From Enterococcus asini ATCC 700915 (GTDB taxonomy: Bacteria; Bacillota; Bacilli; Lactobacillales; Enterococcaceae), in NCBI RefSeq assembly GCF_000407365.1, contig NZ_ASVU01000001.1, forward strand, positions 1,769,501-1,833,500: 64,000 bases of DNA, written 5' to 3'. The notes below the pieces were generated by a model, which did no database searches, had not been told where the DNA came from, and was given only the letters and a program-made list of their open reading frames with translations. The translations under genes and the position numbers were made by a program. This document shows positions 1-64,000 of the stretch, in pieces; the stretch's first letter is position 1, and every line of letters begins with the position of its first letter.

Positions 1-65
1 AATGGCAAAAATATTAATATACGCTTGTAGCACGGGGCAGTCTCCTATCTGTCTTTATGATTAAC

Positions 66-111
66 CAAAGTCAAAAAGAAAACCTCCTGTGACTTGCGGC
101 ATCACAGGAGG
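66..111 (-). terminator. Rho-independent terminator of yidC
   Basis: A 10-bp perfect stem (CCTCCTGTGA / TCACAGGAGG, 83-92 with 102-111) is followed on the minus strand by a T-rich run. It starts 9 bases past the yidC stop codon. Confidence 0.85.
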
Positions 112-119
112 TCAAAAAG

Positions 120-1070
120 TTATTTCTTACCGGTTTGTTTGCCGGCATTGCGACCAGCGCCATTGCCATTAGTGTTACGATTGCGATTTGCTGGTTTGTT
201 TGTCGGGGTCACATCTTTTGGCTCAACCGCTTTTTTCGGTGCAGTGACGACGACTTTTGGTGGGTTTTGTTTCATCTCCGCTTGGATTTGCGCTTTGATT
301 CGTGGTTTCATGATGACGTTGGTGATGTACGTTTGCAAGCAAGCAATCAGACCACCGACCACCCAGTACAAGGTAACACCTGCAGGGGCGTTAATGGAGA
401 ACATCACGATCATCAAAGGAGAAGCAAAGGACATCATGCGCATTTGTTTCTTTTGCTCTTCCGGCACACCAATCATGCTGATGATACTTTGCAAGGCGTA
501 CAAAACACCGGAAATAATCACGAAGATCATGTTTGGATGACCTAGGTCGATGCCAAAGAAAGTCGCGTTTTGTAAGAGTGGCGAGTAACGAGCCGTGGTG
601 TACAGGGCCGAGAAAATCGGCATTTGAATCAGGAGTGGGAGACAACCCATGCCCCCAAACATGCTAACGCCATTTTCTTTGTAGACCGCGTTCATTTCTT
701 GTTGTGCTGCCATTTGTTCTTCTTGGGTAGTCGCCGCTTTTAATTTGGCTTGAACCGCATCTAGCTGAGGTTTGATGTACTGCATCTTTTCTGATTGGGT
801 CAAACTTTGTCGGGATTGGTGAATCCCCAAAGGCAAGATGATGAAGCGTACGATCAAAGTGACTAAGATAATCGCCCAACCGTACTGATTGACACCACCG
901 ACCAAATCCGCCAGCATTCCCAATAAACTATTTAAGGGTGCGACTAAGATTTTGTACATAAAACTCCCGGTATCCGGGGTGCCATCGGATTTCATCTTGA
1001 CACAGCCGGACAAAAAGAGCAATAACATCAGCATACCGGAACCCAGCAGCCAATTCTTGATTTTTTTCAT
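120..1070 (-). CDS. yidC: Membrane protein insertase YidC/OxaA family
   Basis: This 316-residue protein inserts and folds proteins in the cytoplasmic membrane, alone or with SecYEG. It begins with a lipoprotein signal sequence ending in the lipobox LSGC at about residues 20-23, as in Gram-positive YidC homologues. Several membrane segments of the 60KD_IMP domain follow at about residues 60-260, including the stretch VSMFGGMGCLPLLIQMPIF. The C-terminal tail from about residue 265 is basic and rich in Asn, Lys and Arg, as expected for a ribosome-contacting tail. A GGAAG ribosome site precedes the ATG. The acylphosphatase gene lies upstream on the same strand, a neighbour pair common in lactobacilli and enterococci. 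Whether this is YidC1 or YidC2 cannot be decided here. Confidence 0.95.
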   Translation of the reverse strand: MKKIKNWLLGSGMLMLLLFLSGCVKMKSDGTPDTGSFMYKILVAPLNSLLGMLADLVGGVNQYGWAIILVTLIVRFIILPLGIHQSRQSLTQSEKMQYIKPQLDAVQAKLKAATTQEEQMAAQQEMNAVYKENGVSMFGGMGCLPLLIQMPIFSALYTTARYSPLLQNATFFGIDLGHPNMIFVIISGVLYALQSIISMIGVPEEQKKQMRMMSFASPLMIVMFSINAPAGVTLYWVVGGLIACLQTYITNVIMKPRIKAQIQAEMKQNPPKVVVTAPKKAVEPKDVTPTNKPANRNRNTNGNGAGRNAGKQTGKK

Positions 1071-1116
1071 GGATTTCTTCCTTTGCTTAAGTAAATTTTA
1101 CACAAGAACAATCATA

Positions 1117-1145
1117 CTAAAAAAGCCCCGAGATTTCAACGGCTT
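1117..1145 (-). terminator. Weak terminator-like hairpin after acyP
   Basis: On the minus strand AAGCC pairs with GGCTT (1123-1127 with 1141-1145) and a run of six T follows. The stem is short and the loop large, so termination may be partial and transcription may continue into yidC. Confidence 0.4.
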
Positions 1146-1187
1146 CACGAAAAAGTCAAAAACTGGGTAGTGGGTTTCTGGCTAGGA

Positions 1188-1463
1188 TTAGCGGTAGGTG
1201 ACTTGGAAACGGGTGGCGGAAAAGGCGGGAATTTCTTCAATGGACAAGCTGGTCACTTTGCCTTGAGGAGAGGGGGACTTGCGAATTTCCGCGATAAAAT
1301 CTGCCATTATTTTCTCAGGTCCTTGGGCTTCAATGGTTACGGAGCCGTCTGCTTCATTCCAAACCCGACCTAAAACGCCTAAGCGATCGGCCACCATCTT
1401 GGTCAAGTAACGAAAACCGACCCCTTGCACGCGACCTTTTACAGTCAAGCGGACACTTCTCAT
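1188..1463 (-). CDS. acyP: Acylphosphatase
   Basis: This 91-residue protein hydrolyses acyl phosphates such as carbamoyl phosphate and 1,3-bisphosphoglycerate. It matches the full family length. The signature GRVQGVGFR at about residues 10-18 carries the phosphate-binding Arg, and the catalytic Asn lies in GRVWNEADG at about residues 32-40. An AAAAGGAGG ribosome site precedes the ATG. It is transcribed away from the rRNA methyltransferase gene and towards yidC. Confidence 0.95.
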   Translation of the reverse strand: MRSVRLTVKGRVQGVGFRYLTKMVADRLGVLGRVWNEADGSVTIEAQGPEKIMADFIAEIRKSPSPQGKVTSLSIEEIPAFSATRFQVTYR

Positions 1464-1546
1464 GGGAAAAACCTCCTTTTTAATGGTGTGATTTCTTTCA
1501 TGATACCGTTTTTTTTACTTTCCAACAAGAGTGCTCCCTTGTTCTG

Positions 1547-1555
1547 TGCTATAAT
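1547..1555 (+). promoter_or_regulatory. Extended -10 promoter of the rRNA methyltransferase gene
   Basis: TGCTATAAT is a perfect extended -10 (TGn plus TATAAT), 31 bases before the ATG at 1587. No good -35 is visible at 17 bp, which is usual for the extended class. Confidence 0.6.
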
Positions 1556-1586
1556 TTGGCAGAAGTCTGAAGACAGGAGAATCGCC

Positions 1587-2348
1587 ATGAAAGAAATACA
1601 AGGGGTGAAAAACCCATTGATCAAAGAACTACGGAAATTGCAACAAAAGAAATACCGGGAAAAAGAAGGCCGCTACTTAATGGAAGGCTTTCACTTGGTG
1701 GAAGAAGCACTAAGGGCCAAGGCTCCGGTTGAATTGCTTTTAGTAACACATAAGGGCTTAGCTGAGTGGGGCGAGTGGCTAGACCAGCAGTCCGTCACCC
1801 GGTATTTAGTCAGTGATGAGGTGATGAAGAGCCTTTCAGATTTACCTACCCCTCCTGGAATCATGGGAATCTTGACCAAAACAGAAGCGGGGAAAGTGGA
1901 CTTTACAGGGCGTTGGTTGCTTTTAGACCGGGTGCAAGATCCCGGCAATGTGGGAACCATGGTACGCACGGCGGATGCGGCAGGCTTTGATGGCGTCGTC
2001 TTAGGTCATGGCTGTGCAGATTTGTACAGCACGAAGGTCTTGCGTAGCACCCAAGGAAGTCAGTTTCATCTTCCTGTGGTGCAGCGAGCCTTGCCAGAAG
2101 TCATTGAAGCTTTCCGCAGCCAAAAAATCCCGGTATACGGTACCGAGTTAAACGAAGCGGCCAAAGGGTTTCAAGAGGTAGCCCCAACGGCTAATGTGGC
2201 ATTGGTCATGGGCAACGAAGGCCAAGGGGTCGCCTCAGAAATCCTAGCTTTAACGGATCAAAACCTGTATATTCCCATTTACGGCCAAGCGGAATCTTTA
2301 AACGTAGGCGTGGCCGCGGGCATCTTGATGTATCACTTTCGTAGCTAA
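1587..2348 (+). CDS. TrmH/SpoU-family RNA 2'-O-methyltransferase
   Basis: This 253-residue protein is a SPOUT-class RNA methyltransferase, most like the TrmH-type enzymes that methylate a ribose in 23S rRNA. The N-terminal substrate-binding domain (about residues 1-90) has the basic stretch KNPLIKELRKLQQKKYR. The catalytic SpoU domain has LLLDRVQDPGNVGTMVRTAD (motif 1), LVMGNEGQGV (motif 2) and YIPIYGQAESLNVGVAAGI (motif 3, cofactor knot). The ATG at 1587 is preferred over longer in-frame starts because ACAGGAGA lies just upstream and the family begins close to here. The gene diverges from acyP. The target nucleotide cannot be read from the sequence. Confidence 0.92.
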   Translation: MKEIQGVKNPLIKELRKLQQKKYREKEGRYLMEGFHLVEEALRAKAPVELLLVTHKGLAEWGEWLDQQSVTRYLVSDEVMKSLSDLPTPPGIMGILTKTEAGKVDFTGRWLLLDRVQDPGNVGTMVRTADAAGFDGVVLGHGCADLYSTKVLRSTQGSQFHLPVVQRALPEVIEAFRSQKIPVYGTELNEAAKGFQEVAPTANVALVMGNEGQGVASEILALTDQNLYIPIYGQAESLNVGVAAGILMYHFRS

Positions 2349-2462
2349 GTTTTAAAGTTATTGTTAAATCCTGCGCAAGCGTTGTCTTTTCCTGGAAGAC
2401 AGGTGCTATACTGTATCCAGTTACAGGAGAACATTCAACCTAAAAAGGTGGCTTATAAGTAT

Positions 2463-2966
2463 ATGACCGAAAAATGGGAAAAGGATCCGGAGTATTTAAG
2501 CTATGTTGAAGATTTATTAGCAACGGAAGCTGTTCAAAAATTAGCCAATTACACACAACACGTAAATTCTACCCGCTTGGAGCATTCTCTAAGCGTATCC
2601 TATTATAGTTACAAATTAGCAAAAAAATGGGGTTGCAATGCCCGGGCAACAGCCCGCGCTGGCCTTTTGCACGATTTGTTTTACTATGATTGGCGCACGA
2701 CGAAGTTTGACGAAGGTAGCCATGCCTACATGCATCCCCGGATTGCTGTGAAGAATGCCGAAAAGATTACCGAGCTTTCTGATTTGGAACGGGACATCAT
2801 TTTGAAGCACATGTGGGGGGCAACAATCAACCCACCAAAGTACAAGGAAAGTTACATCGTTACCATGGTGGACAAGTACTGTGCGATTAAAGAAGCCTCA
2901 GAGCCATTCTCTGCTTCTGTACGAAACAAATGGCACCACTGGTTTTCTAAGAAACAATCCGTCTAA
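2463..2966 (+). CDS. HD-domain phosphohydrolase
   Basis: This 167-residue HD-superfamily metal-dependent phosphohydrolase has its metal ligands in RLEHSLSVSYYSY (His) and AGLLHDLFYYDW (the HD pair) and a further His in ILKHMWG. Similar short HD proteins act on nucleotides or second messengers, but the substrate here is unknown. The ATG at 2463 follows AAAAGGTGG. A longer in-frame start at 2361 would add 34 residues unlike the family. An extended -10 (TGCTATACT) lies about 50 bases upstream, so the gene is probably transcribed alone and ends at the terminator at 2975. Confidence 0.8.
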   Translation: MTEKWEKDPEYLSYVEDLLATEAVQKLANYTQHVNSTRLEHSLSVSYYSYKLAKKWGCNARATARAGLLHDLFYYDWRTTKFDEGSHAYMHPRIAVKNAEKITELSDLERDIILKHMWGATINPPKYKESYIVTMVDKYCAIKEASEPFSASVRNKWHHWFSKKQSV

Positions 2967-2974
2967 TAATTAAA

Positions 2975-3007
2975 AAACGCCTGGAACGATTTCGTTTCAG
3001 GCGTTTT
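2975..3007. terminator. Bidirectional Rho-independent terminator
   Basis: The stem AACGCCTG / CAGGCGTT has A and T runs on both sides. It serves the HD gene from the left and the YdcF-type gene from the right. Confidence 0.88.
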
Positions 3008-3011
3008 TCGT

Positions 3012-4214
3012 TTAATTGAAGAACATGATAATCGAACTTAACACACTAACGGCCATAATCAGTGTAACCACGACTAAGTGGCGTCTTTTGTGTAGCATTA
3101 AGATGGCGATGTATTCCCGTAAAAAGGCATTAGGGAGGTAATAAAAAGCGGTCTTAGCGCCTAGACCATCCGCCTTTAGCCCCGCTTCTCGGGCGTACAT
3201 CCCCGCCCGAAAAATATGGTAATTATTCGATGTGAAAATGGCTTGATAGCCTTCAGGACTGCGCTGTTCCATAATGGCTTTTGAAAAGCGCATATTTTCC
3301 AAGGTATTGGTGGATTTGTCTTCCAGTAAGATGTCTCCTTCTGGAACGCCTTGACTTAAGGCATAATTTTTCATGGCTTGAGCTTCACTGATTTTTTCAT
3401 CTGACCCTTGGCCTCCAGACATGAGCAGTTTGGCTTCTTTTTTAGTTTTTGCCAACTGTCGCCGGTAAAAACTAATGGCTGTATCAATTCTACGAGCCAG
3501 TAGTGGGGTTACGCGTTCTCCATCGATTAAGCCTGCTCCTAAAGCGATGATGTAGTCTTGCCGGTAACGAGGATGGTTGAATTGATACAGAACCGATACC
3601 GTTAAGAAGTTTAAAAAGGCCACGGCAAAGTAGAGCATGATGAGCGGCAGTCCAGAAAATAAGCTTGTAACCCAAGTGGGCAAGTTTTGGGCGATAAAGA
3701 GATCGTAAATTAAAACTACGGTCAAGAAAATGGCCAACAGTAAGGTCAAAAGATTCGGCAGGGAGCGGCGTTCTTTCTTTAGGACAACGGCGGCATTCCA
3801 ATATAGGAAAATCATTAAGCTGAAGATGCCGAAGAATCCAAAGAGCAAAAATAGCGCCAGGGCGCCAATCAACAAACCAAATGCAATCGGGTCGCTAGTA
3901 ACCGAAACGTTGTAAACTAAGTAAGTTCCAAAAACCACGACAAAACTGTTGAATAAAAATCCGTTAACCAGGCGTGTCTTGTCTCTGAAGTACATCCATA
4001 AAACAAAAGTCAGATAGCCTAAAGGGATGAGGATAAAGCAGGAGCCGTGCATAATTTCCAAAATCAGCAAATACACGGAAAGACTGATTAGCGCCCAAAT
4101 CATGCTGAAAAAGAAACGGTCTGGATCATCTTGACCCTTGCGCCACTTTAGCACTAGTATCAGGCCGATAAAAAAAAGAAGGATAAAAAGAATAGCAGGT
4201 ATGAAATTGGTCAT
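3012..4214 (-). CDS. YdcF/ElyC-family membrane protein with DUF218 domain
   Basis: This 400-residue polytopic membrane protein has about eight hydrophobic segments in residues 1-230. A DUF218 domain follows at about 235-370, recognised by ALGAGLIDGERVTPLLARR, LLMSGGQGSDE, EAQAMKNYA and the TNTLENMRFS motif. DUF218 proteins such as SanA and ElyC are linked to envelope integrity and sugar-lipid metabolism, but the reaction is unknown. The ATG at 4214 has AAAGGAG at the right distance. A longer in-frame start at 4364 gives an unlikely extra 50 residues and would run up to the divergent neighbour. C-terminal hydrophobic residues suggest a final membrane helix. Confidence 0.82.
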   Translation of the reverse strand: MTNFIPAILFILLFFIGLILVLKWRKGQDDPDRFFFSMIWALISLSVYLLILEIMHGSCFILIPLGYLTFVLWMYFRDKTRLVNGFLFNSFVVVFGTYLVYNVSVTSDPIAFGLLIGALALFLLFGFFGIFSLMIFLYWNAAVVLKKERRSLPNLLTLLLAIFLTVVLIYDLFIAQNLPTWVTSLFSGLPLIMLYFAVAFLNFLTVSVLYQFNHPRYRQDYIIALGAGLIDGERVTPLLARRIDTAISFYRRQLAKTKKEAKLLMSGGQGSDEKISEAQAMKNYALSQGVPEGDILLEDKSTNTLENMRFSKAIMEQRSPEGYQAIFTSNNYHIFRAGMYAREAGLKADGLGAKTAFYYLPNAFLREYIAILMLHKRRHLVVVTLIMAVSVLSSIIMFFN

Positions 4215-4362
4215 GAAAAAAACTCCTTTGGCAGGATTGTGTAAGAATCTGTTCCTAGTATAACAAACTTCTGGCTTTTGCTCACTGGAAAAACGGCTCT
4301 CGGTGTCTGATTTGCATTTTTTCGGGTACAATAGAAGAAAATGTAAGAAAAGGTGAGATGAC

Positions 4363-4848
4363 ATGGAGTTTGATGAGGTTAAAAGAGTTCATTACCCAGC
4401 ATTTACCGTAATCGGCAAATTGGGGGAAGGATTAGCGGAAGACGGGCCTTCTTGGGTGCCGCCTTTGTGGCAGTTAGCCAATGAGCATTTTGAAGAACTG
4501 GCCAGTGTAGTTAAGGAAGATGGCGTACCGACGTTTCATCTTTGGGGCTTAATGAGTGATCAATCCAGTTGGTTGGCTCCTTGGCAAGAAGTCGGGCGAT
4601 ACTTAGCCGGGCTGGAAGTCCCTGGAGATACGCCAACGCCAGAAGGCTGGATTCGCTGGGAAATGCCATCTATGGAATACTTAACCGTCAAAACTGACGT
4701 TGACAAACTAGGAGAGACCATGGAGTTGATGTTTACCAAAGTATTGCCGGAAAATAATCTGGAACTAGTAGCGGCAGTGCAAGAGTACTACGAAGCAGAC
4801 TTCGGCCCCGGAGAAGTCGTGTTATACTTTCCTATTGCTAAAGAGTAA
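4363..4848 (+). CDS. GyrI-like / effector-binding domain protein
   Basis: This 161-residue single-domain protein resembles the GyrI-like small-molecule-binding fold: an N-terminal strand VKRVHYPAFTVIGKLGEG, a central WGLMSD segment and a C-terminal pattern EYYEADFGPGEVVLYFPIAK. Free-standing members bind hydrophobic or cationic compounds, and some act as hydrolases or antitoxins. There is no DNA-binding domain, so it is not a complete AraC or MerR regulator. An AGGTGAG ribosome site fits the ATG. It is divergent from the YdcF-type gene and ends at a strong terminator. The ligand is unknown. Confidence 0.75.
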   Translation: MEFDEVKRVHYPAFTVIGKLGEGLAEDGPSWVPPLWQLANEHFEELASVVKEDGVPTFHLWGLMSDQSSWLAPWQEVGRYLAGLEVPGDTPTPEGWIRWEMPSMEYLTVKTDVDKLGETMELMFTKVLPENNLELVAAVQEYYEADFGPGEVVLYFPIAKE

Positions 4849-4852
4849 AAAA

Positions 4853-4884
4853 AGGTTCTGCGCAGGAAGCGCAGAACCTTTTTG
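4853..4884. terminator. Bidirectional Rho-independent terminator
   Basis: An 11-bp perfect stem (AGGTTCTGCGC / GCGCAGAACCT) is flanked by A7 and T5. It separates the GyrI-like gene from the convergent carboxypeptidase gene. Confidence 0.9.
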
Positions 4885-4886
4885 GT

Positions 4887-6203
4887 TTATGAGAATAATC
4901 CTTGGAAAAAGTTTTTGATACTACGGCCGGCGATGACGAAGAAGTTGGCTTTTTCCACGCTAGCAGTAGTTTCGATAGCACTGGTAGAAGCGGTATTGTC
5001 GCTTTCTTCCAAGTAGCCTAAGTCATCTTCAGTCAAAGCTACAGTGGCGGTACCGACTTCGGTGTTCTTTTCCACCGGTGCGGTTAATTCTTTGTCCTTG
5101 GCGTTTTTATTTAATTCAGGGGTAATGGTGACCTTGCTCTTATCCATGTCGCTGCGAACCCACAGTTTTACGGGATCTTTTAACGCAACTTTAACAGTGA
5201 GCTCTTTGCCGTCTTTAACTGCCAAGGTCTTCAAGTCAGGAATCTGACTATCGGCTGCGACGACTTCTTCTTGTTTCCAGTTGTCGAATGTATAGTCCAT
5301 CAATTTGCTAGTTTCCACGAAGCGAGCACTAGGGTCTTCTGCATGATTTGTAGCATTTAAAACTACGGTGATGATTCGTTGCCCGTCTTTTACCATGGTA
5401 CCTACAAAACAAGCACCAGCTAAATCCGTCGTCCCTGTCTTCAAGCCATCCACGCCTTCTTTGTAATTCAAGAAGCCAGGCAGCATCCAGTTCCAGTTGA
5501 CCATTTCCACTTCTGAAGTGGTACCAGCGGCGAACGTTTCGGTAGGAGTGCTACTGATTTCTAAAATATCAGGGAAGTCTTTGATCAAATGACGAGCCAC
5601 GATGGCTACATCTTTGGCAGACATCAAGTTTTCATCATCTTTAGCAGTTCCAGGATAGATGTTGTCTCCTAGGTAGGAGTTATTCAAACCAGAAGAGTTT
5701 ACCAAAGTGGCATCGGTAATGCCCCATTTTTTGACTTGTTCCCGCATCATGTCCACGAATTTCGGTTCGCTACCGGCAACTTTTTCCCCGAGAGCCATAA
5801 TCGCTGCATTCCCAGAAGCAATCAAACTCGCGTGGAAGAGTTCTTTGACCGTGTAATCTTCGCCTACGTTTAAGGCCACGTTGGAAAGGTCAGGGGTCAC
5901 AGAGAGGTCGGCGGCGGCTTGGGAAATCGTTACGGGATCATCCCAGGAAAGTTCGCCGTTTTTAATTTTTTCTTCTACAATATATAATCCGATGATCTTC
6001 GTCACCGAAGCGATGCCCATGGGAGTGTCGGCGTCTTGTTCATAAAAAATCTTTCCGGTTTCGAAATCAACGGAAAGAGCAGCTTTACTGGCTACCTTGA
6101 AATCCGTTTCGGCAGCGTGTACCTCTTGCATTGGTAAGAGAGCGCCGATGGTCATTGCCAAGGCCAGTAGAGTAGTAATCAAAAAACGAAATCTTTTTGT
6201 CAT
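4887..6203 (-). CDS. dacA: D-alanyl-D-alanine carboxypeptidase (low-molecular-mass PBP, DacA type)
   Basis: This 438-residue enzyme trims the terminal D-Ala from peptidoglycan stem pentapeptides outside the membrane. A Sec signal peptide covers residues 1-30. The three penicillin-binding motifs are present: SVTK at about 66-69 (nucleophile Ser), SGN in ASGNAAIMALG at about 130, and KTG in VDGLKTGTTD. A beta-rich PBP5-type domain follows at about 305-390. The C-terminal amphipathic stretch FFVIAGRSIKNFFQGLF fits a membrane anchor. AAAGGAGC precedes the ATG. It is monocistronic between two terminators. Confidence 0.93.
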   Translation of the reverse strand: MTKRFRFLITTLLALAMTIGALLPMQEVHAAETDFKVASKAALSVDFETGKIFYEQDADTPMGIASVTKIIGLYIVEEKIKNGELSWDDPVTISQAAADLSVTPDLSNVALNVGEDYTVKELFHASLIASGNAAIMALGEKVAGSEPKFVDMMREQVKKWGITDATLVNSSGLNNSYLGDNIYPGTAKDDENLMSAKDVAIVARHLIKDFPDILEISSTPTETFAAGTTSEVEMVNWNWMLPGFLNYKEGVDGLKTGTTDLAGACFVGTMVKDGQRIITVVLNATNHAEDPSARFVETSKLMDYTFDNWKQEEVVAADSQIPDLKTLAVKDGKELTVKVALKDPVKLWVRSDMDKSKVTITPELNKNAKDKELTAPVEKNTEVGTATVALTEDDLGYLEESDNTASTSAIETTASVEKANFFVIAGRSIKNFFQGLFS

Positions 6204-6300
6204 AATGAAGCTCCTTTAATAGTATCGACATGTAGTGCATTCAACAACAAATTTTAGCAAAGTTCAAAGGCACATTCAATCATTTCTCCGGGACTTTAAA

Positions 6301-6333
6301 AATAAAAAAACTACCGCAGAAAATTGCGGTAGT
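6301..6333 (-). terminator. Rho-independent terminator of the small membrane-protein gene
   Basis: On the minus strand ACTACCGCA pairs with TGCGGTAGT (6325-6333 with 6310-6318) and a seven-T run follows. It lies between the 48-residue gene and dacA and so isolates the small gene as its own unit. Confidence 0.82.
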
Positions 6334-6366
6334 CAGATTCGACATAAACGATTCAAAAAAAGTAAA

Positions 6367-6513
6367 TTAACGGCGGTGTTCGTCGCGGATTCGTACGGGA
6401 ACTTTCTCCATTTGGCTTTCACTGTTTACGTATTGGAAAACCGCATAAGTGGAAATCCCTAAAACAAGCAAGAGTCCAATCAGGGAGAACAACGTGATAA
6501 ATGTCATAAACAT
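6367..6513 (-). CDS. Small membrane protein, 48 residues, unknown function
   Basis: The frame begins MFMTFITLFSLIGLLLVLG and ends VPVRIRDEHRR. It has one transmembrane helix at about residues 4-28 and then a charged tail. An AAAAGGAGG ribosome site lies 6 bases before the ATG, and a strong terminator follows 34 bases after the stop. These two signals on a short open frame are good evidence that it is translated. I do not recognise the family. Its neighbours (dacA and a DUF4828 gene) suggest only an envelope location. Confidence 0.72.
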   Translation of the reverse strand: MFMTFITLFSLIGLLLVLGISTYAVFQYVNSESQMEKVPVRIRDEHRR

Positions 6514-6630
6514 CGAAAAAACCTCCTTTTACCAGCAAATGACTGGCGACTGATTTTGACTAAGTGACGAAATACAACTCTACAAAACTATTGTAGCAGT
6601 TATGGACAAAAGAAACGAACAAAAGGTATT

Positions 6631-6987
6631 TTATTCTTCTGCCGAATTCAAAGGATAGCTAGTACCCTCGGTTTCATCATAGAAGGTGAGCTGCTCGCCT
6701 TTGTATTCAAAAATAATGGAGTACCCGAGACGATCCAAGAAAACCAGTCGTTGGGGACTTAATTCCACAATGGAAACCGGTTCTTGGCGATCTTGAAAGA
6801 GCAATTTGTACTCCGGGGTTACTGTAATCATTACCGGTCGTTGATGGGGCTTTTTTTGATAGGCCCATTGACCAACGTATTGTTTGTAGTAATCTTTCAC
6901 CGCTGGCTGCCGGCGTTTCAAAACGATTGAACCGATGGCACCGGTGAGTAAAGACAGTCCTAAGAAAATTGGCACTCTTTTTTTCAT
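6631..6987 (-). CDS. DUF4828-like small membrane-anchored protein
   Basis: This 118-residue protein has an N-terminal hydrophobic helix (KKRVPIFLGLSLLTGAIGSI) and then a small beta-rich domain, about residues 35-115, with YVGQWAY and VVFLD-like strands. It resembles the DUF4828 family of lactic acid bacteria, whose role is unknown. The ATG at 6987 follows AGGTGA. An alternative GTG at 6996 has AAGGAG at 5 bases and would add three residues, so the start is not certain. It is divergent from sfsA. Confidence 0.7.
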   Translation of the reverse strand: MKKRVPIFLGLSLLTGAIGSIVLKRRQPAVKDYYKQYVGQWAYQKKPHQRPVMITVTPEYKLLFQDRQEPVSIVELSPQRLVFLDRLGYSIIFEYKGEQLTFYDETEGTSYPLNSAEE

Positions 6988-7113
6988 GATCGTCACCTCA
7001 ACTCCTTACTTGCTAATCAGTATAGCATGAGGCAGTGGGGACTTCCTCGGTCTTAGGGTTGATTTTAAAAGTTTTTTACGGGATGATAGGGCTATGAGGA
7101 AAAAGGTGAGCAA

Positions 7114-7842
7114 ATGAAGTATCAAAATTGTGTGTTGGCGCGTTTTGTCAATCGGGACAATCGGTTTGTGGCCCGGGCTCGGCTAGCAGATGGCAAAGAA
7201 GTCGTCGTTCATGTGAAGAATACCGGTCGCGGAAAAGAAGTATTGCTACCGGATGCTTGGGTCAGCTTAAATTACTGTCCCAGCCCAAAGCGTAAGACGG
7301 ATTATGATTTAGTAGCCGTGAAAAAGGGCAATCAGTGGATCAATCTTGATTCACAGCTACCCAATCACTTGGCTTATGAAGGTTTAAAGTCAGGCAAAAT
7401 TGCGCTACCGGGAATTAAAGGGAGTTTGACGCTTTTAAAGCCAGAAGTCAAATACGAAACGTCTCGTTTTGATCTGTATTATGAAACGGATCAAGAAGAA
7501 AAAGGCTTTGTGGAAGTGAAAGGTCTGACCTTGGAAAACTTAGGCATTGGCGCGTTTCCCGATGCACCTACATTACGAGGGCAAAAACACGTTTTAGAAT
7601 TAACGGACAGCCAAAAAGCCGGCTTTAAAAGCTATGTCTTGTTTATCGTGCAATTTGAGCATTTGCAACTAGCCACGATTCACAGTGAGATGCAGCCAAG
7701 TTTGCGAGATGCCCTTGACGCAGCTCAAAAAAGTGGGGTGCAGGTCTTAGCATATAATTGTCAAGTGACCCCGGAATGTGTCACCGTAAAAGAAGCAATA
7801 CCTTTTGATTTGGATTATCCTTTTGTAGATCCTAATCAATAA
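7114..7842 (+). CDS. sfsA: SfsA family DNA/RNA nuclease-fold protein
   Basis: This 242-residue protein has the SfsA layout: an N-terminal OB-like part (about 1-85, ARLADGKEVVVHVKNTGR) and a restriction-endonuclease-like domain with FVEVKGLTL, the usual acidic-Lys active-site pattern, and TPEC near the C-terminus. In E. coli SfsA was named for stimulating maltose fermentation, and its true activity is debated. An AAAAAGGTGAG site precedes the ATG. The oxidoreductase gene follows after 24 bases and is probably co-transcribed. Confidence 0.9.
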   Translation: MKYQNCVLARFVNRDNRFVARARLADGKEVVVHVKNTGRGKEVLLPDAWVSLNYCPSPKRKTDYDLVAVKKGNQWINLDSQLPNHLAYEGLKSGKIALPGIKGSLTLLKPEVKYETSRFDLYYETDQEEKGFVEVKGLTLENLGIGAFPDAPTLRGQKHVLELTDSQKAGFKSYVLFIVQFEHLQLATIHSEMQPSLRDALDAAQKSGVQVLAYNCQVTPECVTVKEAIPFDLDYPFVDPNQ

Positions 7843-7866
7843 AAATAAAAAAAGGAAGTGACCAAA

Positions 7867-8877
7867 ATGCTAGCATTAGGTGTAATTGGAACCAACTGGA
7901 TCAGTCATCAATTTGTAGAGGCGGCATTGGCCAGTGGCAAGTATCAATTAAAAGGGGTGTATTCCCGGAAATTAGCCACTGCAGAAGAATTCGGTGGAAA
8001 ATACGAGGGCGAGTGTTTTTACGAGACGGACTTGGAGAAATTCTTTGCCCGAGAGTTTGACGTGGTGTACATCGCTTCGCCTAATAGTTTGCATTTTGCT
8101 CAGGCTAAAGCGGCTTTACTAGCAGGCAAACACGTCATTGTAGAAAAGCCAGCCTTTTCCAATCCGCAAGAAATGGCTGCAATCATCGAGCTGGCGAATC
8201 AACAAGGTTTGTTTTACTTTGAAGCCGCCCGCAATCTACATGAAAAAGCTTTCCGCAAAGTGGGGGACTTTCTCCCGGTACAAGAAGCCATCCTAGGAGC
8301 CAACTTCACCTATATGAAGTACTCTTCTCGTTACGACCAGGTTTTGGCTGGGGGAGAACCGAATATCTTTTCTCCGCATTTTTCCGGAGGCTCTTTGCAG
8401 GATTTAGGCATTTATACCTTGTATGCGGCTTTGGGCTGGTTTGGTATGCCAGAAGAAGTTCATTATTTTGCGCGGAAAATCGCCACTGGAGTAGATGGGA
8501 TTGGCACGATCATCTTGCGTTACGATTTGTTTGATGTTACCATCCAACAAGGAAAGATTGCAGATTCCTTCTTGCCTTCCGAGATTTATTTGGAAAATGG
8601 GACTTTACTTTTAAGCGGGATTAATTCCTTTGAAGAAGCGACTTTTTATGACCGAGATTCCGGGGAAAAGCGGCCTTTGGATATCATGCAAGCGGCTAAT
8701 CCGATGATTGAAGAAGCCCTAGACTTTGCTAAAATAATGAACCATCCCAAAGACCCAGAACTCGGCTTACGCTATGAAGAGTGGGTGGAATTGTCTCGGA
8801 ATGTCAATGAGGTCATCTATCAACTGCGCAAACAAGCCCATGTGGTTTTTGACGCAGATACTACGAATGAAGAATGA
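7867..8877 (+). CDS. Gfo/Idh/MocA-family NAD(P)-dependent oxidoreductase
   Basis: This 336-residue protein has an N-terminal Rossmann fold (LALGVIGTNWIS at about 1-12) and the family signature EKPAF at about residue 97. A C-terminal alpha/beta dimerisation domain follows, with GGGSLQDLGIY-like sequence near residue 180. Members oxidise sugars or sugar derivatives, but the substrate is unknown. The ATG at 7867 has AAAGGAAG at a proper distance. A GTG at 7858 lies inside that ribosome site and is rejected. The 3' end contains a 22-base stretch identical to the helicase gene that follows. Confidence 0.88.
   Translation: MLALGVIGTNWISHQFVEAALASGKYQLKGVYSRKLATAEEFGGKYEGECFYETDLEKFFAREFDVVYIASPNSLHFAQAKAALLAGKHVIVEKPAFSNPQEMAAIIELANQQGLFYFEAARNLHEKAFRKVGDFLPVQEAILGANFTYMKYSSRYDQVLAGGEPNIFSPHFSGGSLQDLGIYTLYAALGWFGMPEEVHYFARKIATGVDGIGTIILRYDLFDVTIQQGKIADSFLPSEIYLENGTLLLSGINSFEEATFYDRDSGEKRPLDIMQAANPMIEEALDFAKIMNHPKDPELGLRYEEWVELSRNVNEVIYQLRKQAHVVFDADTTNEE
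8825..8846 (+). repeat. 22-bp direct repeat, copy 1
   Basis: The first 20 bases are TGCGCAAACAAGCCCATGTG, and the exact match runs 22 bases. It encodes LRKQAHV near the C-terminus of the oxidoreductase. The second copy starts 155 bases downstream in the helicase gene. Confidence 0.9.
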
Positions 8878-8885
8878 GGAAAACT

Positions 8886-10151
8886 ATGAACGTAACAGAA
8901 TTTTCTGAGAGCTGGCAACAGCGCTGGCAGCAGAAATTTACTACTCCCACAGCCATCCAAGAAGCGGTTTTTGAACCTTTGCGCAAACAAGCCCATGTGG
9001 TGGGAATTTCTCCAACCGGTACCGGCAAGACGATTGCGTATTTATTGCCATTGTTGACCCAGGTCAAACCGAAAGAGGGCAGTCAGCTTTTAATCGTCAC
9101 GTCTTCCCAAGAATTGGCCATGCAAGTAGCAACGGTAGCTCGGGAATGGGGACAGGATTTAGGCTTGAGCACTGTTTCCTTAATCGGTGGGGCCAATCTC
9201 AAACGCCAACAAGAGAAATTAAAAAGCCATCCAGAAGTGGTGGTCGGAACCCCTGGGCGCTTGGTGGAGCTCATGGACAGTCGCAAGCTAAAAGCCCACC
9301 AGATTCAAAGTGTAGTCGTGGATGAAGTGGACCAGATTCTCGGTCAAGGGGGCGAAGCGTTACTCCTACGTCTATTGAAGCACTTGAACCGGGACTGCCA
9401 GTTAAACTTTTTCTCAGCTACGGCAACGAATGTTTTGGCTCAGATTGAAAAGTTGTCGCCAAAACCTGTGACGGTGATAGATGTCACCACGGAAGACCGC
9501 AGTAAAGGGGTCACCAATCATTACTTTTTGCGGTATCCTTTGCGCCGGAAAGTCGATGCCCTGCGGCGAATTTTAAATCAAGAAGCCCAACCTTGTTTGA
9601 TTTTCTTTAATCAAGTGGCCGAATTAGGTGCGGCGGAAGAAAAACTGCTGTACCATGGCCTGCCAGTGGCTTCTTTAGCCAGTGACCAAGGGAAACTGTT
9701 GCGGAAACAAGCCTTAGGTGCTTTTAGAGAGGGCAAGTGTAGCCTATTGAGTACCGATGTGGCTGCCCGAGGATTAGACATTGACGGCCTATCCTTAGTG
9801 GTGAATGCAGAATTGCCTGTGGATGCGGCTAGCTATCTTCATCGGGCAGGTCGCGTCGGTCGTATGGGAAAAACCGGTAGCGTGGTGACGATTATCGGGG
9901 ATCATCAGGAAAAAGAATACAAAAAACTATTGAAGACCGCCGGCGTTGTCGGTGAAGAAGTCTTTTTATATGCAGGCCATTTTCAAAAAGAAAATCCTGA
10001 AACTACGCCTGTGTCCCATCAGGACAAGATCTCTGAGAAACGTCCTAAAAAGAACCGCAACCAGACCATTGCGTCACAGGATAAACCACGAAAAAAACTT
10101 AAAAAAACAACCAAAAGAAAGCCAAAAACAAAACAGAAAAGGCGCTCCTAA
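8886..10151 (+). CDS. DEAD-box RNA helicase (YfmL-like)
   Basis: This 421-residue ATP-dependent RNA helicase probably acts in ribosome assembly or RNA turnover. Motif Q is near PTAIQEAVF, motif I is SPTGTGKT, motif Ib GTPGRLVEL, motif II DEVD (a variant of DEAD), motif III SATAT, and motif VI HRAGRVGRMG. The last 60 residues are an extremely Lys/Arg-rich tail, probably RNA-binding. The start at 8886 is chosen for GAGG six bases upstream. An ATG at 8874 overlaps the previous stop but lacks a good site. It is translationally close to the oxidoreductase gene and ends in its own terminator. Confidence 0.9.
   Translation: MNVTEFSESWQQRWQQKFTTPTAIQEAVFEPLRKQAHVVGISPTGTGKTIAYLLPLLTQVKPKEGSQLLIVTSSQELAMQVATVAREWGQDLGLSTVSLIGGANLKRQQEKLKSHPEVVVGTPGRLVELMDSRKLKAHQIQSVVVDEVDQILGQGGEALLLRLLKHLNRDCQLNFFSATATNVLAQIEKLSPKPVTVIDVTTEDRSKGVTNHYFLRYPLRRKVDALRRILNQEAQPCLIFFNQVAELGAAEEKLLYHGLPVASLASDQGKLLRKQALGAFREGKCSLLSTDVAARGLDIDGLSLVVNAELPVDAASYLHRAGRVGRMGKTGSVVTIIGDHQEKEYKKLLKTAGVVGEEVFLYAGHFQKENPETTPVSHQDKISEKRPKKNRNQTIASQDKPRKKLKKTTKRKPKTKQKRRS
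8980..9001 (+). repeat. 22-bp direct repeat, copy 2
   Basis: Identical to 8825-8846 and read in the same sense, encoding LRKQAHVV just before helicase motif I. Confidence 0.9.
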
Positions 10152-10163
10152 GCGCCTTTTTTT
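10140..10163 (+). terminator. Rho-independent terminator overlapping the helicase stop codon
   Basis: AGGCGCT pairs with AGCGCCT (10140-10146 with 10151-10157) and seven T follow. The stop codon TAA sits at the loop. Confidence 0.85.
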
Positions 10164-10210
10164 GTGTTAAAATTACTGTACGAAGTTAAAGGAATGAGGA
10201 GAAAGCCATC

Positions 10211-12928
10211 ATGAATTCCCGGAAAGAAGAGATCTTGCATACGTTAGAATCCCGGAAGCAAGGAATGACAGCGGTTCAAATCAGCGAATTGCTAGGGGTT
10301 GCCCGCAGCAATGTGAGCCGTCATCTCAATGAACTTGCCAAGGAACGCCGGATTAAGAAGCTCAATGGTCGGCCAGTCATCTACGAACCATTAACGGAAG
10401 AAGAAGTCCACGTAGACGTGTCTTCTGCCGTGTCCTTTGACAGTCTGGTTGGGGAGAATGGTTCCTTGAAGGTTGCCGTGCAACAAGCGAAAGCGGCGAT
10501 TTTGTATCCACCCCGCGGTTTACATACGATTATTTTTGGGGAGACAGGGACGGGTAAATCACTTTTTGCCGAGTGTATGTATCAATTTGCCTTGAGTTCC
10601 CATTCGATTGCCCCGGATGCGCCTTTTGTGTCATTTAACTGTGCGGACTATGCACAAAACCCTCAATTGCTTTTTGGGCATATCTTCGGTGTCAAAAAAG
10701 GTGCCTATACCGGAGCGGAAGCCGATCAACCCGGCTTGATGGCGGAAGCAGACGGGGGCATTTTGTTCCTAGATGAAATTCACCGCCTCCCCCCAGAAGG
10801 TCAAGAAATGCTTTTTACCTTTATCGACAAGGGAAGCTATCGTCCTTTAGGGGAAAGTGTTCAGACCTACGAGGCCTCCGTTCAGATCATCGGAGCGACT
10901 ACGGAATCTTCGGATAATTTTCTAGCGACCTTTAAACGCAGGATTCCCGTTTCGGTGACTTTACCAAGCTTGTCCGAGCGAATGCTAGACGAGCGTTACG
11001 AAATCATCACTTTGTTTATCAAACAAGAAGCCAATCGTTTAAATCAACGGATTCAAGTGGAAAAAGATGCCATTATCGCCTTTATGCTCTATGATGCAGA
11101 AGGCAATATCGGCCAGGTGAAGCGTGATCTCAAACTCGTCTGTGCCAAAGCTTTTTTACACTATCGGACGCACAAGGAGCGAGAATTACTGATTCGTAAG
11201 GAAGACTGTACTTTGCAAGTCCAAAAGGGGCTTTTAAAAGTCAAAGAACAGTCCGACCGTTTGGAGCAGTTTTTAGCCGGTAAAGGGGAGTACTTAAGCT
11301 TTGAACCTGGGGAGCGGGAAGTCGTCTGGTCCCAGGATCCGGAGCGTAATATGCAAGTCTACAATGCCATTGAAGAAAAAGTCACCAACCTTAGTGAAAC
11401 AGGTGTGGCCAGTATCGATTTGGAAAATCTGATTTTAAAAGACGTTAGTGCGTATTTTGAAACTTACGTGGAGCAACTGGCGGAACACTCGATTCACAAG
11501 GATTTGTTGCCACCAGATTTATGGCGTTTGACCAATCAACTCTATGACCTAGCGGAAAAACGCTTAGAGCGACATTTCAATGCCAAAGCCCGCTTTGCTT
11601 TTGCGTTGCACTTGCAGAGTACATTGGAGCGTTTAAAAGACGGGCATACCATCGTCCACCCGGATTTAAACAATGTGCGGAAAAACTTAAAGAAAGAATT
11701 TCAAGTCGCCTTAGATTTGTCCACGATTTTAGAAGAGGAATGTCATGTGGAGATTCCCTTTGATGAAATCGGCTTTATCAGTATGTTTTTATCGATTCAA
11801 GTATCGGAGGCGGATAAACCCGCCGACAAAGGAGTCGAAGTGGTGGTCTTAATGCACGGGAAACTGACCGCTACAAGTATGCTGGAAGCCGCCCAAGAAT
11901 TATTGGAAACGACCAGTGGCGTGGGGATGAACATGCGCTTGGACATGGAAGTGCAAGAGATGTATCGCTTGTTACTGGACTATGTTTTATCAGAAAAAGA
12001 GCACTTGCAAAACGGATTGCTACTATTAACGGATATGGGCTCTTTAAATTCCTTTGCCGATTTAATTTACAAAGAAACCGGTATCCGCACGAAGGCCATT
12101 TCCATGACCAGTACCATGATTGTGGTGGAAGCATTGCGGATGGCGGATGCTGGCCGTAGCTTAGAAGACATCTATCAAAACATCCGCCAGTCGTTTCGGG
12201 CGATTATCAAAGAAAATGGCCAATTGCATCAGAGCACGACTAAGTTGAAAAAAGCGGTAGTGGTGACTTGCTTTACCGGCGAAGGGGTAGCCCACAAGCT
12301 ATTCCAACGAATCGAGCCCATTGTCAATCAAGCCGAGGTGGAAATTATTCAGATGCAATTCATCGAACGGGGAGTCTTTATCCAACATATTGATGAACTC
12401 CTAGATGAGTATGAAATCAAGGCGATTTGTGGCACAGTGGAAATTCAGTATCAGAATATTCCCTTCTTCTCCGCTTACGAAGTCTTTGACAATGAAGGCA
12501 TTAAATTGGTGCAACGGGTGATTTCCGATGAAGTACCGATTAACAAAATTGCGGCATCTCTAAGCAATACGTTAACGGAAATCGAGGACGTCAACAGCTT
12601 GCTGTATCGTTTGCAAAAGAGTCTACGTTCGATTCAAGATCAAATTCACGCCATCGTCGAACCAAACGTTGAAGGGGGCATGCTGATTCACATCGCCTTT
12701 TTAATAGAAGGATTATTAAAAGGAGAGGCTACCCGGACCTTTGCGGACTTAGGTGCCTTTAGCAAAAAATATCGGATTGAAAACGATGTGGTCACGACAC
12801 ATCTGATGCCTTTGGAAAAAGAATACCAGATTGTTATCCCGGAAGACGAAATTGCCTTTATTACCCAGATGTTTTTGGAAAATAAACTGCAATCCGCGAT
12901 AACGTTTACACAGAAAACTAGTGTGTAA
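10211..12928 (+). CDS. LevR/CelR-family sigma-54-dependent PTS activator
   Basis: This 905-residue enhancer-binding activator works with RpoN holoenzyme. It has an N-terminal winged helix (about 1-65), then an AAA+ domain with Walker A GETGTGKS (about 110) and GAYTGA (about 164), the sigma-54 contact loop. Next come PRD1 (about 440-550), an EIIA-Man-like domain with phosphorylatable His in VLMHGK (about 548), an EIIB-like domain with Cys in TCFTGEG (about 686), and PRD2 (about 820-900). PTS phosphorylation of the PRD, EIIA and EIIB parts should tune activity. The sigma-54 promoter and repeats just downstream show that its target is the adjacent PTS operon. Listeria CelR is a precedent for such a regulator controlling a Lac-family system. 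Confidence 0.93.
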   Translation: MNSRKEEILHTLESRKQGMTAVQISELLGVARSNVSRHLNELAKERRIKKLNGRPVIYEPLTEEEVHVDVSSAVSFDSLVGENGSLKVAVQQAKAAILYPPRGLHTIIFGETGTGKSLFAECMYQFALSSHSIAPDAPFVSFNCADYAQNPQLLFGHIFGVKKGAYTGAEADQPGLMAEADGGILFLDEIHRLPPEGQEMLFTFIDKGSYRPLGESVQTYEASVQIIGATTESSDNFLATFKRRIPVSVTLPSLSERMLDERYEIITLFIKQEANRLNQRIQVEKDAIIAFMLYDAEGNIGQVKRDLKLVCAKAFLHYRTHKERELLIRKEDCTLQVQKGLLKVKEQSDRLEQFLAGKGEYLSFEPGEREVVWSQDPERNMQVYNAIEEKVTNLSETGVASIDLENLILKDVSAYFETYVEQLAEHSIHKDLLPPDLWRLTNQLYDLAEKRLERHFNAKARFAFALHLQSTLERLKDGHTIVHPDLNNVRKNLKKEFQVALDLSTILEEECHVEIPFDEIGFISMFLSIQVSEADKPADKGVEVVVLMHGKLTATSMLEAAQELLETTSGVGMNMRLDMEVQEMYRLLLDYVLSEKEHLQNGLLLLTDMGSLNSFADLIYKETGIRTKAISMTSTMIVVEALRMADAGRSLEDIYQNIRQSFRAIIKENGQLHQSTTKLKKAVVVTCFTGEGVAHKLFQRIEPIVNQAEVEIIQMQFIERGVFIQHIDELLDEYEIKAICGTVEIQYQNIPFFSAYEVFDNEGIKLVQRVISDEVPINKIAASLSNTLTEIEDVNSLLYRLQKSLRSIQDQIHAIVEPNVEGGMLIHIAFLIEGLLKGEATRTFADLGAFSKKYRIENDVVTTHLMPLEKEYQIVIPEDEIAFITQMFLENKLQSAITFTQKTSV

Positions 12929-12950
12929 ACACCGAAAATCTAGTGTGTAA
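12904..12950 (+). promoter_or_regulatory. Candidate upstream activator sites for the sigma-54 activator
   Basis: An inverted repeat GTTTACACA (12904-12912) and TGTGTAAAC (12922-12930) has a 9-bp spacer. A third half-site, TGTGTAA, lies at 12944-12950. The 3' part also reads as a direct repeat of CTAGTGTGTAA. The block sits about 65-110 bp upstream of the -24 element, the usual place for enhancer sites. It overlaps the last codons and stop of the activator gene. Confidence 0.6.
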
Positions 12951-12961
12951 TCAAAAGGTCT

Positions 12962-13002
12962 AGAGCAAAACCTTGTTTTATGAGGGTTTTGCTCTTTTTT
13001 TT
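12962..13002 (+). terminator. Rho-independent terminator of the activator gene
   Basis: AGAGCAAAACC pairs with GGTTTTGCTCT (12962-12972 with 12985-12995), followed by a T8 run. It lies between the enhancer candidates and the -24/-12 promoter, so the activator and the PTS operon are separate transcripts. Confidence 0.88.
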
Positions 13003-13015
13003 GTCATAAAAAAGT

Positions 13016-13031
13016 TGGCACGCTTCTTGCA
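13016..13031 (+). promoter_or_regulatory. Sigma-54 (-24/-12) promoter of the PTS operon
   Basis: TGGCAC, five bases, then TTGCA matches the RpoN consensus TGGCAC-N5-TTGCW at every defined position. The invariant GG and GC are correctly spaced by 10 bases. It lies 44 bases before the EIIB start. Confidence 0.93.
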
Positions 13032-13074
13032 TTATAATTAAGTGTAAAAAATATTAGAGAGGAGTGAGGAAGAA

Positions 13075-13398
13075 ATGGCGAAAAAAACAATTATGTTGGT
13101 TTGTTCGGCGGGGATGAGTACCAGTTTGTTGGTAACAAAGATGCAAAAAGCTGCAGAAGAGAAAGGTCTTGAGACTGATATCTTTGCGGTATCCGCATCA
13201 GATGCAGACAACAGCTTAGAAGAGAAAAATGTGGATGTTTTGCTTTTAGGCCCACAAGTCCGCTTTATGAAAGCTCAGTTCGAACAAAAATTGGCGCCAA
13301 AAGGAATTCCTTTGGATGTCATCAATATGGCCGATTACGGCATGATGAACGGGGAAAAAGTTTTGGAACAAGCCGAAAAATTGATTGGCGATAAATAA
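13075..13398 (+). CDS. celA: PTS Lac/cellobiose-family EIIB component
   Basis: This 107-residue cytoplasmic phosphocarrier receives phosphate on the Cys of LVCSAGMSTS (about residue 11) from EIIA and passes it to sugar on EIIC. Length and fold pattern (VDVLLLGPQVRFM, central) match CelA/ChbB-type EIIB. It is the first gene after the sigma-54 promoter, with ribosome site GAGGAGTGAGG. The symbol reflects the family. The true sugar (cellobiose, chitobiose or another beta-glucoside) is not shown by the sequence. Confidence 0.92.
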   Translation: MAKKTIMLVCSAGMSTSLLVTKMQKAAEEKGLETDIFAVSASDADNSLEEKNVDVLLLGPQVRFMKAQFEQKLAPKGIPLDVINMADYGMMNGEKVLEQAEKLIGDK

Positions 13399-13431
13399 TA
13401 GCCAAATCAAGCGCTAGAGGAGGAAGTATTC

Positions 13432-13752
13432 GTGGAAGATCAACAAAATTTAGAAGCCATCATGGGCTTAATCATGTATGGTGGCAATGCCAAAAGTGAT
13501 GCAATGGAAGCGATTCAAGCAGCTAAGCAAGGTGATTTTGCATTAGCAGATCAAAAAATTGCGGACGCTGAAAAGTCATTGACTGAAGCGCACCATGCGC
13601 AAACGGGGATGTTGACCCAAGAAGCGCAAGGAGATCACGTACAAGTGACACTTTTGACTGTTCACAGCCAAGACCACTTGATGACATCTATCGCTTTTAC
13701 TGATTTGGCAAAAGAAATCATTGATCTGTACCGTCGTATCGACGCAGAATAA
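13432..13752 (+). CDS. celC: PTS Lac/cellobiose-family EIIA component
   Basis: This 106-residue trimeric phosphocarrier takes phosphate from HPr on the His of the EAHHAQTG motif at about residues 50-57, and the metal-site Asp region follows. It starts with GTG at 13432 behind the very strong site GAGGAGGAAG. The gene is 33 bases downstream of the EIIB gene in the same operon. The C-terminal part SHSQDHLMTSIAFTDLAKE-like sequence is the conserved Lac-EIIA helix. Confidence 0.92.
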   Translation: MEDQQNLEAIMGLIMYGGNAKSDAMEAIQAAKQGDFALADQKIADAEKSLTEAHHAQTGMLTQEAQGDHVQVTLLTVHSQDHLMTSIAFTDLAKEIIDLYRRIDAE

Positions 13753-13766
13753 TGAAAAGCAGTACA

Positions 13767-13827
13767 AAAACACGATTGTTGGTCTTCGTGTTTTAAAGGT
13801 TGATATGAAGAAGTAATTCTTTCATAT
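13767..13827 (+). promoter_or_regulatory. Two intercistronic hairpins between the EIIA and EIIC genes
   Basis: The first stem is AAAACACGA / TCGTGTTTT (13767-13775 with 13786-13794). The second is ATATGAA / TTCATAT (13803-13809 with 13821-13827). The first ends in only four T, so it may be a partial terminator or an RNA-processing or stability element setting the ratio of EIIBA to membrane EIIC. Confidence 0.5.
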
Positions 13828-13855
13828 AAAAAATATGTTTCATAGGAGGATAAAA

Positions 13856-15283
13856 ATGGATGGATTAACAGCTTGGATGGAGAAACACATCCTTCCGGTA
13901 GCTGCGAAAATCGGTGCGCAAAAACATTTAGTTGCACTCCGTGACGCCTTTATCGGTACAATGCCAGCAACAATGGCCGGTGCGGTCGCCGTAATGATCA
14001 ATGCAATTATTCGTGATTTACCGACACAGTTTATTGACGGGTACGATGGAAATTCGATTCCAGTTATTCGTGAAATTATTGGTGTCAACGGTTATGTATG
14101 GAATGGTACATTAGCCGTAGCCGGATTGATCTTTGCTTTTTCTTGGGGTTACAACTTAGCCCGGGCTTACAAAGTAAATGACTTAGCCGGTGGTATCGTT
14201 GCCTTGGCTGCGTTCTTGCAAGGGGTTGCATTCTCTTACACGAACACTTTGGCAACAGAAGTTCCTCAAAGTGTAGTAGATACAATCAATGCTGGTTCTG
14301 CTGACACTGGTTGGTCTGCAACAGTTGACGGTTTGACTGTCGGCGGTTGGGGCTGGTTGAAACTTGGTCACTTGGATGCGAATGCTTACTTCACCATCAT
14401 GATCATCGGTGCTTTGGCAACAATCATTTACGCAAAATTGATGTTGGCAAACATTACCATCAAAATGCCAGATTCAGTGCCACCTGCAGTATCAAAAGCC
14501 TTTGCCGCTATCTTACCAGCAGCAATTGCTTTGTATGTAGTAGCAATCATTAACTTCATCGTAGGTAAACTTTCAGACGGTCAATTGTTGATCGACTTGA
14601 TTCAAAAATTCATCGCGGAACCATTCTTGAACCTATCTCAAGGTTTCGGAGCATTGGTTATCGTTCAGTTGTTTATTCAAATCTTCTGGTTCTTCGGGAT
14701 TCACGGTACCAACGTAATGGCACCGGTTCTAGAAGGTATCTGGGGTGTTGCCCAATTGTCTAACGTAAACATTTACCAAAATGGTTACGATGGCTTGAAA
14801 GGTTTGGATGCAATCTATGCCGCTATTGAAGACGGCAAAGCTTACTACTGGGTACGTGGTTCCTTCGACGTATACACCATGTTTGGTGGTTCCGGTGGTA
14901 CCATGGTACTCTTGTTGGCAATCTTCTTCTTCTCAAAACGGGCTGATTACTTGACCGTTGCGAAATTGTCAATTGGACCTGGTATCTTCAACATTAACGA
15001 ACCAGTTATGTTTGGTTTGCCAATCGTATTGAATGCGATCATGGTAATTCCATTCATCGTAGCACCACTTGTAACAACTGCTATTGGTTACTTTGCAACT
15101 ACCGCTCACTTGGTAGCGCCAGTAACACAACAAGTAGTTTGGGTAGTTCCTCCAATCTTGATGTCATTCTTGGCAACAATGGACTGGCGGGCACCAATCG
15201 TTACGATTGTGTGTATGGTTGTGGCGTTCTTCATCTGGGTACCATTCGTTATCTCTGCGAATAAGATCCAAGAAGGCGAATAA
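13856..15283 (+). CDS. celB: PTS Lac/cellobiose-family EIIC permease
   Basis: This 475-residue membrane transporter has about ten helices. It carries the sugar through the membrane while EIIB phosphorylates it. The EIIC signature is present around FFGIHGTNVMAPVLEG, and the conserved FNINEPVMFGLPIVLN lies near residue 380. The ATG at 13856 follows ATAGGAGGA, while an upstream in-frame ATG at 13835 has no such site. It is the third gene of the sigma-54 operon. No phospho-beta-glucosidase gene is found nearby, so the hydrolase must be encoded elsewhere. Confidence 0.93.
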   Translation: MDGLTAWMEKHILPVAAKIGAQKHLVALRDAFIGTMPATMAGAVAVMINAIIRDLPTQFIDGYDGNSIPVIREIIGVNGYVWNGTLAVAGLIFAFSWGYNLARAYKVNDLAGGIVALAAFLQGVAFSYTNTLATEVPQSVVDTINAGSADTGWSATVDGLTVGGWGWLKLGHLDANAYFTIMIIGALATIIYAKLMLANITIKMPDSVPPAVSKAFAAILPAAIALYVVAIINFIVGKLSDGQLLIDLIQKFIAEPFLNLSQGFGALVIVQLFIQIFWFFGIHGTNVMAPVLEGIWGVAQLSNVNIYQNGYDGLKGLDAIYAAIEDGKAYYWVRGSFDVYTMFGGSGGTMVLLLAIFFFSKRADYLTVAKLSIGPGIFNINEPVMFGLPIVLNAIMVIPFIVAPLVTTAIGYFATTAHLVAPVTQQVVWVVPPILMSFLATMDWRAPIVTIVCMVVAFFIWVPFVISANKIQEGE

Positions 15284-15293
15284 GCACCTTTTA

Positions 15294-15330
15294 GAAACTG
15301 CCCCGTCCTTTGAGGCGGGAGCGGTTTCTT
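15294..15330 (+). terminator. Terminator of the PTS operon
   Basis: An imperfect stem pairs GAAACTGCCCCG with CGGGAGCGGTTTC, and a T-rich tail (TTTCTTTTC) follows about 10 bases after the EIIC stop. Confidence 0.65.
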
Positions 15331-15390
15331 TCTTTTCTAATTTCGTTTATACTAGATTGTAGTGAACGTACCATAAAAGGAGGAAGTATC

Positions 15391-15609
15391 ATGATTTCAA
15401 TTTCAAGTGCAATGCAACAAGATGCAATTAAAGAATTATTAGAAGGCTATGGCGAAGGGGACTTTACCTACAGCTTTAAAGAAAAAAAAGGAATTAAAAT
15501 GTTTTTTGAAGTAACTGGAGATCCAGAGGCAGCAGCAGCGAAAGCAAAAGCGTTGATCAAAGCGCAACCTTGGGGTTCTGTCTTGTATTTCCAATCCGTC
15601 CCAGCGTAA
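15391..15609 (+). CDS. Small conserved-looking cytoplasmic protein, 72 residues
   Basis: I do not recognise the family. The ATG at 15391 sits behind AAAAGGAGGAAG, one of the strongest ribosome sites in the window. The sequence reads as an alpha/beta domain: a helix MQQDAIKELLEGYG, a strand pair FTYSFKEKKGIKMFFEVTG, an Ala/Lys-rich helix AAAAKAKALIKA and a final strand SVLYFQSVPA. There is no signal peptide or membrane helix. It follows the PTS operon terminator and leads a set of three small genes ending in a DUF3284 gene, so a link to the PTS is possible but unproven. Confidence 0.72.
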   Translation: MISISSAMQQDAIKELLEGYGEGDFTYSFKEKKGIKMFFEVTGDPEAAAAKAKALIKAQPWGSVLYFQSVPA

Positions 15610-15634
15610 CTTTTGAAAGATAGGAATGATGACA

Positions 15635-15823
15635 ATGGATAAATGGGGGCTAGGATTGTGTAGTGTGGGGTTGTTGATTACATTACTCAGTACAGATGCA
15701 ACGAATATGAATTGGGATTTCCTTAGTCTGGTGACTGGAATCACCTTTATTGTGGCAGGAATTGTAATGGTTCGTAAGAGTGCCAAAAAAGCGAAGTTAA
15801 AAGATGGAGGAAAATCATCATGA
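15635..15823 (+). CDS. Small two-helix membrane protein, 62 residues
   Basis: Two hydrophobic helices (LGLCSVGLLITLLS and LVTGITFIVAGIVMV) are followed by a Lys-rich cytoplasmic tail. The ATG at 15635 lies 9 bases after AGGA. ATGs at 15626 and 15629 are too close to it. Its stop codon overlaps the next start (ATGA at 15820-15823), which implies translational coupling. The function is unknown. Confidence 0.65.
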   Translation: MDKWGLGLCSVGLLITLLSTDATNMNWDFLSLVTGITFIVAGIVMVRKSAKKAKLKDGGKSS

Positions 15824-16233
15824 AAATCGAAAAAACATTGAATATACCCGCCGAGTTTTTTTACAACAAGGTAATCGATTCGGTAATCTTTGATGTGCGT
15901 CAAGCAACCGGAAAAGACCTTACTCGCAAACAGCTGAAAAATTTTGAATATGTGAAGACTTTTTCAAAAAACAGCCGGGCGAAAATCAAGATCGATGAGG
16001 TCGTTGAAAATCAAACCTATCAATTCAAAACGTCCACGACCAAGAATGACTTCGTTGCTCGTTATGACATTGAACCGTTGACCGACTCTAGCTGTAAGGT
16101 ATCTTACACCGAAACGATGAAGTCCTTTGGTTTTATGCAACAGATGAATGACATGGTCCTGGGAATCGTCGTGGGGATGTTTAAACGGCGGCATTTCAAG
16201 AAAATGTTGACTATGATTGAACAATCTTACTAA
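15820..16233 (+). CDS. DUF3284-family protein
   Basis: This 137-residue protein resembles DUF3284, which in lactic acid bacteria is often found beside Lac/cellobiose PTS genes. It has an SRPBCC-like pattern: an N-terminal strand IEKTLNIPAEFFYNKVID, a helix, several beta strands (YQFKTSTTKNDFVARYDIEP) and a long C-terminal helix. No catalytic motif is evident. It overlaps the preceding membrane-protein gene by four bases and ends at an imperfect terminator. Its placement 0.5 kb after EIIC fits a sugar-related but undefined role. Confidence 0.78.
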   Translation: MKIEKTLNIPAEFFYNKVIDSVIFDVRQATGKDLTRKQLKNFEYVKTFSKNSRAKIKIDEVVENQTYQFKTSTTKNDFVARYDIEPLTDSSCKVSYTETMKSFGFMQQMNDMVLGIVVGMFKRRHFKKMLTMIEQSY

Positions 16234-16258
16234 AGGGGTCGTAATGACGCCTTTTTTT
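16232..16258 (+). terminator. Imperfect Rho-independent terminator
   Basis: AAGGGGTC pairs with GACGCCTT with one mismatch around a GTAAT loop, then T7. It directly overlaps the DUF3284 stop. Confidence 0.55.
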
Positions 16259-16281
16259 ATTTTTTTGTGAGGTGAAATGTG

Positions 16282-17463
16282 ATGTCAGAGATTAGACAAA
16301 TGGGAACAGAATCCCTACGAGACATGCTGAATATCGTGGCTTACGCTTTTCAGTGGCAGCTTTCTGAGCGAAATGTACAACGCTTTACGTCTTTAGCGGC
16401 AAATTCTTGGAACTATGGTTCCTTTGATGAAGAGGGGAAGCTAGCCAGTCAAGTGATGGCTACTCCTTTTCAAGTAGACTTGTTTGGAGACCAACACACT
16501 ATGGCAGGAATTGGCTTTGTGGCGACTTATCCGGAATACCGGAGCCAAGGGCGGATTGATCGTATCATGAAGCAATTATTGGCGGACTGTCGCAAGGAAG
16601 GAGTCACACTTTCTTACTTAGCGCCGTTTTCCTATTCCTTTTATCGCCGTTATGGCTATGAGTTGACCTTTGAGCGAGCAGTCTATGAAGTGCCTGCTAT
16701 GGAATGGCCGGATTCGCTTAAAGTTCCTGGGACAACCCGTCGTCTTTTATGGGAGAGTGCCCAAGAAGTACTGCACGAGCTTTATCAAAAAGCACCTCGG
16801 CATCACAAAGGTGGCTTAGTGCGAGCAGCTTGGTGGGAAGCGTTCAAGTTTCCATTGCGTAAAGACTACCAATATGCAGTGTACTACGATGAACAAGGAG
16901 TACCTCAAGGGTATCTGGTCTATCTTTTGGAACCCGGTCTATTGACCATTGCGGAGTGGACATGGCTAACAGGAGACGCTTATCGAGGGTTGAATCGCTT
17001 TGTAGCTTCCCATAAAGGATCCGTGGCCAAAATCAGTTACGATGTGGGCTTCGATGGACACAATTTACAATTTTTAGCTGCCAATCCCATGGAAGCGTAC
17101 TGTGTACGTCCAGAAATGATGGCCCGAGTGGTAGATGTGGAAAGTTTTCTAAAAAACTCTAAAAAGGTTCAAAGCCTTCCTGCAAGTCTGGCTATTGAAA
17201 TTCATGATGACCATTATGCACCGTGGAATAATGGCATTTTCCAGTTGCAAAAACAAGGGGATACGGTTCAGGTAGAGATGGTAGAAAGTACGGAGCTACC
17301 AGTATTACGCATGACGATTCAGCATTTTACCCAGTTGTTTATGGGCTATTTGACACCGGAAACTTTAGTGGCTTATGACTTTTTAAAGACGGATGAAAAG
17401 CTTTTAACAGACTTCAAAGCCATTCTGCCAACAGAAAAACCGATCTTAGAGGATTACTTCTAA
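16282..17463 (+). CDS. Eis-like GNAT N-acetyltransferase with SCP2-type C-terminus
   Basis: This 393-residue protein has the Eis architecture. The N-terminal GNAT domain contains the acetyl-CoA loop YPEYRSQGRIDRIMKQLL (about residues 78-95) and SYSFYRRYGYE. A second GNAT-like domain spans about 150-290. An SCP2-like C-terminal domain (about 300-393) includes LPVLRMTIQHFTQLFMGYLT. Eis enzymes acetylate amines such as aminoglycosides in mycobacteria, but the natural substrate in Firmicutes is unknown. The ATG at 16282 follows GAGGTG. The longer GTG start adds one residue. Confidence 0.85.
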   Translation: MSEIRQMGTESLRDMLNIVAYAFQWQLSERNVQRFTSLAANSWNYGSFDEEGKLASQVMATPFQVDLFGDQHTMAGIGFVATYPEYRSQGRIDRIMKQLLADCRKEGVTLSYLAPFSYSFYRRYGYELTFERAVYEVPAMEWPDSLKVPGTTRRLLWESAQEVLHELYQKAPRHHKGGLVRAAWWEAFKFPLRKDYQYAVYYDEQGVPQGYLVYLLEPGLLTIAEWTWLTGDAYRGLNRFVASHKGSVAKISYDVGFDGHNLQFLAANPMEAYCVRPEMMARVVDVESFLKNSKKVQSLPASLAIEIHDDHYAPWNNGIFQLQKQGDTVQVEMVESTELPVLRMTIQHFTQLFMGYLTPETLVAYDFLKTDEKLLTDFKAILPTEKPILEDYF

Positions 17464-17475
17464 GCAAAAATGAAT

Positions 17476-17509
17476 ACAAAAAAGACGCCTTTTTTGATAA
17501 AAAGGCGTC
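17476..17509 (-). terminator. Terminator of the tRNA-Arg gene
   Basis: On the minus strand GACGCCTTTTT pairs with AAAAGGCGTC and is followed by a T6 run. It lies directly 3' of the tRNA. Its A-rich opposite side could also slow transcription from the acetyltransferase gene. Confidence 0.75.
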
Positions 17510-17514
17510 ACAAA

Positions 17515-17588
17515 CGTCCCCGACTGGAATCGAACCAGCGACGTTTCGCTTAGGAGGCGAACCCTCTATCCTACTGAGGTACGAGGAC
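17515..17588 (-). tRNA. tRNA-Arg (anticodon CCU)
   Basis: The 74-base cloverleaf is complete. The acceptor GTCCTCG (17588-17582) pairs with CGGGGAC with one G-T pair, discriminator G. The D-arm is CCTCAGTAGGATAGAGG. The anticodon stem TTCGC/GCGAA closes the loop CTCCTAA (CCT), and the T-arm contains GGTTCGATTCC. CCA is not encoded. CCU reads the rare AGG codon. Confidence 0.93.
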
Positions 17589-17664
17589 AACAACGATTAT
17601 TTTTACACTTTACTCATTTTAACGTGATTAAAATGCTTTAGCAAGCTATTGGAGGAATTTTTTT

Positions 17665-18597
17665 ATGGTAAAACGATTGATTAGCGCCAATCCCAGTGAT
17701 GTGGCGAAGATGAATGGTTCAGAATTGAAGCAAGCGATTAAAGCCAGTGAAGGACGAACCATCTGTGTGGAAAATGTAGTAGGTGCAATGCCCCAATCAG
17801 GGGATTTAACCAATGCAGAAGTGGCCAAAGCTTTTGGTGCGGACTTGATCTTGTTAAATGGCTTCGATTGTTTCCGGCCGATTGTGATGGGGGTTCCAGG
17901 AATTCCTTTTGATCGTGTGTTGGGACCAGAAGAAGAAATCGAAAATCCAATTCCGATTTTGAAGCACTTAACCGGTCGGCCGATTGGGATCAATTTGGAA
18001 CCTGTGGCAGAAAACAGTGACTTAATGAGTGAACAAGTGGTGATCTCTGCCGGTCGTACCAGTTCTGTGGCAACGATTCAAAAAGCAGAAGAAATGGGCG
18101 TGGATTTTATTTGCTTTACGGGGAATCCAGGAACCGGTGTGACAAATGAAGCAATCGCCCAAGCCGTGAAGACGGCAAAGGAACATTTTTCTGGTTTGAT
18201 TATCGCTGGGAAGATGCACAGTGCCGGCTCCAGTGAACCAGTGGTGACCAAAGAAGCGATTGAAGCCTATGTTAATGCCGGAGCGGATGTTTTACTGCTG
18301 CCAGCTGTAGGGACGATTCAAGGCTTTTTGGAAAGTGATTTAATTGAGGCCGTGAAGTTTGCGAAAGAACGGGGTTTATTGACGATGACTGCCATCGGTA
18401 CGAGTCAAGAAAGTGCTCGGCCGGAGACGTTGCGCCAAATCGCTTTAACCGCGAAAACGTGCGGGGTGGATATTCAGCATATTGGGGATGCCGGGTACGG
18501 TGGTTTAGCACCAGCGGAAAACATCTTTGAAATGTCAATCGCCATTCGGGGGATGCGCCATACCTTATACCGTTGTGCGCAATCCGTGAACCGCTAA
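17665..18597 (+). CDS. TIM-barrel protein of unknown function (DUF7916-like)
   Basis: This 310-residue protein has repeated beta-alpha units typical of a TIM barrel: TICVENVVGAMPQSGDLTNA, ADLILLNGFDCF, PIGINLEPVAENSD, GVDFICFTGNPGTGV, LIIAGKMHSAGSS, GADVLLLPAVGTIQG, LTMTAIGTSQE and HIGDAGYGGLAP. It resembles proteins often mislabelled as haloacid dehalogenase or PEP phosphonomutase and now grouped as DUF7916. The conserved Asp, Glu, Lys and Gly loops suggest a phosphate-binding enzyme, but no reaction is known. TTGGAGGA precedes the ATG. It stands alone between the tRNA gene and a terminator. Confidence 0.7.
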   Translation: MVKRLISANPSDVAKMNGSELKQAIKASEGRTICVENVVGAMPQSGDLTNAEVAKAFGADLILLNGFDCFRPIVMGVPGIPFDRVLGPEEEIENPIPILKHLTGRPIGINLEPVAENSDLMSEQVVISAGRTSSVATIQKAEEMGVDFICFTGNPGTGVTNEAIAQAVKTAKEHFSGLIIAGKMHSAGSSEPVVTKEAIEAYVNAGADVLLLPAVGTIQGFLESDLIEAVKFAKERGLLTMTAIGTSQESARPETLRQIALTAKTCGVDIQHIGDAGYGGLAPAENIFEMSIAIRGMRHTLYRCAQSVNR

Positions 18598-18636
18598 TTT
18601 CAGCTTGATTGAATTTTAAAAAAGGAAAAACTAAAA

Positions 18637-18673
18637 AAGCCGTCTGACAAAAGGTTGTCAGGCGGTTTTTTGT
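18637..18673. terminator. Bidirectional terminator
   Basis: AGCCGTCTGACAA pairs with TTGTCAGGCGGTT with one G-T, and A and T runs flank it. It separates the TIM-barrel gene from the convergent yolD-like gene. Confidence 0.85.
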
Positions 18674-18706
18674 GACTTGAGGAAAAAGTGTCTTAGGCGC
18701 TTTTGG

Positions 18707-19069
18707 TTAGGTCAAATCACTCCATTTTACTGCTCGTCCTAAAGCCACGTGGCGAATTTCATCGTAATGAACTTTCTCCCCGGCGATAAAGAGTCCCAGC
18801 TCATCATAGGCCTGGATTACGCCGACGATATTGGGCAAATAATGACCTTCTTGATCCAATTCTTCTTTTTGCAAAGTAATCGGTTGATTCTTCGTTAAAG
18901 CGGTGGTCAAAATTTGGTTGATCTCTCCTTGCATCATCAATGGTTTTTGGGGCCAAAGCACGGCTTGTTCTTTTTTTTCTTTGGTCAATTGGCTAGTGTG
19001 TTCGGAAAGGTAGAAGCCGTTCCATTTTAATTTTTTGCGATCTTGATAAGGGTGCAATTCATTTTTCAT
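18707..19069 (-). CDS. YolD-like protein
   Basis: This 120-residue protein is of the YolD type, with RKKLKWNGFYLSEHT near the N-terminus and a C-terminal strand block with IVGVIQAYDELGLFIAGEKV and DEIRHVAL. YolD-like genes in Firmicutes commonly accompany UvrX/UmuC-type polymerases and are thought to take the place of UmuD-like accessory factors. Its start overlaps the polymerase stop by four bases, so the two are translationally coupled and share the SOS promoter. Confidence 0.8.
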   Translation of the reverse strand: MKNELHPYQDRKKLKWNGFYLSEHTSQLTKEKKEQAVLWPQKPLMMQGEINQILTTALTKNQPITLQKEELDQEGHYLPNIVGVIQAYDELGLFIAGEKVHYDEIRHVALGRAVKWSDLT

Positions 19070-20397
19070 AAACCATCCAATCCTCCTGGGCCGCCCCCGG
19101 CATGACCGCCAACCAAGCCGGCTCGCTTGATGCTACGGGCGCCATTGACTTTACTTGTTGCGTGGACGATTGCGGTGAAGCCGTATTTTTCGCGAATGCG
19201 ATCGATAATCTGATCCAGATGCTCCTCCTTGGCACTTTCTTCTGGCGAGGAAAAGAGATCCAATTGCCGGCTCTGGGTAAAAATCAGGCGGGAATAACTA
19301 ATGCCCACGTGGCGAACGACTTGGCCGGTGTAGTATTTGCGAAAGAGTTGCAGGCAATAGTTCATTAATTTCTTGGTATTGTCCGTGGCGGGAATTTTCA
19401 TCTGATGGGAAAAACCACTTTTTTCGCCCATGGCGCCGCCGATAAAAAGACTGACACACTGGGTTAAACAGCCGTGGCGGCGAATGCGAGCGGCGACTTG
19501 TTCCGCCATCTCTCGGACTACCAACTCGATTTCACTAGCATCGGTGTAGTTACGGGGTAAAACTTGGCTGTTGCTGTAGGATTTTTCTTTGGCCACAGGG
19601 GACGCTTCAGAGAGAATGGTGCGATCGATACCATTGGCGTGGTAGTAATGCTGCTGGCCCATGACGCCGAATTTTTGGTAGAGTAGCTCGGGCTCGGTAT
19701 GGGCTAATTGCCAGATGGTGTCGATGCCCATGCGGTAGAAGTTCTTTTCCATCCGGGAACCGATACCCCAAAAATCTTGCATTCTCGGAATTTTCCAGAC
19801 GGTTTCCGGGATGTCTTGGTATTGCCACTGGGCTCGGAATTTAGGATTGTGCTTGGCGCCGTTGTCCAAAGCTAATTTGGCCAAAAGCGGATTGTCCCCG
19901 ATGCCTACGGAAAGCACTAAACCCAGCTTTTCTTCTGCTTCTTTTTGAATGCGTTTGGCAAAGCGCCAGCGTTTTTCTTGGCGACTTAAGCCGGTATCTG
20001 GAAAGAACAGTTGCATGGAGTCGGTCACATCAATCAAACTTTCATCGATGGAGTAGACGAGGTGGTCTTCTTCTGCCACGTATTCTTTGAGCAATTGATT
20101 GAATTTGACATTTTCTTGGATATAGAGATTCATCCGCGGGGGAACTTGCCATAAATCGGGATGATTGGGCAGGTTGTTTGCCCGAGTGACATTGGAAATG
20201 CCTAAGCGTTCTTTGGCAGCGGGAGAAGAAGCAAGAATCAGTCCTTTACCGGTATTGTCCGCCGTGCTCATTACCACTAACATCGTTGTTAAGGGATCAA
20301 GGCCGCGAACCGCACACTCCACGGTGGCGTAAAAAGATTTCACGTCTACAAAGAGGATGTCGCGCAAGGGCTCTTTTTCGTAGTCGAAATTCAACAA
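19066..20397 (-). CDS. Y-family translesion DNA polymerase (UvrX/UmuC type)
   Basis: This 443-residue error-prone polymerase bypasses DNA lesions. Catalytic motif DVKSFYATVEC is at about residues 18-28 and SIDESLIDVT at about 117-126, giving the three palm carboxylates. The thumb with HhH is around DFWGIGSRMEKNFYRMGI. The little-finger domain continues to about residue 400. The extreme C-terminus is Gly-rich (GGHAGGGPGGLDGL) and lacks a classic clamp-binding QLxLF, although LDLFSSPEE at about 385 is a likely clamp peptide. It forms an SOS-controlled operon with the yolD-like gene. Confidence 0.92.
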   Translation of the reverse strand: MLNFDYEKEPLRDILFVDVKSFYATVECAVRGLDPLTTMLVVMSTADNTGKGLILASSPAAKERLGISNVTRANNLPNHPDLWQVPPRMNLYIQENVKFNQLLKEYVAEEDHLVYSIDESLIDVTDSMQLFFPDTGLSRQEKRWRFAKRIQKEAEEKLGLVLSVGIGDNPLLAKLALDNGAKHNPKFRAQWQYQDIPETVWKIPRMQDFWGIGSRMEKNFYRMGIDTIWQLAHTEPELLYQKFGVMGQQHYYHANGIDRTILSEASPVAKEKSYSNSQVLPRNYTDASEIELVVREMAEQVAARIRRHGCLTQCVSLFIGGAMGEKSGFSHQMKIPATDNTKKLMNYCLQLFRKYYTGQVVRHVGISYSRLIFTQSRQLDLFSSPEESAKEEHLDQIIDRIREKYGFTAIVHATSKVNGARSIKRAGLVGGHAGGGPGGLDGL

Positions 20398-20439
20398 TTC
20401 CCATAACCTCCTTTCTTAGTTAACTAAGCCTCTGGGTTT

Positions 20440-20468
20440 ATTATACGAACGTATGTTTGTTCTGTAAA
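20440..20468 (-). promoter_or_regulatory. Promoter with embedded SOS (LexA/DinR) box
   Basis: On the minus strand TTTACA, a 17-base spacer and TATAAT form a near-consensus promoter 43 bases from the polymerase start. The spacer contains CAAACATACGTTCG, equal to CGAACGTATGTTTG on the plus strand, which fits the Gram-positive LexA box CGAACRNRYGTTYC except for the last base. Confidence 0.88.
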
Positions 20469-20653
20469 GCGAACAGTGGGAAAAAATCTCAGGAAACACA
20501 AGGAAAGCATTGAAAAGTGGCTGATTGATTGGCGCTAATCGTTTTGCTTTCTTGAAAAATGTAAGCGTGTTAAACTTTAATTAGCGTGAGGCTTTCTTGC
20601 TTGATAGAGGAAGTGGCTCACCTGAGAGTATCCACAATAGGAGGGAATCGCTT

Positions 20654-21772
20654 ATGACGAAAGTAGGCAAAGAATTACTGGCAGAACTGACCGGAGCAGA
20701 TACATTGGGACCGTTTGTGTCAATCATGCTCAACACCCACGTGGCCCATCAAGATGTGGAAAAAGATCAGATCAAGTTTAAGAATTTTGCAAAAGAAGCG
20801 AAAAAGCGTTTTGAGAAAAAGTATCCCGCTGAAGACTGGAACAACTATCAGACGAAGCTCGATGCCATTTTAGCTGACCAATCCTTCTGGCGCAGTGCTT
20901 CTAAAAGTGTAGCGGTCTTTGTGACGGCGCAAGATACTTGGATTCATCGCTTGCAAATCCCGATTGATGATCAATACTATGTGGGGGATACGCCTTATGT
21001 TTTAGGGGCGATTCGCAATGCCCAGTTTAACTATACCTATTATCTTTTGGCTTTAAATCGTGACTCCATGGCCTTGTACTTCGTGGACAATGGTCAAATT
21101 CATTCAGTGGACTTACCAGAAGGGGCACCGGTGGATGTACCCACGGCTTTAGGGGAAGAAATCACTGGAGGCAACTTGAATTATCGTTCCCAAGGGGGGC
21201 AAAATAGCGCCCAAGAAGCGGCTTATCACGGGGTGAATGCCAAAGATGAAGAGGTGGAAATCGACTGGAAGAATTACTACCAAGCTGTCGACACCTTCTT
21301 ACGAGAAGACTTGGACAATGCTGCCGGTTACCCTTTGTACCTCTTTGCTTTACCGGAAAACCAAACCATGTTTAAAAAGTATGCCAAAGCACCGTTCTTT
21401 AGTACCGACGCGGCCGTTGATAGTTCTCCGGCTAACATCAGTAATGGCGACTGGGAAAAAGTGATTGCAGAAATTAGTAAGCAATTGGCTGAAAAAGAAG
21501 TAGCGGGTTATCAAAAACTTTTGGATAAGAAATTCATGGATCAGTTGGTGGATATTTTACCGGCTTCTAAAGAAGGGCGGGTGGCTAATTTATTTATTGC
21601 CACATCGAACTTGGTGGATGGCTTCGGGGAAGATCCCGATACGGAGTACGACCGCCGGCAAGTGTTGAATACGTTGGTTATCAATACTTTGAAAAACGGT
21701 GGGGAAGCCCATCTCTTAGCGCAAAAAGATGCGCCGGATGAAAAGAGCCTAACAGCTATTCTCCGTTACTAA
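20654..21772 (+). CDS. baeRF-family protein (possible ribosome-associated release-factor-like)
   Basis: This 372-residue protein resembles the bacterial archaeo-eukaryotic release factor families (probably family 6). The N-terminal part has SKSVAVFVTAQDTWIHRL and then a strand-rich middle region YYLLALNRDSMALYFVDNG. The C-terminal eL30-like portion is GRVANLFIATSNLVDG to NTLKNGGEAHLL. Such proteins are predicted to act on stalled ribosomes, but few have been tested. ATAGGAGGGAA precedes the ATG at 20654. A longer in-frame start at 20597 lacks a ribosome site. The 250-base upstream region holds only the divergent SOS promoter and no further gene. Confidence 0.7.
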   Translation: MTKVGKELLAELTGADTLGPFVSIMLNTHVAHQDVEKDQIKFKNFAKEAKKRFEKKYPAEDWNNYQTKLDAILADQSFWRSASKSVAVFVTAQDTWIHRLQIPIDDQYYVGDTPYVLGAIRNAQFNYTYYLLALNRDSMALYFVDNGQIHSVDLPEGAPVDVPTALGEEITGGNLNYRSQGGQNSAQEAAYHGVNAKDEEVEIDWKNYYQAVDTFLREDLDNAAGYPLYLFALPENQTMFKKYAKAPFFSTDAAVDSSPANISNGDWEKVIAEISKQLAEKEVAGYQKLLDKKFMDQLVDILPASKEGRVANLFIATSNLVDGFGEDPDTEYDRRQVLNTLVINTLKNGGEAHLLAQKDAPDEKSLTAILRY

Positions 21773-21786
21773 AAAGTCACTTTTGA

Positions 21787-21824
21787 GCTAGCCCGAGAAC
21801 TTGTTTCTCGGGCTAGCTTTTTAA
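21787..21824 (+). terminator. Rho-independent terminator
   Basis: A 13-bp perfect stem GCTAGCCCGAGAA / TTCTCGGGCTAGC (21787-21799 with 21805-21817) is followed by T5. Confidence 0.9.
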
Positions 21825-21839
21825 GGAAGTGCAAAAAGA

Positions 21840-21869
21840 TTGGGCAGGGACTATTTTCTATGGTACAAT
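21840..21869 (+). promoter_or_regulatory. Promoter of the first cold-shock gene
   Basis: TTGGGC, 18 bases, then TACAAT, with TGG just before it forming an extended -10. It leaves an untranslated leader of about 120 bases, in keeping with cold-shock genes regulated by their mRNA leader. Confidence 0.55.
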
Positions 21870-21996
21870 ATGAGTTGTAGTTTTTGTTAAGGGATCTTAT
21901 GGTAGGTTTGTTTGGTAAACATCTTTCCCATGAACACCCGATACATGAAATTGCACAATCAAAACGTGGGAAAACCCCACCAGGAGGATACTTAAC

Positions 21997-22197
21997 ATGC
22001 AAACAGGTACTGTAAAATGGTTCAACGCTGACAAAGGCTTCGGATTTATCACTGCGGAAGACGGCAACGATGTATTCGTTCACTTCTCAGCTATCCAAGG
22101 CGACGGATTCAAAACTTTAGAAGAAGGTCAAGCAGTGACTTTCGATGTTGAAGAAGGTCAACGTGGCCCTCAAGCAACAAACGTTGTTAAAGCGTAA
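21997..22197 (+). CDS. Cold-shock protein (CspA family)
   Basis: This 66-residue OB-fold protein binds single-stranded RNA and DNA as an RNA chaperone. RNP1 is KGFGFI (about 15-20) and RNP2 is VFVHFSAI (about 28-35). CCAGGAGGA precedes the ATG. It is monocistronic with a long leader and its own terminator. It is a close paralogue of the gene at 63647, so the window carries two members. Confidence 0.95.
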
Positions 22198-22215
22198 TTT
22201 TATTTGTCAATCATG

Positions 22216-22248
22216 AGTCTGGCGGTTTTTTCCCGTCAGGCTTTTTTT
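22216..22248 (+). terminator. Terminator of the cold-shock gene
   Basis: AGTCTGGCGG pairs with CCGTCAGGCT through two G-T pairs, then T7. Confidence 0.8.
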
Positions 22249-22348
22249 ATTTGCCCCGGATTTGCGGGCGAGCAGTTGGACCATTGGTTGCTTGTAGCCA
22301 ACATGCTGTAGTATAATTTTCCTCGATGTGAAAGTGAGGTGGCCAATC

Positions 22349-25159
22349 GTGAAAAATGATCAAATCTATGCGGTGGTAGACATTGAGACTACCGGAACAG
22401 ATCCACAAACGGATCGGATCATTCAATTTGGCTGCGTTTTGGTAAAAAATGGGGAGATCATCAATCGCTTTGCCACCGATGTGAATCCCAATAAGATGAT
22501 TCCCAAACAGATTCAAAATTTAACGAAAATCACCAATGCCCGAGTGCAACGGGCGCCGTATTTTGAAGATATCGCTCCGACTTTATCAAACCTTTTAGCG
22601 GATACGGTCTTTGTGGCCCACAATATTTATTTTGATTATCAATTTTTGAACCATGAGCTTTTGCGCTGTGGGATGCCGAAACTTACGATTCCCGGCATTG
22701 ATACGGTGGAATTGGCCCAGATTTTTTTGCCGAAAGAACCGAGCTTTCGCTTAATGGACTTGGCCAATCGTTTCGGCTTGACCCATGAAAATCCCCACCA
22801 AGCCGATAGTGATGCGGAAGTGACGGCTATGTTGCTCCTGTATATCGAGTCCGTTATGCGCTCATTGCCTTTGGTGACCATGGAGCAGATTGCACGCCTT
22901 GCCAGTCATATGGGGATGCAGACGGGAACCTTTATTAAAAAAGTCACCCAAGAGATGCGCCAGTTGACGACACCGTTACCTGAGGAGTTGATGGTTGTTT
23001 CTGGGATTGCATTAAAGAGGAAAACCGTGCCGTTTTTTTCCTATAATCTATATGAAAAAAACTTTCCTCTGAAAAAGCGAGGCAAAGAAAAACTATTTGG
23101 AGACAAGTTGGTATTTTATAAGGAACAAGCTCGCTTGATGAACTTGGTGTACCGGCATTTTGCCCCTGAAGTAGCCCCTGCAAGTGATACGCCAGATAAA
23201 AAGCCGACGCAAAAGGATCTCTTGATTGAAGCTGCTACCGGAATGGGGAAGACTATCGGCTATCTGTTGCCCTTGGCGTATTTGGCGACACCAGAGCAAC
23301 CTTTAGTTGTCAGCACGGCCTCTTTGTTATTGCAAGATCAACTGCTGACCCAAGATGTGCCTAAGGTCAATGCCGTCTTACCGCAGCCTTTAGTAGGTAC
23401 GGTGATTAAAGGGCAGCGGCATTACTTAGACTTGGCTCGCTTTCAAGCCAAGCTCACAACGGCTCCCCAACAAAAACAGTATCAATTGTATCAAATGGCA
23501 ACTTTGGTTTGGTTGACCCAAACGACCACAGGGGATTTTGATGAGTTAAACCTCGTTTCCTTGAAACATCCTTTCTTTCAAGATGTCTGTCATCGTGGAT
23601 TGGCTAGTTTGGAAAAGGACAGTCCTTTTTATGCCCATGATTTTCTGCGTTTTTTAAGTAAACGCATGAAAGCTAGTAATTTATTAATCGTCAATCATGC
23701 CTTTTTAGCTCGGGAATCCTTGCGCAAGGAACCCTTTTTACCCCAAAGTCGCTATTTGATTATCGACGAGGCCCATCACTTGGCCACAAGTTGTGAGCAA
23801 GCAGAGCGCCAGTGCGTGGCCACGGGGGCATTTCGCAAAAGTATGCATCAAGTGACCGCGGAAAAGGGCTTATTTGAACAAGTGGCGGCACTTTTTGAAA
23901 GCCAACCGCAGTTTCTATCTCACTTGGGAATTTACGCCCAAGAGTTACAAGGTTTAGTGGAAAATCAAGAAATCCTCTTAACCGCATTACTGGAGGAAAC
24001 GACTACCTCTGAGGAAATCGTAATCACCCAAGAGCAAATGATGTCGCTGCCTTTAGAAGCTCAAAAAGCCAAGAGTAAAATCTTGTTGTATTACGAAGAA
24101 GCGGCTTGGTTGAGCCGAGAACTACGCAAAGCCAGTCAAAATGCCGAGCTGACCATGACCACTACTGAAGAATTACTCGTGACTGACTTTCAGGAGTACC
24201 TGGCTAGTGTCAATGAGCAAGGACTGATGATGAAAAACTGGTTAACAGACTGGCGGCAAGAACTTGTTCACTTTTTAGTACCGGATAAAAATCGTCTGAC
24301 AGGGGAGTGTCAGCTTTTGGACTTGGCCGCTCCTTTGTTGCCACGCACTAAGTGGTATCCTCGATATGAAAAGATTCTGTACGTTGGGGGTACCTTGAAA
24401 GTCAGTGGCAATCAGCACTATATCAGTCGTCGTTTGGGCATCCCGGAGGCGCCTTTAAAAGTGGTACCGGCACCTTTTGATTATGGAACACAAACTCAGC
24501 TATTGGTGCCTGCAGAAGGACCACTCATCAATGAACAAAGCCCAGAAGAATACGACGCGTACTTGATTCGAACCATTGAAGGACTGATTCGCAGTGTGTC
24601 TCGACCAATTTTGATCCTCTTTACCGCTCACGATGTTTTGCAAAAGGTGTACAGTGCGTTACACAAACAGTTTCTTGTGGAAGGACGGGAGATTTTGGCC
24701 CAAGGTATGGGAGGCAGTCGGGAAAAACTGTTGCGACGCTTCAGTCGTTCCAAAGACAGTGTCCTGTTAGGTGCGGATAGTTTTTGGGAAGGGGTGGATT
24801 TGCCGGGAGAGCAACTGGAAGTATTGGTTGTGACCAGACTCCCCTTTGAAAATCCTAAGCGGCCTTTGGTGGCAGCCCGCAATCGTTATTTGGAAGAACA
24901 AGGCTTGAATCCTTTTAGTCAAGTTGCACTCCCTCAGGCGGCTCTGCGTTTACGCCAAGCATATGGACGCTTGGTACGCAGCCCTCAGGATCGTGGTGTG
25001 ATGATTGTTTTGGATCGCCGGTTGGTCACCAGTTATTATGGGCACCGCTTGACGAAGGCCTTTCCTAAGAAGGTCAAAGCTCAAGAATGCTCCATCAAAC
25101 AGCTAGAAGAAAAGCTATCTTGGTTAAAAAAAGCTACCGACAGCGAAAAAAATGAGTAA
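22349..25159 (+). CDS. dinG: DinG-family protein: 3'-5' exonuclease fused to a helicase-like domain
   Basis: This 936-residue protein is the Firmicute-type DinG. Residues about 1-165 form a DnaQ-like DEDDh exonuclease (VVDIETTG, VAHNIYFDYQFL, HQADSDAEVTA). The XPD/DinG-like ATPase follows, with Walker A ATGMGKT at about 300, DEAH in IIDEAHHLA and motif VI QAYGRLVRS. The four-Cys iron-sulfur cluster of E. coli DinG is not evident. In S. aureus a protein of this design acts as an exonuclease rather than a helicase. The GTG at 22349 is chosen because GAGGTGG lies 7 bases upstream. It leads the dinG-ypmB-aspB-asnS neighbourhood, an order shared with Bacillus. Confidence 0.92.
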   Translation: MKNDQIYAVVDIETTGTDPQTDRIIQFGCVLVKNGEIINRFATDVNPNKMIPKQIQNLTKITNARVQRAPYFEDIAPTLSNLLADTVFVAHNIYFDYQFLNHELLRCGMPKLTIPGIDTVELAQIFLPKEPSFRLMDLANRFGLTHENPHQADSDAEVTAMLLLYIESVMRSLPLVTMEQIARLASHMGMQTGTFIKKVTQEMRQLTTPLPEELMVVSGIALKRKTVPFFSYNLYEKNFPLKKRGKEKLFGDKLVFYKEQARLMNLVYRHFAPEVAPASDTPDKKPTQKDLLIEAATGMGKTIGYLLPLAYLATPEQPLVVSTASLLLQDQLLTQDVPKVNAVLPQPLVGTVIKGQRHYLDLARFQAKLTTAPQQKQYQLYQMATLVWLTQTTTGDFDELNLVSLKHPFFQDVCHRGLASLEKDSPFYAHDFLRFLSKRMKASNLLIVNHAFLARESLRKEPFLPQSRYLIIDEAHHLATSCEQAERQCVATGAFRKSMHQVTAEKGLFEQVAALFESQPQFLSHLGIYAQELQGLVENQEILLTALLEETTTSEEIVITQEQMMSLPLEAQKAKSKILLYYEEAAWLSRELRKASQNAELTMTTTEELLVTDFQEYLASVNEQGLMMKNWLTDWRQELVHFLVPDKNRLTGECQLLDLAAPLLPRTKWYPRYEKILYVGGTLKVSGNQHYISRRLGIPEAPLKVVPAPFDYGTQTQLLVPAEGPLINEQSPEEYDAYLIRTIEGLIRSVSRPILILFTAHDVLQKVYSALHKQFLVEGREILAQGMGGSREKLLRRFSRSKDSVLLGADSFWEGVDLPGEQLEVLVVTRLPFENPKRPLVAARNRYLEEQGLNPFSQVALPQAALRLRQAYGRLVRSPQDRGVMIVLDRRLVTSYYGHRLTKAFPKKVKAQECSIKQLEEKLSWLKKATDSEKNE

Positions 25160-25273
25160 ATATGCAAAAAAATCTGGTATAATGAAATCACCTGAAAATA
25201 CGGCTGAAATAATTTGTTTTCGAAATAATGTTCGTGTTTTCTCAGGCTTTTGCCAGTAGTCAGGAGAATTTAG

Positions 25274-25777
25274 ATGACAACAACAGAAAAGAAGGATCGT
25301 CGTTTAGAATGGGGCTTGGTGACACTAATCTTGGTGTTACTAGCTTTGATTGTCGGTTTCGTCACAGTGATGTACCGCAGCAATCGCCCCTATGCCCAAG
25401 CAGAAGAAGAGGCGACGGCTATTGCCAAGAAGTACACCGATTTAACGAAAGTTTCGGATTTTTATTGGTTTACTCGAGATGAGACGTATTTTAGTTTGTT
25501 GGGAGCAGACAAAAAGGGCAATGAGATTGCGGTCATCGTGCCCAAAGACGGCAATAAAGTCACCGTTTTAAACCAAAAAGATGGTGTTAGTGAGTTAGCC
25601 GCTATGCAAAATGTGGCTAAAGCTTATCCAAAAGAAAAGGTCAAACAAGCCAAATTAGGGATTTACAAAGAAGCCCCCGTCTGGGAAGTCACCACGACTT
25701 CTGATTCTGGGAAGGTAAATTACGTGTTAGTATCTTTTGATAAAGGTGAAGAAATCAAGAAAGTCAGCGATATCTAA
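25274..25777 (+). CDS. ypmB: YpmB-like DUF5590 membrane-anchored protein
   Basis: This 167-residue protein has an N-terminal membrane anchor (about residues 12-34, LVTLILVLLALIVGFVTV) and an external domain of two PepSY-like halves typical of DUF5590. Its position between dinG and the aspartate aminotransferase gene matches Bacillus ypmB. The function is unknown. CAGGAGAA precedes the ATG, and a TATAAT-like -10 at about 25178 could start a separate transcript. Confidence 0.82.
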   Translation: MTTTEKKDRRLEWGLVTLILVLLALIVGFVTVMYRSNRPYAQAEEEATAIAKKYTDLTKVSDFYWFTRDETYFSLLGADKKGNEIAVIVPKDGNKVTVLNQKDGVSELAAMQNVAKAYPKEKVKQAKLGIYKEAPVWEVTTTSDSGKVNYVLVSFDKGEEIKKVSDI

Positions 25778-25793
25778 AAGGGAGAGGATCTTC

Positions 25794-26984
25794 ATGAAAT
25801 TATCCAAACGGGCAATGCAATTGGAACCATCGGTCACTTTGGCAGCAGCAGCGAAAGCCAAACAATTAAAATCAGAGGGCTATGACGTCTTGAGCCTGAC
25901 TGTGGGAGAGCCGGACTTTCCGACGCCGGAAAACATTCGCGAAGCAGCTGTGACAGCCATTCGCAGCGGGGAAGCAAGCTTTTATACGCAAGCTGCCGGG
26001 ATTCCCGAATTGCGTCGGGCGGTGGTCGATTACATGAAGACCTATTACGGTTTGGATTACGGGATTGAAGAAACTATCGTGACGGATGGGGCTAAGTTCG
26101 CTTTGTATGCTTTGTTCCAAGCTATTTTGGATAAAGGAGACGAAGTGATTATCCCGGTGCCATACTGGGTCAGCTACGCGGAACAAGTTAAGTTGGCAGA
26201 AGGGGTGCCGGTTTTTGTGGAAGGTCTGCAAGAAGCAGATTTTAAAGTCACTGTGCCCCAGCTTGAAGCGGCTCGTACCGAAAAAACCGTGGCAGTTTTA
26301 TTGAATTCTCCATCAAATCCCACGGGGATGATTTATACGAAGGACGAACTGCGAGCGATTGGAGAATGGGCTGTGGAGCACGGCTTGTTGATTATCGCCG
26401 ACGATATTTACGGTCGTTTGGTTTATAACGGCAATACTTTTACACCAATGGCCACAGTTAGCCGGGAGATTCGCAAAAATACCATCGTCATTAATGGGGT
26501 CTCTAAGACCTATGCCATGACCGGTTGGCGGATTGGCTTTGCTATTGGGAATAAAGAAATCATCGCCGCCATGGCTAAAATCACATCCCAATCTACTAGT
26601 AATCCAACAGCTGCCAGTCAGTACGCGGCTTTAGAAGCCTTAACAGGAGAGCAAGACTCCGTGGAACTCATGCGACAAGCCTTTGAAGAACGATTGAATA
26701 AACTCTATCCACTGGTAGCGGCGATTCCTGGGGTGAAATTGACCAAGCCACAAGGCGCTTTTTATCTCTTCCCCAATATGGCAGGGACGATGGAACTGTG
26801 TGGCTATGACAATGTCACGACCTTCGTCAATGATTTGTTGGAAGATGCACTGGTGGCTACCGTAACCGGGGCCGGCTTTGGCGCTCCGGAAAATCTCCGG
26901 ATTAGCTACGCTGCAGACTGGGATACCTTGGAAGAGGCCGTTCGTCGCATTACTGCCTTTGTCGAGAAAAAACGCTTGAAATAA
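25794..26984 (+). CDS. aspB: Pyridoxal-phosphate aspartate aminotransferase (class I)
   Basis: This 396-residue enzyme interconverts aspartate and 2-oxoglutarate with oxaloacetate and glutamate. The PLP lysine is in NGVSKTYAMTGWRIGF (about residue 240). Also seen are SPSNPTG (substrate and cofactor contact, about 165-171) and IADDIYGRL. The ATG at 25794 follows GGGAGAGG just after ypmB, so the two are probably co-transcribed. A terminator separates it from asnS, which has its own promoter. Aspartate made here is the substrate of the next enzyme. Confidence 0.93.
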   Translation: MKLSKRAMQLEPSVTLAAAAKAKQLKSEGYDVLSLTVGEPDFPTPENIREAAVTAIRSGEASFYTQAAGIPELRRAVVDYMKTYYGLDYGIEETIVTDGAKFALYALFQAILDKGDEVIIPVPYWVSYAEQVKLAEGVPVFVEGLQEADFKVTVPQLEAARTEKTVAVLLNSPSNPTGMIYTKDELRAIGEWAVEHGLLIIADDIYGRLVYNGNTFTPMATVSREIRKNTIVINGVSKTYAMTGWRIGFAIGNKEIIAAMAKITSQSTSNPTAASQYAALEALTGEQDSVELMRQAFEERLNKLYPLVAAIPGVKLTKPQGAFYLFPNMAGTMELCGYDNVTTFVNDLLEDALVATVTGAGFGAPENLRISYAADWDTLEEAVRRITAFVEKKRLK

Positions 26985-26995
26985 CGTATCTTGTT

Positions 26996-27024
26996 AACCG
27001 CCAAAATAGTTGGCGGTTTTTTTG
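26996..27024 (+). terminator. Rho-independent terminator after aspB
   Basis: AACCGCCAA pairs with TTGGCGGTT (26996-27004 with 27010-27018), with T7 following. Confidence 0.88.
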
Positions 27025-27084
27025 TAGGAATAGGAAGCAAAGAGGAAAATCCCCGGTTTATCCTGAAGAAAAAAGGACTGGTTG

Positions 27085-27113
27085 TTGAAAAATAGCCGCG
27101 AAACGATTACAAT
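27085..27113 (+). promoter_or_regulatory. Promoter of asnS
   Basis: TTGAAA, exactly 17 bases, then TACAAT, 35 bases before the GTG start. The leader is too short for a T-box riboswitch, so any amino-acid control must differ. Confidence 0.75.
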
Positions 27114-27147
27114 CGATTTTGATAACAAAAAGACAGGAGAGACAACT

Positions 27148-28446
27148 GTGGAAAGAATTCAAATTATTGATGCCAAGAACCACGTAGGCCAAACCGTGCA
27201 AATCGGTGCCTGGGTGGCGAATAAACGCTCCAGTGGGAAAATCGCATTTCTCCAATTACGAGACGGTACCGCTTATTTCCAAGGGGTAGTGGTAAAAAGT
27301 GAAGTAGCGGAAGAAACCTTCCAATTAGCTAAAAACTTAAACCAAGAAACCGCTGTGCTAATCACCGGTGAAATTCGGGAAGACACCCGTTCTAAATTCG
27401 GCTACGAAATCGGTATTGCCGGTATTGAAGTCGTAGGGGAAAGCCACGAATATCCGATTACACCAAAAGAACACGGGACCGACTTTTTGATGGATCACCG
27501 TCATCTGTGGTTGCGTTCTTCAAAACAACACGCGATTATGCAAATTCGTAACGAATTGATTCGGGCAACTTACGAATTCTTCAATCAAAACGGTTTTGTG
27601 AAAATCGATCCCCCAATCTTAACCGGCTCTGCTCCAGAAGGCACCACCGACCTATTTGAAACCAACTACTTTGATCAAAAAGCCTATCTTTCTCAATCTG
27701 GTCAGCTTTACATGGAAGCTGCGGCTATGGCTTTTGGCAAGGTCTTCTCCTTTGGTCCAACATTCCGGGCTGAAAAATCCAAGACTCGTCGTCACTTGAT
27801 TGAATTCTGGATGATTGAACCAGAAATGGCTTTTGCTCATCAAGAAGAAAGTCTAGAAGTCCAAGAACAGTATGTGGCATTCTTAGTCCAAAGCGTCTTA
27901 GACAACTGCGACTATGCGCTACATGTTTTGGAACGAGATCGCAACGTGCTCGAAAAATACACCCAGTTGCCATTCCCACGAATTTCCTATGATGATGCCA
28001 TTGAACTATTGAAGAAAAATGGGTTTGAGGGAATTGAATGGGGCGATGACTTTGGTTCCCCACATGAAACCTTTATCGCTAACTCCTTCGATCGCCCAGT
28101 GTTCATCTTGAACTATCCAAAAGCAATCAAGCCGTTTTACATGAAACCACATCCAACGAGAGAAGATGTAGTAATTTGTGCGGATATGATTGCCCCAGAA
28201 GGTTACGGCGAAATCATCGGCGGTAGCGAACGGGCTACGGATTATGAGTACCTTTTGGAACAAATCAAAACCCATGGCTTAGATCCAGAAGAATACGCAT
28301 GGTATTTGGACTTGCGGAAATACGGTTCCGTTCCTCACGCCGGTTTCGGTCTAGGCTTAGAACGTACGGTTACGTGGTTAGCCGGTATTGAACATGTGCG
28401 GGAAGCCATTCCATTCCCACGCTTGTTGAACCGGATTTATCCTTAA
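27148..28446 (+). CDS. asnS: Asparaginyl-tRNA synthetase
   Basis: This 432-residue class IIb synthetase charges tRNA-Asn. The N-terminal OB domain binds the anticodon ([20 protein letters not shown]). Motif 2 is seen around [20 protein letters not shown] and motif 3 in [13 protein letters not shown]. Synthetases of this length are AsnRS rather than the longer AspRS. The GTG at 27148 with ACAGGAGAG is chosen, since the in-frame TTG at 27082 lies upstream of the -35 element and so outside the transcript. Confidence 0.95.
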
Positions 28447-28461
28447 TAAAGTGTGTAGTAG

Positions 28462-28492
28462 AACCCTTAGCTTTGGCTGAGGGGTTTTTTTT
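28462..28492 (+). terminator. Rho-independent terminator after asnS
   Basis: AACCCTTAGC pairs with GCTGAGGGGTT around TTTG, followed by T8. Confidence 0.88.
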
Positions 28493-28620
28493 GCAGAAAA
28501 AGAAGTAATTTAGAAGAAAGAATACTCTCATTGTTTTTGAAATAAGTTATTATCGTTTATAATTAAGTGAAAGGGGTTTCTGCGGAAAATGAGTGAGTAT
28601 TCCAGATAGGAGGATTAATG

Positions 28621-31026
28621 ATGAAAAGAGGGATTAGGTTAATTAGTTGGTTAGCAGTCTTTTTGGTCATGATGCAAGGTGTGGTACCTGTGTTAGGGGC
28701 TACAGATGAAAAGTTACAGGAGGAGAGCTCGGAGATTTTTTCAAAGGCCGACTCATCTATTGAAAAAAAAGAAAATGAAACTAGTAGCATTATCACAAAC
28801 GAAGCTGTGGAAAGTAGCTCAAGTAAGGATACCATCACCCCCCCAGTTGGTAATGGATCGCAAGTTAGTAGCGAATCAGTAGAAAATGAAGCACAGGGTT
28901 CTTCTGAAGATTCGCCTCTAAATGAAACTAGATTTCAACTAGCTTATCAGTTAGAGGATGAAATTTGGCATTACGCAATAGAAAATCAATTGAATATTGA
29001 TAATCATGGCGAAGCAATAAAAGGTTTAAAGTTGCGAGGAATCGACCAGGAAGCAGGTAGCGAAGAGTCAATTCTGGAATTTCGGGGACATTACAGTGAA
29101 ATAGGTTGGAACGCGGAAGGATTCAGTGATGAAGCTATTTTTTCAGAGCCAATCAATCAAACGCATGTTCTAGAGGCGTTTGCTTTACGCTTAAAAGAAA
29201 ATCTAAGGGAAGAATATTCAGTTTACTATCAAGTTTACACTTCGGAGTTTAGCTGGTTAGGCTGGGCAAAAAATGGCGAGATAGCTGGTTCAATGGGATA
29301 CGGTTGTGGGATTGAAAAGATTAATATCTGTATTCTACCAGCATCTGAAGAAGCACCGACTAACGGAAAGGATTCCTTTGTCGAACAAGTTGCTGTGAAA
29401 AATACTGCGACGATTCAAGAAATTTCCGCTAGTGTACAGTATCAAGCTCATGTGGAGTCTGTTGGTTGGCAAAATACTGTGAAAGATGGTGCAACTGCTG
29501 GGACAACAGGAGTTGCTAGACGGATAGAAGCGATAAAGCTAAATTTATCTTTAGTTGGTATTACAGGTGATATAGAATATCGCAGTCACATTGAGAATTT
29601 AGGGTGGTCTTCCTATAGTAGAGACGGAGCAATTTCTGGGACTACCGGTAGAAAGTTGCAGCTGGAGGCCTTACAAATTCGCTTAGTAGGTGAAGTAGCA
29701 CAATTATACGATGTCTATTATCGAGTTCACGTGAAAGACTTTGGTTGGTTGGATTGGGCTAAAAATGATGTGATTGCTGGAACAACAGGCTTTAATTATC
29801 GGATTGAAGCTTATGAAGTTAGATTAGTTGAAAAAACAGGAATAGCTCCAGGCACGACGACACGTCCAAATGTCATTTTTAAACAGCCGAATATCAGATA
29901 CAGTGCTCATGTGCAAGATTATGGTTGGACTTTAGGCACCCAAACTAACGGAAATATTGCAGGCACGACTGGTCGAGGCAAAAGAATTGAAGCTTTAAAA
30001 ATGTCTGTAGATAACTTGCCGATGTCTGGAGGAGTTGAGTATCGCGTTCATGGAGCTAATTATGGTTGGCAAACTTATCGAAAAAATGGAGAAATTGCTG
30101 GTACTACTGGACAAGGTTTGAGAGTTGAGGCGGTGAACATCCGGTTGACTGGTGAAGTTGCGAAGCATTTTGATGTTTATTACCGTATTCACACTGAAAA
30201 TCTAGGTTGGCTAGGTTGGGCTAAAAATGGTGAGCATGCTGGAACTACAGGGATGCGCTACCAAGCGGAAGGGCTTCAAGTTGTATTATTCTTGAAGGGA
30301 AGGTCAAATCTTGTTCAAAATAGTCAAAGCTATGTAACTCATAAAATAAATAGCATTAAGGCAGTTAGCCGTTATGTGAGGGTCTATAACAACAGTAATT
30401 CAGCTTTTTCCAATGAACCAACTCCATTTTCTACCAAAAATGCTAGTGTGGCACGCTTTCGGGGGTATATGGGACGAGCGATAAAAGAAGCTGATACTAC
30501 AAGCGGACGCTATTACTTCCTTGTGGCACCTGGAGGAAACTTAGGATGGGTTAAAGCGAGTGAAACAGAAAATGTTCAAAGTAACTTTTGGATGTATAAT
30601 ACAGATGGCCCATACCCATCTTTGAATGTTTCAAATCTAAATATTTCAGTTTCGGTTAGTCAACAGCGAGTACGTATTCGTTCAGGATCAAGGACTTTGT
30701 ATACGATGCTGTGCTCGACCGGTATGAATTTATGGCCAAGTACAAATAGCACGCCATACGGCAATTTTAGAATTCAGGCTGAAAAAGGAAGCTATTTCTG
30801 GAATTCTGGATCTGGAGGAGCTTTTTATCGATCTTTCCATGGACATGGTGTGTATCTATTTCATACGGTTCCGATTGCTACTCCGGGAACAACAGTCTTT
30901 AATTTGCGTGAAGCAGCAAAATTAGGACAACGGGCCTCTCATGGCTGTATCCGTTTATCGGTTCCAGATGCGAAGTGGTTCTATTACAATATGCCATATA
31001 ACACACCGGTTCATATTTATTACTAG
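28621..31026 (+). CDS. Secreted L,D-transpeptidase with ChW repeats
   Basis: This 801-residue exported protein has a signal peptide (about 1-28, ending GATDEK) and a Ser/Glu-rich low-complexity linker (about 35-100). About nine repeats of 40-50 residues follow to about residue 560, seven of them clear ChW (hydrophobic-Trp) repeats. An SH3-like region follows (about 570-650) and then a YkuD L,D-transpeptidase domain with the catalytic Cys in SHGCIRLS near residue 775. Such enzymes make 3-3 cross-links or attach proteins to peptidoglycan and resist most beta-lactams. The second of two ATGs is chosen for spacing to AGGAGG (first at 28618). The gene borders the polysaccharide locus and shares its A+T-rich composition. 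Confidence 0.9.
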   Translation: MKRGIRLISWLAVFLVMMQGVVPVLGATDEKLQEESSEIFSKADSSIEKKENETSSIITNEAVESSSSKDTITPPVGNGSQVSSESVENEAQGSSEDSPLNETRFQLAYQLEDEIWHYAIENQLNIDNHGEAIKGLKLRGIDQEAGSEESILEFRGHYSEIGWNAEGFSDEAIFSEPINQTHVLEAFALRLKENLREEYSVYYQVYTSEFSWLGWAKNGEIAGSMGYGCGIEKINICILPASEEAPTNGKDSFVEQVAVKNTATIQEISASVQYQAHVESVGWQNTVKDGATAGTTGVARRIEAIKLNLSLVGITGDIEYRSHIENLGWSSYSRDGAISGTTGRKLQLEALQIRLVGEVAQLYDVYYRVHVKDFGWLDWAKNDVIAGTTGFNYRIEAYEVRLVEKTGIAPGTTTRPNVIFKQPNIRYSAHVQDYGWTLGTQTNGNIAGTTGRGKRIEALKMSVDNLPMSGGVEYRVHGANYGWQTYRKNGEIAGTTGQGLRVEAVNIRLTGEVAKHFDVYYRIHTENLGWLGWAKNGEHAGTTGMRYQAEGLQVVLFLKGRSNLVQNSQSYVTHKINSIKAVSRYVRVYNNSNSAFSNEPTPFSTKNASVARFRGYMGRAIKEADTTSGRYYFLVAPGGNLGWVKASETENVQSNFWMYNTDGPYPSLNVSNLNISVSVSQQRVRIRSGSRTLYTMLCSTGMNLWPSTNSTPYGNFRIQAEKGSYFWNSGSGGAFYRSFHGHGVYLFHTVPIATPGTTVFNLREAAKLGQRASHGCIRLSVPDAKWFYYNMPYNTPVHIYY
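28933..30301 (+). repeat. Tandem ChW repeat array within the transpeptidase gene
   Basis: The encoded units share the pattern Y-x-x-H-x-x-x-x-GW followed by GTTG and EA. The middle units (for example IAGTTGFNYRIEA and IAGTTGQGLRVEA) are the closest. The first two units are degenerate. ChW repeats are known from clostridial surface proteins and probably bind the wall. Confidence 0.75.
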
Positions 31027-31049
31027 GTTTACTTTTAAATTATTACGTG

Positions 31050-31079
31050 GCCTGCAAGTGGTTACTTGCAGGCTTTTTT
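31050..31079 (+). terminator. Rho-independent terminator after the transpeptidase gene
   Basis: GCCTGCAAGT pairs with ACTTGCAGGC (31050-31059 with 31064-31073), with T6 following. Confidence 0.9.
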
Positions 31080-31139
31080 GATTCTAAAGAAGGAAATTAG
31101 GAAAAACTTATGCTTTTACTTGTGATTTCGTGGCCTTTA

Positions 31140-31167
31140 TTTACTACAAGAATGAGTATGGTATAAT
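31140..31167 (+). promoter_or_regulatory. Probable main promoter of the polysaccharide operon
   Basis: TTTACT, 16 bases, then TATAAT preceded by TGG (extended -10), 41 bases before the first glycosyltransferase start. It sits between a strong terminator and the first gene, so it should drive the locus. Confidence 0.72.
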
Positions 31168-31208
31168 AGCCCTTGTTGAACGACGAGATTGAAATAAGGA
31201 AGAAGTAG

Positions 31209-31985
31209 ATGGATAAAATAATCATCAGTATTGTCACTTATAATAGTCCGGATGCTTTCGAGACCTTGAATCAGTTTCAAAGTATTGTGGAAAAGAACGA
31301 TCGCTTTGAACTGTTTGTTTATGATAATCATTCGGAGTCGGCTTATGTTGAGAAACTCAAGTCATTCAAATTTGCAAACATTATAGAAGGTAGTGAGAAT
31401 ACTGGATTCGGTCATGGGCACAATGAAATTCTCTTACACCAAAGAGGAAAGTATGCTTTGATTTGTAACCCCGATATTGTTATCGAGGAAGCTGATCTTC
31501 AAGTACTGCTACAAAAAATCGAGGAAACACCGAATACGGTGGCAGCCTTTCCGAGTGTTTATAATTCCGATGGCACACCGCAATATTTGATTCGAAAGCG
31601 ATTAGCGGTCTTTGATTACCTTCTTCGGTTTTTACCTAGCAAAACTCTTAAACGAATCTTTGAAAAACGGTTGAGCGATTTTGAATGTCGAAATTTATCT
31701 AATACAGAAGATACGGCTATTAAGATGGGATCTGGGTGTTTGATGTTAGTTGATCTAGAAAAATACAAAAAAATTGGTGGTTTTGATGAGCGATTTTTTA
31801 TGTATTTTGAGGATAATGATTTATGCTTGCGCTTGGCTTCAGATGGTGATTCTCTACTTTATGTACCTTCAGCTAAAATTGTGCATCATTATGGAAAGGG
31901 GTCTCACCGTAGTTTTAAACTATTTGTCATTTTTATTCAGTCGATGATCAAATTCTTTAATAAGTGGGGATGGCGTTTTTTTTAA
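31209..31985 (+). CDS. GT2 glycosyltransferase, EpaB/rhamnosyltransferase-like
   Basis: This 258-residue GT-A enzyme has SIVTYNSPDAFETLN at the N-terminus, a nucleotide-binding GSENTGFGHGHN loop, the metal-binding motif in LICNPDIVIEEADL (DxD-like NPD) and the acceptor helix motif FFMYFEDNDLCLRLAS. The pattern matches dTDP-rhamnosyltransferases of the WbbL/EpaB kind. AAGGAAGAA precedes the ATG. It is the first of three overlapping GT genes directly upstream of the rml genes. The enterococcal epaA (GlcNAc-1-P transferase) is not next to it. Confidence 0.87.
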   Translation: MDKIIISIVTYNSPDAFETLNQFQSIVEKNDRFELFVYDNHSESAYVEKLKSFKFANIIEGSENTGFGHGHNEILLHQRGKYALICNPDIVIEEADLQVLLQKIEETPNTVAAFPSVYNSDGTPQYLIRKRLAVFDYLLRFLPSKTLKRIFEKRLSDFECRNLSNTEDTAIKMGSGCLMLVDLEKYKKIGGFDERFFMYFEDNDLCLRLASDGDSLLYVPSAKIVHHYGKGSHRSFKLFVIFIQSMIKFFNKWGWRFF

Positions 31986-32809
31986 TGGGCAAAAAAATTT
32001 ACATTGTAATTGTATTGTACAAGCAAAAATGGGTTGATATTCCCAGCCGTGATTGTATAGAAAACCTAGTTCATCGGGATGCTGTAGAAATGCTCATTTA
32101 CGACAATAGTCCAGAAGAACAAACGGTATCTTTTTTTGAAGAACAATCTGTGACTTACATTCATGATAGCATGAACCCCGGACTGGCGTCGGCCTACAAT
32201 CAAGCTTTATCTTTTGCTAAGGACTTCGAATGGCTAGTTCTCTTAGATCAAGATACTAAGCTGTCCTCGTCTTTCTTTTATGAGATAGCAAAAGCGCAGC
32301 CTACAGACCAAGTAGTTTCATTGGTTCCACAAATTCTTTCTGGTAACCGGCAAATTTCGCCTGTGTTTTCTAATCAGTATGTTTCAAAAAAATCTATCTA
32401 TCCTAAAGAAGGCTCATACTCTGAAATAATGGCGATTAACTCAGCATCCGTTCTTCGAGTGAGTTTTTTAAAAGAAATCGGGGGCTTCAATGAAGAGTTT
32501 CCTCTAGATTTTCTTGATCATTGGTTGTATTGGAAAATTAACGATGTCGGGAAAAAAGTACAAATTTTACCAGTAAAAATTCAGCATAGTTTGTCGGTTC
32601 TCGATTATACTACCTTGAAGTTTACACGTTACCAATCCATTTTAGCTGCGGAACGTTTGTTTTATGGGGAATATGCTGTGACATTAAAAAAGCAGCATCG
32701 TCGACATTTGCTGAAACGTGCGCTAAAACAATTTTTAACTGTCACTAATCGACGTTTTTGGAGATGTACGATTATCGAATGGTGGCACTTAATAGGAGGA
32801 AAAAGATGA
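31985..32809 (+). CDS. GT2 glycosyltransferase, EpaC-like
   Basis: This 274-residue GT-A protein has IVIVLYKQKWVDIPSRDC, the MNPGLASAYNQAL loop, the DxD-type LLDQDTKLS and LDHWLYWKI. Its likely substrate is dTDP-rhamnose. The ATG at 31985 overlaps the preceding TAA by one base (TAATG), and the longer in-frame start is rejected. Transcription and translation are coupled with its neighbours. Confidence 0.82.
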   Translation: MGKKIYIVIVLYKQKWVDIPSRDCIENLVHRDAVEMLIYDNSPEEQTVSFFEEQSVTYIHDSMNPGLASAYNQALSFAKDFEWLVLLDQDTKLSSSFFYEIAKAQPTDQVVSLVPQILSGNRQISPVFSNQYVSKKSIYPKEGSYSEIMAINSASVLRVSFLKEIGGFNEEFPLDFLDHWLYWKINDVGKKVQILPVKIQHSLSVLDYTTLKFTRYQSILAAERLFYGEYAVTLKKQHRRHLLKRALKQFLTVTNRRFWRCTIIEWWHLIGGKR

Positions 32810-33513
32810 TTTCAGTTTGTCTTGCTTCTTATAATGGAGAAGCCTATATTCGTCAGCAAATTGATAGCATTTTGCCTCAATTAACTCTTGAAGATGAGCT
32901 GATTATTTCGGATGATGGGTCAAAAGATGACACTAGTCACATTTTGGCGTCTTATTCAGATAATCCTATTGTAAAGGTCTATCCCGGTCCAGGATTGGGT
33001 GTAGTGAAAAATTTTGAATCGGCTATTGCTCATGCTAAGGGAGACATGATCTTTTTAGCAGATCAAGATGATGTTTGGTTACCAGATAAGGTAGAAGAAA
33101 TGGTGCGAGTTTTTACTGAGTCTCCTGATACTTTAGTAGTTGTTTCAGATTTAACTATTGTAGATAGCCAGTTGGAGACAATTGAACCTTCGTATTTTGA
33201 TTATCGACAAGTGAAAATTGGCTTTTTTCATAATTTGCTACGCAATGGCTATATCGGAGCGGGAATGGCGTTTCGTAGTAATTTAAAAAAGAAAATTTTG
33301 CCTTTTCCTGAGAAATTACCAATGCATGATATGTGGATTGGTTTGTTAGCACGCAACAAAGTAGTTTTTGTAAAGAAACAGCTAACACTTTATCGCCGAC
33401 ATAATGAAAACGCCAGTGAAATTCAATCTACTAGTAGCTTTTATCAAAAATTTATCTGGCGCCTGGATTTAATCATGAGTCTTATTCGCAATAGCTTAAA
33501 ACATGGATTATGA
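32806..33513 (+). CDS. GT2 glycosyltransferase, EpaD-like
   Basis: This 235-residue GT-A protein has VCLASYNGEAYIRQQIDSIL and IISDDGSKDDT for nucleotide binding, metal site FLADQDDVWLPDKVEEM, and MHDMWIGLLA. This type is common in rhamnan and teichoic polymer loci. The ATG at 32806 overlaps the previous stop (ATGA) and follows AGGAGGAAAA. A 115-base gap then leads to rmlA. Confidence 0.85.
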   Translation: MISVCLASYNGEAYIRQQIDSILPQLTLEDELIISDDGSKDDTSHILASYSDNPIVKVYPGPGLGVVKNFESAIAHAKGDMIFLADQDDVWLPDKVEEMVRVFTESPDTLVVVSDLTIVDSQLETIEPSYFDYRQVKIGFFHNLLRNGYIGAGMAFRSNLKKKILPFPEKLPMHDMWIGLLARNKVVFVKKQLTLYRRHNENASEIQSTSSFYQKFIWRLDLIMSLIRNSLKHGL

Positions 33514-33628
33514 AAGCCTTTTGTTCATTACAGTTATATTTCAAAATGCATTAAGTTGTGACAAATAAAAAGCTTCATGAGATAATACGGAAGTGTGCTT
33601 TAAAATACCTTTTAAAAGGAGCGGTTCT

Positions 33629-34498
33629 ATGAAAGGAATCATTTTAGCCGGGGGCAGTGGCACCCGTCTGTATCCATTAACCAAAGCGACATCAAAACAA
33701 CTGATGCCCATTTATGACAAACCCATGATTTATTACCCGATGTCTACATTAATGTTGGCGGGAATCAAGGAAATCTTAATCATTTCCACTCCACAAGATA
33801 CGCCACGGTTTGAAGAACTATTCGGGGATGGCTCTGATTTAGGCTTATCCATTGAATATGCGGTCCAAGAAAGTCCAGATGGCTTGGCGCAAGCCTTTAT
33901 CCTAGGAGCAGACTTTATCGGTAATGACAGTGTCTGCTTGATTCTAGGGGACAATATCTACTACGGTGGTGGCTTGTCTAAAATGCTCCAACGGGCGGCG
34001 GCGAAAGAAAGTGGCGCGACCGTTTTCGGCTACCATGTAAATGATCCAGAACGCTTTGGTGTGGTGGAATTTGATAATGACATGAATGCTGTTTCCATTG
34101 AAGAAAAACCAACGGAACCTAAATCCAATTATGCGGTTACCGGATTGTATTTCTACGACAATGACGTGGTAGAAATTGCGAAAAACATCAAGCCTTCTCC
34201 TCGAGGGGAATTGGAAATCACAGATGTGAACCAAGCTTACTTGGAGCGGGGCAAACTGGCAGTAGAAGTCATGGGTCGAGGCTTTGCCTGGTTAGATACG
34301 GGCACCCATGAGTCATTACTGGAAGCGTCCACCTTTATCGAAACCATTGAAAAACGACAAAACTTAAAAGTCGCGTGCTTAGAAGAGATTGCCTATCGCA
34401 TGGGCTATATCGATCAAGCCAAATTGTTGGAATTAGCACAACCACTAAAGAAAAATCAATACGGGCAATATTTGCTCCGTTTAGCAGAAGAGGCGTAA
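33629..34498 (+). CDS. rmlA: Glucose-1-phosphate thymidylyltransferase
   Basis: This 289-residue enzyme makes dTDP-glucose, the first step to dTDP-L-rhamnose. The nucleotidyl-transferase signature [18 protein letters not shown] is at about residues 8-25, and the DNIYYG metal-binding region follows. The length is typical. The ATG at 33629 follows AAAAGGAG. A weak TTGTGA/GATAAT promoter (about 33556-33587) could add an internal start for the rml block. Confidence 0.96.
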
Positions 34499-34502
34499 GA
34501 AA

Positions 34503-36124
<1,622 letters not shown>

Positions 36125-36133
36125 ATTCTGTCC

Positions 36134-36167
36134 ACTTGCCCAACTGAGTTAAACTAGTTGGGCAAGT
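36134..36167 (+). promoter_or_regulatory. 12-bp perfect hairpin between rmlB and rmlD
   Basis: ACTTGCCCAACT pairs fully with AGTTGGGCAAGT (36134-36145 with 36156-36167) around a 10-base loop. No T run follows, so a full terminator is unlikely. A stability or attenuation element is more plausible. Confidence 0.6.
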
Positions 36168-36205
36168 TTGGGGCAGGAGACAGTCTGAATAATGGAGGCA
36201 ACGAA

Positions 36206-37045
36206 ATGATTTTACTAACAGGGGGCAACGGTCAACTAGGCACAGAACTCCAACATCTACTAAACGAACAAGGTCAAGAATTCGTGGCCACAGACGTGAA
36301 AGAATTAGATATTACGAATGCTGAAGCGACCATGGAGTACATCCAAAAACTTCAGCCGACGATTATTTATCATTGTGCGGCCTATACTGCGGTGGACAAA
36401 GCCGAAGAAGAAGGCAAAGAACTAGACGAAAAAATTAATGTGGATGGCACCCGTAATGTTGCCTTAGCAGCAAAAGCGGTGGATGCATTGTTGGTTTACG
36501 TTAGTACCGACTATGTCTTTGATGGAAAGTTGAAAGACGGGGAATATGCTGTGGATGCGCCGACGAATCCGTTAAACGAATATGGTCGGACGAAATTACT
36601 CGGAGAACAAGCGGTGGAAGAGATCATGGAGCGCTATTACATCATCCGGACTTCTTGGGTCTTTGGTCAATACGGGCACAACTTTGTCTTCACCATGCAA
36701 AGCTTGGCGGAAACTCATCCGAAATTAACAGTGGTCAACGATCAATTTGGTCGACCAACTTGGACGCGGACATTGGCAGAATTCATGACTTTTGCGGTAG
36801 AAAAACAAGCGCCTTATGGCGTGTATCATTTGTCTAATGACAACAGTTGTTCGTGGTACGAATTTGCCAAAGAAATTTTAAAAGATACAGATGTAGATGT
36901 TCAACCAGTGACTTCAGAACAATATCCTCAAAAAGCTATACGCCCTCAATATGCAGTCATGGACTTGAGTAAGACTAAGGCGTTGGGCTTTGAAATCCCG
37001 ACTTGGGAAGAAGCATTGGCGCAAATGTTGGCGCAAGGAAAATAA
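36206..37045 (+). CDS. rmlD: dTDP-4-dehydrorhamnose reductase
   Basis: This 279-residue NADPH-dependent reductase gives dTDP-L-rhamnose in the fourth step. GGNGQLGTELQ is at the N-terminus, and STDYVFDG and YGRTKLLGE (YxxxK) form the active site. The ATG at 36206 follows ATGGAGG, and a longer in-frame start at 36158 would lie inside the hairpin. Compositional change to A+T-rich DNA begins right after this gene. Confidence 0.95.
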   Translation: MILLTGGNGQLGTELQHLLNEQGQEFVATDVKELDITNAEATMEYIQKLQPTIIYHCAAYTAVDKAEEEGKELDEKINVDGTRNVALAAKAVDALLVYVSTDYVFDGKLKDGEYAVDAPTNPLNEYGRTKLLGEQAVEEIMERYYIIRTSWVFGQYGHNFVFTMQSLAETHPKLTVVNDQFGRPTWTRTLAEFMTFAVEKQAPYGVYHLSNDNSCSWYEFAKEILKDTDVDVQPVTSEQYPQKAIRPQYAVMDLSKTKALGFEIPTWEEALAQMLAQGK

Positions 37046-37073
37046 ATAGCGATTGCTAGAAAGAAGAATTCAG

Positions 37074-38243
37074 ATGACAAAAATTTCCGTTTTTGGATTA
37101 GGATATGTTGGGCTCGCAAACGCATTGCTACTCTCTCAGAATGAGAATGTCACAGCGTATGATATTGTTGGCGAAAAAGTAGATATGTTGAATGATCGAA
37201 AATCGCCTATTGAAGATGCGGAAATCCATAAATTTTTACTAAGAGAAGATTTGAATATTCATTTTACGAAATCGTTCTTGGAAGCTGTACAATTTGCTGA
37301 TTATTTGATTGTTGCAACCCCAACTGATTACGATGAGAAAAAAAATTATTTTGATACTTCTACTGTAGAGGATGTTATTTCGAAAGCATTAGAAATTCGT
37401 CCAGATGCAACTTTTATTATCAAATCGACTGTGCCGGTTGGTTATACAAATCAGATAAAAGAAAAATTCAAAACAGAAAATATTGTTTTTTCACCAGAGT
37501 TTTTACGTGAAGGAAAAGCACTGTATGATAATTTGCATCCAACAAGAATCGTAATTGGTGAGTGTTCTGACCGTGGGCAACAAATAGCTGATTTGTTTAA
37601 GGAAAACGCGGTAGATAATGAGATTCCGGTATTGTTGACGCACTCTACTGAAGCTGAAGCGATTAAATTATTTTCCAATACTTATCTAGCTTTACGAGTA
37701 GCTTTCTTCAATGAGCTTGATACTTATGCAGCAGTCCGGGATTTAAACTCTGGTCAAATAATTGAAGGTGTTGGCTTAGATCCTCGCATTGGTTCCCATT
37801 ATAACAACCCTTCCTTTGGGTATGGTGGTTACTGCTTACCAAAAGATACTAAACAACTACGTGCTAATTTCGAAGATGTGCCAAACAATATCATTGGTGC
37901 AATCGTGGATGCCAATGTTACTAGAAAAGACTTTATTGCTGAACAAATTCTAGAAAAAAATCCAAAAGTTGTTGGAATCTATCGATTGACAATGAAATCT
38001 AATTCCGATAATTTTAGATATTCTTCAATTCAAGGCGTTATGAAACGAATAAAGGCAAAAGGAATTGAAGTAGTGGTTTATGAGCCAACTTTATCAGAAG
38101 ATACCTTTTTTAATTCTAAAGTCTTGAAAGATTTAGATGAATTTAAAGATATTTCAGATGTAATTGTTTCTAATCGATATGAAGAATCTTTATCTGATGT
38201 GATGGATAAAGTGTACACCCGTGATATTTTTCGACGAGATTAA
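37074..38243 (+). CDS. ugd: UDP-glucose 6-dehydrogenase (UDP-sugar dehydrogenase)
   Basis: This 389-residue NAD-dependent enzyme oxidises a nucleotide sugar, most likely UDP-glucose to UDP-glucuronate. The Rossmann start is [16 protein letters not shown]. The catalytic Cys is in [13 protein letters not shown] (about residue 258), and FSPEFLREG and [14 protein letters not shown] are family marks. The short length favours the streptococcal-type UDP-glucose enzyme over ManNAc dehydrogenases. The ATG at 37074 has weak GAAGAA upstream. It implies a uronic acid, and so negative charge, in the polymer or its decoration. Confidence 0.87.
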
Positions 38244-38302
38244 TAGTTGAGTAATTATATTCGATGCAGTCCTCTTGGTTTGAAAAAAACTTGGCTTTTT
38301 TG

Positions 38303-38345
38303 TAATTGCTGGGGCAATAACCAAAGCTCCAGCAATTATCCTTTT
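38303..38345 (+). terminator. Terminator-like hairpin after ugd
   Basis: TAATTGCTGG pairs with CCAGCAATTA (38303-38312 with 38329-38338) around a 16-base loop, followed by TCCTTTTA. It lies in a 240-base gap with no gene. It may split the operon before the exporter genes. Confidence 0.45.
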
Positions 38346-38483
38346 AGAAAATACTAATACATAGCTGTAAAAAATTCTTGATAGCTGATGTACCAATTTG
38401 ATTTGGAGAGTTAGTCATTTTGGAAATAATGCTGAAATTATACAAATTAAAATTTCAGGTTAATGAATAGGAGTGTCAATTCT

Positions 38484-39281
38484 GTGTTTGAGAAAAAAAA
38501 TCGTATTTTACTGCGGGAACTTGTAAAGACGGATTTTAAATTGCGTTATCAAGGTAGTGTGATTGGGTATCTATGGTCCGTTTTGAAGCCACTCATGCTT
38601 TTTGCAGTTATGTATGTGGTGTTTATCTACTTCCTAAGGTTTGGGGACGATGTTCCTCATTTTGCTGTGGCTTTACTTTTAGGAATGGTCTTATGGCAAT
38701 TTTTTACAGAAACTACAAGCCAAGGAATGCAATCAATTGTAATTCGGGGGGATTTACTTAGAAAACTGAGTTTTCCTTCTCATATTGTCGTGGTTTCTGT
38801 TTCAATCAATGCTCTGATAAACCTGGTAATTAATTTGATTATTGTTTTTATTTTTGGTTTGATAAATGGGGTTGAAATAACGAAGTTTGCGATGATTCTC
38901 CCGTTTTTACTAGTAGAGTTGTATGCATTTTCTTTGGGGGTAGCATTCATATTAGCTACAGTTTACGTCAGATTTCGTGATATTGGTCCAATTTGGGAAG
39001 TCTTATTGCAAGCTGGGATGTATTTGACACCAATTATTTATCCGATAACTCTTGTAATTAATATGAGCCCTAAGATAGCAAAAATATTGATGATGAATCC
39101 TTTGGCACAAATTATTCAAGATGCTCGTCATGGGCTTACTAGCACGATAAATCTCACTGTGTGGCAGCTTGTGGGAAATAAAGCGTTAGTTGCGTTTCCT
39201 TATATTTTACCCTTTGTATTATTGATTGTTGGATTTTTAATATTCAATAGAAATTCTAAGAAATTTGCGGAGATTATTTAA
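38484..39281 (+). CDS. ABC-2 polysaccharide exporter permease (Wzm/TagG-like)
   Basis: This 265-residue membrane subunit has six hydrophobic segments. It opens with the typical LLRELVKTDFKLRYQGSVIG and YLWSVLKPL and ends before the ATPase gene. It exports undecaprenyl-linked polymer together with the next gene product. The GTG at 38484 is chosen because AGGAG lies 9 bases upstream. An ATG at 38463 is in frame but precedes that site. Homologous to epa locus exporter permeases. Confidence 0.9.
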   Translation: MFEKKNRILLRELVKTDFKLRYQGSVIGYLWSVLKPLMLFAVMYVVFIYFLRFGDDVPHFAVALLLGMVLWQFFTETTSQGMQSIVIRGDLLRKLSFPSHIVVVSVSINALINLVINLIIVFIFGLINGVEITKFAMILPFLLVELYAFSLGVAFILATVYVRFRDIGPIWEVLLQAGMYLTPIIYPITLVINMSPKIAKILMMNPLAQIIQDARHGLTSTINLTVWQLVGNKALVAFPYILPFVLLIVGFLIFNRNSKKFAEII

Positions 39282-40550
39282 ATGAAGAATAACGTAGCAG
39301 TAAAAGTAAGTAATGTGAGCAAGACTTTTCATTTACCAACTGATAATAGTACCAGTTTAAAAAGGACAATTGTTAACTATTTTAAGGGGATAAAAGGCTA
39401 CCGAGATCAAAAAGTTTTGAGAGGCATTTCCTTTGAAGTGAATCAAGGAGATTTTTTTGGAATTGTAGGACGTAATGGTAGTGGTAAGTCTACCTTATTA
39501 AAAATCATTTCACAAATTTATTTTCCAGAGCGTGGCACTGTAGAAGTTAATGGAAAATTAGTATCTTTTATTGAGTTGGGAGTAGGCTTTAATCCTGAGC
39601 TGACTGGAAAAGAAAATGTTTACTTGAATGGCGCGATGCTGGGGTTTCCTGAAAAAGAAATTGATGAAATGTATGGAGATATTGTTGCGTTTGCCGAATT
39701 AGAAGATTTCATGCACCAAAAACTAAAAAATTACTCTAGTGGTATGCAAGTCCGACTAGCTTTTGCAGTGGCTATTCAAGCAAAAAGTGACATTTTGGTT
39801 TTAGACGAGGTCTTAGCTGTGGGTGATGAAGCGTTTCAACGGAAATGTAACGATTATTTTTTGAATGCGAAACGTGACAAAAAAACAATTATTTTGGTTA
39901 CCCATGATATGGATTCTGTCCGTAAGTATTGCAACCGAGCAATATTAATCGATAAAGGAGAAATAAAAGTGATTGGGTCTCCTGACGAAGTAGCCAATCA
40001 ATATTCTTTAGATAATGTTACACAAAAAGGATCTGCGACTGTTATTGAAGAGGTCGTCACTCAAAACACTCCTGAGCCAATCGAGGAAGTTGAAGAAAGG
40101 ATAAATAATGTCCAAAACCAAAAGGAAAACCTTTCTCCTGTTCGTGATTTAAAAGTTAGGTTACTTTCTAAAAAGTTGTTGGAGGATTCAGATAGAGTGG
40201 TAGAATTTGAAATTTCTTATAACGTTTTAGAAGATATTCCTACTTATATTGCGTTTTCCATGGTAGATATCGACCGTAACGTGTGGATTTACAATGATAA
40301 TTCGTATGATTTCAAAACTTCTAAAGCTGGGGAAAAACTTTTCCGCTATACCTGTCACTTGTCTGAACTTAACAAATGCAAACTAAAATTAAATGTGGCC
40401 GTTCGAAATGACGAAGATGAACCAATGATTTTTTCTGATACAGAAAATTCACCAGTGCTTATAATTTCGCCGAAAGCAAATATGACTAAAAGTGAAAGAA
40501 TTGCAAGTAGTGGCGTTATCAAGAAAAATGGACAATGGACAGCGAAATAA
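39282..40550 (+). CDS. ABC polysaccharide exporter ATPase with C-terminal domain (Wzt/TagH-like)
   Basis: This 422-residue protein has an N-terminal ABC domain: Walker A GRNGSGKS (about 64-71), signature YSSGMQVRLAFA, Walker B DILVLDEVLAVGDE, H-loop VTHDMDS. A linker rich in Glu, Asn and Gln (about 245-285) joins a C-terminal beta domain of about 130 residues, Wzt-C-like, that may recognise the glycan end. It starts directly after the permease stop, so the pair is one unit. Confidence 0.92.
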   Translation: MKNNVAVKVSNVSKTFHLPTDNSTSLKRTIVNYFKGIKGYRDQKVLRGISFEVNQGDFFGIVGRNGSGKSTLLKIISQIYFPERGTVEVNGKLVSFIELGVGFNPELTGKENVYLNGAMLGFPEKEIDEMYGDIVAFAELEDFMHQKLKNYSSGMQVRLAFAVAIQAKSDILVLDEVLAVGDEAFQRKCNDYFLNAKRDKKTIILVTHDMDSVRKYCNRAILIDKGEIKVIGSPDEVANQYSLDNVTQKGSATVIEEVVTQNTPEPIEEVEERINNVQNQKENLSPVRDLKVRLLSKKLLEDSDRVVEFEISYNVLEDIPTYIAFSMVDIDRNVWIYNDNSYDFKTSKAGEKLFRYTCHLSELNKCKLKLNVAVRNDEDEPMIFSDTENSPVLIISPKANMTKSERIASSGVIKKNGQWTAK

Positions 40551-40576
40551 TCATTTACAGAAGTTAGGAGAGAATG

Positions 40577-43477
40577 ATGAATACAGTTTCAGTTATTGTG
40601 ACATGTTATAATAAAGCTCCATTTATAAAGCAATGTATTGAGAGCATCTTTAACCAGTCAATACAAACCATTGAGTTATTGGTGATTAATGACGGTTCGA
40701 CGGATGAATCGGATGAAATTATTCGTAAGACGATAGAGAAGTCCCCTTTCAAAAAAACGGATTATGTTAATCAGAAAAATTTAGGAGCCTGTTTGTCGAG
40801 AAATATTGGGTTAGATTGGGCAGTTGGAGAATATATTTTAATTGTCGATGGAGATAATTATTTAGAGCCAAACCATATCGAAAAATCTTTAAACACCCTA
40901 CTTGAATCAGATTCTGATATTGTATACTGTTCTTTAAAAAACTCTGACACGGGAGAAGTTTTAATCGAAGCACCAGATTTTTCACTGGGACGGTTAATAA
41001 CAGTAAACTTTATTGATACCTGTTCTCTTTTCAAGAAGGGGATTCTTGGTAGTCACCGCTTCGATCCAGAACTAAATCGGCTGTTTATGCAAGACTATGA
41101 TTTCTTTTTAAGCTTAATACACTCTGGAGCTAAAGCCACGAAAGTACCGAATCTTTACTTAAATTACCGAGTATTAGATAACTCTCAAGGAAATCGCGGT
41201 GATGATCGTTTAAAAAGAATCAAGTGGATTGAAGTTTATAACTATATTATTCAAAAGTACCCAGAATATTTAAATAATCAAACAACCCATATGGGTAGTT
41301 GGTATCGGGAACTTAACAATCAATATGAGCATAAAGTCGAAGAAAGTAATCAAAATAAGAATCAACTGGATGAATTGTCCATTCAGCATTCTTTCCTGCA
41401 AGAAAAATCTGACAAGTTGAATCGAATTAATGATTTATTACAAAAAGAAATAGAAGAACAATCAAAAAAAATAGAAGAACAATCAAAAAAAATAGAAGAA
41501 CAATCAAAAAAAATAGAAGAACAATTAAAGGAATTAAAATTAAAAGAAAAGACTGTTCGTGTCAAGGAAATGATGATAGAGGATAAAGATACTCATATTT
41601 TTAACATCGAAAATCAATACGCGGATATTATGCGATCAAAAACATGGAAAGTAGGACGGGCGCTAACAGCTCCTGTCAGAGTATTGAAGCTTTCAAAACA
41701 ATATATTGATAAGGTCGTTCGTGTATATCGAGTTTCCGGGACTAAAGGCGTAATCAATAAGATTAAAAATAAGCAAGTTGAAAGAGATAGTAGCTATAAA
41801 GATTGGATTGTAAATAGAGAGTCTAGAGATGTATCTGGAGATCGAAAAGATTTAACCAAGCTTGCATATGAGCCTTTGATTTCTATTTTAATTCCCGTTT
41901 ATAATGTTGAAAAAGAGTGGCTTAACAAATGTGTAGAATCGATACAAAATCAATGGTACAAAAATTGGGAGATCTGTCTGGCAGATGATTGCTCTACAAA
42001 AAAAGAAACGAAAGAAACTCTGAAACAGCTTCAAAATTTGGACAATAGAATTAAAGTTGTATTTAGAAAAGAAAACGGACATATTTCTGAAGCTACCAAT
42101 TCTGCTTTAGCTTTAGCTAAAGGTGAGTTTATCGCTTTGGTGGACAATGATGATGAACTTCCAGCAAATGCTCTATACGAAGTAGTAAAAATACTTAATG
42201 AGAACCAAGACTTATCTTTAATATATTCTGATGAAGACAAAATCGATGAATATGGTGAACGTTTTGATCCGCACTTTAAACCAGATTGGTCTCCAGATTT
42301 AATTTTAAATCAAAATTATGTTTCTCACCTTGGTATTTATAGAACCTCTATTGCACGAGAAATTAATGGATTTAGAAAAGGGTTTGAAGGAGCTCAAGAT
42401 CACGATTTCTTGCTTAGGTTTGTTGAAAAAATTAATCGTAACGAAATTGCCCATATTCCAAAGATTTTATATCATTGGCGTGCAATTACTGGATCTACGG
42501 CTTTAGCTTCTGGAGAGAAAAATTATGCTTACGATATTGGTGTTAAATCTGTTCAAGAAGCACTAAAAAGAAGAAAGATTAACGCTGTTGTCAAAAAAGG
42601 TAGGTATCCTGGGGTTTACGATGTGAAGTATGATTTAGTGGAAGAAGCAAAAGTTTCAATAGTCATTCCTACTCGGAATGGTTATGAAGATTTGAAAACA
42701 TGTGTGGATTCCATTATCAATAAATCATCATATCCAAACTATGAAATTATCATAGCAGATAACGGGAGTGATGATCCTAAAATGCAAGAATTGTTTGCTT
42801 CATATCGTGAATTATTGGGAAGTCGATTCAAGAATGTTCTTTTAGATATGCCATTTAATTACTCACGTATTAATAATCTTGCAGTAGAAGCATCATCTGG
42901 AAAGTATCTGTTGTTTCTAAATAACGATACATCAATTATTAGTTCGGACTGGATTGAGACGATGCTTGGTTTTTGTCAATTTGACAGAGTTGGTTGTGTG
43001 GGTGCTAAACTTTGGTATATGGATGATACTATTCAACATGGTGGGGTGATAGTTGGTTTAGGGGGTGTCGCTGGACATACTTTCCTAAATGCAGGAAAAG
43101 ATAATCCTGGTTATTTTAGTAGGCTTTATACAGATTATAATTATTCTGCAGTTACAGCTGCGTGTTTAATGATTAGTAAATCAGATTTCAATCTCGTTAA
43201 CGGTTTTGATGAAACTCTTGAAGTTGCGTTTAATGATATTGATTTATGCTTACGAGTAAAAGCACTTGGAAGAGATAATGTTTGGGCACATGATGCTGAA
43301 TTGTATCATTATGAATCAAAGTCTAGAGGTTATGAGGATACACCAGAAAAGGTGAAACGCTTCAATCGAGAAATAGAAAAGATGCAAGTAAGATATGGAG
43401 AAGAATTGTTGCACGATCCTGCGTATAATGAAAACTTCTCCTTAAATGCAGCACCTTTTACTGTAATTGGTCGATAG
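40577..43477 (+). CDS. Large glycosyltransferase with three GT2 domains and a coiled coil
   Basis: This 966-residue protein has GT2 domain 1 (about 1-220, VSVIVTCYNKAPFIKQC, LVINDGSTDES, LIVDGDNYLEP). A coiled-coil linker (about 240-330) contains IEEQSKK heptads, and YADIMRSKTWKVGRAL follows. GT2 domain 2 (about 430-670) has ISILIPVYNVEKEWLNKC and ALVDNDDELPANALYEV. GT2 domain 3 (about 690-940) has VSIVIPTRNGYEDLKTC, FLNNDTSIIS and FNDIDLCLRVKALG. It probably builds a repeat unit by sequential transfers. The second of two ATGs is chosen by spacing from AGGAG (first at 40574). It resembles EpaN-type proteins. Confidence 0.9.
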   Translation: MNTVSVIVTCYNKAPFIKQCIESIFNQSIQTIELLVINDGSTDESDEIIRKTIEKSPFKKTDYVNQKNLGACLSRNIGLDWAVGEYILIVDGDNYLEPNHIEKSLNTLLESDSDIVYCSLKNSDTGEVLIEAPDFSLGRLITVNFIDTCSLFKKGILGSHRFDPELNRLFMQDYDFFLSLIHSGAKATKVPNLYLNYRVLDNSQGNRGDDRLKRIKWIEVYNYIIQKYPEYLNNQTTHMGSWYRELNNQYEHKVEESNQNKNQLDELSIQHSFLQEKSDKLNRINDLLQKEIEEQSKKIEEQSKKIEEQSKKIEEQLKELKLKEKTVRVKEMMIEDKDTHIFNIENQYADIMRSKTWKVGRALTAPVRVLKLSKQYIDKVVRVYRVSGTKGVINKIKNKQVERDSSYKDWIVNRESRDVSGDRKDLTKLAYEPLISILIPVYNVEKEWLNKCVESIQNQWYKNWEICLADDCSTKKETKETLKQLQNLDNRIKVVFRKENGHISEATNSALALAKGEFIALVDNDDELPANALYEVVKILNENQDLSLIYSDEDKIDEYGERFDPHFKPDWSPDLILNQNYVSHLGIYRTSIAREINGFRKGFEGAQDHDFLLRFVEKINRNEIAHIPKILYHWRAITGSTALASGEKNYAYDIGVKSVQEALKRRKINAVVKKGRYPGVYDVKYDLVEEAKVSIVIPTRNGYEDLKTCVDSIINKSSYPNYEIIIADNGSDDPKMQELFASYRELLGSRFKNVLLDMPFNYSRINNLAVEASSGKYLLFLNNDTSIISSDWIETMLGFCQFDRVGCVGAKLWYMDDTIQHGGVIVGLGGVAGHTFLNAGKDNPGYFSRLYTDYNYSAVTAACLMISKSDFNLVNGFDETLEVAFNDIDLCLRVKALGRDNVWAHDAELYHYESKSRGYEDTPEKVKRFNREIEKMQVRYGEELLHDPAYNENFSLNAAPFTVIGR
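41450..41533 (+). repeat. 21-bp tandem repeat encoding IEEQSKK heptads
   Basis: Three exact copies of ATAGAAGAACAATCAAAAAA plus A (starts 41450, 41471, 41492) and one diverged copy (41513). Each unit encodes seven residues, one coiled-coil heptad, so copy-number change keeps the frame. Confidence 0.95.
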
Positions 43478-43600
43478 GCTTTGTTGTAGTTGTTCAATGC
43501 TATTCTGAATTTGATAAGCAGAACGAGTTGTTATAAGAACGATAATCAAAGTGTCCTTGCGTTGATTGGATTTGAGATGTTAAAAGAGGAGTTTTATAAA

Positions 43601-44560
43601 ATGAAGTTAATTATTCAAATACCTTGTTATAATGAAGCCGAAACATTGGAAATTGCGTTAAATGATCTTCCCAAAAAAATAGACGGTATTGATGAAATAG
43701 AAGTACTTATTATTAATGACGGTAGTAAAGATAATACGGTTGAGGTAGCAAAAAACTGGGGCGTAAACTATGTTGTTAATTTCAAACGAAATAAAGGTTT
43801 AGCTAAAGGATTTATGGCAGGGATAGATGCAGCCTTGAGGAATGGAGCAGATATCATTGTTAATACCGATGCAGATAATCAGTATGCTGGAGAAGATATT
43901 GAAAAACTTGTGCGACCAATTTTAGATGGAAAATCTGATATTGTTATTGGTGAACGACCAATTATGGATACTGAACATTTTTCTCCTTTGAAAAAACGAT
44001 TACAGAAGTTTGGGAGTTGGGTTGTACGAAAAGCATCTAACTCGGATATTCCTGACGCGCCAAGTGGTTTTAGGGCATATAGTCGAAATGCCGCTATACA
44101 GTTAAATGTTGCTAACGAGTATACTTATACTCTTGAAACTATTGTCCAAGCTGGTAGAAATAAAATTGCGCAAACTTCAGTCCCAATTAGAACTAACGCA
44201 GAGCTAAGACCGTCAAGACTGTTTTCGAGTATGTTTGGATATGTAAAAAAATCCATGTTAACCATTTTACGTGCATTCATGATGTACAAACCGTTGAGAT
44301 TTTTTTCATTATTAGGCGGTATTATTTTTGCAGTGGGTGGATTAATTGGTCTGCGCTTCCTCTTTTTCTTTTTTCAAGGAACAGGTAATGGACACATACA
44401 GTCTCTCATATTATCGAGTACTTTGATGATGATTGGCTTTCAGACGTTTGTTATTGGATTACAAGGGGATATGATTGCCGCAAATCGAAAAATTCTGGAG
44501 GATATTCAGGTTCGTGTTCGAAAAATGGATTATTCTCAGGACTTAGATTCCAAAAAATAA
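43601..44560 (+). CDS. GtrB-like GT2 with C-terminal membrane helices
   Basis: This 319-residue protein has a GT2 domain (about 1-220: IQIPCYNEAETLEIAL, IINDGSKDNT, and NTDADNQYAGEDI with the metal DxD). Two membrane helices follow (FSLLGGIIFAVGGLIGLRF and SLILSSTLMMIGFQTFVIG). This layout is that of polyprenyl-phosphate sugar transferases (GtrB/DPM1), which make a lipid-linked sugar used outside the cell. AAAGAGGAG precedes the ATG at 43601. A much longer in-frame start is rejected. It lies directly before two GT-C-like genes that could use its product. Confidence 0.85.
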   Translation: MKLIIQIPCYNEAETLEIALNDLPKKIDGIDEIEVLIINDGSKDNTVEVAKNWGVNYVVNFKRNKGLAKGFMAGIDAALRNGADIIVNTDADNQYAGEDIEKLVRPILDGKSDIVIGERPIMDTEHFSPLKKRLQKFGSWVVRKASNSDIPDAPSGFRAYSRNAAIQLNVANEYTYTLETIVQAGRNKIAQTSVPIRTNAELRPSRLFSSMFGYVKKSMLTILRAFMMYKPLRFFSLLGGIIFAVGGLIGLRFLFFFFQGTGNGHIQSLILSSTLMMIGFQTFVIGLQGDMIAANRKILEDIQVRVRKMDYSQDLDSKK

Positions 44561-44597
44561 TTTTTATCCTCATTTTTTATGCAATGGGAGTTTATTG

Positions 44598-46388
44598 ATG
44601 AAAAAAATAATTAATAAGGTAGCTACGAAGGAAACGGGTAGAATTTTTCTCGTACTCCTAGCTTCTTTTTTGACTGTGTACAGAATTATACTTCAACTAA
44701 AACTTCCTCCAGTTACATTTGCTGGTGGTGGGGTAGACGAGCATGTGTTTGTAATGCAAGCAACTGAAATTTTAAAAGGGAATTGGTTTGGGGATTATAA
44801 TTCCAATACATTGGTAAAGAATCCAATGTATTCGTTCTTTTACATTTTTGTAAATAAGATTGGAGTTGCATATCCTTTTGCGTTGATAATGTTCTACATC
44901 TTCTCCATCATTGTATTGATCTGCGCACTAAGTCCAGTTATGCGAAGTACCTTATTTCGATTTTTTGCCTATATATTTTTGCTCTATTCTCCTGTAATGT
45001 TGGATAAAAAATTCGGGTTTCGGCTATACAGAGATGCTCTATTAACTCCTTTAATTGTATTACTAGTTGCAAGCTTGATTGCACTTTTCTTGTATCGCAA
45101 TCGTTCTAAGTATTTGCTAATTGCTTGGTCAATTTTAGCAGGGGTATCGTTTTTTTCTTTTACGTATCTTCGTGAAGATAGTATATGGTTAAAACCACTT
45201 TTTTACGTTGCTTTGGCTATCACATTCTTTTTCATTCTATTTGGTAAAGAACGTGTGTTAGAGAAAGTAATAAAAATGGGATCACTGCTAATACCAATTG
45301 CCATATTCTTTGGTTTAACTATGGCTCTTAGTCATCAAAATGAAGAAAAATATGGGATTTATGCAGTTAATGACCATACACAAACACATTTTCAAAATGT
45401 TATTGCCGACTTAATTGCAATTGATGATGGGACAAATCAAGAGTATATTTGGGTACATCGAACTGCATTAAGGAGTGCTATGGAAGTTTCTCCAACCTTG
45501 AGAAAACTTGAAGAGCAATTTGATAGTTTTTATGTTCCAAATTCTACATTGATGGTGAAAATTGATGGAGAAAAGCAGCAAGAAATGTTTAGTGGAAAAG
45601 TAGTTTGGCTTTTACGCTTAGCTGTCGAAAGAGCCGGGGTAGGTTATCAACAGGAATTAGTCGTAAATGGAAAAAAAGAACTCGGTGGTAAAGTCACAGA
45701 TAATTTCTATAAAGCGATTCATGAGGAATTGATGGCGGGCTTTAATGATGGGCGCCTGAAGAAAAGAAGTGGCGGAATCTCTGTTTCAAAATCGGCCCCT
45801 GCCAAAAAGATTGAAGATATCAAAAAGAATGTACTTCCTAAAATATTATATACAGCTCAGGAAACGGCGCTATATCGGAGTTATTTTGTTACCGAAGATA
45901 ATCGAGCTGTTAGTGGAGATGTTATGGCAACGAGAGAAATAGAGATGTTGATTAATTCACCTTTGAATTATCCCGTCAGCTCTGAACAAGCTCAGTATAA
46001 TAAATCAATTGGCGGAGTTGTCAAACGTATTAATCGAATTATTTCGCTATACAAAATAACTAGTATTCCTGTGATTATTCTGTCTATTATAGGCTTTGTT
46101 TCTTCTATTATAAATTTGAAAAGACAAGGTTATAATGATAAGCACTTCTTGATTGTACTAGTATCTATTGGTTTAGTATTGTCATATTTTATCCTACTAT
46201 TAGGAGTTTCCTGGGCGTATTCCTGGGTGTCGGGTGACACTATGAATCGATTATACTTTTATAGTAGTGGGGCGATTCCAATTTTGCAGATTATTTATAT
46301 ACTCTGTTTTGGAGCATTGTTTGAAGCATTGGGCAGGCGTAGTCAGATGATGGGAAAACATCAGAAAACTGAGCGTGTATCGGAATAG
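44598..46388 (+). CDS. Polytopic membrane protein, probable GT-C-type glycosyltransferase
   Basis: This 596-residue protein has about nine N-terminal hydrophobic helices (to about 240), a large external segment (about 250-470) and three C-terminal helices. The first external loop GGGVDEHVFVMQATEIL contains acidic residues placed like the catalytic Asp/Glu of GT-C enzymes. I do not recognise a named family with certainty. The ATG at 44598 lies 7 bases after GGGAG. A hairpin overlaps its stop codon. A role in extracytoplasmic decoration is an inference from its GtrB-like neighbour. Confidence 0.72.
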   Translation: MKKIINKVATKETGRIFLVLLASFLTVYRIILQLKLPPVTFAGGGVDEHVFVMQATEILKGNWFGDYNSNTLVKNPMYSFFYIFVNKIGVAYPFALIMFYIFSIIVLICALSPVMRSTLFRFFAYIFLLYSPVMLDKKFGFRLYRDALLTPLIVLLVASLIALFLYRNRSKYLLIAWSILAGVSFFSFTYLREDSIWLKPLFYVALAITFFFILFGKERVLEKVIKMGSLLIPIAIFFGLTMALSHQNEEKYGIYAVNDHTQTHFQNVIADLIAIDDGTNQEYIWVHRTALRSAMEVSPTLRKLEEQFDSFYVPNSTLMVKIDGEKQQEMFSGKVVWLLRLAVERAGVGYQQELVVNGKKELGGKVTDNFYKAIHEELMAGFNDGRLKKRSGGISVSKSAPAKKIEDIKKNVLPKILYTAQETALYRSYFVTEDNRAVSGDVMATREIEMLINSPLNYPVSSEQAQYNKSIGGVVKRINRIISLYKITSIPVIILSIIGFVSSIINLKRQGYNDKHFLIVLVSIGLVLSYFILLLGVSWAYSWVSGDTMNRLYFYSSGAIPILQIIYILCFGALFEALGRRSQMMGKHQKTERVSE

Positions 46389-46404
46389 TCGATACACGCT
46401 CAGT
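46368..46404 (+). promoter_or_regulatory. 15-bp perfect hairpin spanning a stop codon
   Basis: ACTGAGCGTGTATCG pairs with CGATACACGCTCAGT around a 7-base loop (46383-46389) holding the TAG stop of the upstream gene. Only TTCG follows, so it is not a classical terminator. Confidence 0.7.
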
Positions 46405-46440
46405 TTCGATATAACATTCATGAATGAAGAGGATTTAATA

Positions 46441-49191
46441 ATGGTTTATTTTGAAAAAATGAAAAAATTGATAAGAAATAATCAAAAGTATTTAGTTGCT
46501 ATCATTGTCATAGCGTTTATGCTTTTGTTACTCTATAGTCCAATTATTTTTGATGGTTGGAAATTATCATTTACTAACGTTACATATTCTTTTTCACCAT
46601 TTGATAGTTTGGGAGTAAAGACTAAAGGCCCTTTTTTATCTGATCCCGCAGATAACGTGTATCCAATTGCTTATCAGTCTATTCATAATCTAACATTTAC
46701 ATCATGGATTTCCATGTTAGGAATAGGCGCACCACAGAGCATGTCAATCTATCTATTTTTTTTAAACTATGTCTATCTTTTGCCATTTGATATAGCACCT
46801 CTAGTAATTTCCATTGTAAAAGTGCTCATTGCTTTTTTTGCTATGTATTTTTATATGAAGCATCTTAAAATTTCTCGCATTGGCTGCTATATTTCGAGTG
46901 TATCATATGCTTTGTGCTCAACGATGGTAGTCTGGCATGGGTGGCCTCACTCAGAAGTTACAATGTTGGCGCCTCTACTTTTTTTAGTGATGGACTTATT
47001 ATTAGAAAAGATTAAAGTAAGTACGATTGTTTGTGGAAGCCTTATAATTTTTTGTATGCTAGTTGCTGGAATGCCTACCTACACTGCTTATTTTATGTAT
47101 TTGGTTGGTTGCTATGTATTATATTATGGGTTAAAAAAATATTGGAACGATAAGCGAAAGTTATTAGGCTATTTTTTTAGCTTTTTTGCTTGTGTAGTTT
47201 TGGGTGCATTACTTTCATTACCGTATACTTTGGAATTACTTCAGACGGTGGGTGGTAATGGCTATAATGACTCTAGAAAGGGGCTTGCGGAAGCAAAGCT
47301 GAGCTTGGATTATTTACGAACTTTATTTTTCCCATATGTTCGTGAAGATTTGACAATTCATGTTAACGAAGCTACTTTATATACGGGGATTTTAGCCATG
47401 GTTTCCTTACCATTGTCGTTCCTAAATATCAAAAAGAAACCAAAAGATATGTTTTTCTTAGTCTCATTAATTGTTCTGTTCATCCTTGTATTTACGAACC
47501 TACTATCGCCGATTTATCAGATGTTACCATTAGTAAACACTTCGATTAGATACCGATTAATAGTTTTAATTAACTTTAGTTTATCGGTTTTAGTTGGATT
47601 GAATATTGGGGATATATTCGAAAACTTGGCGGATTACAAAAAGAAAAAGTTTTTCTTTGTTTCCTTGTTAGGAATTGGGATTGGCTTCTTTTACATTGCT
47701 TATTCGATCATTGACTCTTATAAATTAAGTAAGGCACTAAATGAGCAAGTAGATACTGCTAAGTTGGTACTAATTGCGTTATTCGTTATTTGTGTAATCA
47801 CTTTATTTGTAAAAAATAGGGTGACAATAACATTATGTAAGTTGTCGTTAATTATTTTAGTTATTATTGATATGGCTGGGTTTGGCAGTTACTATTTGCC
47901 ATTAATTTCGAACGATGCATCAGTTATACCTCCCATAACCGATTCATTGTCGTATGTTAAAGAAAATACGAAAAATCAAGAAAAAACAGCATCTATCGGA
48001 CAATGGACTTTTTTTGCTTCAAATAATATGTACTATAATATTAGAGATGTTCGTGGTCATAATTTTGTATACACGAATAAAGATATTAAAAATTATTATG
48101 AAGCAATAGATGACGAAGCTTATTCAACGCCGACAAGAATCGCTTTTCACAAAATTGATAACGAGAACTTGTTAAAGTATCTTGGGGTCAAATACATTTT
48201 AAGTGAATCAGAGGGGGCTTCTGATCGAGAACCATTTATCTCCGGTGTTACTCCGCTGAGAGAATTTTATGAAGGTGAAAAAGTATTTACTCAGACATTT
48301 ACAGCCACTGAAAACAATTTATCTACATTAAAATTGATGATTGGTACTTACCAAGGAAAGTTCACAGAACAGGATAGTGTAGCGATTCAACTTATTGATT
48401 TACAAAGTGATGAGATAATACGGCAGGCGTCAACTTCTCTTTATAAACAGAAAGATAATGATTACATCACTTTTTCTTTTGATCCCATTGGGAATTCAAA
48501 AGATACTGAATACAAACTTGTGATAAAAACCAATGTTCAAGAGGAGCATAAAATTACTTTCTATGCCAGCAATGAAAAAAGCTATGAAGGTGACTTTTCG
48601 GAAACTGATTACAGAGGAAATCTGGTCCTACAGCCTTTTTATAGTACGCAAAACGAACGTATTGGTGGAGACGGTATTACGGTAAGGGAGCTAGAAGACT
48701 TCTCTCAGCAAATCCAGCTAACTGATGAAATAATCACGGAAAAAACATCGAAAGATGTTCTTTCTTCGATGGAGAATAATTATAGAAAAAACAGAGTGTA
48801 CTTTTCGAAAGAAGATAATTATCCTAATGTACTAAATAGCAATAAACTAAGTGCGGAGGAAAGCATTAGTTCTCCAGTAAATAACCGTGATGGCACAATT
48901 TCTTTTGATGCGACCGTTGATGAAAGTCGTGTTGTATTGATAAATGAATATAACGATGGCAATTGGGATGCATATATTGATGGACAAAAAACTACTGTAT
49001 ATAAAGGTAATTACTTATTCAGGGCAATTGTTATTCCAAAAGGAAACCACACAATTGTCTTAAAACACAATAGTAAAAGTTTATTTATTAGTTGGATTGT
49101 CACCGGTGTCACAGTAGTCGTGCTTCTTATCCTAGTTCTTTTTAGGAAAAAACTTCAGATACTTTTGAGCAAATATGGAATAACAGTTTAA
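46441..49191 (+). CDS. YfhO-family membrane glycosyltransferase-like protein
   Basis: This 916-residue protein has an N-terminal helix, the YfhO-type external loop YSFSPFDSLGVKTKGPFLSD and about a dozen further helices to about residue 500. A large external domain (about 510-875) follows, with a C-terminal helix and a basic end. YfhO proteins are GT-C enzymes that glycosylate wall polymers such as lipoteichoic acid from a lipid-linked sugar. The ATG at 46441 follows AGAGGA, and in-frame starts further upstream lie in or near the hairpin. Confidence 0.82.
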   Translation: MVYFEKMKKLIRNNQKYLVAIIVIAFMLLLLYSPIIFDGWKLSFTNVTYSFSPFDSLGVKTKGPFLSDPADNVYPIAYQSIHNLTFTSWISMLGIGAPQSMSIYLFFLNYVYLLPFDIAPLVISIVKVLIAFFAMYFYMKHLKISRIGCYISSVSYALCSTMVVWHGWPHSEVTMLAPLLFLVMDLLLEKIKVSTIVCGSLIIFCMLVAGMPTYTAYFMYLVGCYVLYYGLKKYWNDKRKLLGYFFSFFACVVLGALLSLPYTLELLQTVGGNGYNDSRKGLAEAKLSLDYLRTLFFPYVREDLTIHVNEATLYTGILAMVSLPLSFLNIKKKPKDMFFLVSLIVLFILVFTNLLSPIYQMLPLVNTSIRYRLIVLINFSLSVLVGLNIGDIFENLADYKKKKFFFVSLLGIGIGFFYIAYSIIDSYKLSKALNEQVDTAKLVLIALFVICVITLFVKNRVTITLCKLSLIILVIIDMAGFGSYYLPLISNDASVIPPITDSLSYVKENTKNQEKTASIGQWTFFASNNMYYNIRDVRGHNFVYTNKDIKNYYEAIDDEAYSTPTRIAFHKIDNENLLKYLGVKYILSESEGASDREPFISGVTPLREFYEGEKVFTQTFTATENNLSTLKLMIGTYQGKFTEQDSVAIQLIDLQSDEIIRQASTSLYKQKDNDYITFSFDPIGNSKDTEYKLVIKTNVQEEHKITFYASNEKSYEGDFSETDYRGNLVLQPFYSTQNERIGGDGITVRELEDFSQQIQLTDEIITEKTSKDVLSSMENNYRKNRVYFSKEDNYPNVLNSNKLSAEESISSPVNNRDGTISFDATVDESRVVLINEYNDGNWDAYIDGQKTTVYKGNYLFRAIVIPKGNHTIVLKHNSKSLFISWIVTGVTVVVLLILVLFRKKLQILLSKYGITV

Positions 49192-49287
49192 GAGTGGATT
49201 GTATAGGAAACAATAATGACTATTAGGAATTTTAAAGTATTGTATGATTGCAAGAATTTTAGTCTGTACCATAGTGGAGGGAATCAC

Positions 49288-51027
49288 TTGAAAAAAAAAA
49301 TATCAATTTTATTAATTATTTTGTTATGCTTGTTTCAAAATTCAACGATAAGCTTTGCAGAGAGTTCTGCAAATGATGTGAGTGAGAGTAGTACAGAAAA
49401 TTCTTTTCAGGAAAGTTCATTGGAGAGTAGCTCAATGTGGGAAATGGGCACTGTCTCTTCGACTGAACAGCTTACCGAAACTACAGAGAGTTCATTAGAA
49501 ACAAGTAGCGAGTCTAGTTTATCTAATAGTTCTACTACTGAAAGTACAGTTGAACCAGATGAAGTTAGTGATGTGCCAGAAAAGGTTGAAGAACAGATTG
49601 ATGAGGCGTCAAATAAAGAGATGGGCACAAATTTCAAAACGGACTCTAATAAACTTGCGAGAGCTGGAAGATCATCTGTTATAGCTGGTAATAACAATAC
49701 TCCAGAGGCTAATTTTATCGATGTTTCTAGTCATAACGGAACAATTAGCGTATCTGATTACAAAGAAATGATTCGCTATGGAGTAACAGGAGTTGTAGTA
49801 AAAGCGACGGAAGGAACTTCATATAAGAACAGTTACTATTTTGAAGGACAGGTAAAGAATGCATTAGCGGCAGGATTGAAAGTATCCGTGTATCATTACG
49901 CTCACTACACAACAGCTGCTAAAGCACGAGCGGAAGCAGATTATTTTGCTTCATACGTCGAAAGTATTGGGATTCTGGATAAATCCGTTAATATGGTAAT
50001 TGATATAGAGGAAAATGCTATGAAAAATGGTAGTCTTAGTTTAAATACAATTGCTTTTAAAAATAGACTAAATTCGCTGGGGTTTTCTAATGTGCTGTAC
50101 TATACTTCGGCATCTTGGATTACTGAATATGGTGATGGTGGAGAGTTAAGCGCTAATACATTTGGTTATCAGAATATTTGGATTGCACATTACCCAACTA
50201 ACTTGACATCTAATATGAACTGGTATAGCAAGTATGCTTCTTGGCAATGGTCTTCAGTCTACGTCTTTCCTTCAAAATCAGATGTTTATTTTGATATTAA
50301 TCAGGATTATGGTGGTCGCTTTACAAATAAAGACCTGCTTGATAATGGAAATGTTTATTACTTTAAAAATACATTTTCAGCTGGTAATGCAGATCTAAGA
50401 GTAGTATATGGCAGACCGGAAGATGTGACATATTTCGGTGATTGGAATGGCGACGGCAAAGATACGTTTGTCGTTCGCAGAGGCAATATGTACTATTTTA
50501 AAGATTCGTTATCTAGTGGTGAAGCAGATGTCACCATCTCATTTGGAAGAGATGGTGACCAAGTTTATTTTGGTGATTGGGATGGTGATGGGAAAGACAC
50601 TATTGCTGTTAGAAGAGATAATAAGTATTATTTTAAAAATGATCTTTCTGACGGTGAAGCAGATTTTTCTGTAGCGTATGGACGTGGGACGGATGATTGC
50701 TATTTTGGTGACTGGGACGGTGACGGAAAGGAAACAGTTACTGTTAGACGTGAAAATATTTTCCATATTAAGAATTCGATTTCTTACGGTAATGCTGATA
50801 TCATGATTGCCTATGGTAAGCCAGATGATGAGATATTTATCGGTGATTGGAATGGGGATCAAGTTGACGGCTTGGTAGTAAGGAGATTGAATGCTTATCA
50901 CATTAAGAACAATCTAACAACTTCCGGCGTTGCTGAAAGAGTAGTTACTTATGGAAAAGCAACGGATAGAGTGTACTTTGGCGATTGGACAGGGACTGGT
51001 CTTGAGTCAATTGTTGTTAGACGGTAG
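49288..51027 (+). CDS. Secreted GH25 lysozyme with FG-GAP-like C-terminal repeats
   Basis: This 579-residue exported muramidase has a signal peptide (about 1-26, ending SFA before ESSAND) and a Ser/Thr/Glu-rich linker (about 27-135). The GH25 domain is at about 140-345: FIDVSSHNG, VVVKATEGTSYKNS, VIDIEENAM (catalytic acid pair), YYTSASWI. Five repeats of about 45 residues follow, each with a YFGDWNGDGKD-like Asp-rich loop that may bind calcium and probably wall glycan. The start is TTG at 49288 behind GGAGG. It may remodel peptidoglycan where polymer is attached. Its place inside the polysaccharide cluster is notable. Confidence 0.88.
   Translation: MKKKISILLIILLCLFQNSTISFAESSANDVSESSTENSFQESSLESSSMWEMGTVSSTEQLTETTESSLETSSESSLSNSSTTESTVEPDEVSDVPEKVEEQIDEASNKEMGTNFKTDSNKLARAGRSSVIAGNNNTPEANFIDVSSHNGTISVSDYKEMIRYGVTGVVVKATEGTSYKNSYYFEGQVKNALAAGLKVSVYHYAHYTTAAKARAEADYFASYVESIGILDKSVNMVIDIEENAMKNGSLSLNTIAFKNRLNSLGFSNVLYYTSASWITEYGDGGELSANTFGYQNIWIAHYPTNLTSNMNWYSKYASWQWSSVYVFPSKSDVYFDINQDYGGRFTNKDLLDNGNVYYFKNTFSAGNADLRVVYGRPEDVTYFGDWNGDGKDTFVVRRGNMYYFKDSLSSGEADVTISFGRDGDQVYFGDWDGDGKDTIAVRRDNKYYFKNDLSDGEADFSVAYGRGTDDCYFGDWDGDGKETVTVRRENIFHIKNSISYGNADIMIAYGKPDDEIFIGDWNGDQVDGLVVRRLNAYHIKNNLTTSGVAERVVTYGKATDRVYFGDWTGTGLESIVVRR
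50341..51024 (+). repeat. Five tandem FG-GAP/VCBS-like protein repeats
   Basis: Five units of about 45 codons share Y-x-x-K-N, then A-D, then YFGDWDGDGK, ending V-R-R. Units four and five have weaker Asp loops (GDWNGDQVD, GDWTGTGLE). Confidence 0.85.
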
Positions 51028-51040
51028 CTGTCTAACAACA
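51012..51040 (+). promoter_or_regulatory. 11-bp perfect hairpin spanning a stop codon
   Basis: TGTTGTTAGAC pairs with GTCTAACAACA (51012-51022 with 51030-51040). The 7-base loop (51023-51029) contains the lysozyme stop TAG. There is no T run. Confidence 0.7.
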
Positions 51041-51094
51041 GTTGATTACTTGTGAATGAATAATATTTACAGTAGAAAAGTTGGAGGTAAATCA

Positions 51095-52051
51095 TTGAAA
51101 AACAACCTGAATAAGTCGTTAAAAATCATTGGTAACATAATTACTATTGTGGCTATTTTCTATGTTATCAAGAGATTAATGAATAATGATTATGATTACA
51201 GCCAGTTGCTAGTTTCAAAAAATATTTTTCCGATGTTGATTATTATTGTTGTACAATCTGTGATGGTAATGACCAATGCTTTTCCATGGAAAATATTAGT
51301 AGAAATGTTAACAGAAAGAAAAGTTCCTTTTGTAGAGACAATTCCAGTATATGTAAGTGCAAACTTGATGAAGTATGTACCAGGTAATGTTTTTCAATAT
51401 GTTGGAAGAAATCAGTTGGCTGTACGTAATCGTCTTCCGCATTTACCAGTTGCTTTAGCGACTATGTTAGATGTCCTAATTACAGTAATCGCCGCTGCAA
51501 TAATTTCCATTTTCTTCTTATACGATTTTATAGCAAAATATTTACGAGTTAATTCTTGGATGCAGACTGCATTGATTATAGTAGGAATTATCATCGTTTT
51601 GGCGGTATTTTTAATGTTTTTGTTTAGGAATCAAATATGGAAAAAAATTGAAAATTATAGTTATCTTTTTAGTACGAAAAGTATCAAAACGATACTAGTC
51701 GCTTTGATTTACTATATTATTGTATTGATGATTTCGAGTTTGATGTATTTAATCGTTGTTATTTATATCACCGATACTCCACTTAGCTCACAAGTTTTTC
51801 TCCAGTTATTTTCTGCGTATACGCTTGCGTGGCTTGTGGGCTTTATCACGCCTGGAGCACCTGGAGGTATTGGAATAAAGGAACTTGTCATGGTCGCTGT
51901 AACTGGAGGGTATATTGGTACTGATGTAATCACTCTTTCAATGGTAATTATCCGAATATTGCTAGTCGTGGCAGATTGTATAGCATTTGTATTCGGCAAA
52001 ATTTTTGAGATTATATATAAGACAAAGGGGAGACAAAATGCTTCCAATTGA
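51095..52051 (+). CDS. LPG-synthase-like membrane protein (UPF0104/AglD family)
   Basis: This 318-residue protein has about eight membrane helices. It resembles the flippase-like transmembrane domain of MprF and the AglD family, with LMKYVPGNVFQYVGRNQLAV and the conserved GFITPGAPGGIGIKELV motif. A lipid or lipid-linked-sugar handling role is likely. There is no synthase (acyl-aminoacyl) domain, so aminoacylation is not expected. The start is TTG at 51095 with TTGGAGG upstream. The ATG at 51056 lacks a site. Its stop overlaps the next gene. Confidence 0.82.
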   Translation: MKNNLNKSLKIIGNIITIVAIFYVIKRLMNNDYDYSQLLVSKNIFPMLIIIVVQSVMVMTNAFPWKILVEMLTERKVPFVETIPVYVSANLMKYVPGNVFQYVGRNQLAVRNRLPHLPVALATMLDVLITVIAAAIISIFFLYDFIAKYLRVNSWMQTALIIVGIIIVLAVFLMFLFRNQIWKKIENYSYLFSTKSIKTILVALIYYIIVLMISSLMYLIVVIYITDTPLSSQVFLQLFSAYTLAWLVGFITPGAPGGIGIKELVMVAVTGGYIGTDVITLSMVIIRILLVVADCIAFVFGKIFEIIYKTKGRQNASN

Positions 52052-53030
52052 AGAAATCGAAAAAAAGTTTTATAATAAAAAAATTCTTTTTATATCTACT
52101 AAAAATTTAGACTATATCCGAAACACCCAGGAAATAAACTGGTTAAAAGGGCTAGCAAGTGAAATAGAAATAATTTGTCATCCTTCGAACAATTATTTTA
52201 TCAGGCTGTTTTTTGTATACCTCAAACTATTACCCAAATTAATTAAACGAGATTTTGATGGCTTATTTTTAGGATTTGCTCCCCAGCTACTGTTTCCGTA
52301 TTTTCCATTTTTACCTAAGAATAAGTTGATTGTCATGGATTTTTTTATTTCTTTTTATGATACTTTAGTAGACGATCGGAAGAAAATAAAAGATAATACG
52401 TTTTTTTCAAAAGCACTGCATTTTTGGGATCGAAAAACTTTAGAAAAGGCTGATTGTGTAGTTGTTGATACAAAAGCTCATGGAGAATTTTTTTCAGAAG
52501 AATTTAGAATAAATAAAAGAAAAATCGGGGTTCTGTATATCGAGGCAGATTCATCTATTTATCAACCGCACCCAAGGGAAAAAAATGCTAAATTTGAAGT
52601 AATCTATTTTGGAAGTATTCTACCAGTTCAAGGGATTCAAGTTATATTAGATGCATTAAAACTGCTAAATAATCATTCAGAAATTCATTTTACTTTAATC
52701 GGCCCCATTGGATCAAAATTTCAAGTGAATGAGATGGATTTTCCAAATGTGACGTTTATTCCTTGGGTTACTCAAAAAGACTTAGCTGAGTATATCAATC
52801 AAGCTGATCTTGCTTTATCGGGACATTTCAGCAGCACTGTAGGAAAAGCAAATCGGACAATCGCTGGCAAAACATATATTTATTTAGCTATGCAAAAAAA
52901 AATTATTTTAGGAGATTCCGATGCCAATCGAGAATTATATAAACCGTCGACTAATATTTTTTATGTCGAAAGAGGGAATCCTCAGGCTTTGGCGAATCTC
53001 ATTATGGATATATCGTCGGGAAACCCATAA
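52038..53030 (+). CDS. GT4-type glycosyltransferase
   Basis: This 330-residue GT-B enzyme has an N-terminal acceptor half and a C-terminal donor half, VIYFGSILPVQGIQVILDAL, FTLIGPIGS, NVTFIPWVTQKDLAEYI, then AGKTYIYLAM. It lacks a strong signal for donor choice. The ATG at 52038 overlaps the LPG-synthase-like gene by 14 bases. It is the last gene of the locus. The next gene (mltG) has its own promoter and core-like base composition. Confidence 0.82.
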   Translation: MLPIEEIEKKFYNKKILFISTKNLDYIRNTQEINWLKGLASEIEIICHPSNNYFIRLFFVYLKLLPKLIKRDFDGLFLGFAPQLLFPYFPFLPKNKLIVMDFFISFYDTLVDDRKKIKDNTFFSKALHFWDRKTLEKADCVVVDTKAHGEFFSEEFRINKRKIGVLYIEADSSIYQPHPREKNAKFEVIYFGSILPVQGIQVILDALKLLNNHSEIHFTLIGPIGSKFQVNEMDFPNVTFIPWVTQKDLAEYINQADLALSGHFSSTVGKANRTIAGKTYIYLAMQKKIILGDSDANRELYKPSTNIFYVERGNPQALANLIMDISSGNP

Positions 53031-53070
53031 TTAGTCGACAGTTTACTTCCTAATTGCTCCTTTTCCTCCT

Positions 53071-53099
53071 TCTGACTTTCGTGTATAATGGTACAAGTT
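53071..53099 (+). promoter_or_regulatory. Probable mltG promoter
   Basis: A perfect TATAAT at 53094-53099 lies 26 bases before the TTG start. The -35 (TTTTCC, 17 bp away) is poor. Confidence 0.45.
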
Positions 53100-53125
53100 A
53101 CTATACGAAGTTAGGAGGAGTTGTT

Positions 53126-54493
53126 TTGTCTAAACAACATCCAGACGAAGGGGACATCAGAAAAAAAGTAATGGAATCTCTTAAATCCACAGACAAGAAA
53201 CAAGTGGAGAAATCGTCGAATATAACAGCAAAAAATCAATCAGAAAAAGCAGCAAGTTCGGTGGGATCAAGACGAAGCAGTACTGGGAAAAAGACTGAGA
53301 AGAAGAGTACTTCAATGACTCAATCGAACAAGAACCTAAATTTAGAGAGAAAAACTCCGGTAAATAAGAAACCTGTTTCCAAAAAGAAACAGGAAGAATA
53401 TCGCCGAAAAGCTTCACGTGAAAAGGAAAATCGCATGGTCAGCAAAATCGTCACCATTGTGGTGGTGGCTTTACTGATTATGGGTACGATTTTAGCCTTT
53501 TCTATTTATCGCTATGTTTCCAGTGGGCTGAAACCCTTAGATGCAAATAATTCCGAGAAGGTTGCGGTGGAGATTCCTCAAGGGTCTTCCAACAAAGCCA
53601 TCGGGGAGATTTTGGAAAAAGATAATGTGATTAAGAGTGGTATGATCTTTAACTACTACACGAAGTTTAATAATTTAACCGGCTTTCAAGCTGGGAAATA
53701 CAATTTATCACCAGACATGACCTTAGATGAAATCAGTGAAGCATTGGTGAACGGTACGGGTGGTGCAGCAGATGTGAAGCTGACGATTCCGGAAGGGTAC
53801 GATGTGGATCAGATTGGGGATGCGATTGAGAAGAACTTGAAAATCAAGAAAAAAGATTTCTTGGACTTAATGGAAAATGATGAGTTCTTTGAAGAATTGC
53901 ATAAGAAATACCCACAACTGTTGGATTCCGCAGCAGAAGCAGAAGGGGTTCGCTACCGTCTTGAAGGGTACTTGTTCCCAGCAACTTATGATTATTATCA
54001 AGGAACGGATTTGGAAACCTTTGTGACATCGATGGTGGACAAAACTAACTCTGTTATGAGTCCTTATTATCAAACGATTACGGACAAAGGCTTGACGGTG
54101 CAACATGTGCTGACGCTGGCTTCCTTGGTGGAAAAAGAAGGAAACAATGAAAGTGACCGGCGGAAGATTGCCCAAGTATTCTTCAATCGTCTAGCGGTTG
54201 ATATGCCGATTCAGTCAGATATTTCGATTCTTTACGCTTTAGGCGAACACAAAGAGCTCGTGACGTATAAGGATCTGGAGGTGGATTCCCCTTACAACTT
54301 GTATACCAATCGGGGATATGGGCCGGGGCCATTTGACAATCCAAGTGAACAGTCCATTAAAGCGGTCTTGAATCCGCAAAGCAATGACTACTACTATTTC
54401 GTTGCAGATGTTTCCACAGGGCAAGTGTATTACGCCCAAACCTTGGAAGAGCACAATGCCTTGGTGGAAGAACACGTAAACAACAATGATTGA
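53126..54493 (+). CDS. mltG: Endolytic murein transglycosylase (YceG-like)
   Basis: This 455-residue membrane-anchored enzyme cuts nascent glycan strands and so helps set strand length. A Lys/Ser-rich cytoplasmic region (about 1-100) precedes one membrane helix (about 105-128, VTIVVVALLIMGTILAFSIY). The YceG domain follows: PEGYDVDQIGDAI, LEGYLFPATYDYY, catalytic Glu in LASLVEKEGN, MPIQSDISILYAL and NRGYGPGPFDNPS. The start is TTG at 53126 with AGGAGGAG. greA follows, an order common in lactobacillales. Confidence 0.94.
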   Translation: MSKQHPDEGDIRKKVMESLKSTDKKQVEKSSNITAKNQSEKAASSVGSRRSSTGKKTEKKSTSMTQSNKNLNLERKTPVNKKPVSKKKQEEYRRKASREKENRMVSKIVTIVVVALLIMGTILAFSIYRYVSSGLKPLDANNSEKVAVEIPQGSSNKAIGEILEKDNVIKSGMIFNYYTKFNNLTGFQAGKYNLSPDMTLDEISEALVNGTGGAADVKLTIPEGYDVDQIGDAIEKNLKIKKKDFLDLMENDEFFEELHKKYPQLLDSAAEAEGVRYRLEGYLFPATYDYYQGTDLETFVTSMVDKTNSVMSPYYQTITDKGLTVQHVLTLASLVEKEGNNESDRRKIAQVFFNRLAVDMPIQSDISILYALGEHKELVTYKDLEVDSPYNLYTNRGYGPGPFDNPSEQSIKAVLNPQSNDYYYFVADVSTGQVYYAQTLEEHNALVEEHVNNND

Positions 54494-54508
54494 AAATGAT
54501 GAAAGTGA

Positions 54509-54537
54509 TTTACTTTTGACAAAAAGCGTGGTAATCT
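54509..54537 (+). promoter_or_regulatory. Possible greA promoter
   Basis: TTTACT, 17 bases, then TAATCT, about 85 bases before the greA ATG. The perfect TTGACA at 54515 has no -10 at the proper distance. Confidence 0.4.
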
Positions 54538-54623
54538 TTTGGTTGCGATTTAACGAGAATCTTTAAACGGGGAATCCCGGAGAAATAATGTCAAACGTAA
54601 TGGGAATAAAGGAGAATTTAGCT

Positions 54624-55103
54624 ATGGTAGAAAAAGTATATCCAATGACTGCTGAAGGAAAAGTAAAATTAGAACAAGAACTAGAAGAATTAAAAACGGT
54701 GAAACGTGGGGAAATCATCGAACGGATTAAAATCGCACGTGGTTTCGGCGATCTTTCCGAAAACTCCGAGTATGAATCTGCGAAAGATGAACAAGCCTTT
54801 GTGGAAGGACGCATTACTACTTTGGAAACAATGATTCGTTTTGCACAAATCATCGACAACAACGGCGTGGACAAAGATGAAGTTTCTATCGGGAAGACCG
54901 TGACGTTTATCGAATTACCTGATGGCGAAGAAGAAGAATACACCATTGTCGGGAGTGCCGAATCTGATCCATTTTCTGGTAAGATCTCAAATGATTCACC
55001 AATTGCCCAAGCCTTGCTTGGCAAACGGGTGGACGATGAAGTCATCATTTCGACTCCTGGTGGCGACATGAACGTGAAAATCACCAAAGTTTCACCAAAC
55101 TAA
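54624..55103 (+). CDS. greA: Transcription elongation factor GreA
   Basis: This 159-residue factor rescues backtracked RNA polymerase by stimulating transcript cleavage. The N-terminal coiled coil (about 1-78) carries the acidic tip in [18 protein letters not shown]. The C-terminal FKBP-like domain has [16 protein letters not shown]. The ATG at 54624 with AAAGGAG matches the family start [12 protein letters not shown]. An in-frame ATG at 54588, also with a fair ribosome site, would add 12 residues. Confidence 0.96.
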
Positions 55104-55116
55104 GCGCTAATTTCAA

Positions 55117-55165
55117 GGCTGTGATCCGCTGTGGCAAGTAGCCGGCTGCGGGTCACAGCTTTTTT
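55117..55165 (+). terminator. Terminator of greA
   Basis: GCTGTGATCCGC pairs with GCGGGTCACAGC (near-perfect) around an 18-base loop, with T6 following. Confidence 0.82.
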
Positions 55166-55261
55166 GTGCCTGACTAAAGGGAAGAAACTCCACCTTAAGA
55201 CCGATGGATTCTCCCTTTGTTTTAGGTATGATAAAATAAAAAAGAGTAGGAGGTGATTGCT

Positions 55262-55984
55262 GTGAAAAATCCATGGCGTTTTTTCTTTGTGGGAGAAGCC
55301 CTATTGCTTTTATGGGCCGTGTGGCAAATCGTCAGCAGTCCCCAATTATTGATTTTGTTGGGCTTTGGCCTATTGTGCCTCTACATGGGCTTCAAACGTC
55401 GGAAACGAAACGGCTTTTGGTTCATTATCGGGGGCGTCAGCGTCTTTTTGAGCTTAGTATCCAGTCCCGCTCTCTGGTTGATGCTCGTCTTCGGAATCGT
55501 TTTTGTAGGGTTAAAAGGCATTGAAGTCTCAGGCATTGATCCTTCAAAAAATGCGTTTTGGAAAAAGAAGCACATTACCATAGTGGAAAGTGAAGAACCT
55601 TCAGCCCATGGGGGAACGAAGGTGAAACAACCTTTGTTTGGCAATGAGCGCATTGGCAATCAAGTCTACGAATGGGATGATATCAATCTGTTGGCCATTT
55701 CAGGAGACACGATTATCGATTTGGGCAATACGATTTTGCCAAAACGGGATAACGTGGTCTTGGTGCGTAAAGGCATTGGCCGGACGCGAATTTTGGTGCC
55801 ACTAGGTGTCGGCGTCATGGTGGAGTATGCTACTTTTGCCGGGGATTTGATCTTTGAAGGGGAACAAAGCACTTTGAGAAATGAATCCTTAAAGGTCTAC
55901 AGTGAAGACTATGACGAGAACCCCCGCCGGATTAAAATCATCACCAGCACCTTTTTAGGAGATGTGGAGGTGATCCGTATATGA
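55262..55984 (+). CDS. liaF: LiaF-like membrane regulator of the cell-envelope stress system
   Basis: This 240-residue protein negatively controls the LiaS kinase. Four hydrophobic helices cover about residues 1-95. The C-terminal DUF2154 domain has INLLAISGDTIIDLGNTILP and ILVPLGVGVMVEYATFAGDL. The GTG at 55262 is chosen because AGGAGG lies 8 bases upstream. It overlaps liaS by four bases (ATGA), so the three lia genes form one operon. Confidence 0.92.
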   Translation: MKNPWRFFFVGEALLLLWAVWQIVSSPQLLILLGFGLLCLYMGFKRRKRNGFWFIIGGVSVFLSLVSSPALWLMLVFGIVFVGLKGIEVSGIDPSKNAFWKKKHITIVESEEPSAHGGTKVKQPLFGNERIGNQVYEWDDINLLAISGDTIIDLGNTILPKRDNVVLVRKGIGRTRILVPLGVGVMVEYATFAGDLIFEGEQSTLRNESLKVYSEDYDENPRRIKIITSTFLGDVEVIRI

Positions 55985-57060
55985 TGGCCAAAATCTCCAA
56001 GGGAATGCTGTCCTTTTATGTGGGGTTAGCTGCCTTCTTAACGTTAATCTTAGTGATGTTTTCCTTTCTTCATGCACGAAAGATTTCCCATTGGTGGAAA
56101 GTCTTATTAGAGACCCGGATCTTTTTTATCCCTTTGATCTTGTACATTCTCGTAATCGCCATCGGATTTGGCTTACTGGCATTCTTTTTAATTTCGCTGT
56201 TTCGCCGGAGTTTGTATGGGGAAATTGAGGAAAAACTGCGAGTGATGGCTAGTGGCAATTATGACAGCCCAATCGTGACCAAGGAGTTGCCCCACTCTAA
56301 GGAAAATCATTACGTGACGCGAATTGACAAAGATTTGCAAGTAATTGCTAGTAAGATGCAGGAAATTTCGGCAGAATTGCAAACATTGAACAACCAGCCT
56401 CGGCTATTGGAAGGGCAGACGAAAGAAGAAATCTTAGAAATCGAGCGTCATCGCTTGGCTCGAGAATTGCACGATTCCGTTTCCCAGCAATTATTTGCTG
56501 CCATGATGATGCTGTCCGCGATTACGGAAAAGGCCAAAAAAGACCAAGTCTCAGAAGCCCAGCAAAAGCAGCTGGCCATGGTTACGGATATTATTAATGC
56601 ATCTCAATCAGAAATGCGGGCGTTGCTCTTGCATTTGCGTCCGGTGAGCTTGGAAGGCAAGAGCCTGCGCCAAGGAATCGAGCAATTATTAAAAGAATTA
56701 CAATCAAAAATCAAAATTGAACTGAAATGGGACGTGGAAGATGTAAGTTTGCCCACGGCGATTGAAGATCAACTGTTTCGGGTGGTACAGGAGTTGCTTT
56801 CGAATACGTTGCGTCATGCGAAGGCTAACGAGTTGGAAGTCTATTTACATGAAATCGATCAAAACGTCTTATTACGAGTGATTGACGATGGGGTTGGCTT
56901 TGACACTAGTCAGCCGAAAGCGGGAAGTTATGGCTTGATGAACATTCGCGAGCGGATTGCTGCGGTGGGTGGTATGGTGAAAATCATTAGCTTTAAAGGT
57001 CAAGGAACCAGTATTGAAATCAAGATTCCTTTGATTAAGCCGCTTGCTAGTGGAAACTAA
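55981..57060 (+). CDS. liaS: LiaS sensor histidine kinase
   Basis: This 359-residue NarX-type kinase has two N-terminal helices (about 12-32 and 42-70) and a short external loop. A HAMP-like linker follows, then the HisKA_3 domain with the phospho-His in [18 protein letters not shown] (about residue 163), and a HATPase_c domain with VIDDGVGFD and [12 protein letters not shown]. It senses envelope damage, with the small sensor loop typical of intramembrane-sensing kinases. It overlaps liaF and is 33 bases before liaR. Confidence 0.93.
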
Positions 57061-57092
57061 ATTCCCTGAGAAGAGAAAAAGGAGAGTGTGGT

Positions 57093-57722
57093 ATGATTCG
57101 GGTATTACTGGTAGATGATCACGAGATGGTTCGATTGGGCGTTTCTTCTTATCTTTCCATTCAAGACGATATCGAAGTAGTGGGTGAGGCTGAGAACGGA
57201 CGCATTGGCTATGAGAAAGCTTTAGAATTGCGCCCAGATGTGATTTTAATGGATTTAGTGATGGAGGAGATGGATGGCATTGAGTCCACTCAGTTGATTT
57301 TGCGAGATTGGCCGGAAGCCAAAATTTTGATCGTCACGAGTTTTATCGATGATGAAAAAGTTTATCCTGCCATTGAAGCAGGAGCGGCAGGGTATCTTTT
57401 AAAGACTTCCACGGCTCATGAAATCGCCGACGCCATCCGAGCGACACAGCGAGGAGAACGAGTCTTAGAACCGGAAGTCACCACCAAGATGATGGACAAG
57501 ATGACCGGTCGCTATCAAGTTCTGCATGAGGATTTGACCAAGCGAGAAGCAGAGATTTTGATGTTAATCGCGCAAGGAAAGAGCAACCAAGAAATCGCGG
57601 ATGAACTTTTCATCACCTTAAAAACGGTTAAGACTCATGTTTCCAATATCTTATCGAAATTGGAAGTAGAAGACCGCACGCAAGCGGCAATCTATGCCTT
57701 TAAACACGGCTTAGCCAAATAA
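57093..57722 (+). CDS. liaR: LiaR response regulator (NarL/FixJ family)
   Basis: This 209-residue regulator has a receiver domain (phospho-Asp in [13 protein letters not shown], about residue 53; Lys in YLLKTST) and a C-terminal LuxR-type HTH with [20 protein letters not shown] and [15 protein letters not shown]. It activates envelope-stress genes and often its own operon. In enterococci mutations in liaFSR change daptomycin susceptibility. The liaX effector is not seen nearby. Confidence 0.94.
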
Positions 57723-57756
57723 AAGACCTCGCCAATAGTCAATTGGCGAGGTCTTT
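57722..57756 (+). terminator. Terminator of the lia operon
   Basis: AAAGACCTCGCCAAT pairs perfectly with ATTGGCGAGGTCTTT (57722-57736 with 57742-57756). The stem itself provides the U-rich end. The -10 TGCTATACT of the next gene overlaps directly. Confidence 0.8.
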
Positions 57757-57824
57757 GCTATACTTAAGAACAGGGACACAGCGAGGATGAAGGAAGAATG
57801 TTGGCTGTGGAAAAGGAGAAGAAC

Positions 57825-58490
57825 ATGAAACAGAACTATGCAATCATCGGGTTAGGCCGCTTTGGCGGAAGTATCTGTCGGACGCTAATCGAATCCGGTC
57901 AAGAGGTTTTGGCCATCGATAACAATGAAGATCGGGTCAATGAATACATGAATATCGCGACTCATGCGGTGGTGGGCAATGCCCAAGACGAAATGACCCT
58001 GAAATCATTAGGAATCCGTAATTTTGATCACGTTATCGTGGCAATCGGCGAAGACATCCAAGCCTCCATCTTGGTAACTTTAATGGTGAAAGAAATGGGT
58101 GTACCCGACGTATTGGCCAAAGCACAAAATGAATACCATGCCCGTGTTTTGGAGAAAATCGGCGCCGATCGTGTCGTCCATCCGGAACGAGATATGGGGA
58201 TTCGAATTGCTCACAATCTGGTGTCTAAAAATATTCTGGACTATGTGGAGCTCTCCGATGACTATTCCATGGCAGAAATTCGCGTATCCAATCCGCGTTT
58301 CTTTGATAAAACGTTGTTAGAATTAAACTTCCGCCAGCGCTTTGCTTTAACGGTGGTCGCCATCCGCCGCTCAGACGGCAAAGTGGTCGTTTCCCCGACT
58401 GCCGATGAAATCGTTCGAAAAAATGACAATCTGCTGGTAATCGGTACCACAGAAGACGTAGATATTCTCGACAATAAAATGAATGACTAG
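57825..58490 (+). CDS. ktrA: KtrA/TrkA-type potassium uptake regulatory subunit
   Basis: This 221-residue cytosolic RCK protein gates a KtrB-type potassium channel in response to ATP/ADP or c-di-AMP. The N-terminal Rossmann fold has IIGLGRFGGSICRTL, followed by VLAIDNNEDRV and HAVVGNAQDE. The RCK-C domain is at about 135-221. The ATG at 57825 follows AAAAGGAG. No ktrB is adjacent, which is also the case in several Firmicutes. Confidence 0.93.
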   Translation: MKQNYAIIGLGRFGGSICRTLIESGQEVLAIDNNEDRVNEYMNIATHAVVGNAQDEMTLKSLGIRNFDHVIVAIGEDIQASILVTLMVKEMGVPDVLAKAQNEYHARVLEKIGADRVVHPERDMGIRIAHNLVSKNILDYVELSDDYSMAEIRVSNPRFFDKTLLELNFRQRFALTVVAIRRSDGKVVVSPTADEIVRKNDNLLVIGTTEDVDILDNKMND

Positions 58491-58502
58491 GGAGGCAATT
58501 TG

Positions 58503-58820
58503 ATGAAAATCACAGTGACACCGGAAGCATTGGCTTGGTTTCAAGCCGAAGTAGAGGTTCCAACAGGTCAAGGCGTCCGTTTCTTTGGGAAAGTTTATGG
58601 GAAGACCCAAGTCCATGACGGTTTTTCTGTGGGGATGACCATCGATACTCCAGAAAAACCAATCGTGAAATCAAAAGAAGCAGGGATTTTATTCTTTGCC
58701 GAAGAAGCCGATGACTGGTTCTTTAAAGGTTATGATTTAGTAGTTGCTTACGACGAAAAATTAAAAGAACCGAAATACGAGTTTACTGAAAATGGCGAAG
58801 AGCGAGAAAAGGGGCTGTAA
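58503..58820 (+). CDS. HesB/IscA-like protein (YneR type, Cys-less)
   Basis: This 105-residue protein has the HesB-like fold: ITVTPEALAWFQAEV, GVRFFGKVYG, and the end VVAYDEKLKEPKYEFTE. The three Cys used by IscA/SufA to hold iron-sulfur clusters are absent, so it is not a standard cluster scaffold. The ATG at 58503 follows AGGGAGG. It is 12 bases from ktrA and probably co-transcribed. Confidence 0.78.
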   Translation: MKITVTPEALAWFQAEVEVPTGQGVRFFGKVYGKTQVHDGFSVGMTIDTPEKPIVKSKEAGILFFAEEADDWFFKGYDLVVAYDEKLKEPKYEFTENGEEREKGL

Positions 58821-58835
58821 GGCCTCTTTTTTTTT
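58808..58835 (+). terminator. Terminator after the HesB-like gene
   Basis: AAAGGGGCT pairs with GGCCTCTTT through G-T pairs around the stop codon, and T8 follows. Confidence 0.65.
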
Positions 58836-58853
58836 CGGTGATTTCCGTTGATA

Positions 58854-58862
58854 TGCTATAAT
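58854..58862 (+). promoter_or_regulatory. Extended -10 promoter of the GtrB-like gene
   Basis: TGCTATAAT is a perfect extended -10 only 21 bases before the ATG, giving a very short leader. Confidence 0.6.
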
Positions 58863-58882
58863 TTTTTTATGGAGGAACTTGT

Positions 58883-59833
58883 ATGTTATCAATAATAGTA
58901 CCTTGTTATAACGAGGAAGCGACCTTGCCCTTGTTTGTCCAGGCAGTAGAAGAAGTGAACCAAGAAATGCACCAAGAGTTAGAATACATTTTTGTTAATG
59001 ATGGTTCAAAGGATCAAACCTTACAAGTTATTAAGGATTTATATTATCAATACCCGAAATCCCTTCGCTTTATTTCTTTTTCACGAAACTTTGGCAAAGA
59101 GGCGGCGCTTTATGCTGGCTTACAAGCAGCTACAGGAGATCTGATTACGGTAATGGATGCGGACTTACAAGATCCACCGGAACTTTTACCGGAGATGCTA
59201 CGCTTAATTGAAACGGGAGAGTACGATTGTATCGGTACTCGGCGCCAAGATCGAGCGGGAGAACCTCCTATTCGAAGCTTTTTTGCGAAGCTATTTTATC
59301 GTTTGGTGAATAAAACTGGTCAAACTGAAATGGTCGATGGGGCTCGGGATTTTCGGTTAATGACCCGACAAATGGTGGACGCTGTATTGGAATTGACGGA
59401 ATACAATCGTTTTTCAAAAGGAATTTTCAGCTGGGTGGGGTTTAATACAAAGTACCTGTCCTTTGAAAATCGAGAACGGGTTGCTGGCGAAACTTCTTGG
59501 TCTTTTTGGAGCCTATTTCGTTACTCCATTGATGGCATAGTGAATTTTTCCGAAGCACCGTTGAATATTGCTTCAATCGTAGGAGCTTTGTCTTGTGTTG
59601 GTTCGGCCTTGGCATTACTTTTTATTGTAATTCGTGCTCTGGTCTATGGGGATCCAACAGCCGGTTGGCCTTCCATGGTATCGATTATGCTTTTTGTCGG
59701 TGGGCTACAATTACTATGTTTGGGCATCATCGGTAAGTATATTGGAAAAATATTTTTAGAAACAAAAAAACGACCACTCTATCTGGTAAAAGAAACAGAG
59801 GCGGATTTAACGAAAAAAAAGAATGAGGCGTGA
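58883..59833 (+). CDS. GtrB/CsbB-like polyprenyl-phosphate glycosyltransferase
   Basis: This 316-residue protein has a GT2 domain (about 1-225, SIIVPCYNEEATLPLF, VNDGSKDQT, VMDADLQDPPELLPEML) and then two membrane helices (IASIVGALSCVGSALALLFI and SIMLFVGGLQLLCLGIIGKY). It fits enzymes that load glucose or another sugar on undecaprenyl phosphate for external glycosylation. Its natural partner, a GtrA flippase, is at 61861. ATGGAGGAA precedes the ATG. It is a paralogue of the enzyme at 43601. Confidence 0.88.
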   Translation: MLSIIVPCYNEEATLPLFVQAVEEVNQEMHQELEYIFVNDGSKDQTLQVIKDLYYQYPKSLRFISFSRNFGKEAALYAGLQAATGDLITVMDADLQDPPELLPEMLRLIETGEYDCIGTRRQDRAGEPPIRSFFAKLFYRLVNKTGQTEMVDGARDFRLMTRQMVDAVLELTEYNRFSKGIFSWVGFNTKYLSFENRERVAGETSWSFWSLFRYSIDGIVNFSEAPLNIASIVGALSCVGSALALLFIVIRALVYGDPTAGWPSMVSIMLFVGGLQLLCLGIIGKYIGKIFLETKKRPLYLVKETEADLTKKKNEA

Positions 59834-59849
59834 GCCTCATTCTTTTTAG
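59818..59849. terminator. Bidirectional terminator
   Basis: AAAGAATGAGGC pairs with GCCTCATTCTTT (59818-59829 with 59834-59845), flanked by A and T runs. It overlaps the ends of the convergent genes. Confidence 0.88.
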
Positions 59850-60790
59850 TATCCAGCCTTTAAAGTAACTTGATTGCGCCAAAGTTTGCCATCCCCAACA
59901 AACCCTTCCAAATTCTCCAAGAAGATTTCCATAAAAGCTTTTTCAAAATGGGGCGTCATTCCGGAAATATGAGGGGTAATCAAGCAGTTTTCCATTTGCC
60001 ACAAAGGATGGTCGGGCGCCAATGGTTCTTCTTCTACCACATCTAGATATGCTTGACGCAAGTAGTCTTGTTGTAAAGCGTCGGTTAGCGCTTGGGTATC
60101 GACGCTAGCTCCTCGACCCACGTTGAGAAAGGCCGCACTGGGCTTAACATTGGCAAAAAAATGTTGATTGTACAAATGGTGGGTTTCTGGAGTTAAGGGC
60201 AAAATATTAACAATATAATCTGCTTCAGCTGCTTCTGTCGGCAACTCAGTAATGGGAGCGGTTCTGCTAAAGCCCGCAGCCTTATGACCAGTCGTATTGA
60301 TGCCTGTAGTGGTGATATTCAATGCAGCTAAGCTTTTGGCTAGTTCTTGACCGATTTCCCCGGTACCCACGATCAAAATCTTTTGTTCACTGAGATAGCC
60401 GTAGCGCATGTCTACGCCTGACCACAGGTGTTTTTGCTGATTGGCGATGGCTTTAGGGAATCCTCGCACATCCATAAAGAGGCAGGCTAAAACGTGTTCG
60501 GTAATTGAACGCGTGTGAATGCCACTGGCGTTGCTTAAAATAATCCCTTGTTTTCGAAATTGCGCCAAAGGTAAAGTGTCCACCCCAGCGGATAGGGACT
60601 GGACCCAGGCTAAGGAGATGTTTGGAGTCAAGAGCTGTTCTTCCCAGTCCTTTTGCCAGCCTACAGTGATTTGAACTTGTTGCCAGTCGACATTGGCAGG
60701 ATCGGTTTCAAACTGGTATTCTGGAGCAATCTGAGCGATTCTATCGAGAAATTCTTTACGAAAGGGTCGTTTGGATAAGATGTATTTCAT
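59846..60790 (-). CDS. D-2-hydroxyacid dehydrogenase family protein
   Basis: This 314-residue NAD(P)-dependent enzyme has the NAD loop VGTGEIGQELAKSL (about 141-154). The catalytic Arg is in LNVGRGASVD (about 225), the Glu region is DVVEEEPLAPDHPLW, and the His is in ITPHISG. The N-terminal part is short, so it is closer to the glyoxylate/hydroxypyruvate type than to serine-pathway SerA. The substrate is not known. AGGAGGCC precedes the ATG. It stands alone between two terminators. Confidence 0.85.
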   Translation of the reverse strand: MKYILSKRPFRKEFLDRIAQIAPEYQFETDPANVDWQQVQITVGWQKDWEEQLLTPNISLAWVQSLSAGVDTLPLAQFRKQGIILSNASGIHTRSITEHVLACLFMDVRGFPKAIANQQKHLWSGVDMRYGYLSEQKILIVGTGEIGQELAKSLAALNITTTGINTTGHKAAGFSRTAPITELPTEAAEADYIVNILPLTPETHHLYNQHFFANVKPSAAFLNVGRGASVDTQALTDALQQDYLRQAYLDVVEEEPLAPDHPLWQMENCLITPHISGMTPHFEKAFMEIFLENLEGFVGDGKLWRNQVTLKAGY

Positions 60791-60833
60791 GTTTAGGCCT
60801 CCTAGTTCTTTTCTTCAGTGTACCAAAGGACGT

Positions 60834-60867
60834 AAAAAAAGACATTTTTCAGAAACGAAAAATGTCT
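60834..60867 (-). terminator. Terminator of the DUF1189 gene
   Basis: GACATTTTT pairs with AAAAATGTC (60858-60866 with 60841-60849). On the minus strand seven T follow. Confidence 0.78.
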
Positions 60868-60873
60868 TTTAGG

Positions 60874-61689
60874 CTATTTTGGTTGATTTGGCAAAGGGCG
60901 CTTTGGCAGGTCTTTAATCGCTTGGCTAAAGATGAATAAACTAGCTAAGATAATAAAGACCGAAGTATCAAAGCTTGGTACCAATAAGGAGACAATCACC
61001 GATAAAATCACTGGTAAGGTGGCGGAGAAAATCAAGATTTTCAAGGTTTCAAAGTAGCTGAGACTGACTCGCCGAAAACCAATCATAATAACACCGCCGA
61101 AAGCACTAATCAAAACAGTCATTAAAAGATTGATAAAAGCAGGATAAATGGAAATGAGGATGCTCAAAGCGAGAATCCACCAGGGAATCCGACTTTCACC
61201 TAAGTACTCTCGAATATGGGCGCCATCCAATGACGTTAAGCCTTGACTATATTTTAACTCCAATTGATTACTCCCTAACAATTGTGTGCTAAGATTGGTG
61301 GCAGGCATGGAAATGACTACTTTATCCGGCAAAAGGCCGACGCTTAAAAAGTTCCCAAGTTGGTCTTTGGCGATATCATTGGCATTGCGTTTGCCCTCTG
61401 GATCGAAGGTAAAGATGATGGAATCTGTTTGATAGATAAATCCCTCAGTAGCATCATCGGTGGTCAATTTCCCATCTTGGATTGTAAAATCAGGAATTTT
61501 CGCGGCAATTTCTTGGGTGTCCGCCTGAAGGTTTTGAAAAGCTTGCCAAATTTGAGCGGTGATGGGAATTGCCATCACAAGACTTAAGCAAAGTAAGTAG
61601 AGGACCACTTTGCCAAAAGAAAGTCGACGGGCATTTTTGAGATCTTGAAAGCGAGAAAGCGAGGCAATGAATAGCTGACGCAAGGTCAT
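60874..61689 (-). CDS. DUF1189 membrane protein
   Basis: This 271-residue protein has an N-terminal helix (about 30-48, VVLYLLCLSLVMAIPITAQI) and an external segment (about 50-165). Three to four C-terminal helices follow. It matches the DUF1189 family of Firmicutes, whose role is unknown. It has its own promoter and terminator and points away from the GtrA gene. Confidence 0.8.
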   Translation of the reverse strand: MTLRQLFIASLSRFQDLKNARRLSFGKVVLYLLCLSLVMAIPITAQIWQAFQNLQADTQEIAAKIPDFTIQDGKLTTDDATEGFIYQTDSIIFTFDPEGKRNANDIAKDQLGNFLSVGLLPDKVVISMPATNLSTQLLGSNQLELKYSQGLTSLDGAHIREYLGESRIPWWILALSILISIYPAFINLLMTVLISAFGGVIMIGFRRVSLSYFETLKILIFSATLPVILSVIVSLLVPSFDTSVFIILASLFIFSQAIKDLPKRPLPNQPK

Positions 61690-61755
61690 ATTTGGTTTAC
61701 TCCTAACTAATTATCGTGACAAGCAGGCCTTTAGCACGCGCTTGCTGTTCTCTCT

Positions 61756-61784
61756 ATTGTAGCGAAGGCATTATTGAATTACAA
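61756..61784 (-). promoter_or_regulatory. Promoter of the DUF1189 gene
   Basis: On the minus strand TTGTAA, 17 bases, then TACAAT, 67 bases before the start codon. Confidence 0.65.
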
Positions 61785-61860
61785 CTGATTAATAAAAGCT
61801 TTTTCATGTAGAATTCATGAAAAAATATGGATGAAATGATTCCTATAGGAGGCAAAAAGT

Positions 61861-62292
61861 TTGTTTAAGAAATTTCAAGTCTTTTTAGAAACGCGAAATT
61901 TGTGGGAGGTATTCACTTATCTCTTCTTTGGTGGTTTGACCACTTTAGTCAATTTGATTGTCTTTTTTTGTGCTCGAGAAGTTTTTCATGCAGGGCTAGT
62001 CATTAGCAATTCATTGGCTTGGATTTTGTCTGTGCTTTTCGCCTTCGTCACGAATAAGCGTTGGGTTTTTCGTTCTCGCACAGAAGGGGTAGCGGCCTAT
62101 TTACAAGAATTTGGTAAGTTCGTGTTTTATCGGGCATTGTCCTACTTCTTGGATATGGGCAGTATGTTGCTTCTCGTTCAAGTTTTTCATTCAGGAGATC
62201 TCCTGGCCAAAATTGTCAGCCAAGTGCTAGTAGTAGTAGCAAACTATCTTTTTAGCAAGTGGTTGATCTTTACTGGTGGTCAAGAGGAGTAA
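61861..62292 (+). CDS. GtrA-family membrane protein (lipid-linked sugar flippase)
   Basis: This 143-residue protein has four helices and the GtrA signature: YLFFGGLTTLVNLIVFFCA at about 20-38, FAFVTNKRWVFRS at about 60-72. GtrA proteins help move undecaprenyl-phosphate sugars across the membrane. The start is TTG at 61861 with GGAGG 8 bases upstream. Its GtrB-like partner (58883) lies 2 kb away on the same strand with two opposite genes between. Confidence 0.86.
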   Translation: MFKKFQVFLETRNLWEVFTYLFFGGLTTLVNLIVFFCAREVFHAGLVISNSLAWILSVLFAFVTNKRWVFRSRTEGVAAYLQEFGKFVFYRALSYFLDMGSMLLLVQVFHSGDLLAKIVSQVLVVVANYLFSKWLIFTGGQEE

Positions 62293-62404
62293 TACAGTTT
62301 GCCACTAAAAAAGAAACATTCCCCTAGGCATATCTTTTGATGAAAGGCCGCTTCTCTGATACTGTTTACATGTAAGGAAAATAAACTATTTCGGAGGGGT
62401 TCAC

Positions 62405-63004
62405 ATGACGTTTACAGTACCAGATCTACCTTATGCTTACGATGCTTTAGAACCGTATTTTGATACAGAAACGATGCACTTGCATCATGACAAGCATCAC
62501 GCAACCTATGTTTCTAACTTAAACGCAGCCATTGAAAAACACCCAGAATTAGGGGACAAATCAGTGGAAGCATTGATTGCTGATCTTGACAGCTTACCAG
62601 AAGACATTAAGACTGCCGTACGCAACAATGGTGGTGGCCATGCGAACCACAGCTTCTTCTGGGAAATCCTCGCACCAAATGCCGGTGGAGCACCTACTGG
62701 ACCTGTGAAAGACGCAATCGACGCGGCTTTTGGGGATTTCGATACCATGAAAGCGGAGTTCAAAACAGCAGCTACTGGACGTTTTGGTTCCGGTTGGGCA
62801 TGGTTAGTTAAAGACGGTGACAAATTAGCGATCATGTCAACGGCTAATCAAGATTCACCTTTATCTGAAGGCAAAAAGCCAATTTTAGGTTTAGACGTGT
62901 GGGAACACGCGTATTACTTGAAATACAAAAATGTTCGTCCTGATTATATCGAAGCTTTCTGGAACTTGGTTAACTGGGATAAAGTTAACGAACTCTTTGC
63001 TTAA
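62405..63004 (+). CDS. sodA: Manganese superoxide dismutase
   Basis: This 199-residue enzyme removes superoxide. The metal ligands are His in [12 protein letters not shown] (about 27), His in GHANHSFFW (about 81), and Asp and His in [12 protein letters not shown]. Gln in the AWLV region and Gly in GGGHANH favour Mn. TCGGAGGGG precedes the ATG, and a palindrome TTACATGTAA (62367-62376) lies upstream. Confidence 0.97.
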
Positions 63005-63028
63005 GCCTAAAAATCGATTAAACTAAAG

Positions 63029-63058
63029 TGGTGGAAAACAATTGTTTTCCACCATTTT
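63029..63058 (+). terminator. Terminator of sodA
   Basis: TGGTGGAAAACA pairs with the mirrored TTGTTTTCCACCA, followed by T6. Confidence 0.88.
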
Positions 63059-63080
63059 TTATTTTGGGGGAGTGAAAGGG

Positions 63081-63569
63081 ATGTTAAAGCGGGTACCGGT
63101 GACAAATCAAGCTCAGGTGATGGAATTATTTCCTTTAGTAGCGGAAATCTGGCGGGAGGTATTCACTGGGATGATTGGGGCAAAACAAGTGGAGCAGATG
63201 TTACAAGAATATCAATCACCAGGGACAATTTGGGTAGAGATTCAAGCGGGAGCGCGGTATTTTACCTTGGTTCAAGAAGATGGAAAGATGGTAGGGTATA
63301 CGGCGTATTCCTTGGTGAAACCGGGAATTTTGTATATCAGCAAACTCTACTTACATGAAAAAGCGCGGGGGCAAGGTTTTATGCGGGAAATCTTTACTTG
63401 GTATGATGATTTGGCTAAAGAAAGCAATCGCCGCCAGCAACTTCGAGTAAATCAGAATAACGCCAATGCCATCGCTGTTTATCAGCATCAAAGCTTTCAA
63501 ATTGTGGGCCAAGAAGAAGTGATGATTGCCCCGGGTTTAGTGATGGCAGATTATATTTTCGAAAAATAA
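63081..63569 (+). CDS. GNAT N-acetyltransferase
   Basis: This 162-residue acetyltransferase has an acetyl-CoA loop [17 protein letters not shown] at about residues 92-108 and the motif B region [19 protein letters not shown]. The substrate is unknown. The ATG at 63081 follows AGTGAAAGGG. An in-frame start at 63042 would lie inside the sodA terminator. Confidence 0.85.
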
Positions 63570-63598
63570 TTGTCATCGCTTCCAAGATTCGATATAAT
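63570..63598 (+). promoter_or_regulatory. Promoter of the second cold-shock gene
   Basis: TTGTCA, exactly 17 bases, then TATAAT, 49 bases before the start codon. Confidence 0.78.
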
Positions 63599-63646
63599 AA
63601 TAGCACCGGTGAAAATCGGACATTATTTTTTTGGAGGCTACACGCA

Positions 63647-63847
63647 ATGGAACACGGAAAAGTGAAATGGTTCAACAACGAAAAAGGGTTTGGTTTTATC
63701 ACTACCGATGGGGGCGACGATGTATTCGTACATTTCTCAGCAATCCAAGGTGATGGCTTCAAATCTCTTGAAGAAGGTCAAGACGTAGAATTCACAATCG
63801 TTGAAGGCGAACGGGGACCTCAAGCTGCTGAAGTGACGAAATTATAA
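63647..63847 (+). CDS. Cold-shock protein (CspA family), second copy
   Basis: This 66-residue OB-fold protein has RNP1 KGFGFI and RNP2 VFVHFSAI. It differs from the copy at 21997 mainly near the C-terminus ([18 protein letters not shown]). The leader is shorter than that of the first copy, so the two may differ in cold response. TTGGAGGC precedes the ATG. Confidence 0.95.
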
Positions 63848-63880
63848 TCAAAAGTTGACAGGTTTCGACAAATCAGCTGG

Positions 63881-63917
63881 AGAGGGGACTTTTGAAAAGT
63901 TTCCTCTCTTTTTTTAA
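63881..63917 (+). terminator. Terminator of the second cold-shock gene
   Basis: AGAGGGGACTTTT pairs with AAAAGTTTCCTCT through two G-T pairs, then T7. Confidence 0.75.
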
Positions 63918-64000
63918 GAGTAAAAGAAGGGTTGTTCTGTTTCATTCCTATTTCAAAAGTGTTAAGATTCTGTAATAAAGACAAGTTGCAATTGCTGACG

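Follow-up and report, generated by a model that had tools for sequence, protein, structure and literature searches.

Which sugar does the rhamnopolysaccharide locus of this Enterococcus asini genome add outside the membrane, and with which proteins? In the window (that is, the whole 64,000-nucleotide stretch of DNA analysed), an earlier note had named a GtrB-like lipid–sugar synthase, two GT-C-like membrane proteins and two candidate flippases as parts of an extracytoplasmic glycosylation system, and the five genes from 43601 to 52051, a lysozyme gene among them, are indeed open + strand frames of this Enterococcaceae genome at the coordinates given (51095, its start for one candidate flippase, is a TTG inside the 51056 frame and also a possible start). 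We consider it very probable that the genes encode a multi-component transmembrane glycosylation system, in which a lipid is charged and flipped and its sugar transferred outside. Such systems are already known in Gram-positive bacteria (for example, CsdAB, SccN/M and GacIJKL, as described in PMC8035078 and PMC11754754); what appears to be new is the sugar that is probably loaded, the protein proposed as flippase and the interchangeable GT-Cs. Specifically, we propose that Ugd would supply UDP-glucuronic acid, that GtrB (43601) would load glucuronic acid onto undecaprenyl phosphate on the cytoplasmic side, that a PF03706 protein (51056) would flip the lipid-linked sugar, and that the GT-Cs 44598 and 46441 would both draw on this common donor and pass the sugar to a polysaccharide exported by Wzm/Wzt, differing from each other in the position or the linkage used. 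Taken as a whole, this scheme has a chance that we judge to be close to, if slightly short of, even. The genes concerned are:

31209–33513 (31209, 31964, 32758), + strand: three GT2 glycosyltransferases (PF00535), presumed rhamnan backbone enzymes
33593–37045, + strand: rmlA, rmlC, rmlB and rmlD (Pfam/NCBIfam), dTDP-L-rhamnose pathway, precursor of the proposed acceptor polysaccharide
37053–38243, + strand: ugd (UDP-glucose 6-dehydrogenase), which probably provides UDP-glucuronic acid and opens the low-GC stretch
38463–40550, + strand: wzm/wzt, ABC exporter of polysaccharide (PF01061, PF00005)
40574–43477, + strand: large protein with three PF00535 stretches, presumed backbone polymerase
43601–44560, + strand: GtrB-type, predicted undecaprenyl-phosphate sugar synthase (PF00535, 91.8 bits; DADNQY motif, two C-terminal hydrophobic segments)
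44598–46388, + strand: GT-C glycosyltransferase 1, by predicted fold (invariant Asp47 and Lys74)
46441–49191, + strand: GT-C glycosyltransferase 2, divergent YfhO (PF09586, 82.7 bits against a cut-off of 28.5; first-loop Asp68)
49216–51027, + strand: GH25 lysozyme (PF01183, 137 bits) with an N-terminal hydrophobic, signal-like stretch
51056–52051, + strand: PF03706 (LPG_synthase_TM) membrane protein, candidate undecaprenyl-phosphate-sugar flippase (33.7 bits against a cut-off of 33.4)
51987–53030, + strand: GT4 glycosyltransferase, its frame overlapping the preceding 51056 frame by 65 bases
61861–62292, + strand: GtrA, rival flippase, the genome's only PF04138 match

The locus is of EPA type, since its cluster combines the rml genes with GT2 backbone transferases and wzm/wzt; in NCBIfam, wzm/wzt resemble galactan and teichoic acid exporters, with scores that stay under the model cut-offs. 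The three GT2 genes are placed in the same way in L033, L035, L036, L087, L088 and L096, and E. ureasiticus (L035) and E. ureilyticus (L036) carry the same EPA-type genes with wzm/wzt after the GH25 gene. Directly upstream, L035 and L096 have PF00953 (the TagO/EpaA initiating enzyme) where the window has an L,D-transpeptidase. The low-GC stretch (37,053–53,030) lies inside this locus: GC falls at ugd (0.341 versus 0.443 for rmlD) and rises again at mltG, an edge that is not unique because GC is low (0.36–0.38) in the three GT2 genes preceding rml as well. In the 20 kb examined of each of G006 and G007, ugd, GtrB and both GT-Cs are missing and rmlD is followed directly by wzm/wzt. The gene cassette was probably acquired. 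We set aside a plasmid origin, as a plasmid collection held no near match of 43490–53030, and a phage origin, as viral contigs yielded no protein related to 51056 or to the GtrB alignment. The link between ugd and the glycosylation system was absent from the earlier note.

By sequence, 43601 is a membrane-linked GT-A enzyme of the polyprenyl-phosphate sugar synthase type: it matches the PHROG 'GtrB-like' (2.8e-29), and the GtrB profile reaches the structures of dolichol-phosphate-mannose synthase (1.5e-17), ArnC and Sll0501. For 44598, Pfam, NCBIfam and PHROGs gave no family at E 0.01; its predicted structure (pLDDT 89.7) nevertheless makes it a GT-C-fold protein, with ArnT as best match (Z 18.3), and the GT-C fold is common to all 43 PDB entries listed with Z between 18.3 and 8.5 (the next scored 4.1), including PIG-U and translocon chains, which we take to have that fold or to be STT3. 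The earlier note had suggested looking for a catalytic Asp in the first external loops, and both GT-Cs have a candidate first-loop Asp: Asp47 of 44598, invariant across 32 sequences, and Asp68 of 46441, invariant in six, the latter protein being assigned from sequence only (PF09586 and this residue). Because 43601 belongs to the synthase family, 44598 combines the fold with a loop Asp and 46441 is a YfhO protein, the previously proposed logic of charging a lipid, flipping it and transferring the sugar outside is well supported.

A close GtrB (at least 82% identical) occurs in six Lactobacillales loci (6 of 395 genomes), the window included, and nine further loci (53–70% identical) come from other classes of the phylum, giving 15 examined loci; a GtrB match in G565, incomplete where its contig ends, was not counted, and the examined stretches of L096 and L117 stop 2.5 kb past GtrB and, on one side, 1.0 kb past it. 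In four relatives (G030, G112, G110 and G199), the same GtrB adjoins one or other of the window's GT-C types, and because this pairing recurs, the gene order is more than chance assembly. GtrB is partnered by different GT-Cs in different species. Counting against a fixed pairing, just 12 of the 51 loci with a 44598 family member have a GtrB-like gene within 3 kb, and several members in Enterococcus (for example, L043 and L046) sit in other contexts.

The sugar is suggested by what accompanies GtrB. Given that a UDP-glucose dehydrogenase gene lies within 5.3 kb of it in all six Lactobacillales loci (with a gap of 28–88 bases in G030, G112, G110 and G199, 3.3 kb in L033 and 5.2 kb in the window), and that ugd here is the only PF03721 match above cut-off and the only clear ugd-type gene of the genome, this co-occurrence suggests undecaprenyl-phosphate-linked glucuronic acid. 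In NCBIfam, ugd scores 329 bits for nucleotide sugar dehydrogenase (TIGR03026; cut-off 190) and 603 bits for PRK15057, below that model's cut-off of 757. The wider GtrB family is not tied to glucuronic acid, since only two of the nine loci from other classes have a ugd-like neighbour (31–32% identical) and three have rml genes beside GtrB. There is a real, if minority, prospect that the system is of the same type yet GtrB charges the lipid with glucose or some other common sugar, with UDP-glucuronic acid entering the backbone or another product through a cytoplasmic glycosyltransferase. In teichuronic acid, glucuronic acid is taken up in the cytoplasm; the best NCBIfam match of 40574 is TuaG, below cut-off, and G030, G112 and G199 each carry a relative of 40574 (54–55% identical) together with ugd. 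The decorations tabulated in a review are also Glc, GlcNAc and Gal (PMC8035078). However, it is GtrB that ugd all but touches in four loci, whereas the 40574 relative lies beyond wzt in three of these and the contig ends in the fourth (G110). Glucuronic acid as the lipid-linked sugar has a precedent in Haloarcula AepG, a GT2-type enzyme with two C-terminal transmembrane helices that makes dolichol-phosphate-glucuronic acid (PMC9943897).

For the flippase, the earlier note had left the choice between the 51095 protein and GtrA (61861). Gene neighbourhood favours the former and points to 51056, as 10 of the 15 loci have a PF03706-type gene no more than 6.5 kb from GtrB (directly adjacent in five) and no GtrA within the examined stretches is closer than 8.6 kb. 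Seven of these loci were recognized by Pfam (the window, L033 and L118–L122) and the rest by phmmer from the window protein (L116, 1.7e-32; L117, 1.1e-24; L103/L104, 2.2e-35 and 1.3e-43, the gene being split where two examined stretches meet), the L116 and L117 relatives having no Pfam match. L116 also has a 46% identical relative of the GT4 (51987) beside GtrB, the 51056 relative and a UDP-sugar dehydrogenase. Four PF03706 copies in a 2.57-Mb genome correspond to about 0.03 expected per 20 kb; as the 15 loci are inter-related and their stretches unequal in length, we give the adjacency count without a probability. Pfam identified six PF03706 and two GtrA proteins among 31 membrane proteins of the other 14 loci (32 listed, minus one running to the end of its locus), compared with 2 PF03706 proteins among 55 control membrane proteins of 200–450 amino acids from other loci or loci without the gene (41 loci; 56 proteins before one that ran off its locus was dropped), and both of these come from loci (L077 and L085) that also contain a GtrB-like gene and another PF03706 protein. 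A PF03706-type profile is not independent evidence, because it was built from the same proteins that are counted. In G030, G112, L096 (where the contig ends), L115 and L123, the surroundings of GtrB yielded no PF03706-type gene; G030 and G112 have a Wzx-like protein inside the cluster.

The 51056 protein itself exceeds the curated PF03706 cut-off by 0.3 bits (a 43% identical relative in L033 scores 50.8), its profile reaches solved MprF at E 0.17 only, its structure model (pLDDT 51) is too low for use, and only 2 of the 97 genomes searched, its own included, have relatives. COG0392 proteins have been proposed as glycosylation flippases, and they and archaeal AglD tie a GT2 to a PF03706 domain (PMC5898192); like AepG, these systems differ from the window in being archaeal and using a dolichol carrier. 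We give a sizeable but lesser share of the probability to GtrA as flippase, shared with another lipid–sugar system (the 58883 GT2 and a canonical YfhO), with 51056 otherwise occupied (for example, flipping another lipid). The genome holds this single GtrA, and in Lactococcus lactis three GT-A/GT-C pairs share a single GtrA, CflA (PMC8035078); yet GtrA is present in the examined stretch of only 3 of the 15 loci, at 17.3 kb (window), 10.8 kb (L103, where it lies beside a 58883-type GT2) and 8.6 kb (L115) from GtrB, a count that a more distant GtrA in those genomes would have escaped.

The two GT-C genes adjoin, with 52 bases between them. The earlier note had found two GT-Cs and a lysozyme unusual: this holds for the tandem, as none of the other five Lactobacillales loci has both types in a row behind one GtrB, and fails for the lysozyme, which follows the second GT-C rather than separating the two (if that was the meaning). 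Its GH25 domain is accompanied by weak FG-GAP repeats (a Pfam match below cut-off), and relatives are present in L033, L035 and L036 and in six of eight same-genus loci (L087, L088, L089, L091, L092 and L094; none found in L090 or L093; a ninth same-genus genome, G009, lies outside the count). As GH25 genes, EF2174 among them, occur in epa loci (PMC7188991), the lysozyme is a common passenger of such loci and we dropped it as an oddity. The rarity of the tandem, together with the presence of oligosaccharyl transferases among GT-C folds, could mean that one of the GT-Cs has no activity, or that it serves in polymerization or ligation instead of decoration. This we consider improbable: both retain the loop Asp and open frames, and either type alone accompanies GtrB in other species.

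A lipoteichoic acid acceptor, as with Bacillus subtilis CsbB/YfhO/GtcA, would fit the YfhO family of 46441 but is very unlikely, because a separate canonical YfhO lies elsewhere in the genome (G000:C1:974126-976606, 790 bits) and the cassette sits inside a rhamnan/ABC-export cluster; with 17–19% identity to four canonical YfhO proteins (18% to the genome's own), 46441 was ruled out as their ortholog. The exported polysaccharide would instead be the acceptor. The CsbB systems of B. subtilis and Staphylococcus aureus share with the window a GtrB-type enzyme and a YfhO GT-C, and differ in using GlcNAc, lipoteichoic acid and a GtrA flippase (PMC8035078). In L. lactis, CsdAB, CsdCD and CsdEF with CflA are likewise GT-A/GT-C pairs, decorating rhamnan, pellicle and lipoteichoic acid (PMC8035078), but with a GtrA-type flippase, Glc or Gal, and one GT-A per GT-C. 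According to PMC11754754, Streptococcus mutans SccN/SccM and SccP/SccQ resemble the window in having two GT-Cs in one rhamnan locus, although there two GT-As, each with its own GT-C, use UDP-Glc, whereas the window has a single GT-A in the cassette, and ugd. Streptococcus pyogenes GacI/J/K/L and E. faecalis EPA, for which roles of EF2190 with EF2178/2179, EF2184 and EF2189 have been proposed, also decorate rhamnan from gac/epa-type loci (PMC8035078, PMC7188991). GacI partners the small membrane protein GacJ and Wzx-type GacK, whereas the window GtrB has its own C-terminal hydrophobic segments, and DUF2304 (GacJ-like by our reading) had no match in the genome at E 0.001.

The route of Glc and GlcNAc onto EPA was called unknown in 2021 (PMC8035078), and as of 2025 no flippase had been identified for the lipid-linked glucose with which S. 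mutans decorates its rhamnan (PMC11754754). We regard as rather unlikely the broadest reading, in which undecaprenyl-phosphate-glucuronic acid is made and flipped, PF03706 proteins form a dedicated class of lipid-phosphate-sugar flippases in Bacillota, and a shared donor serves interchangeable GT-Cs that are swapped between species, altering the charge and pattern of EPA. If 51056-type proteins do flip such lipids, a testable gene family would partly close the flippase gap. A uronic acid side chain, if true, would make the wall polysaccharide more acidic, with a bearing on phage receptors and cationic peptides, and the pairing of one conserved GtrB with interchangeable GT-Cs would, if true, provide a simple rule for the diversification of surface polysaccharides.

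We propose, with somewhat less than even confidence, that ugd supplies UDP-GlcA, that the GtrB-type GT-A protein encoded at 43601 loads Und-P, that the PF03706 protein at 51056 acts as flippase and that two GT-C-like proteins (44598 and 46441) decorate the wall polysaccharide. The window covers positions 1769501–1833500 of its contig in an Enterococcaceae genome (Lactobacillales, Bacillota). The genes are separated by 0–219 bases, or overlap slightly, in the following order:

three GT2 genes, + strand
rmlACBD, + strand
ugd, + strand
wzm/wzt, + strand
three-stretch GT2, + strand
43601, + strand, GtrB
44598, + strand, GT-C-like protein
46441, + strand, second GT-C-like protein
GH25, + strand
51056, + strand, PF03706 protein
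51987, + strand, GT4
mltG, + strand

In composition, the cluster is similar to the epa locus of enterococci, where EF2190 has been proposed to be a lipid-sugar synthase and EF2174 is a GH25 protein (PMC7188991). Upstream, a ChW-repeat L,D-transpeptidase (28618–31026) occupies the position of a TagO/EpaA-like gene in the related loci L035 and L096.

The 43601 protein carries a DADNQY motif and C-terminal hydrophobic segments, and its profile (14 sequences) matched the solved structures of dolichol-P-mannose synthase (1.5e-17), ArnC (9.4e-14) and Sll0501 (2.6e-10). For the 44598 protein, Pfam, NCBIfam and PHROGs gave no sequence match (E 0.01); its model (pLDDT 89.7, pTM 0.91; 32-sequence alignment) found ArnT as the top Foldseek match (9.9e-4) and the sole one below 0.001. 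In a second structure comparison, the 43 listed entries with Z from 18.3 to 8.5 were GT-C-fold proteins (ArnT, PMT, STT3/PglB/AglB, ALG, Aft/Emb, DPY19, PIG-U and PimE, with the fold presumed for a few chains), and the following entry scored 4.1. Asp47, the sole acidic residue among ten invariant alignment columns, opens the helix that follows the first long helix, with Lys74 coming after; judged from the known GT-C pattern, it would be the catalytic Asp. The earlier note had called 46441 YfhO-type, a label that Pfam bears out (82.7 bits); the protein is 17–19% identical to four canonical YfhO sequences, and the canonical YfhO of this 2.57-Mb genome is located outside the cassette. Asp68 of 46441, in the first loop region, is present in 6/6 aligned sequences, the other invariant Asp being Asp290.

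What follows GtrB differs among the five other Lactobacillales loci: a 44598-type GT-C in G030 and G112 (52–54%), a 46441-type GT-C (about 41%) in G110, where it is cut at the contig end, and G199, and in G053 an 859-residue protein that had no Pfam match above cut-off and appears GT-C-like by eye (DEDAH...HPP stretch). Among these six Lactobacillales loci, two GT-C types in succession occur in the window only; loci of other classes also hold two large membrane proteins (for example, L119 and L122). Several GT-Cs draw on one lipid-P-GalA in the Rhizobium Rgt system.

With regard to the sugar, ugd lies 28–88 bases from gtrB in G030, G112, G110 and G199; the distance is 3.3 kb for G053 and 5.2 kb for the window. 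The ugd of the window alone exceeded the PF03721 cut-off in this genome, with five more matches below. As a ugd-like gene is near GtrB in only 2/9 other-class loci, the proposed sugar assignment holds only for the group with 82% or higher GtrB identity. An rmlB-like gene (Epimerase by Pfam in G030) follows the GT-C in G030, G112 and G199 and is absent there in the window; an altered uronic acid is therefore possible in those three loci. Lipid-P-GlcA is known from archaeal AepG (PMC9943897). Among open-licence PMC papers, searches for Und-P-GlcA and similar terms matched only a galacturonic acid lipid phrase, and, where EPA was combined with either glucuronic acid or UDP-glucose 6-dehydrogenase, none of the matches listed named EPA. 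The other-class locus L116 (9216–13534) brings together relatives of four window genes: GtrB (69%), GT4 51987 (46%), 51056 (29%) and, as a UDP-sugar dehydrogenase, ugd (31%). The GT4 may be part of the pathway.

The earlier note had left the flippase between the PF03706 protein and GtrA. Across 15 loci (the window, the five other Lactobacillales loci and nine from other classes), a PF03706-type gene lies within 6.5 kb of GtrB in ten, as immediate neighbour in five (L118–L122). Seven were assigned by Pfam and three by phmmer as relatives of the window protein, and because Pfam confirms the family in only seven of the ten, our confidence in the full proposal is slightly lowered. COG0392/PF03706 has been put forward as a glycosylation-system flippase, chiefly in archaea (PMC5898192), and its Pseudomonas aeruginosa member GpgF is a predicted flippase (PMC12713373). 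The clusters of G030 and G112 hold a large membrane protein, Wzx-like by Pfam in G030. GtrA (61861) is retained as the rival flippase because a single GtrA can serve several systems, as described for CflA (PMC8035078); GtrA was found in 3/15 stretches, the nearest 8.6 kb from GtrB. In Bacterium BMS3Bbin14 (L077:14528–18578) and a Deltaproteobacteria MAG (L085:11939–15989), three consecutive genes encode a PF03706 protein, a PF03706 domain coupled to beta-propeller repeats, and a GtrB-like protein.

The window also encodes a second GtrB-like GT2 (58883–59833) and the sole GtrA of the genome (61861–62292). Given that their relatives in G199 (L103:205–2733) are grouped with an 8-TM protein immediately upstream of the epa operon, these look like a separate lipid-sugar system. 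Beside the ugd/GtrB cassette of G053 and G199 (L033:7142–10134; L103:7827–11214), a possible second decoration module comprises a GacI-like GT2, a DUF2304 protein, a DUF2142 protein and a small membrane protein that resembles EamA in L033.

The 43601-type GtrB was found in 6/395 Lactobacillales genomes, own included (E up to 1e-45; 82–100% identity), and in 4/22 genomes of the E. ureasiticus genus (84–86%). In the phylum, 11/398 genomes matched, own included (E up to 1e-50), the others being 50–70% identical and from other classes. None of nine other own-genus genomes searched matched 44598, and in two that share rml and wzm/wzt, rmlD is directly followed by wzm. In G024, the 44598 relative is possibly broken (two separate open frames, L032:4886–6551). 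GC falls from 0.443 in rmlD to 0.341 in ugd, stays at 0.315–0.369 through the stretch and is 0.417 in mltG; the three GT2 genes upstream of rmlA are also low (0.36–0.38). In six same-genus genomes (L089–L094), the asnS–mltG interval, within the fetched extent, is occupied by another polysaccharide-like locus that lacks the rml set, and the interval is possibly a replacement hot spot. High GtrB identity, patchy presence and low GC suggest that the cassette was horizontally transferred.
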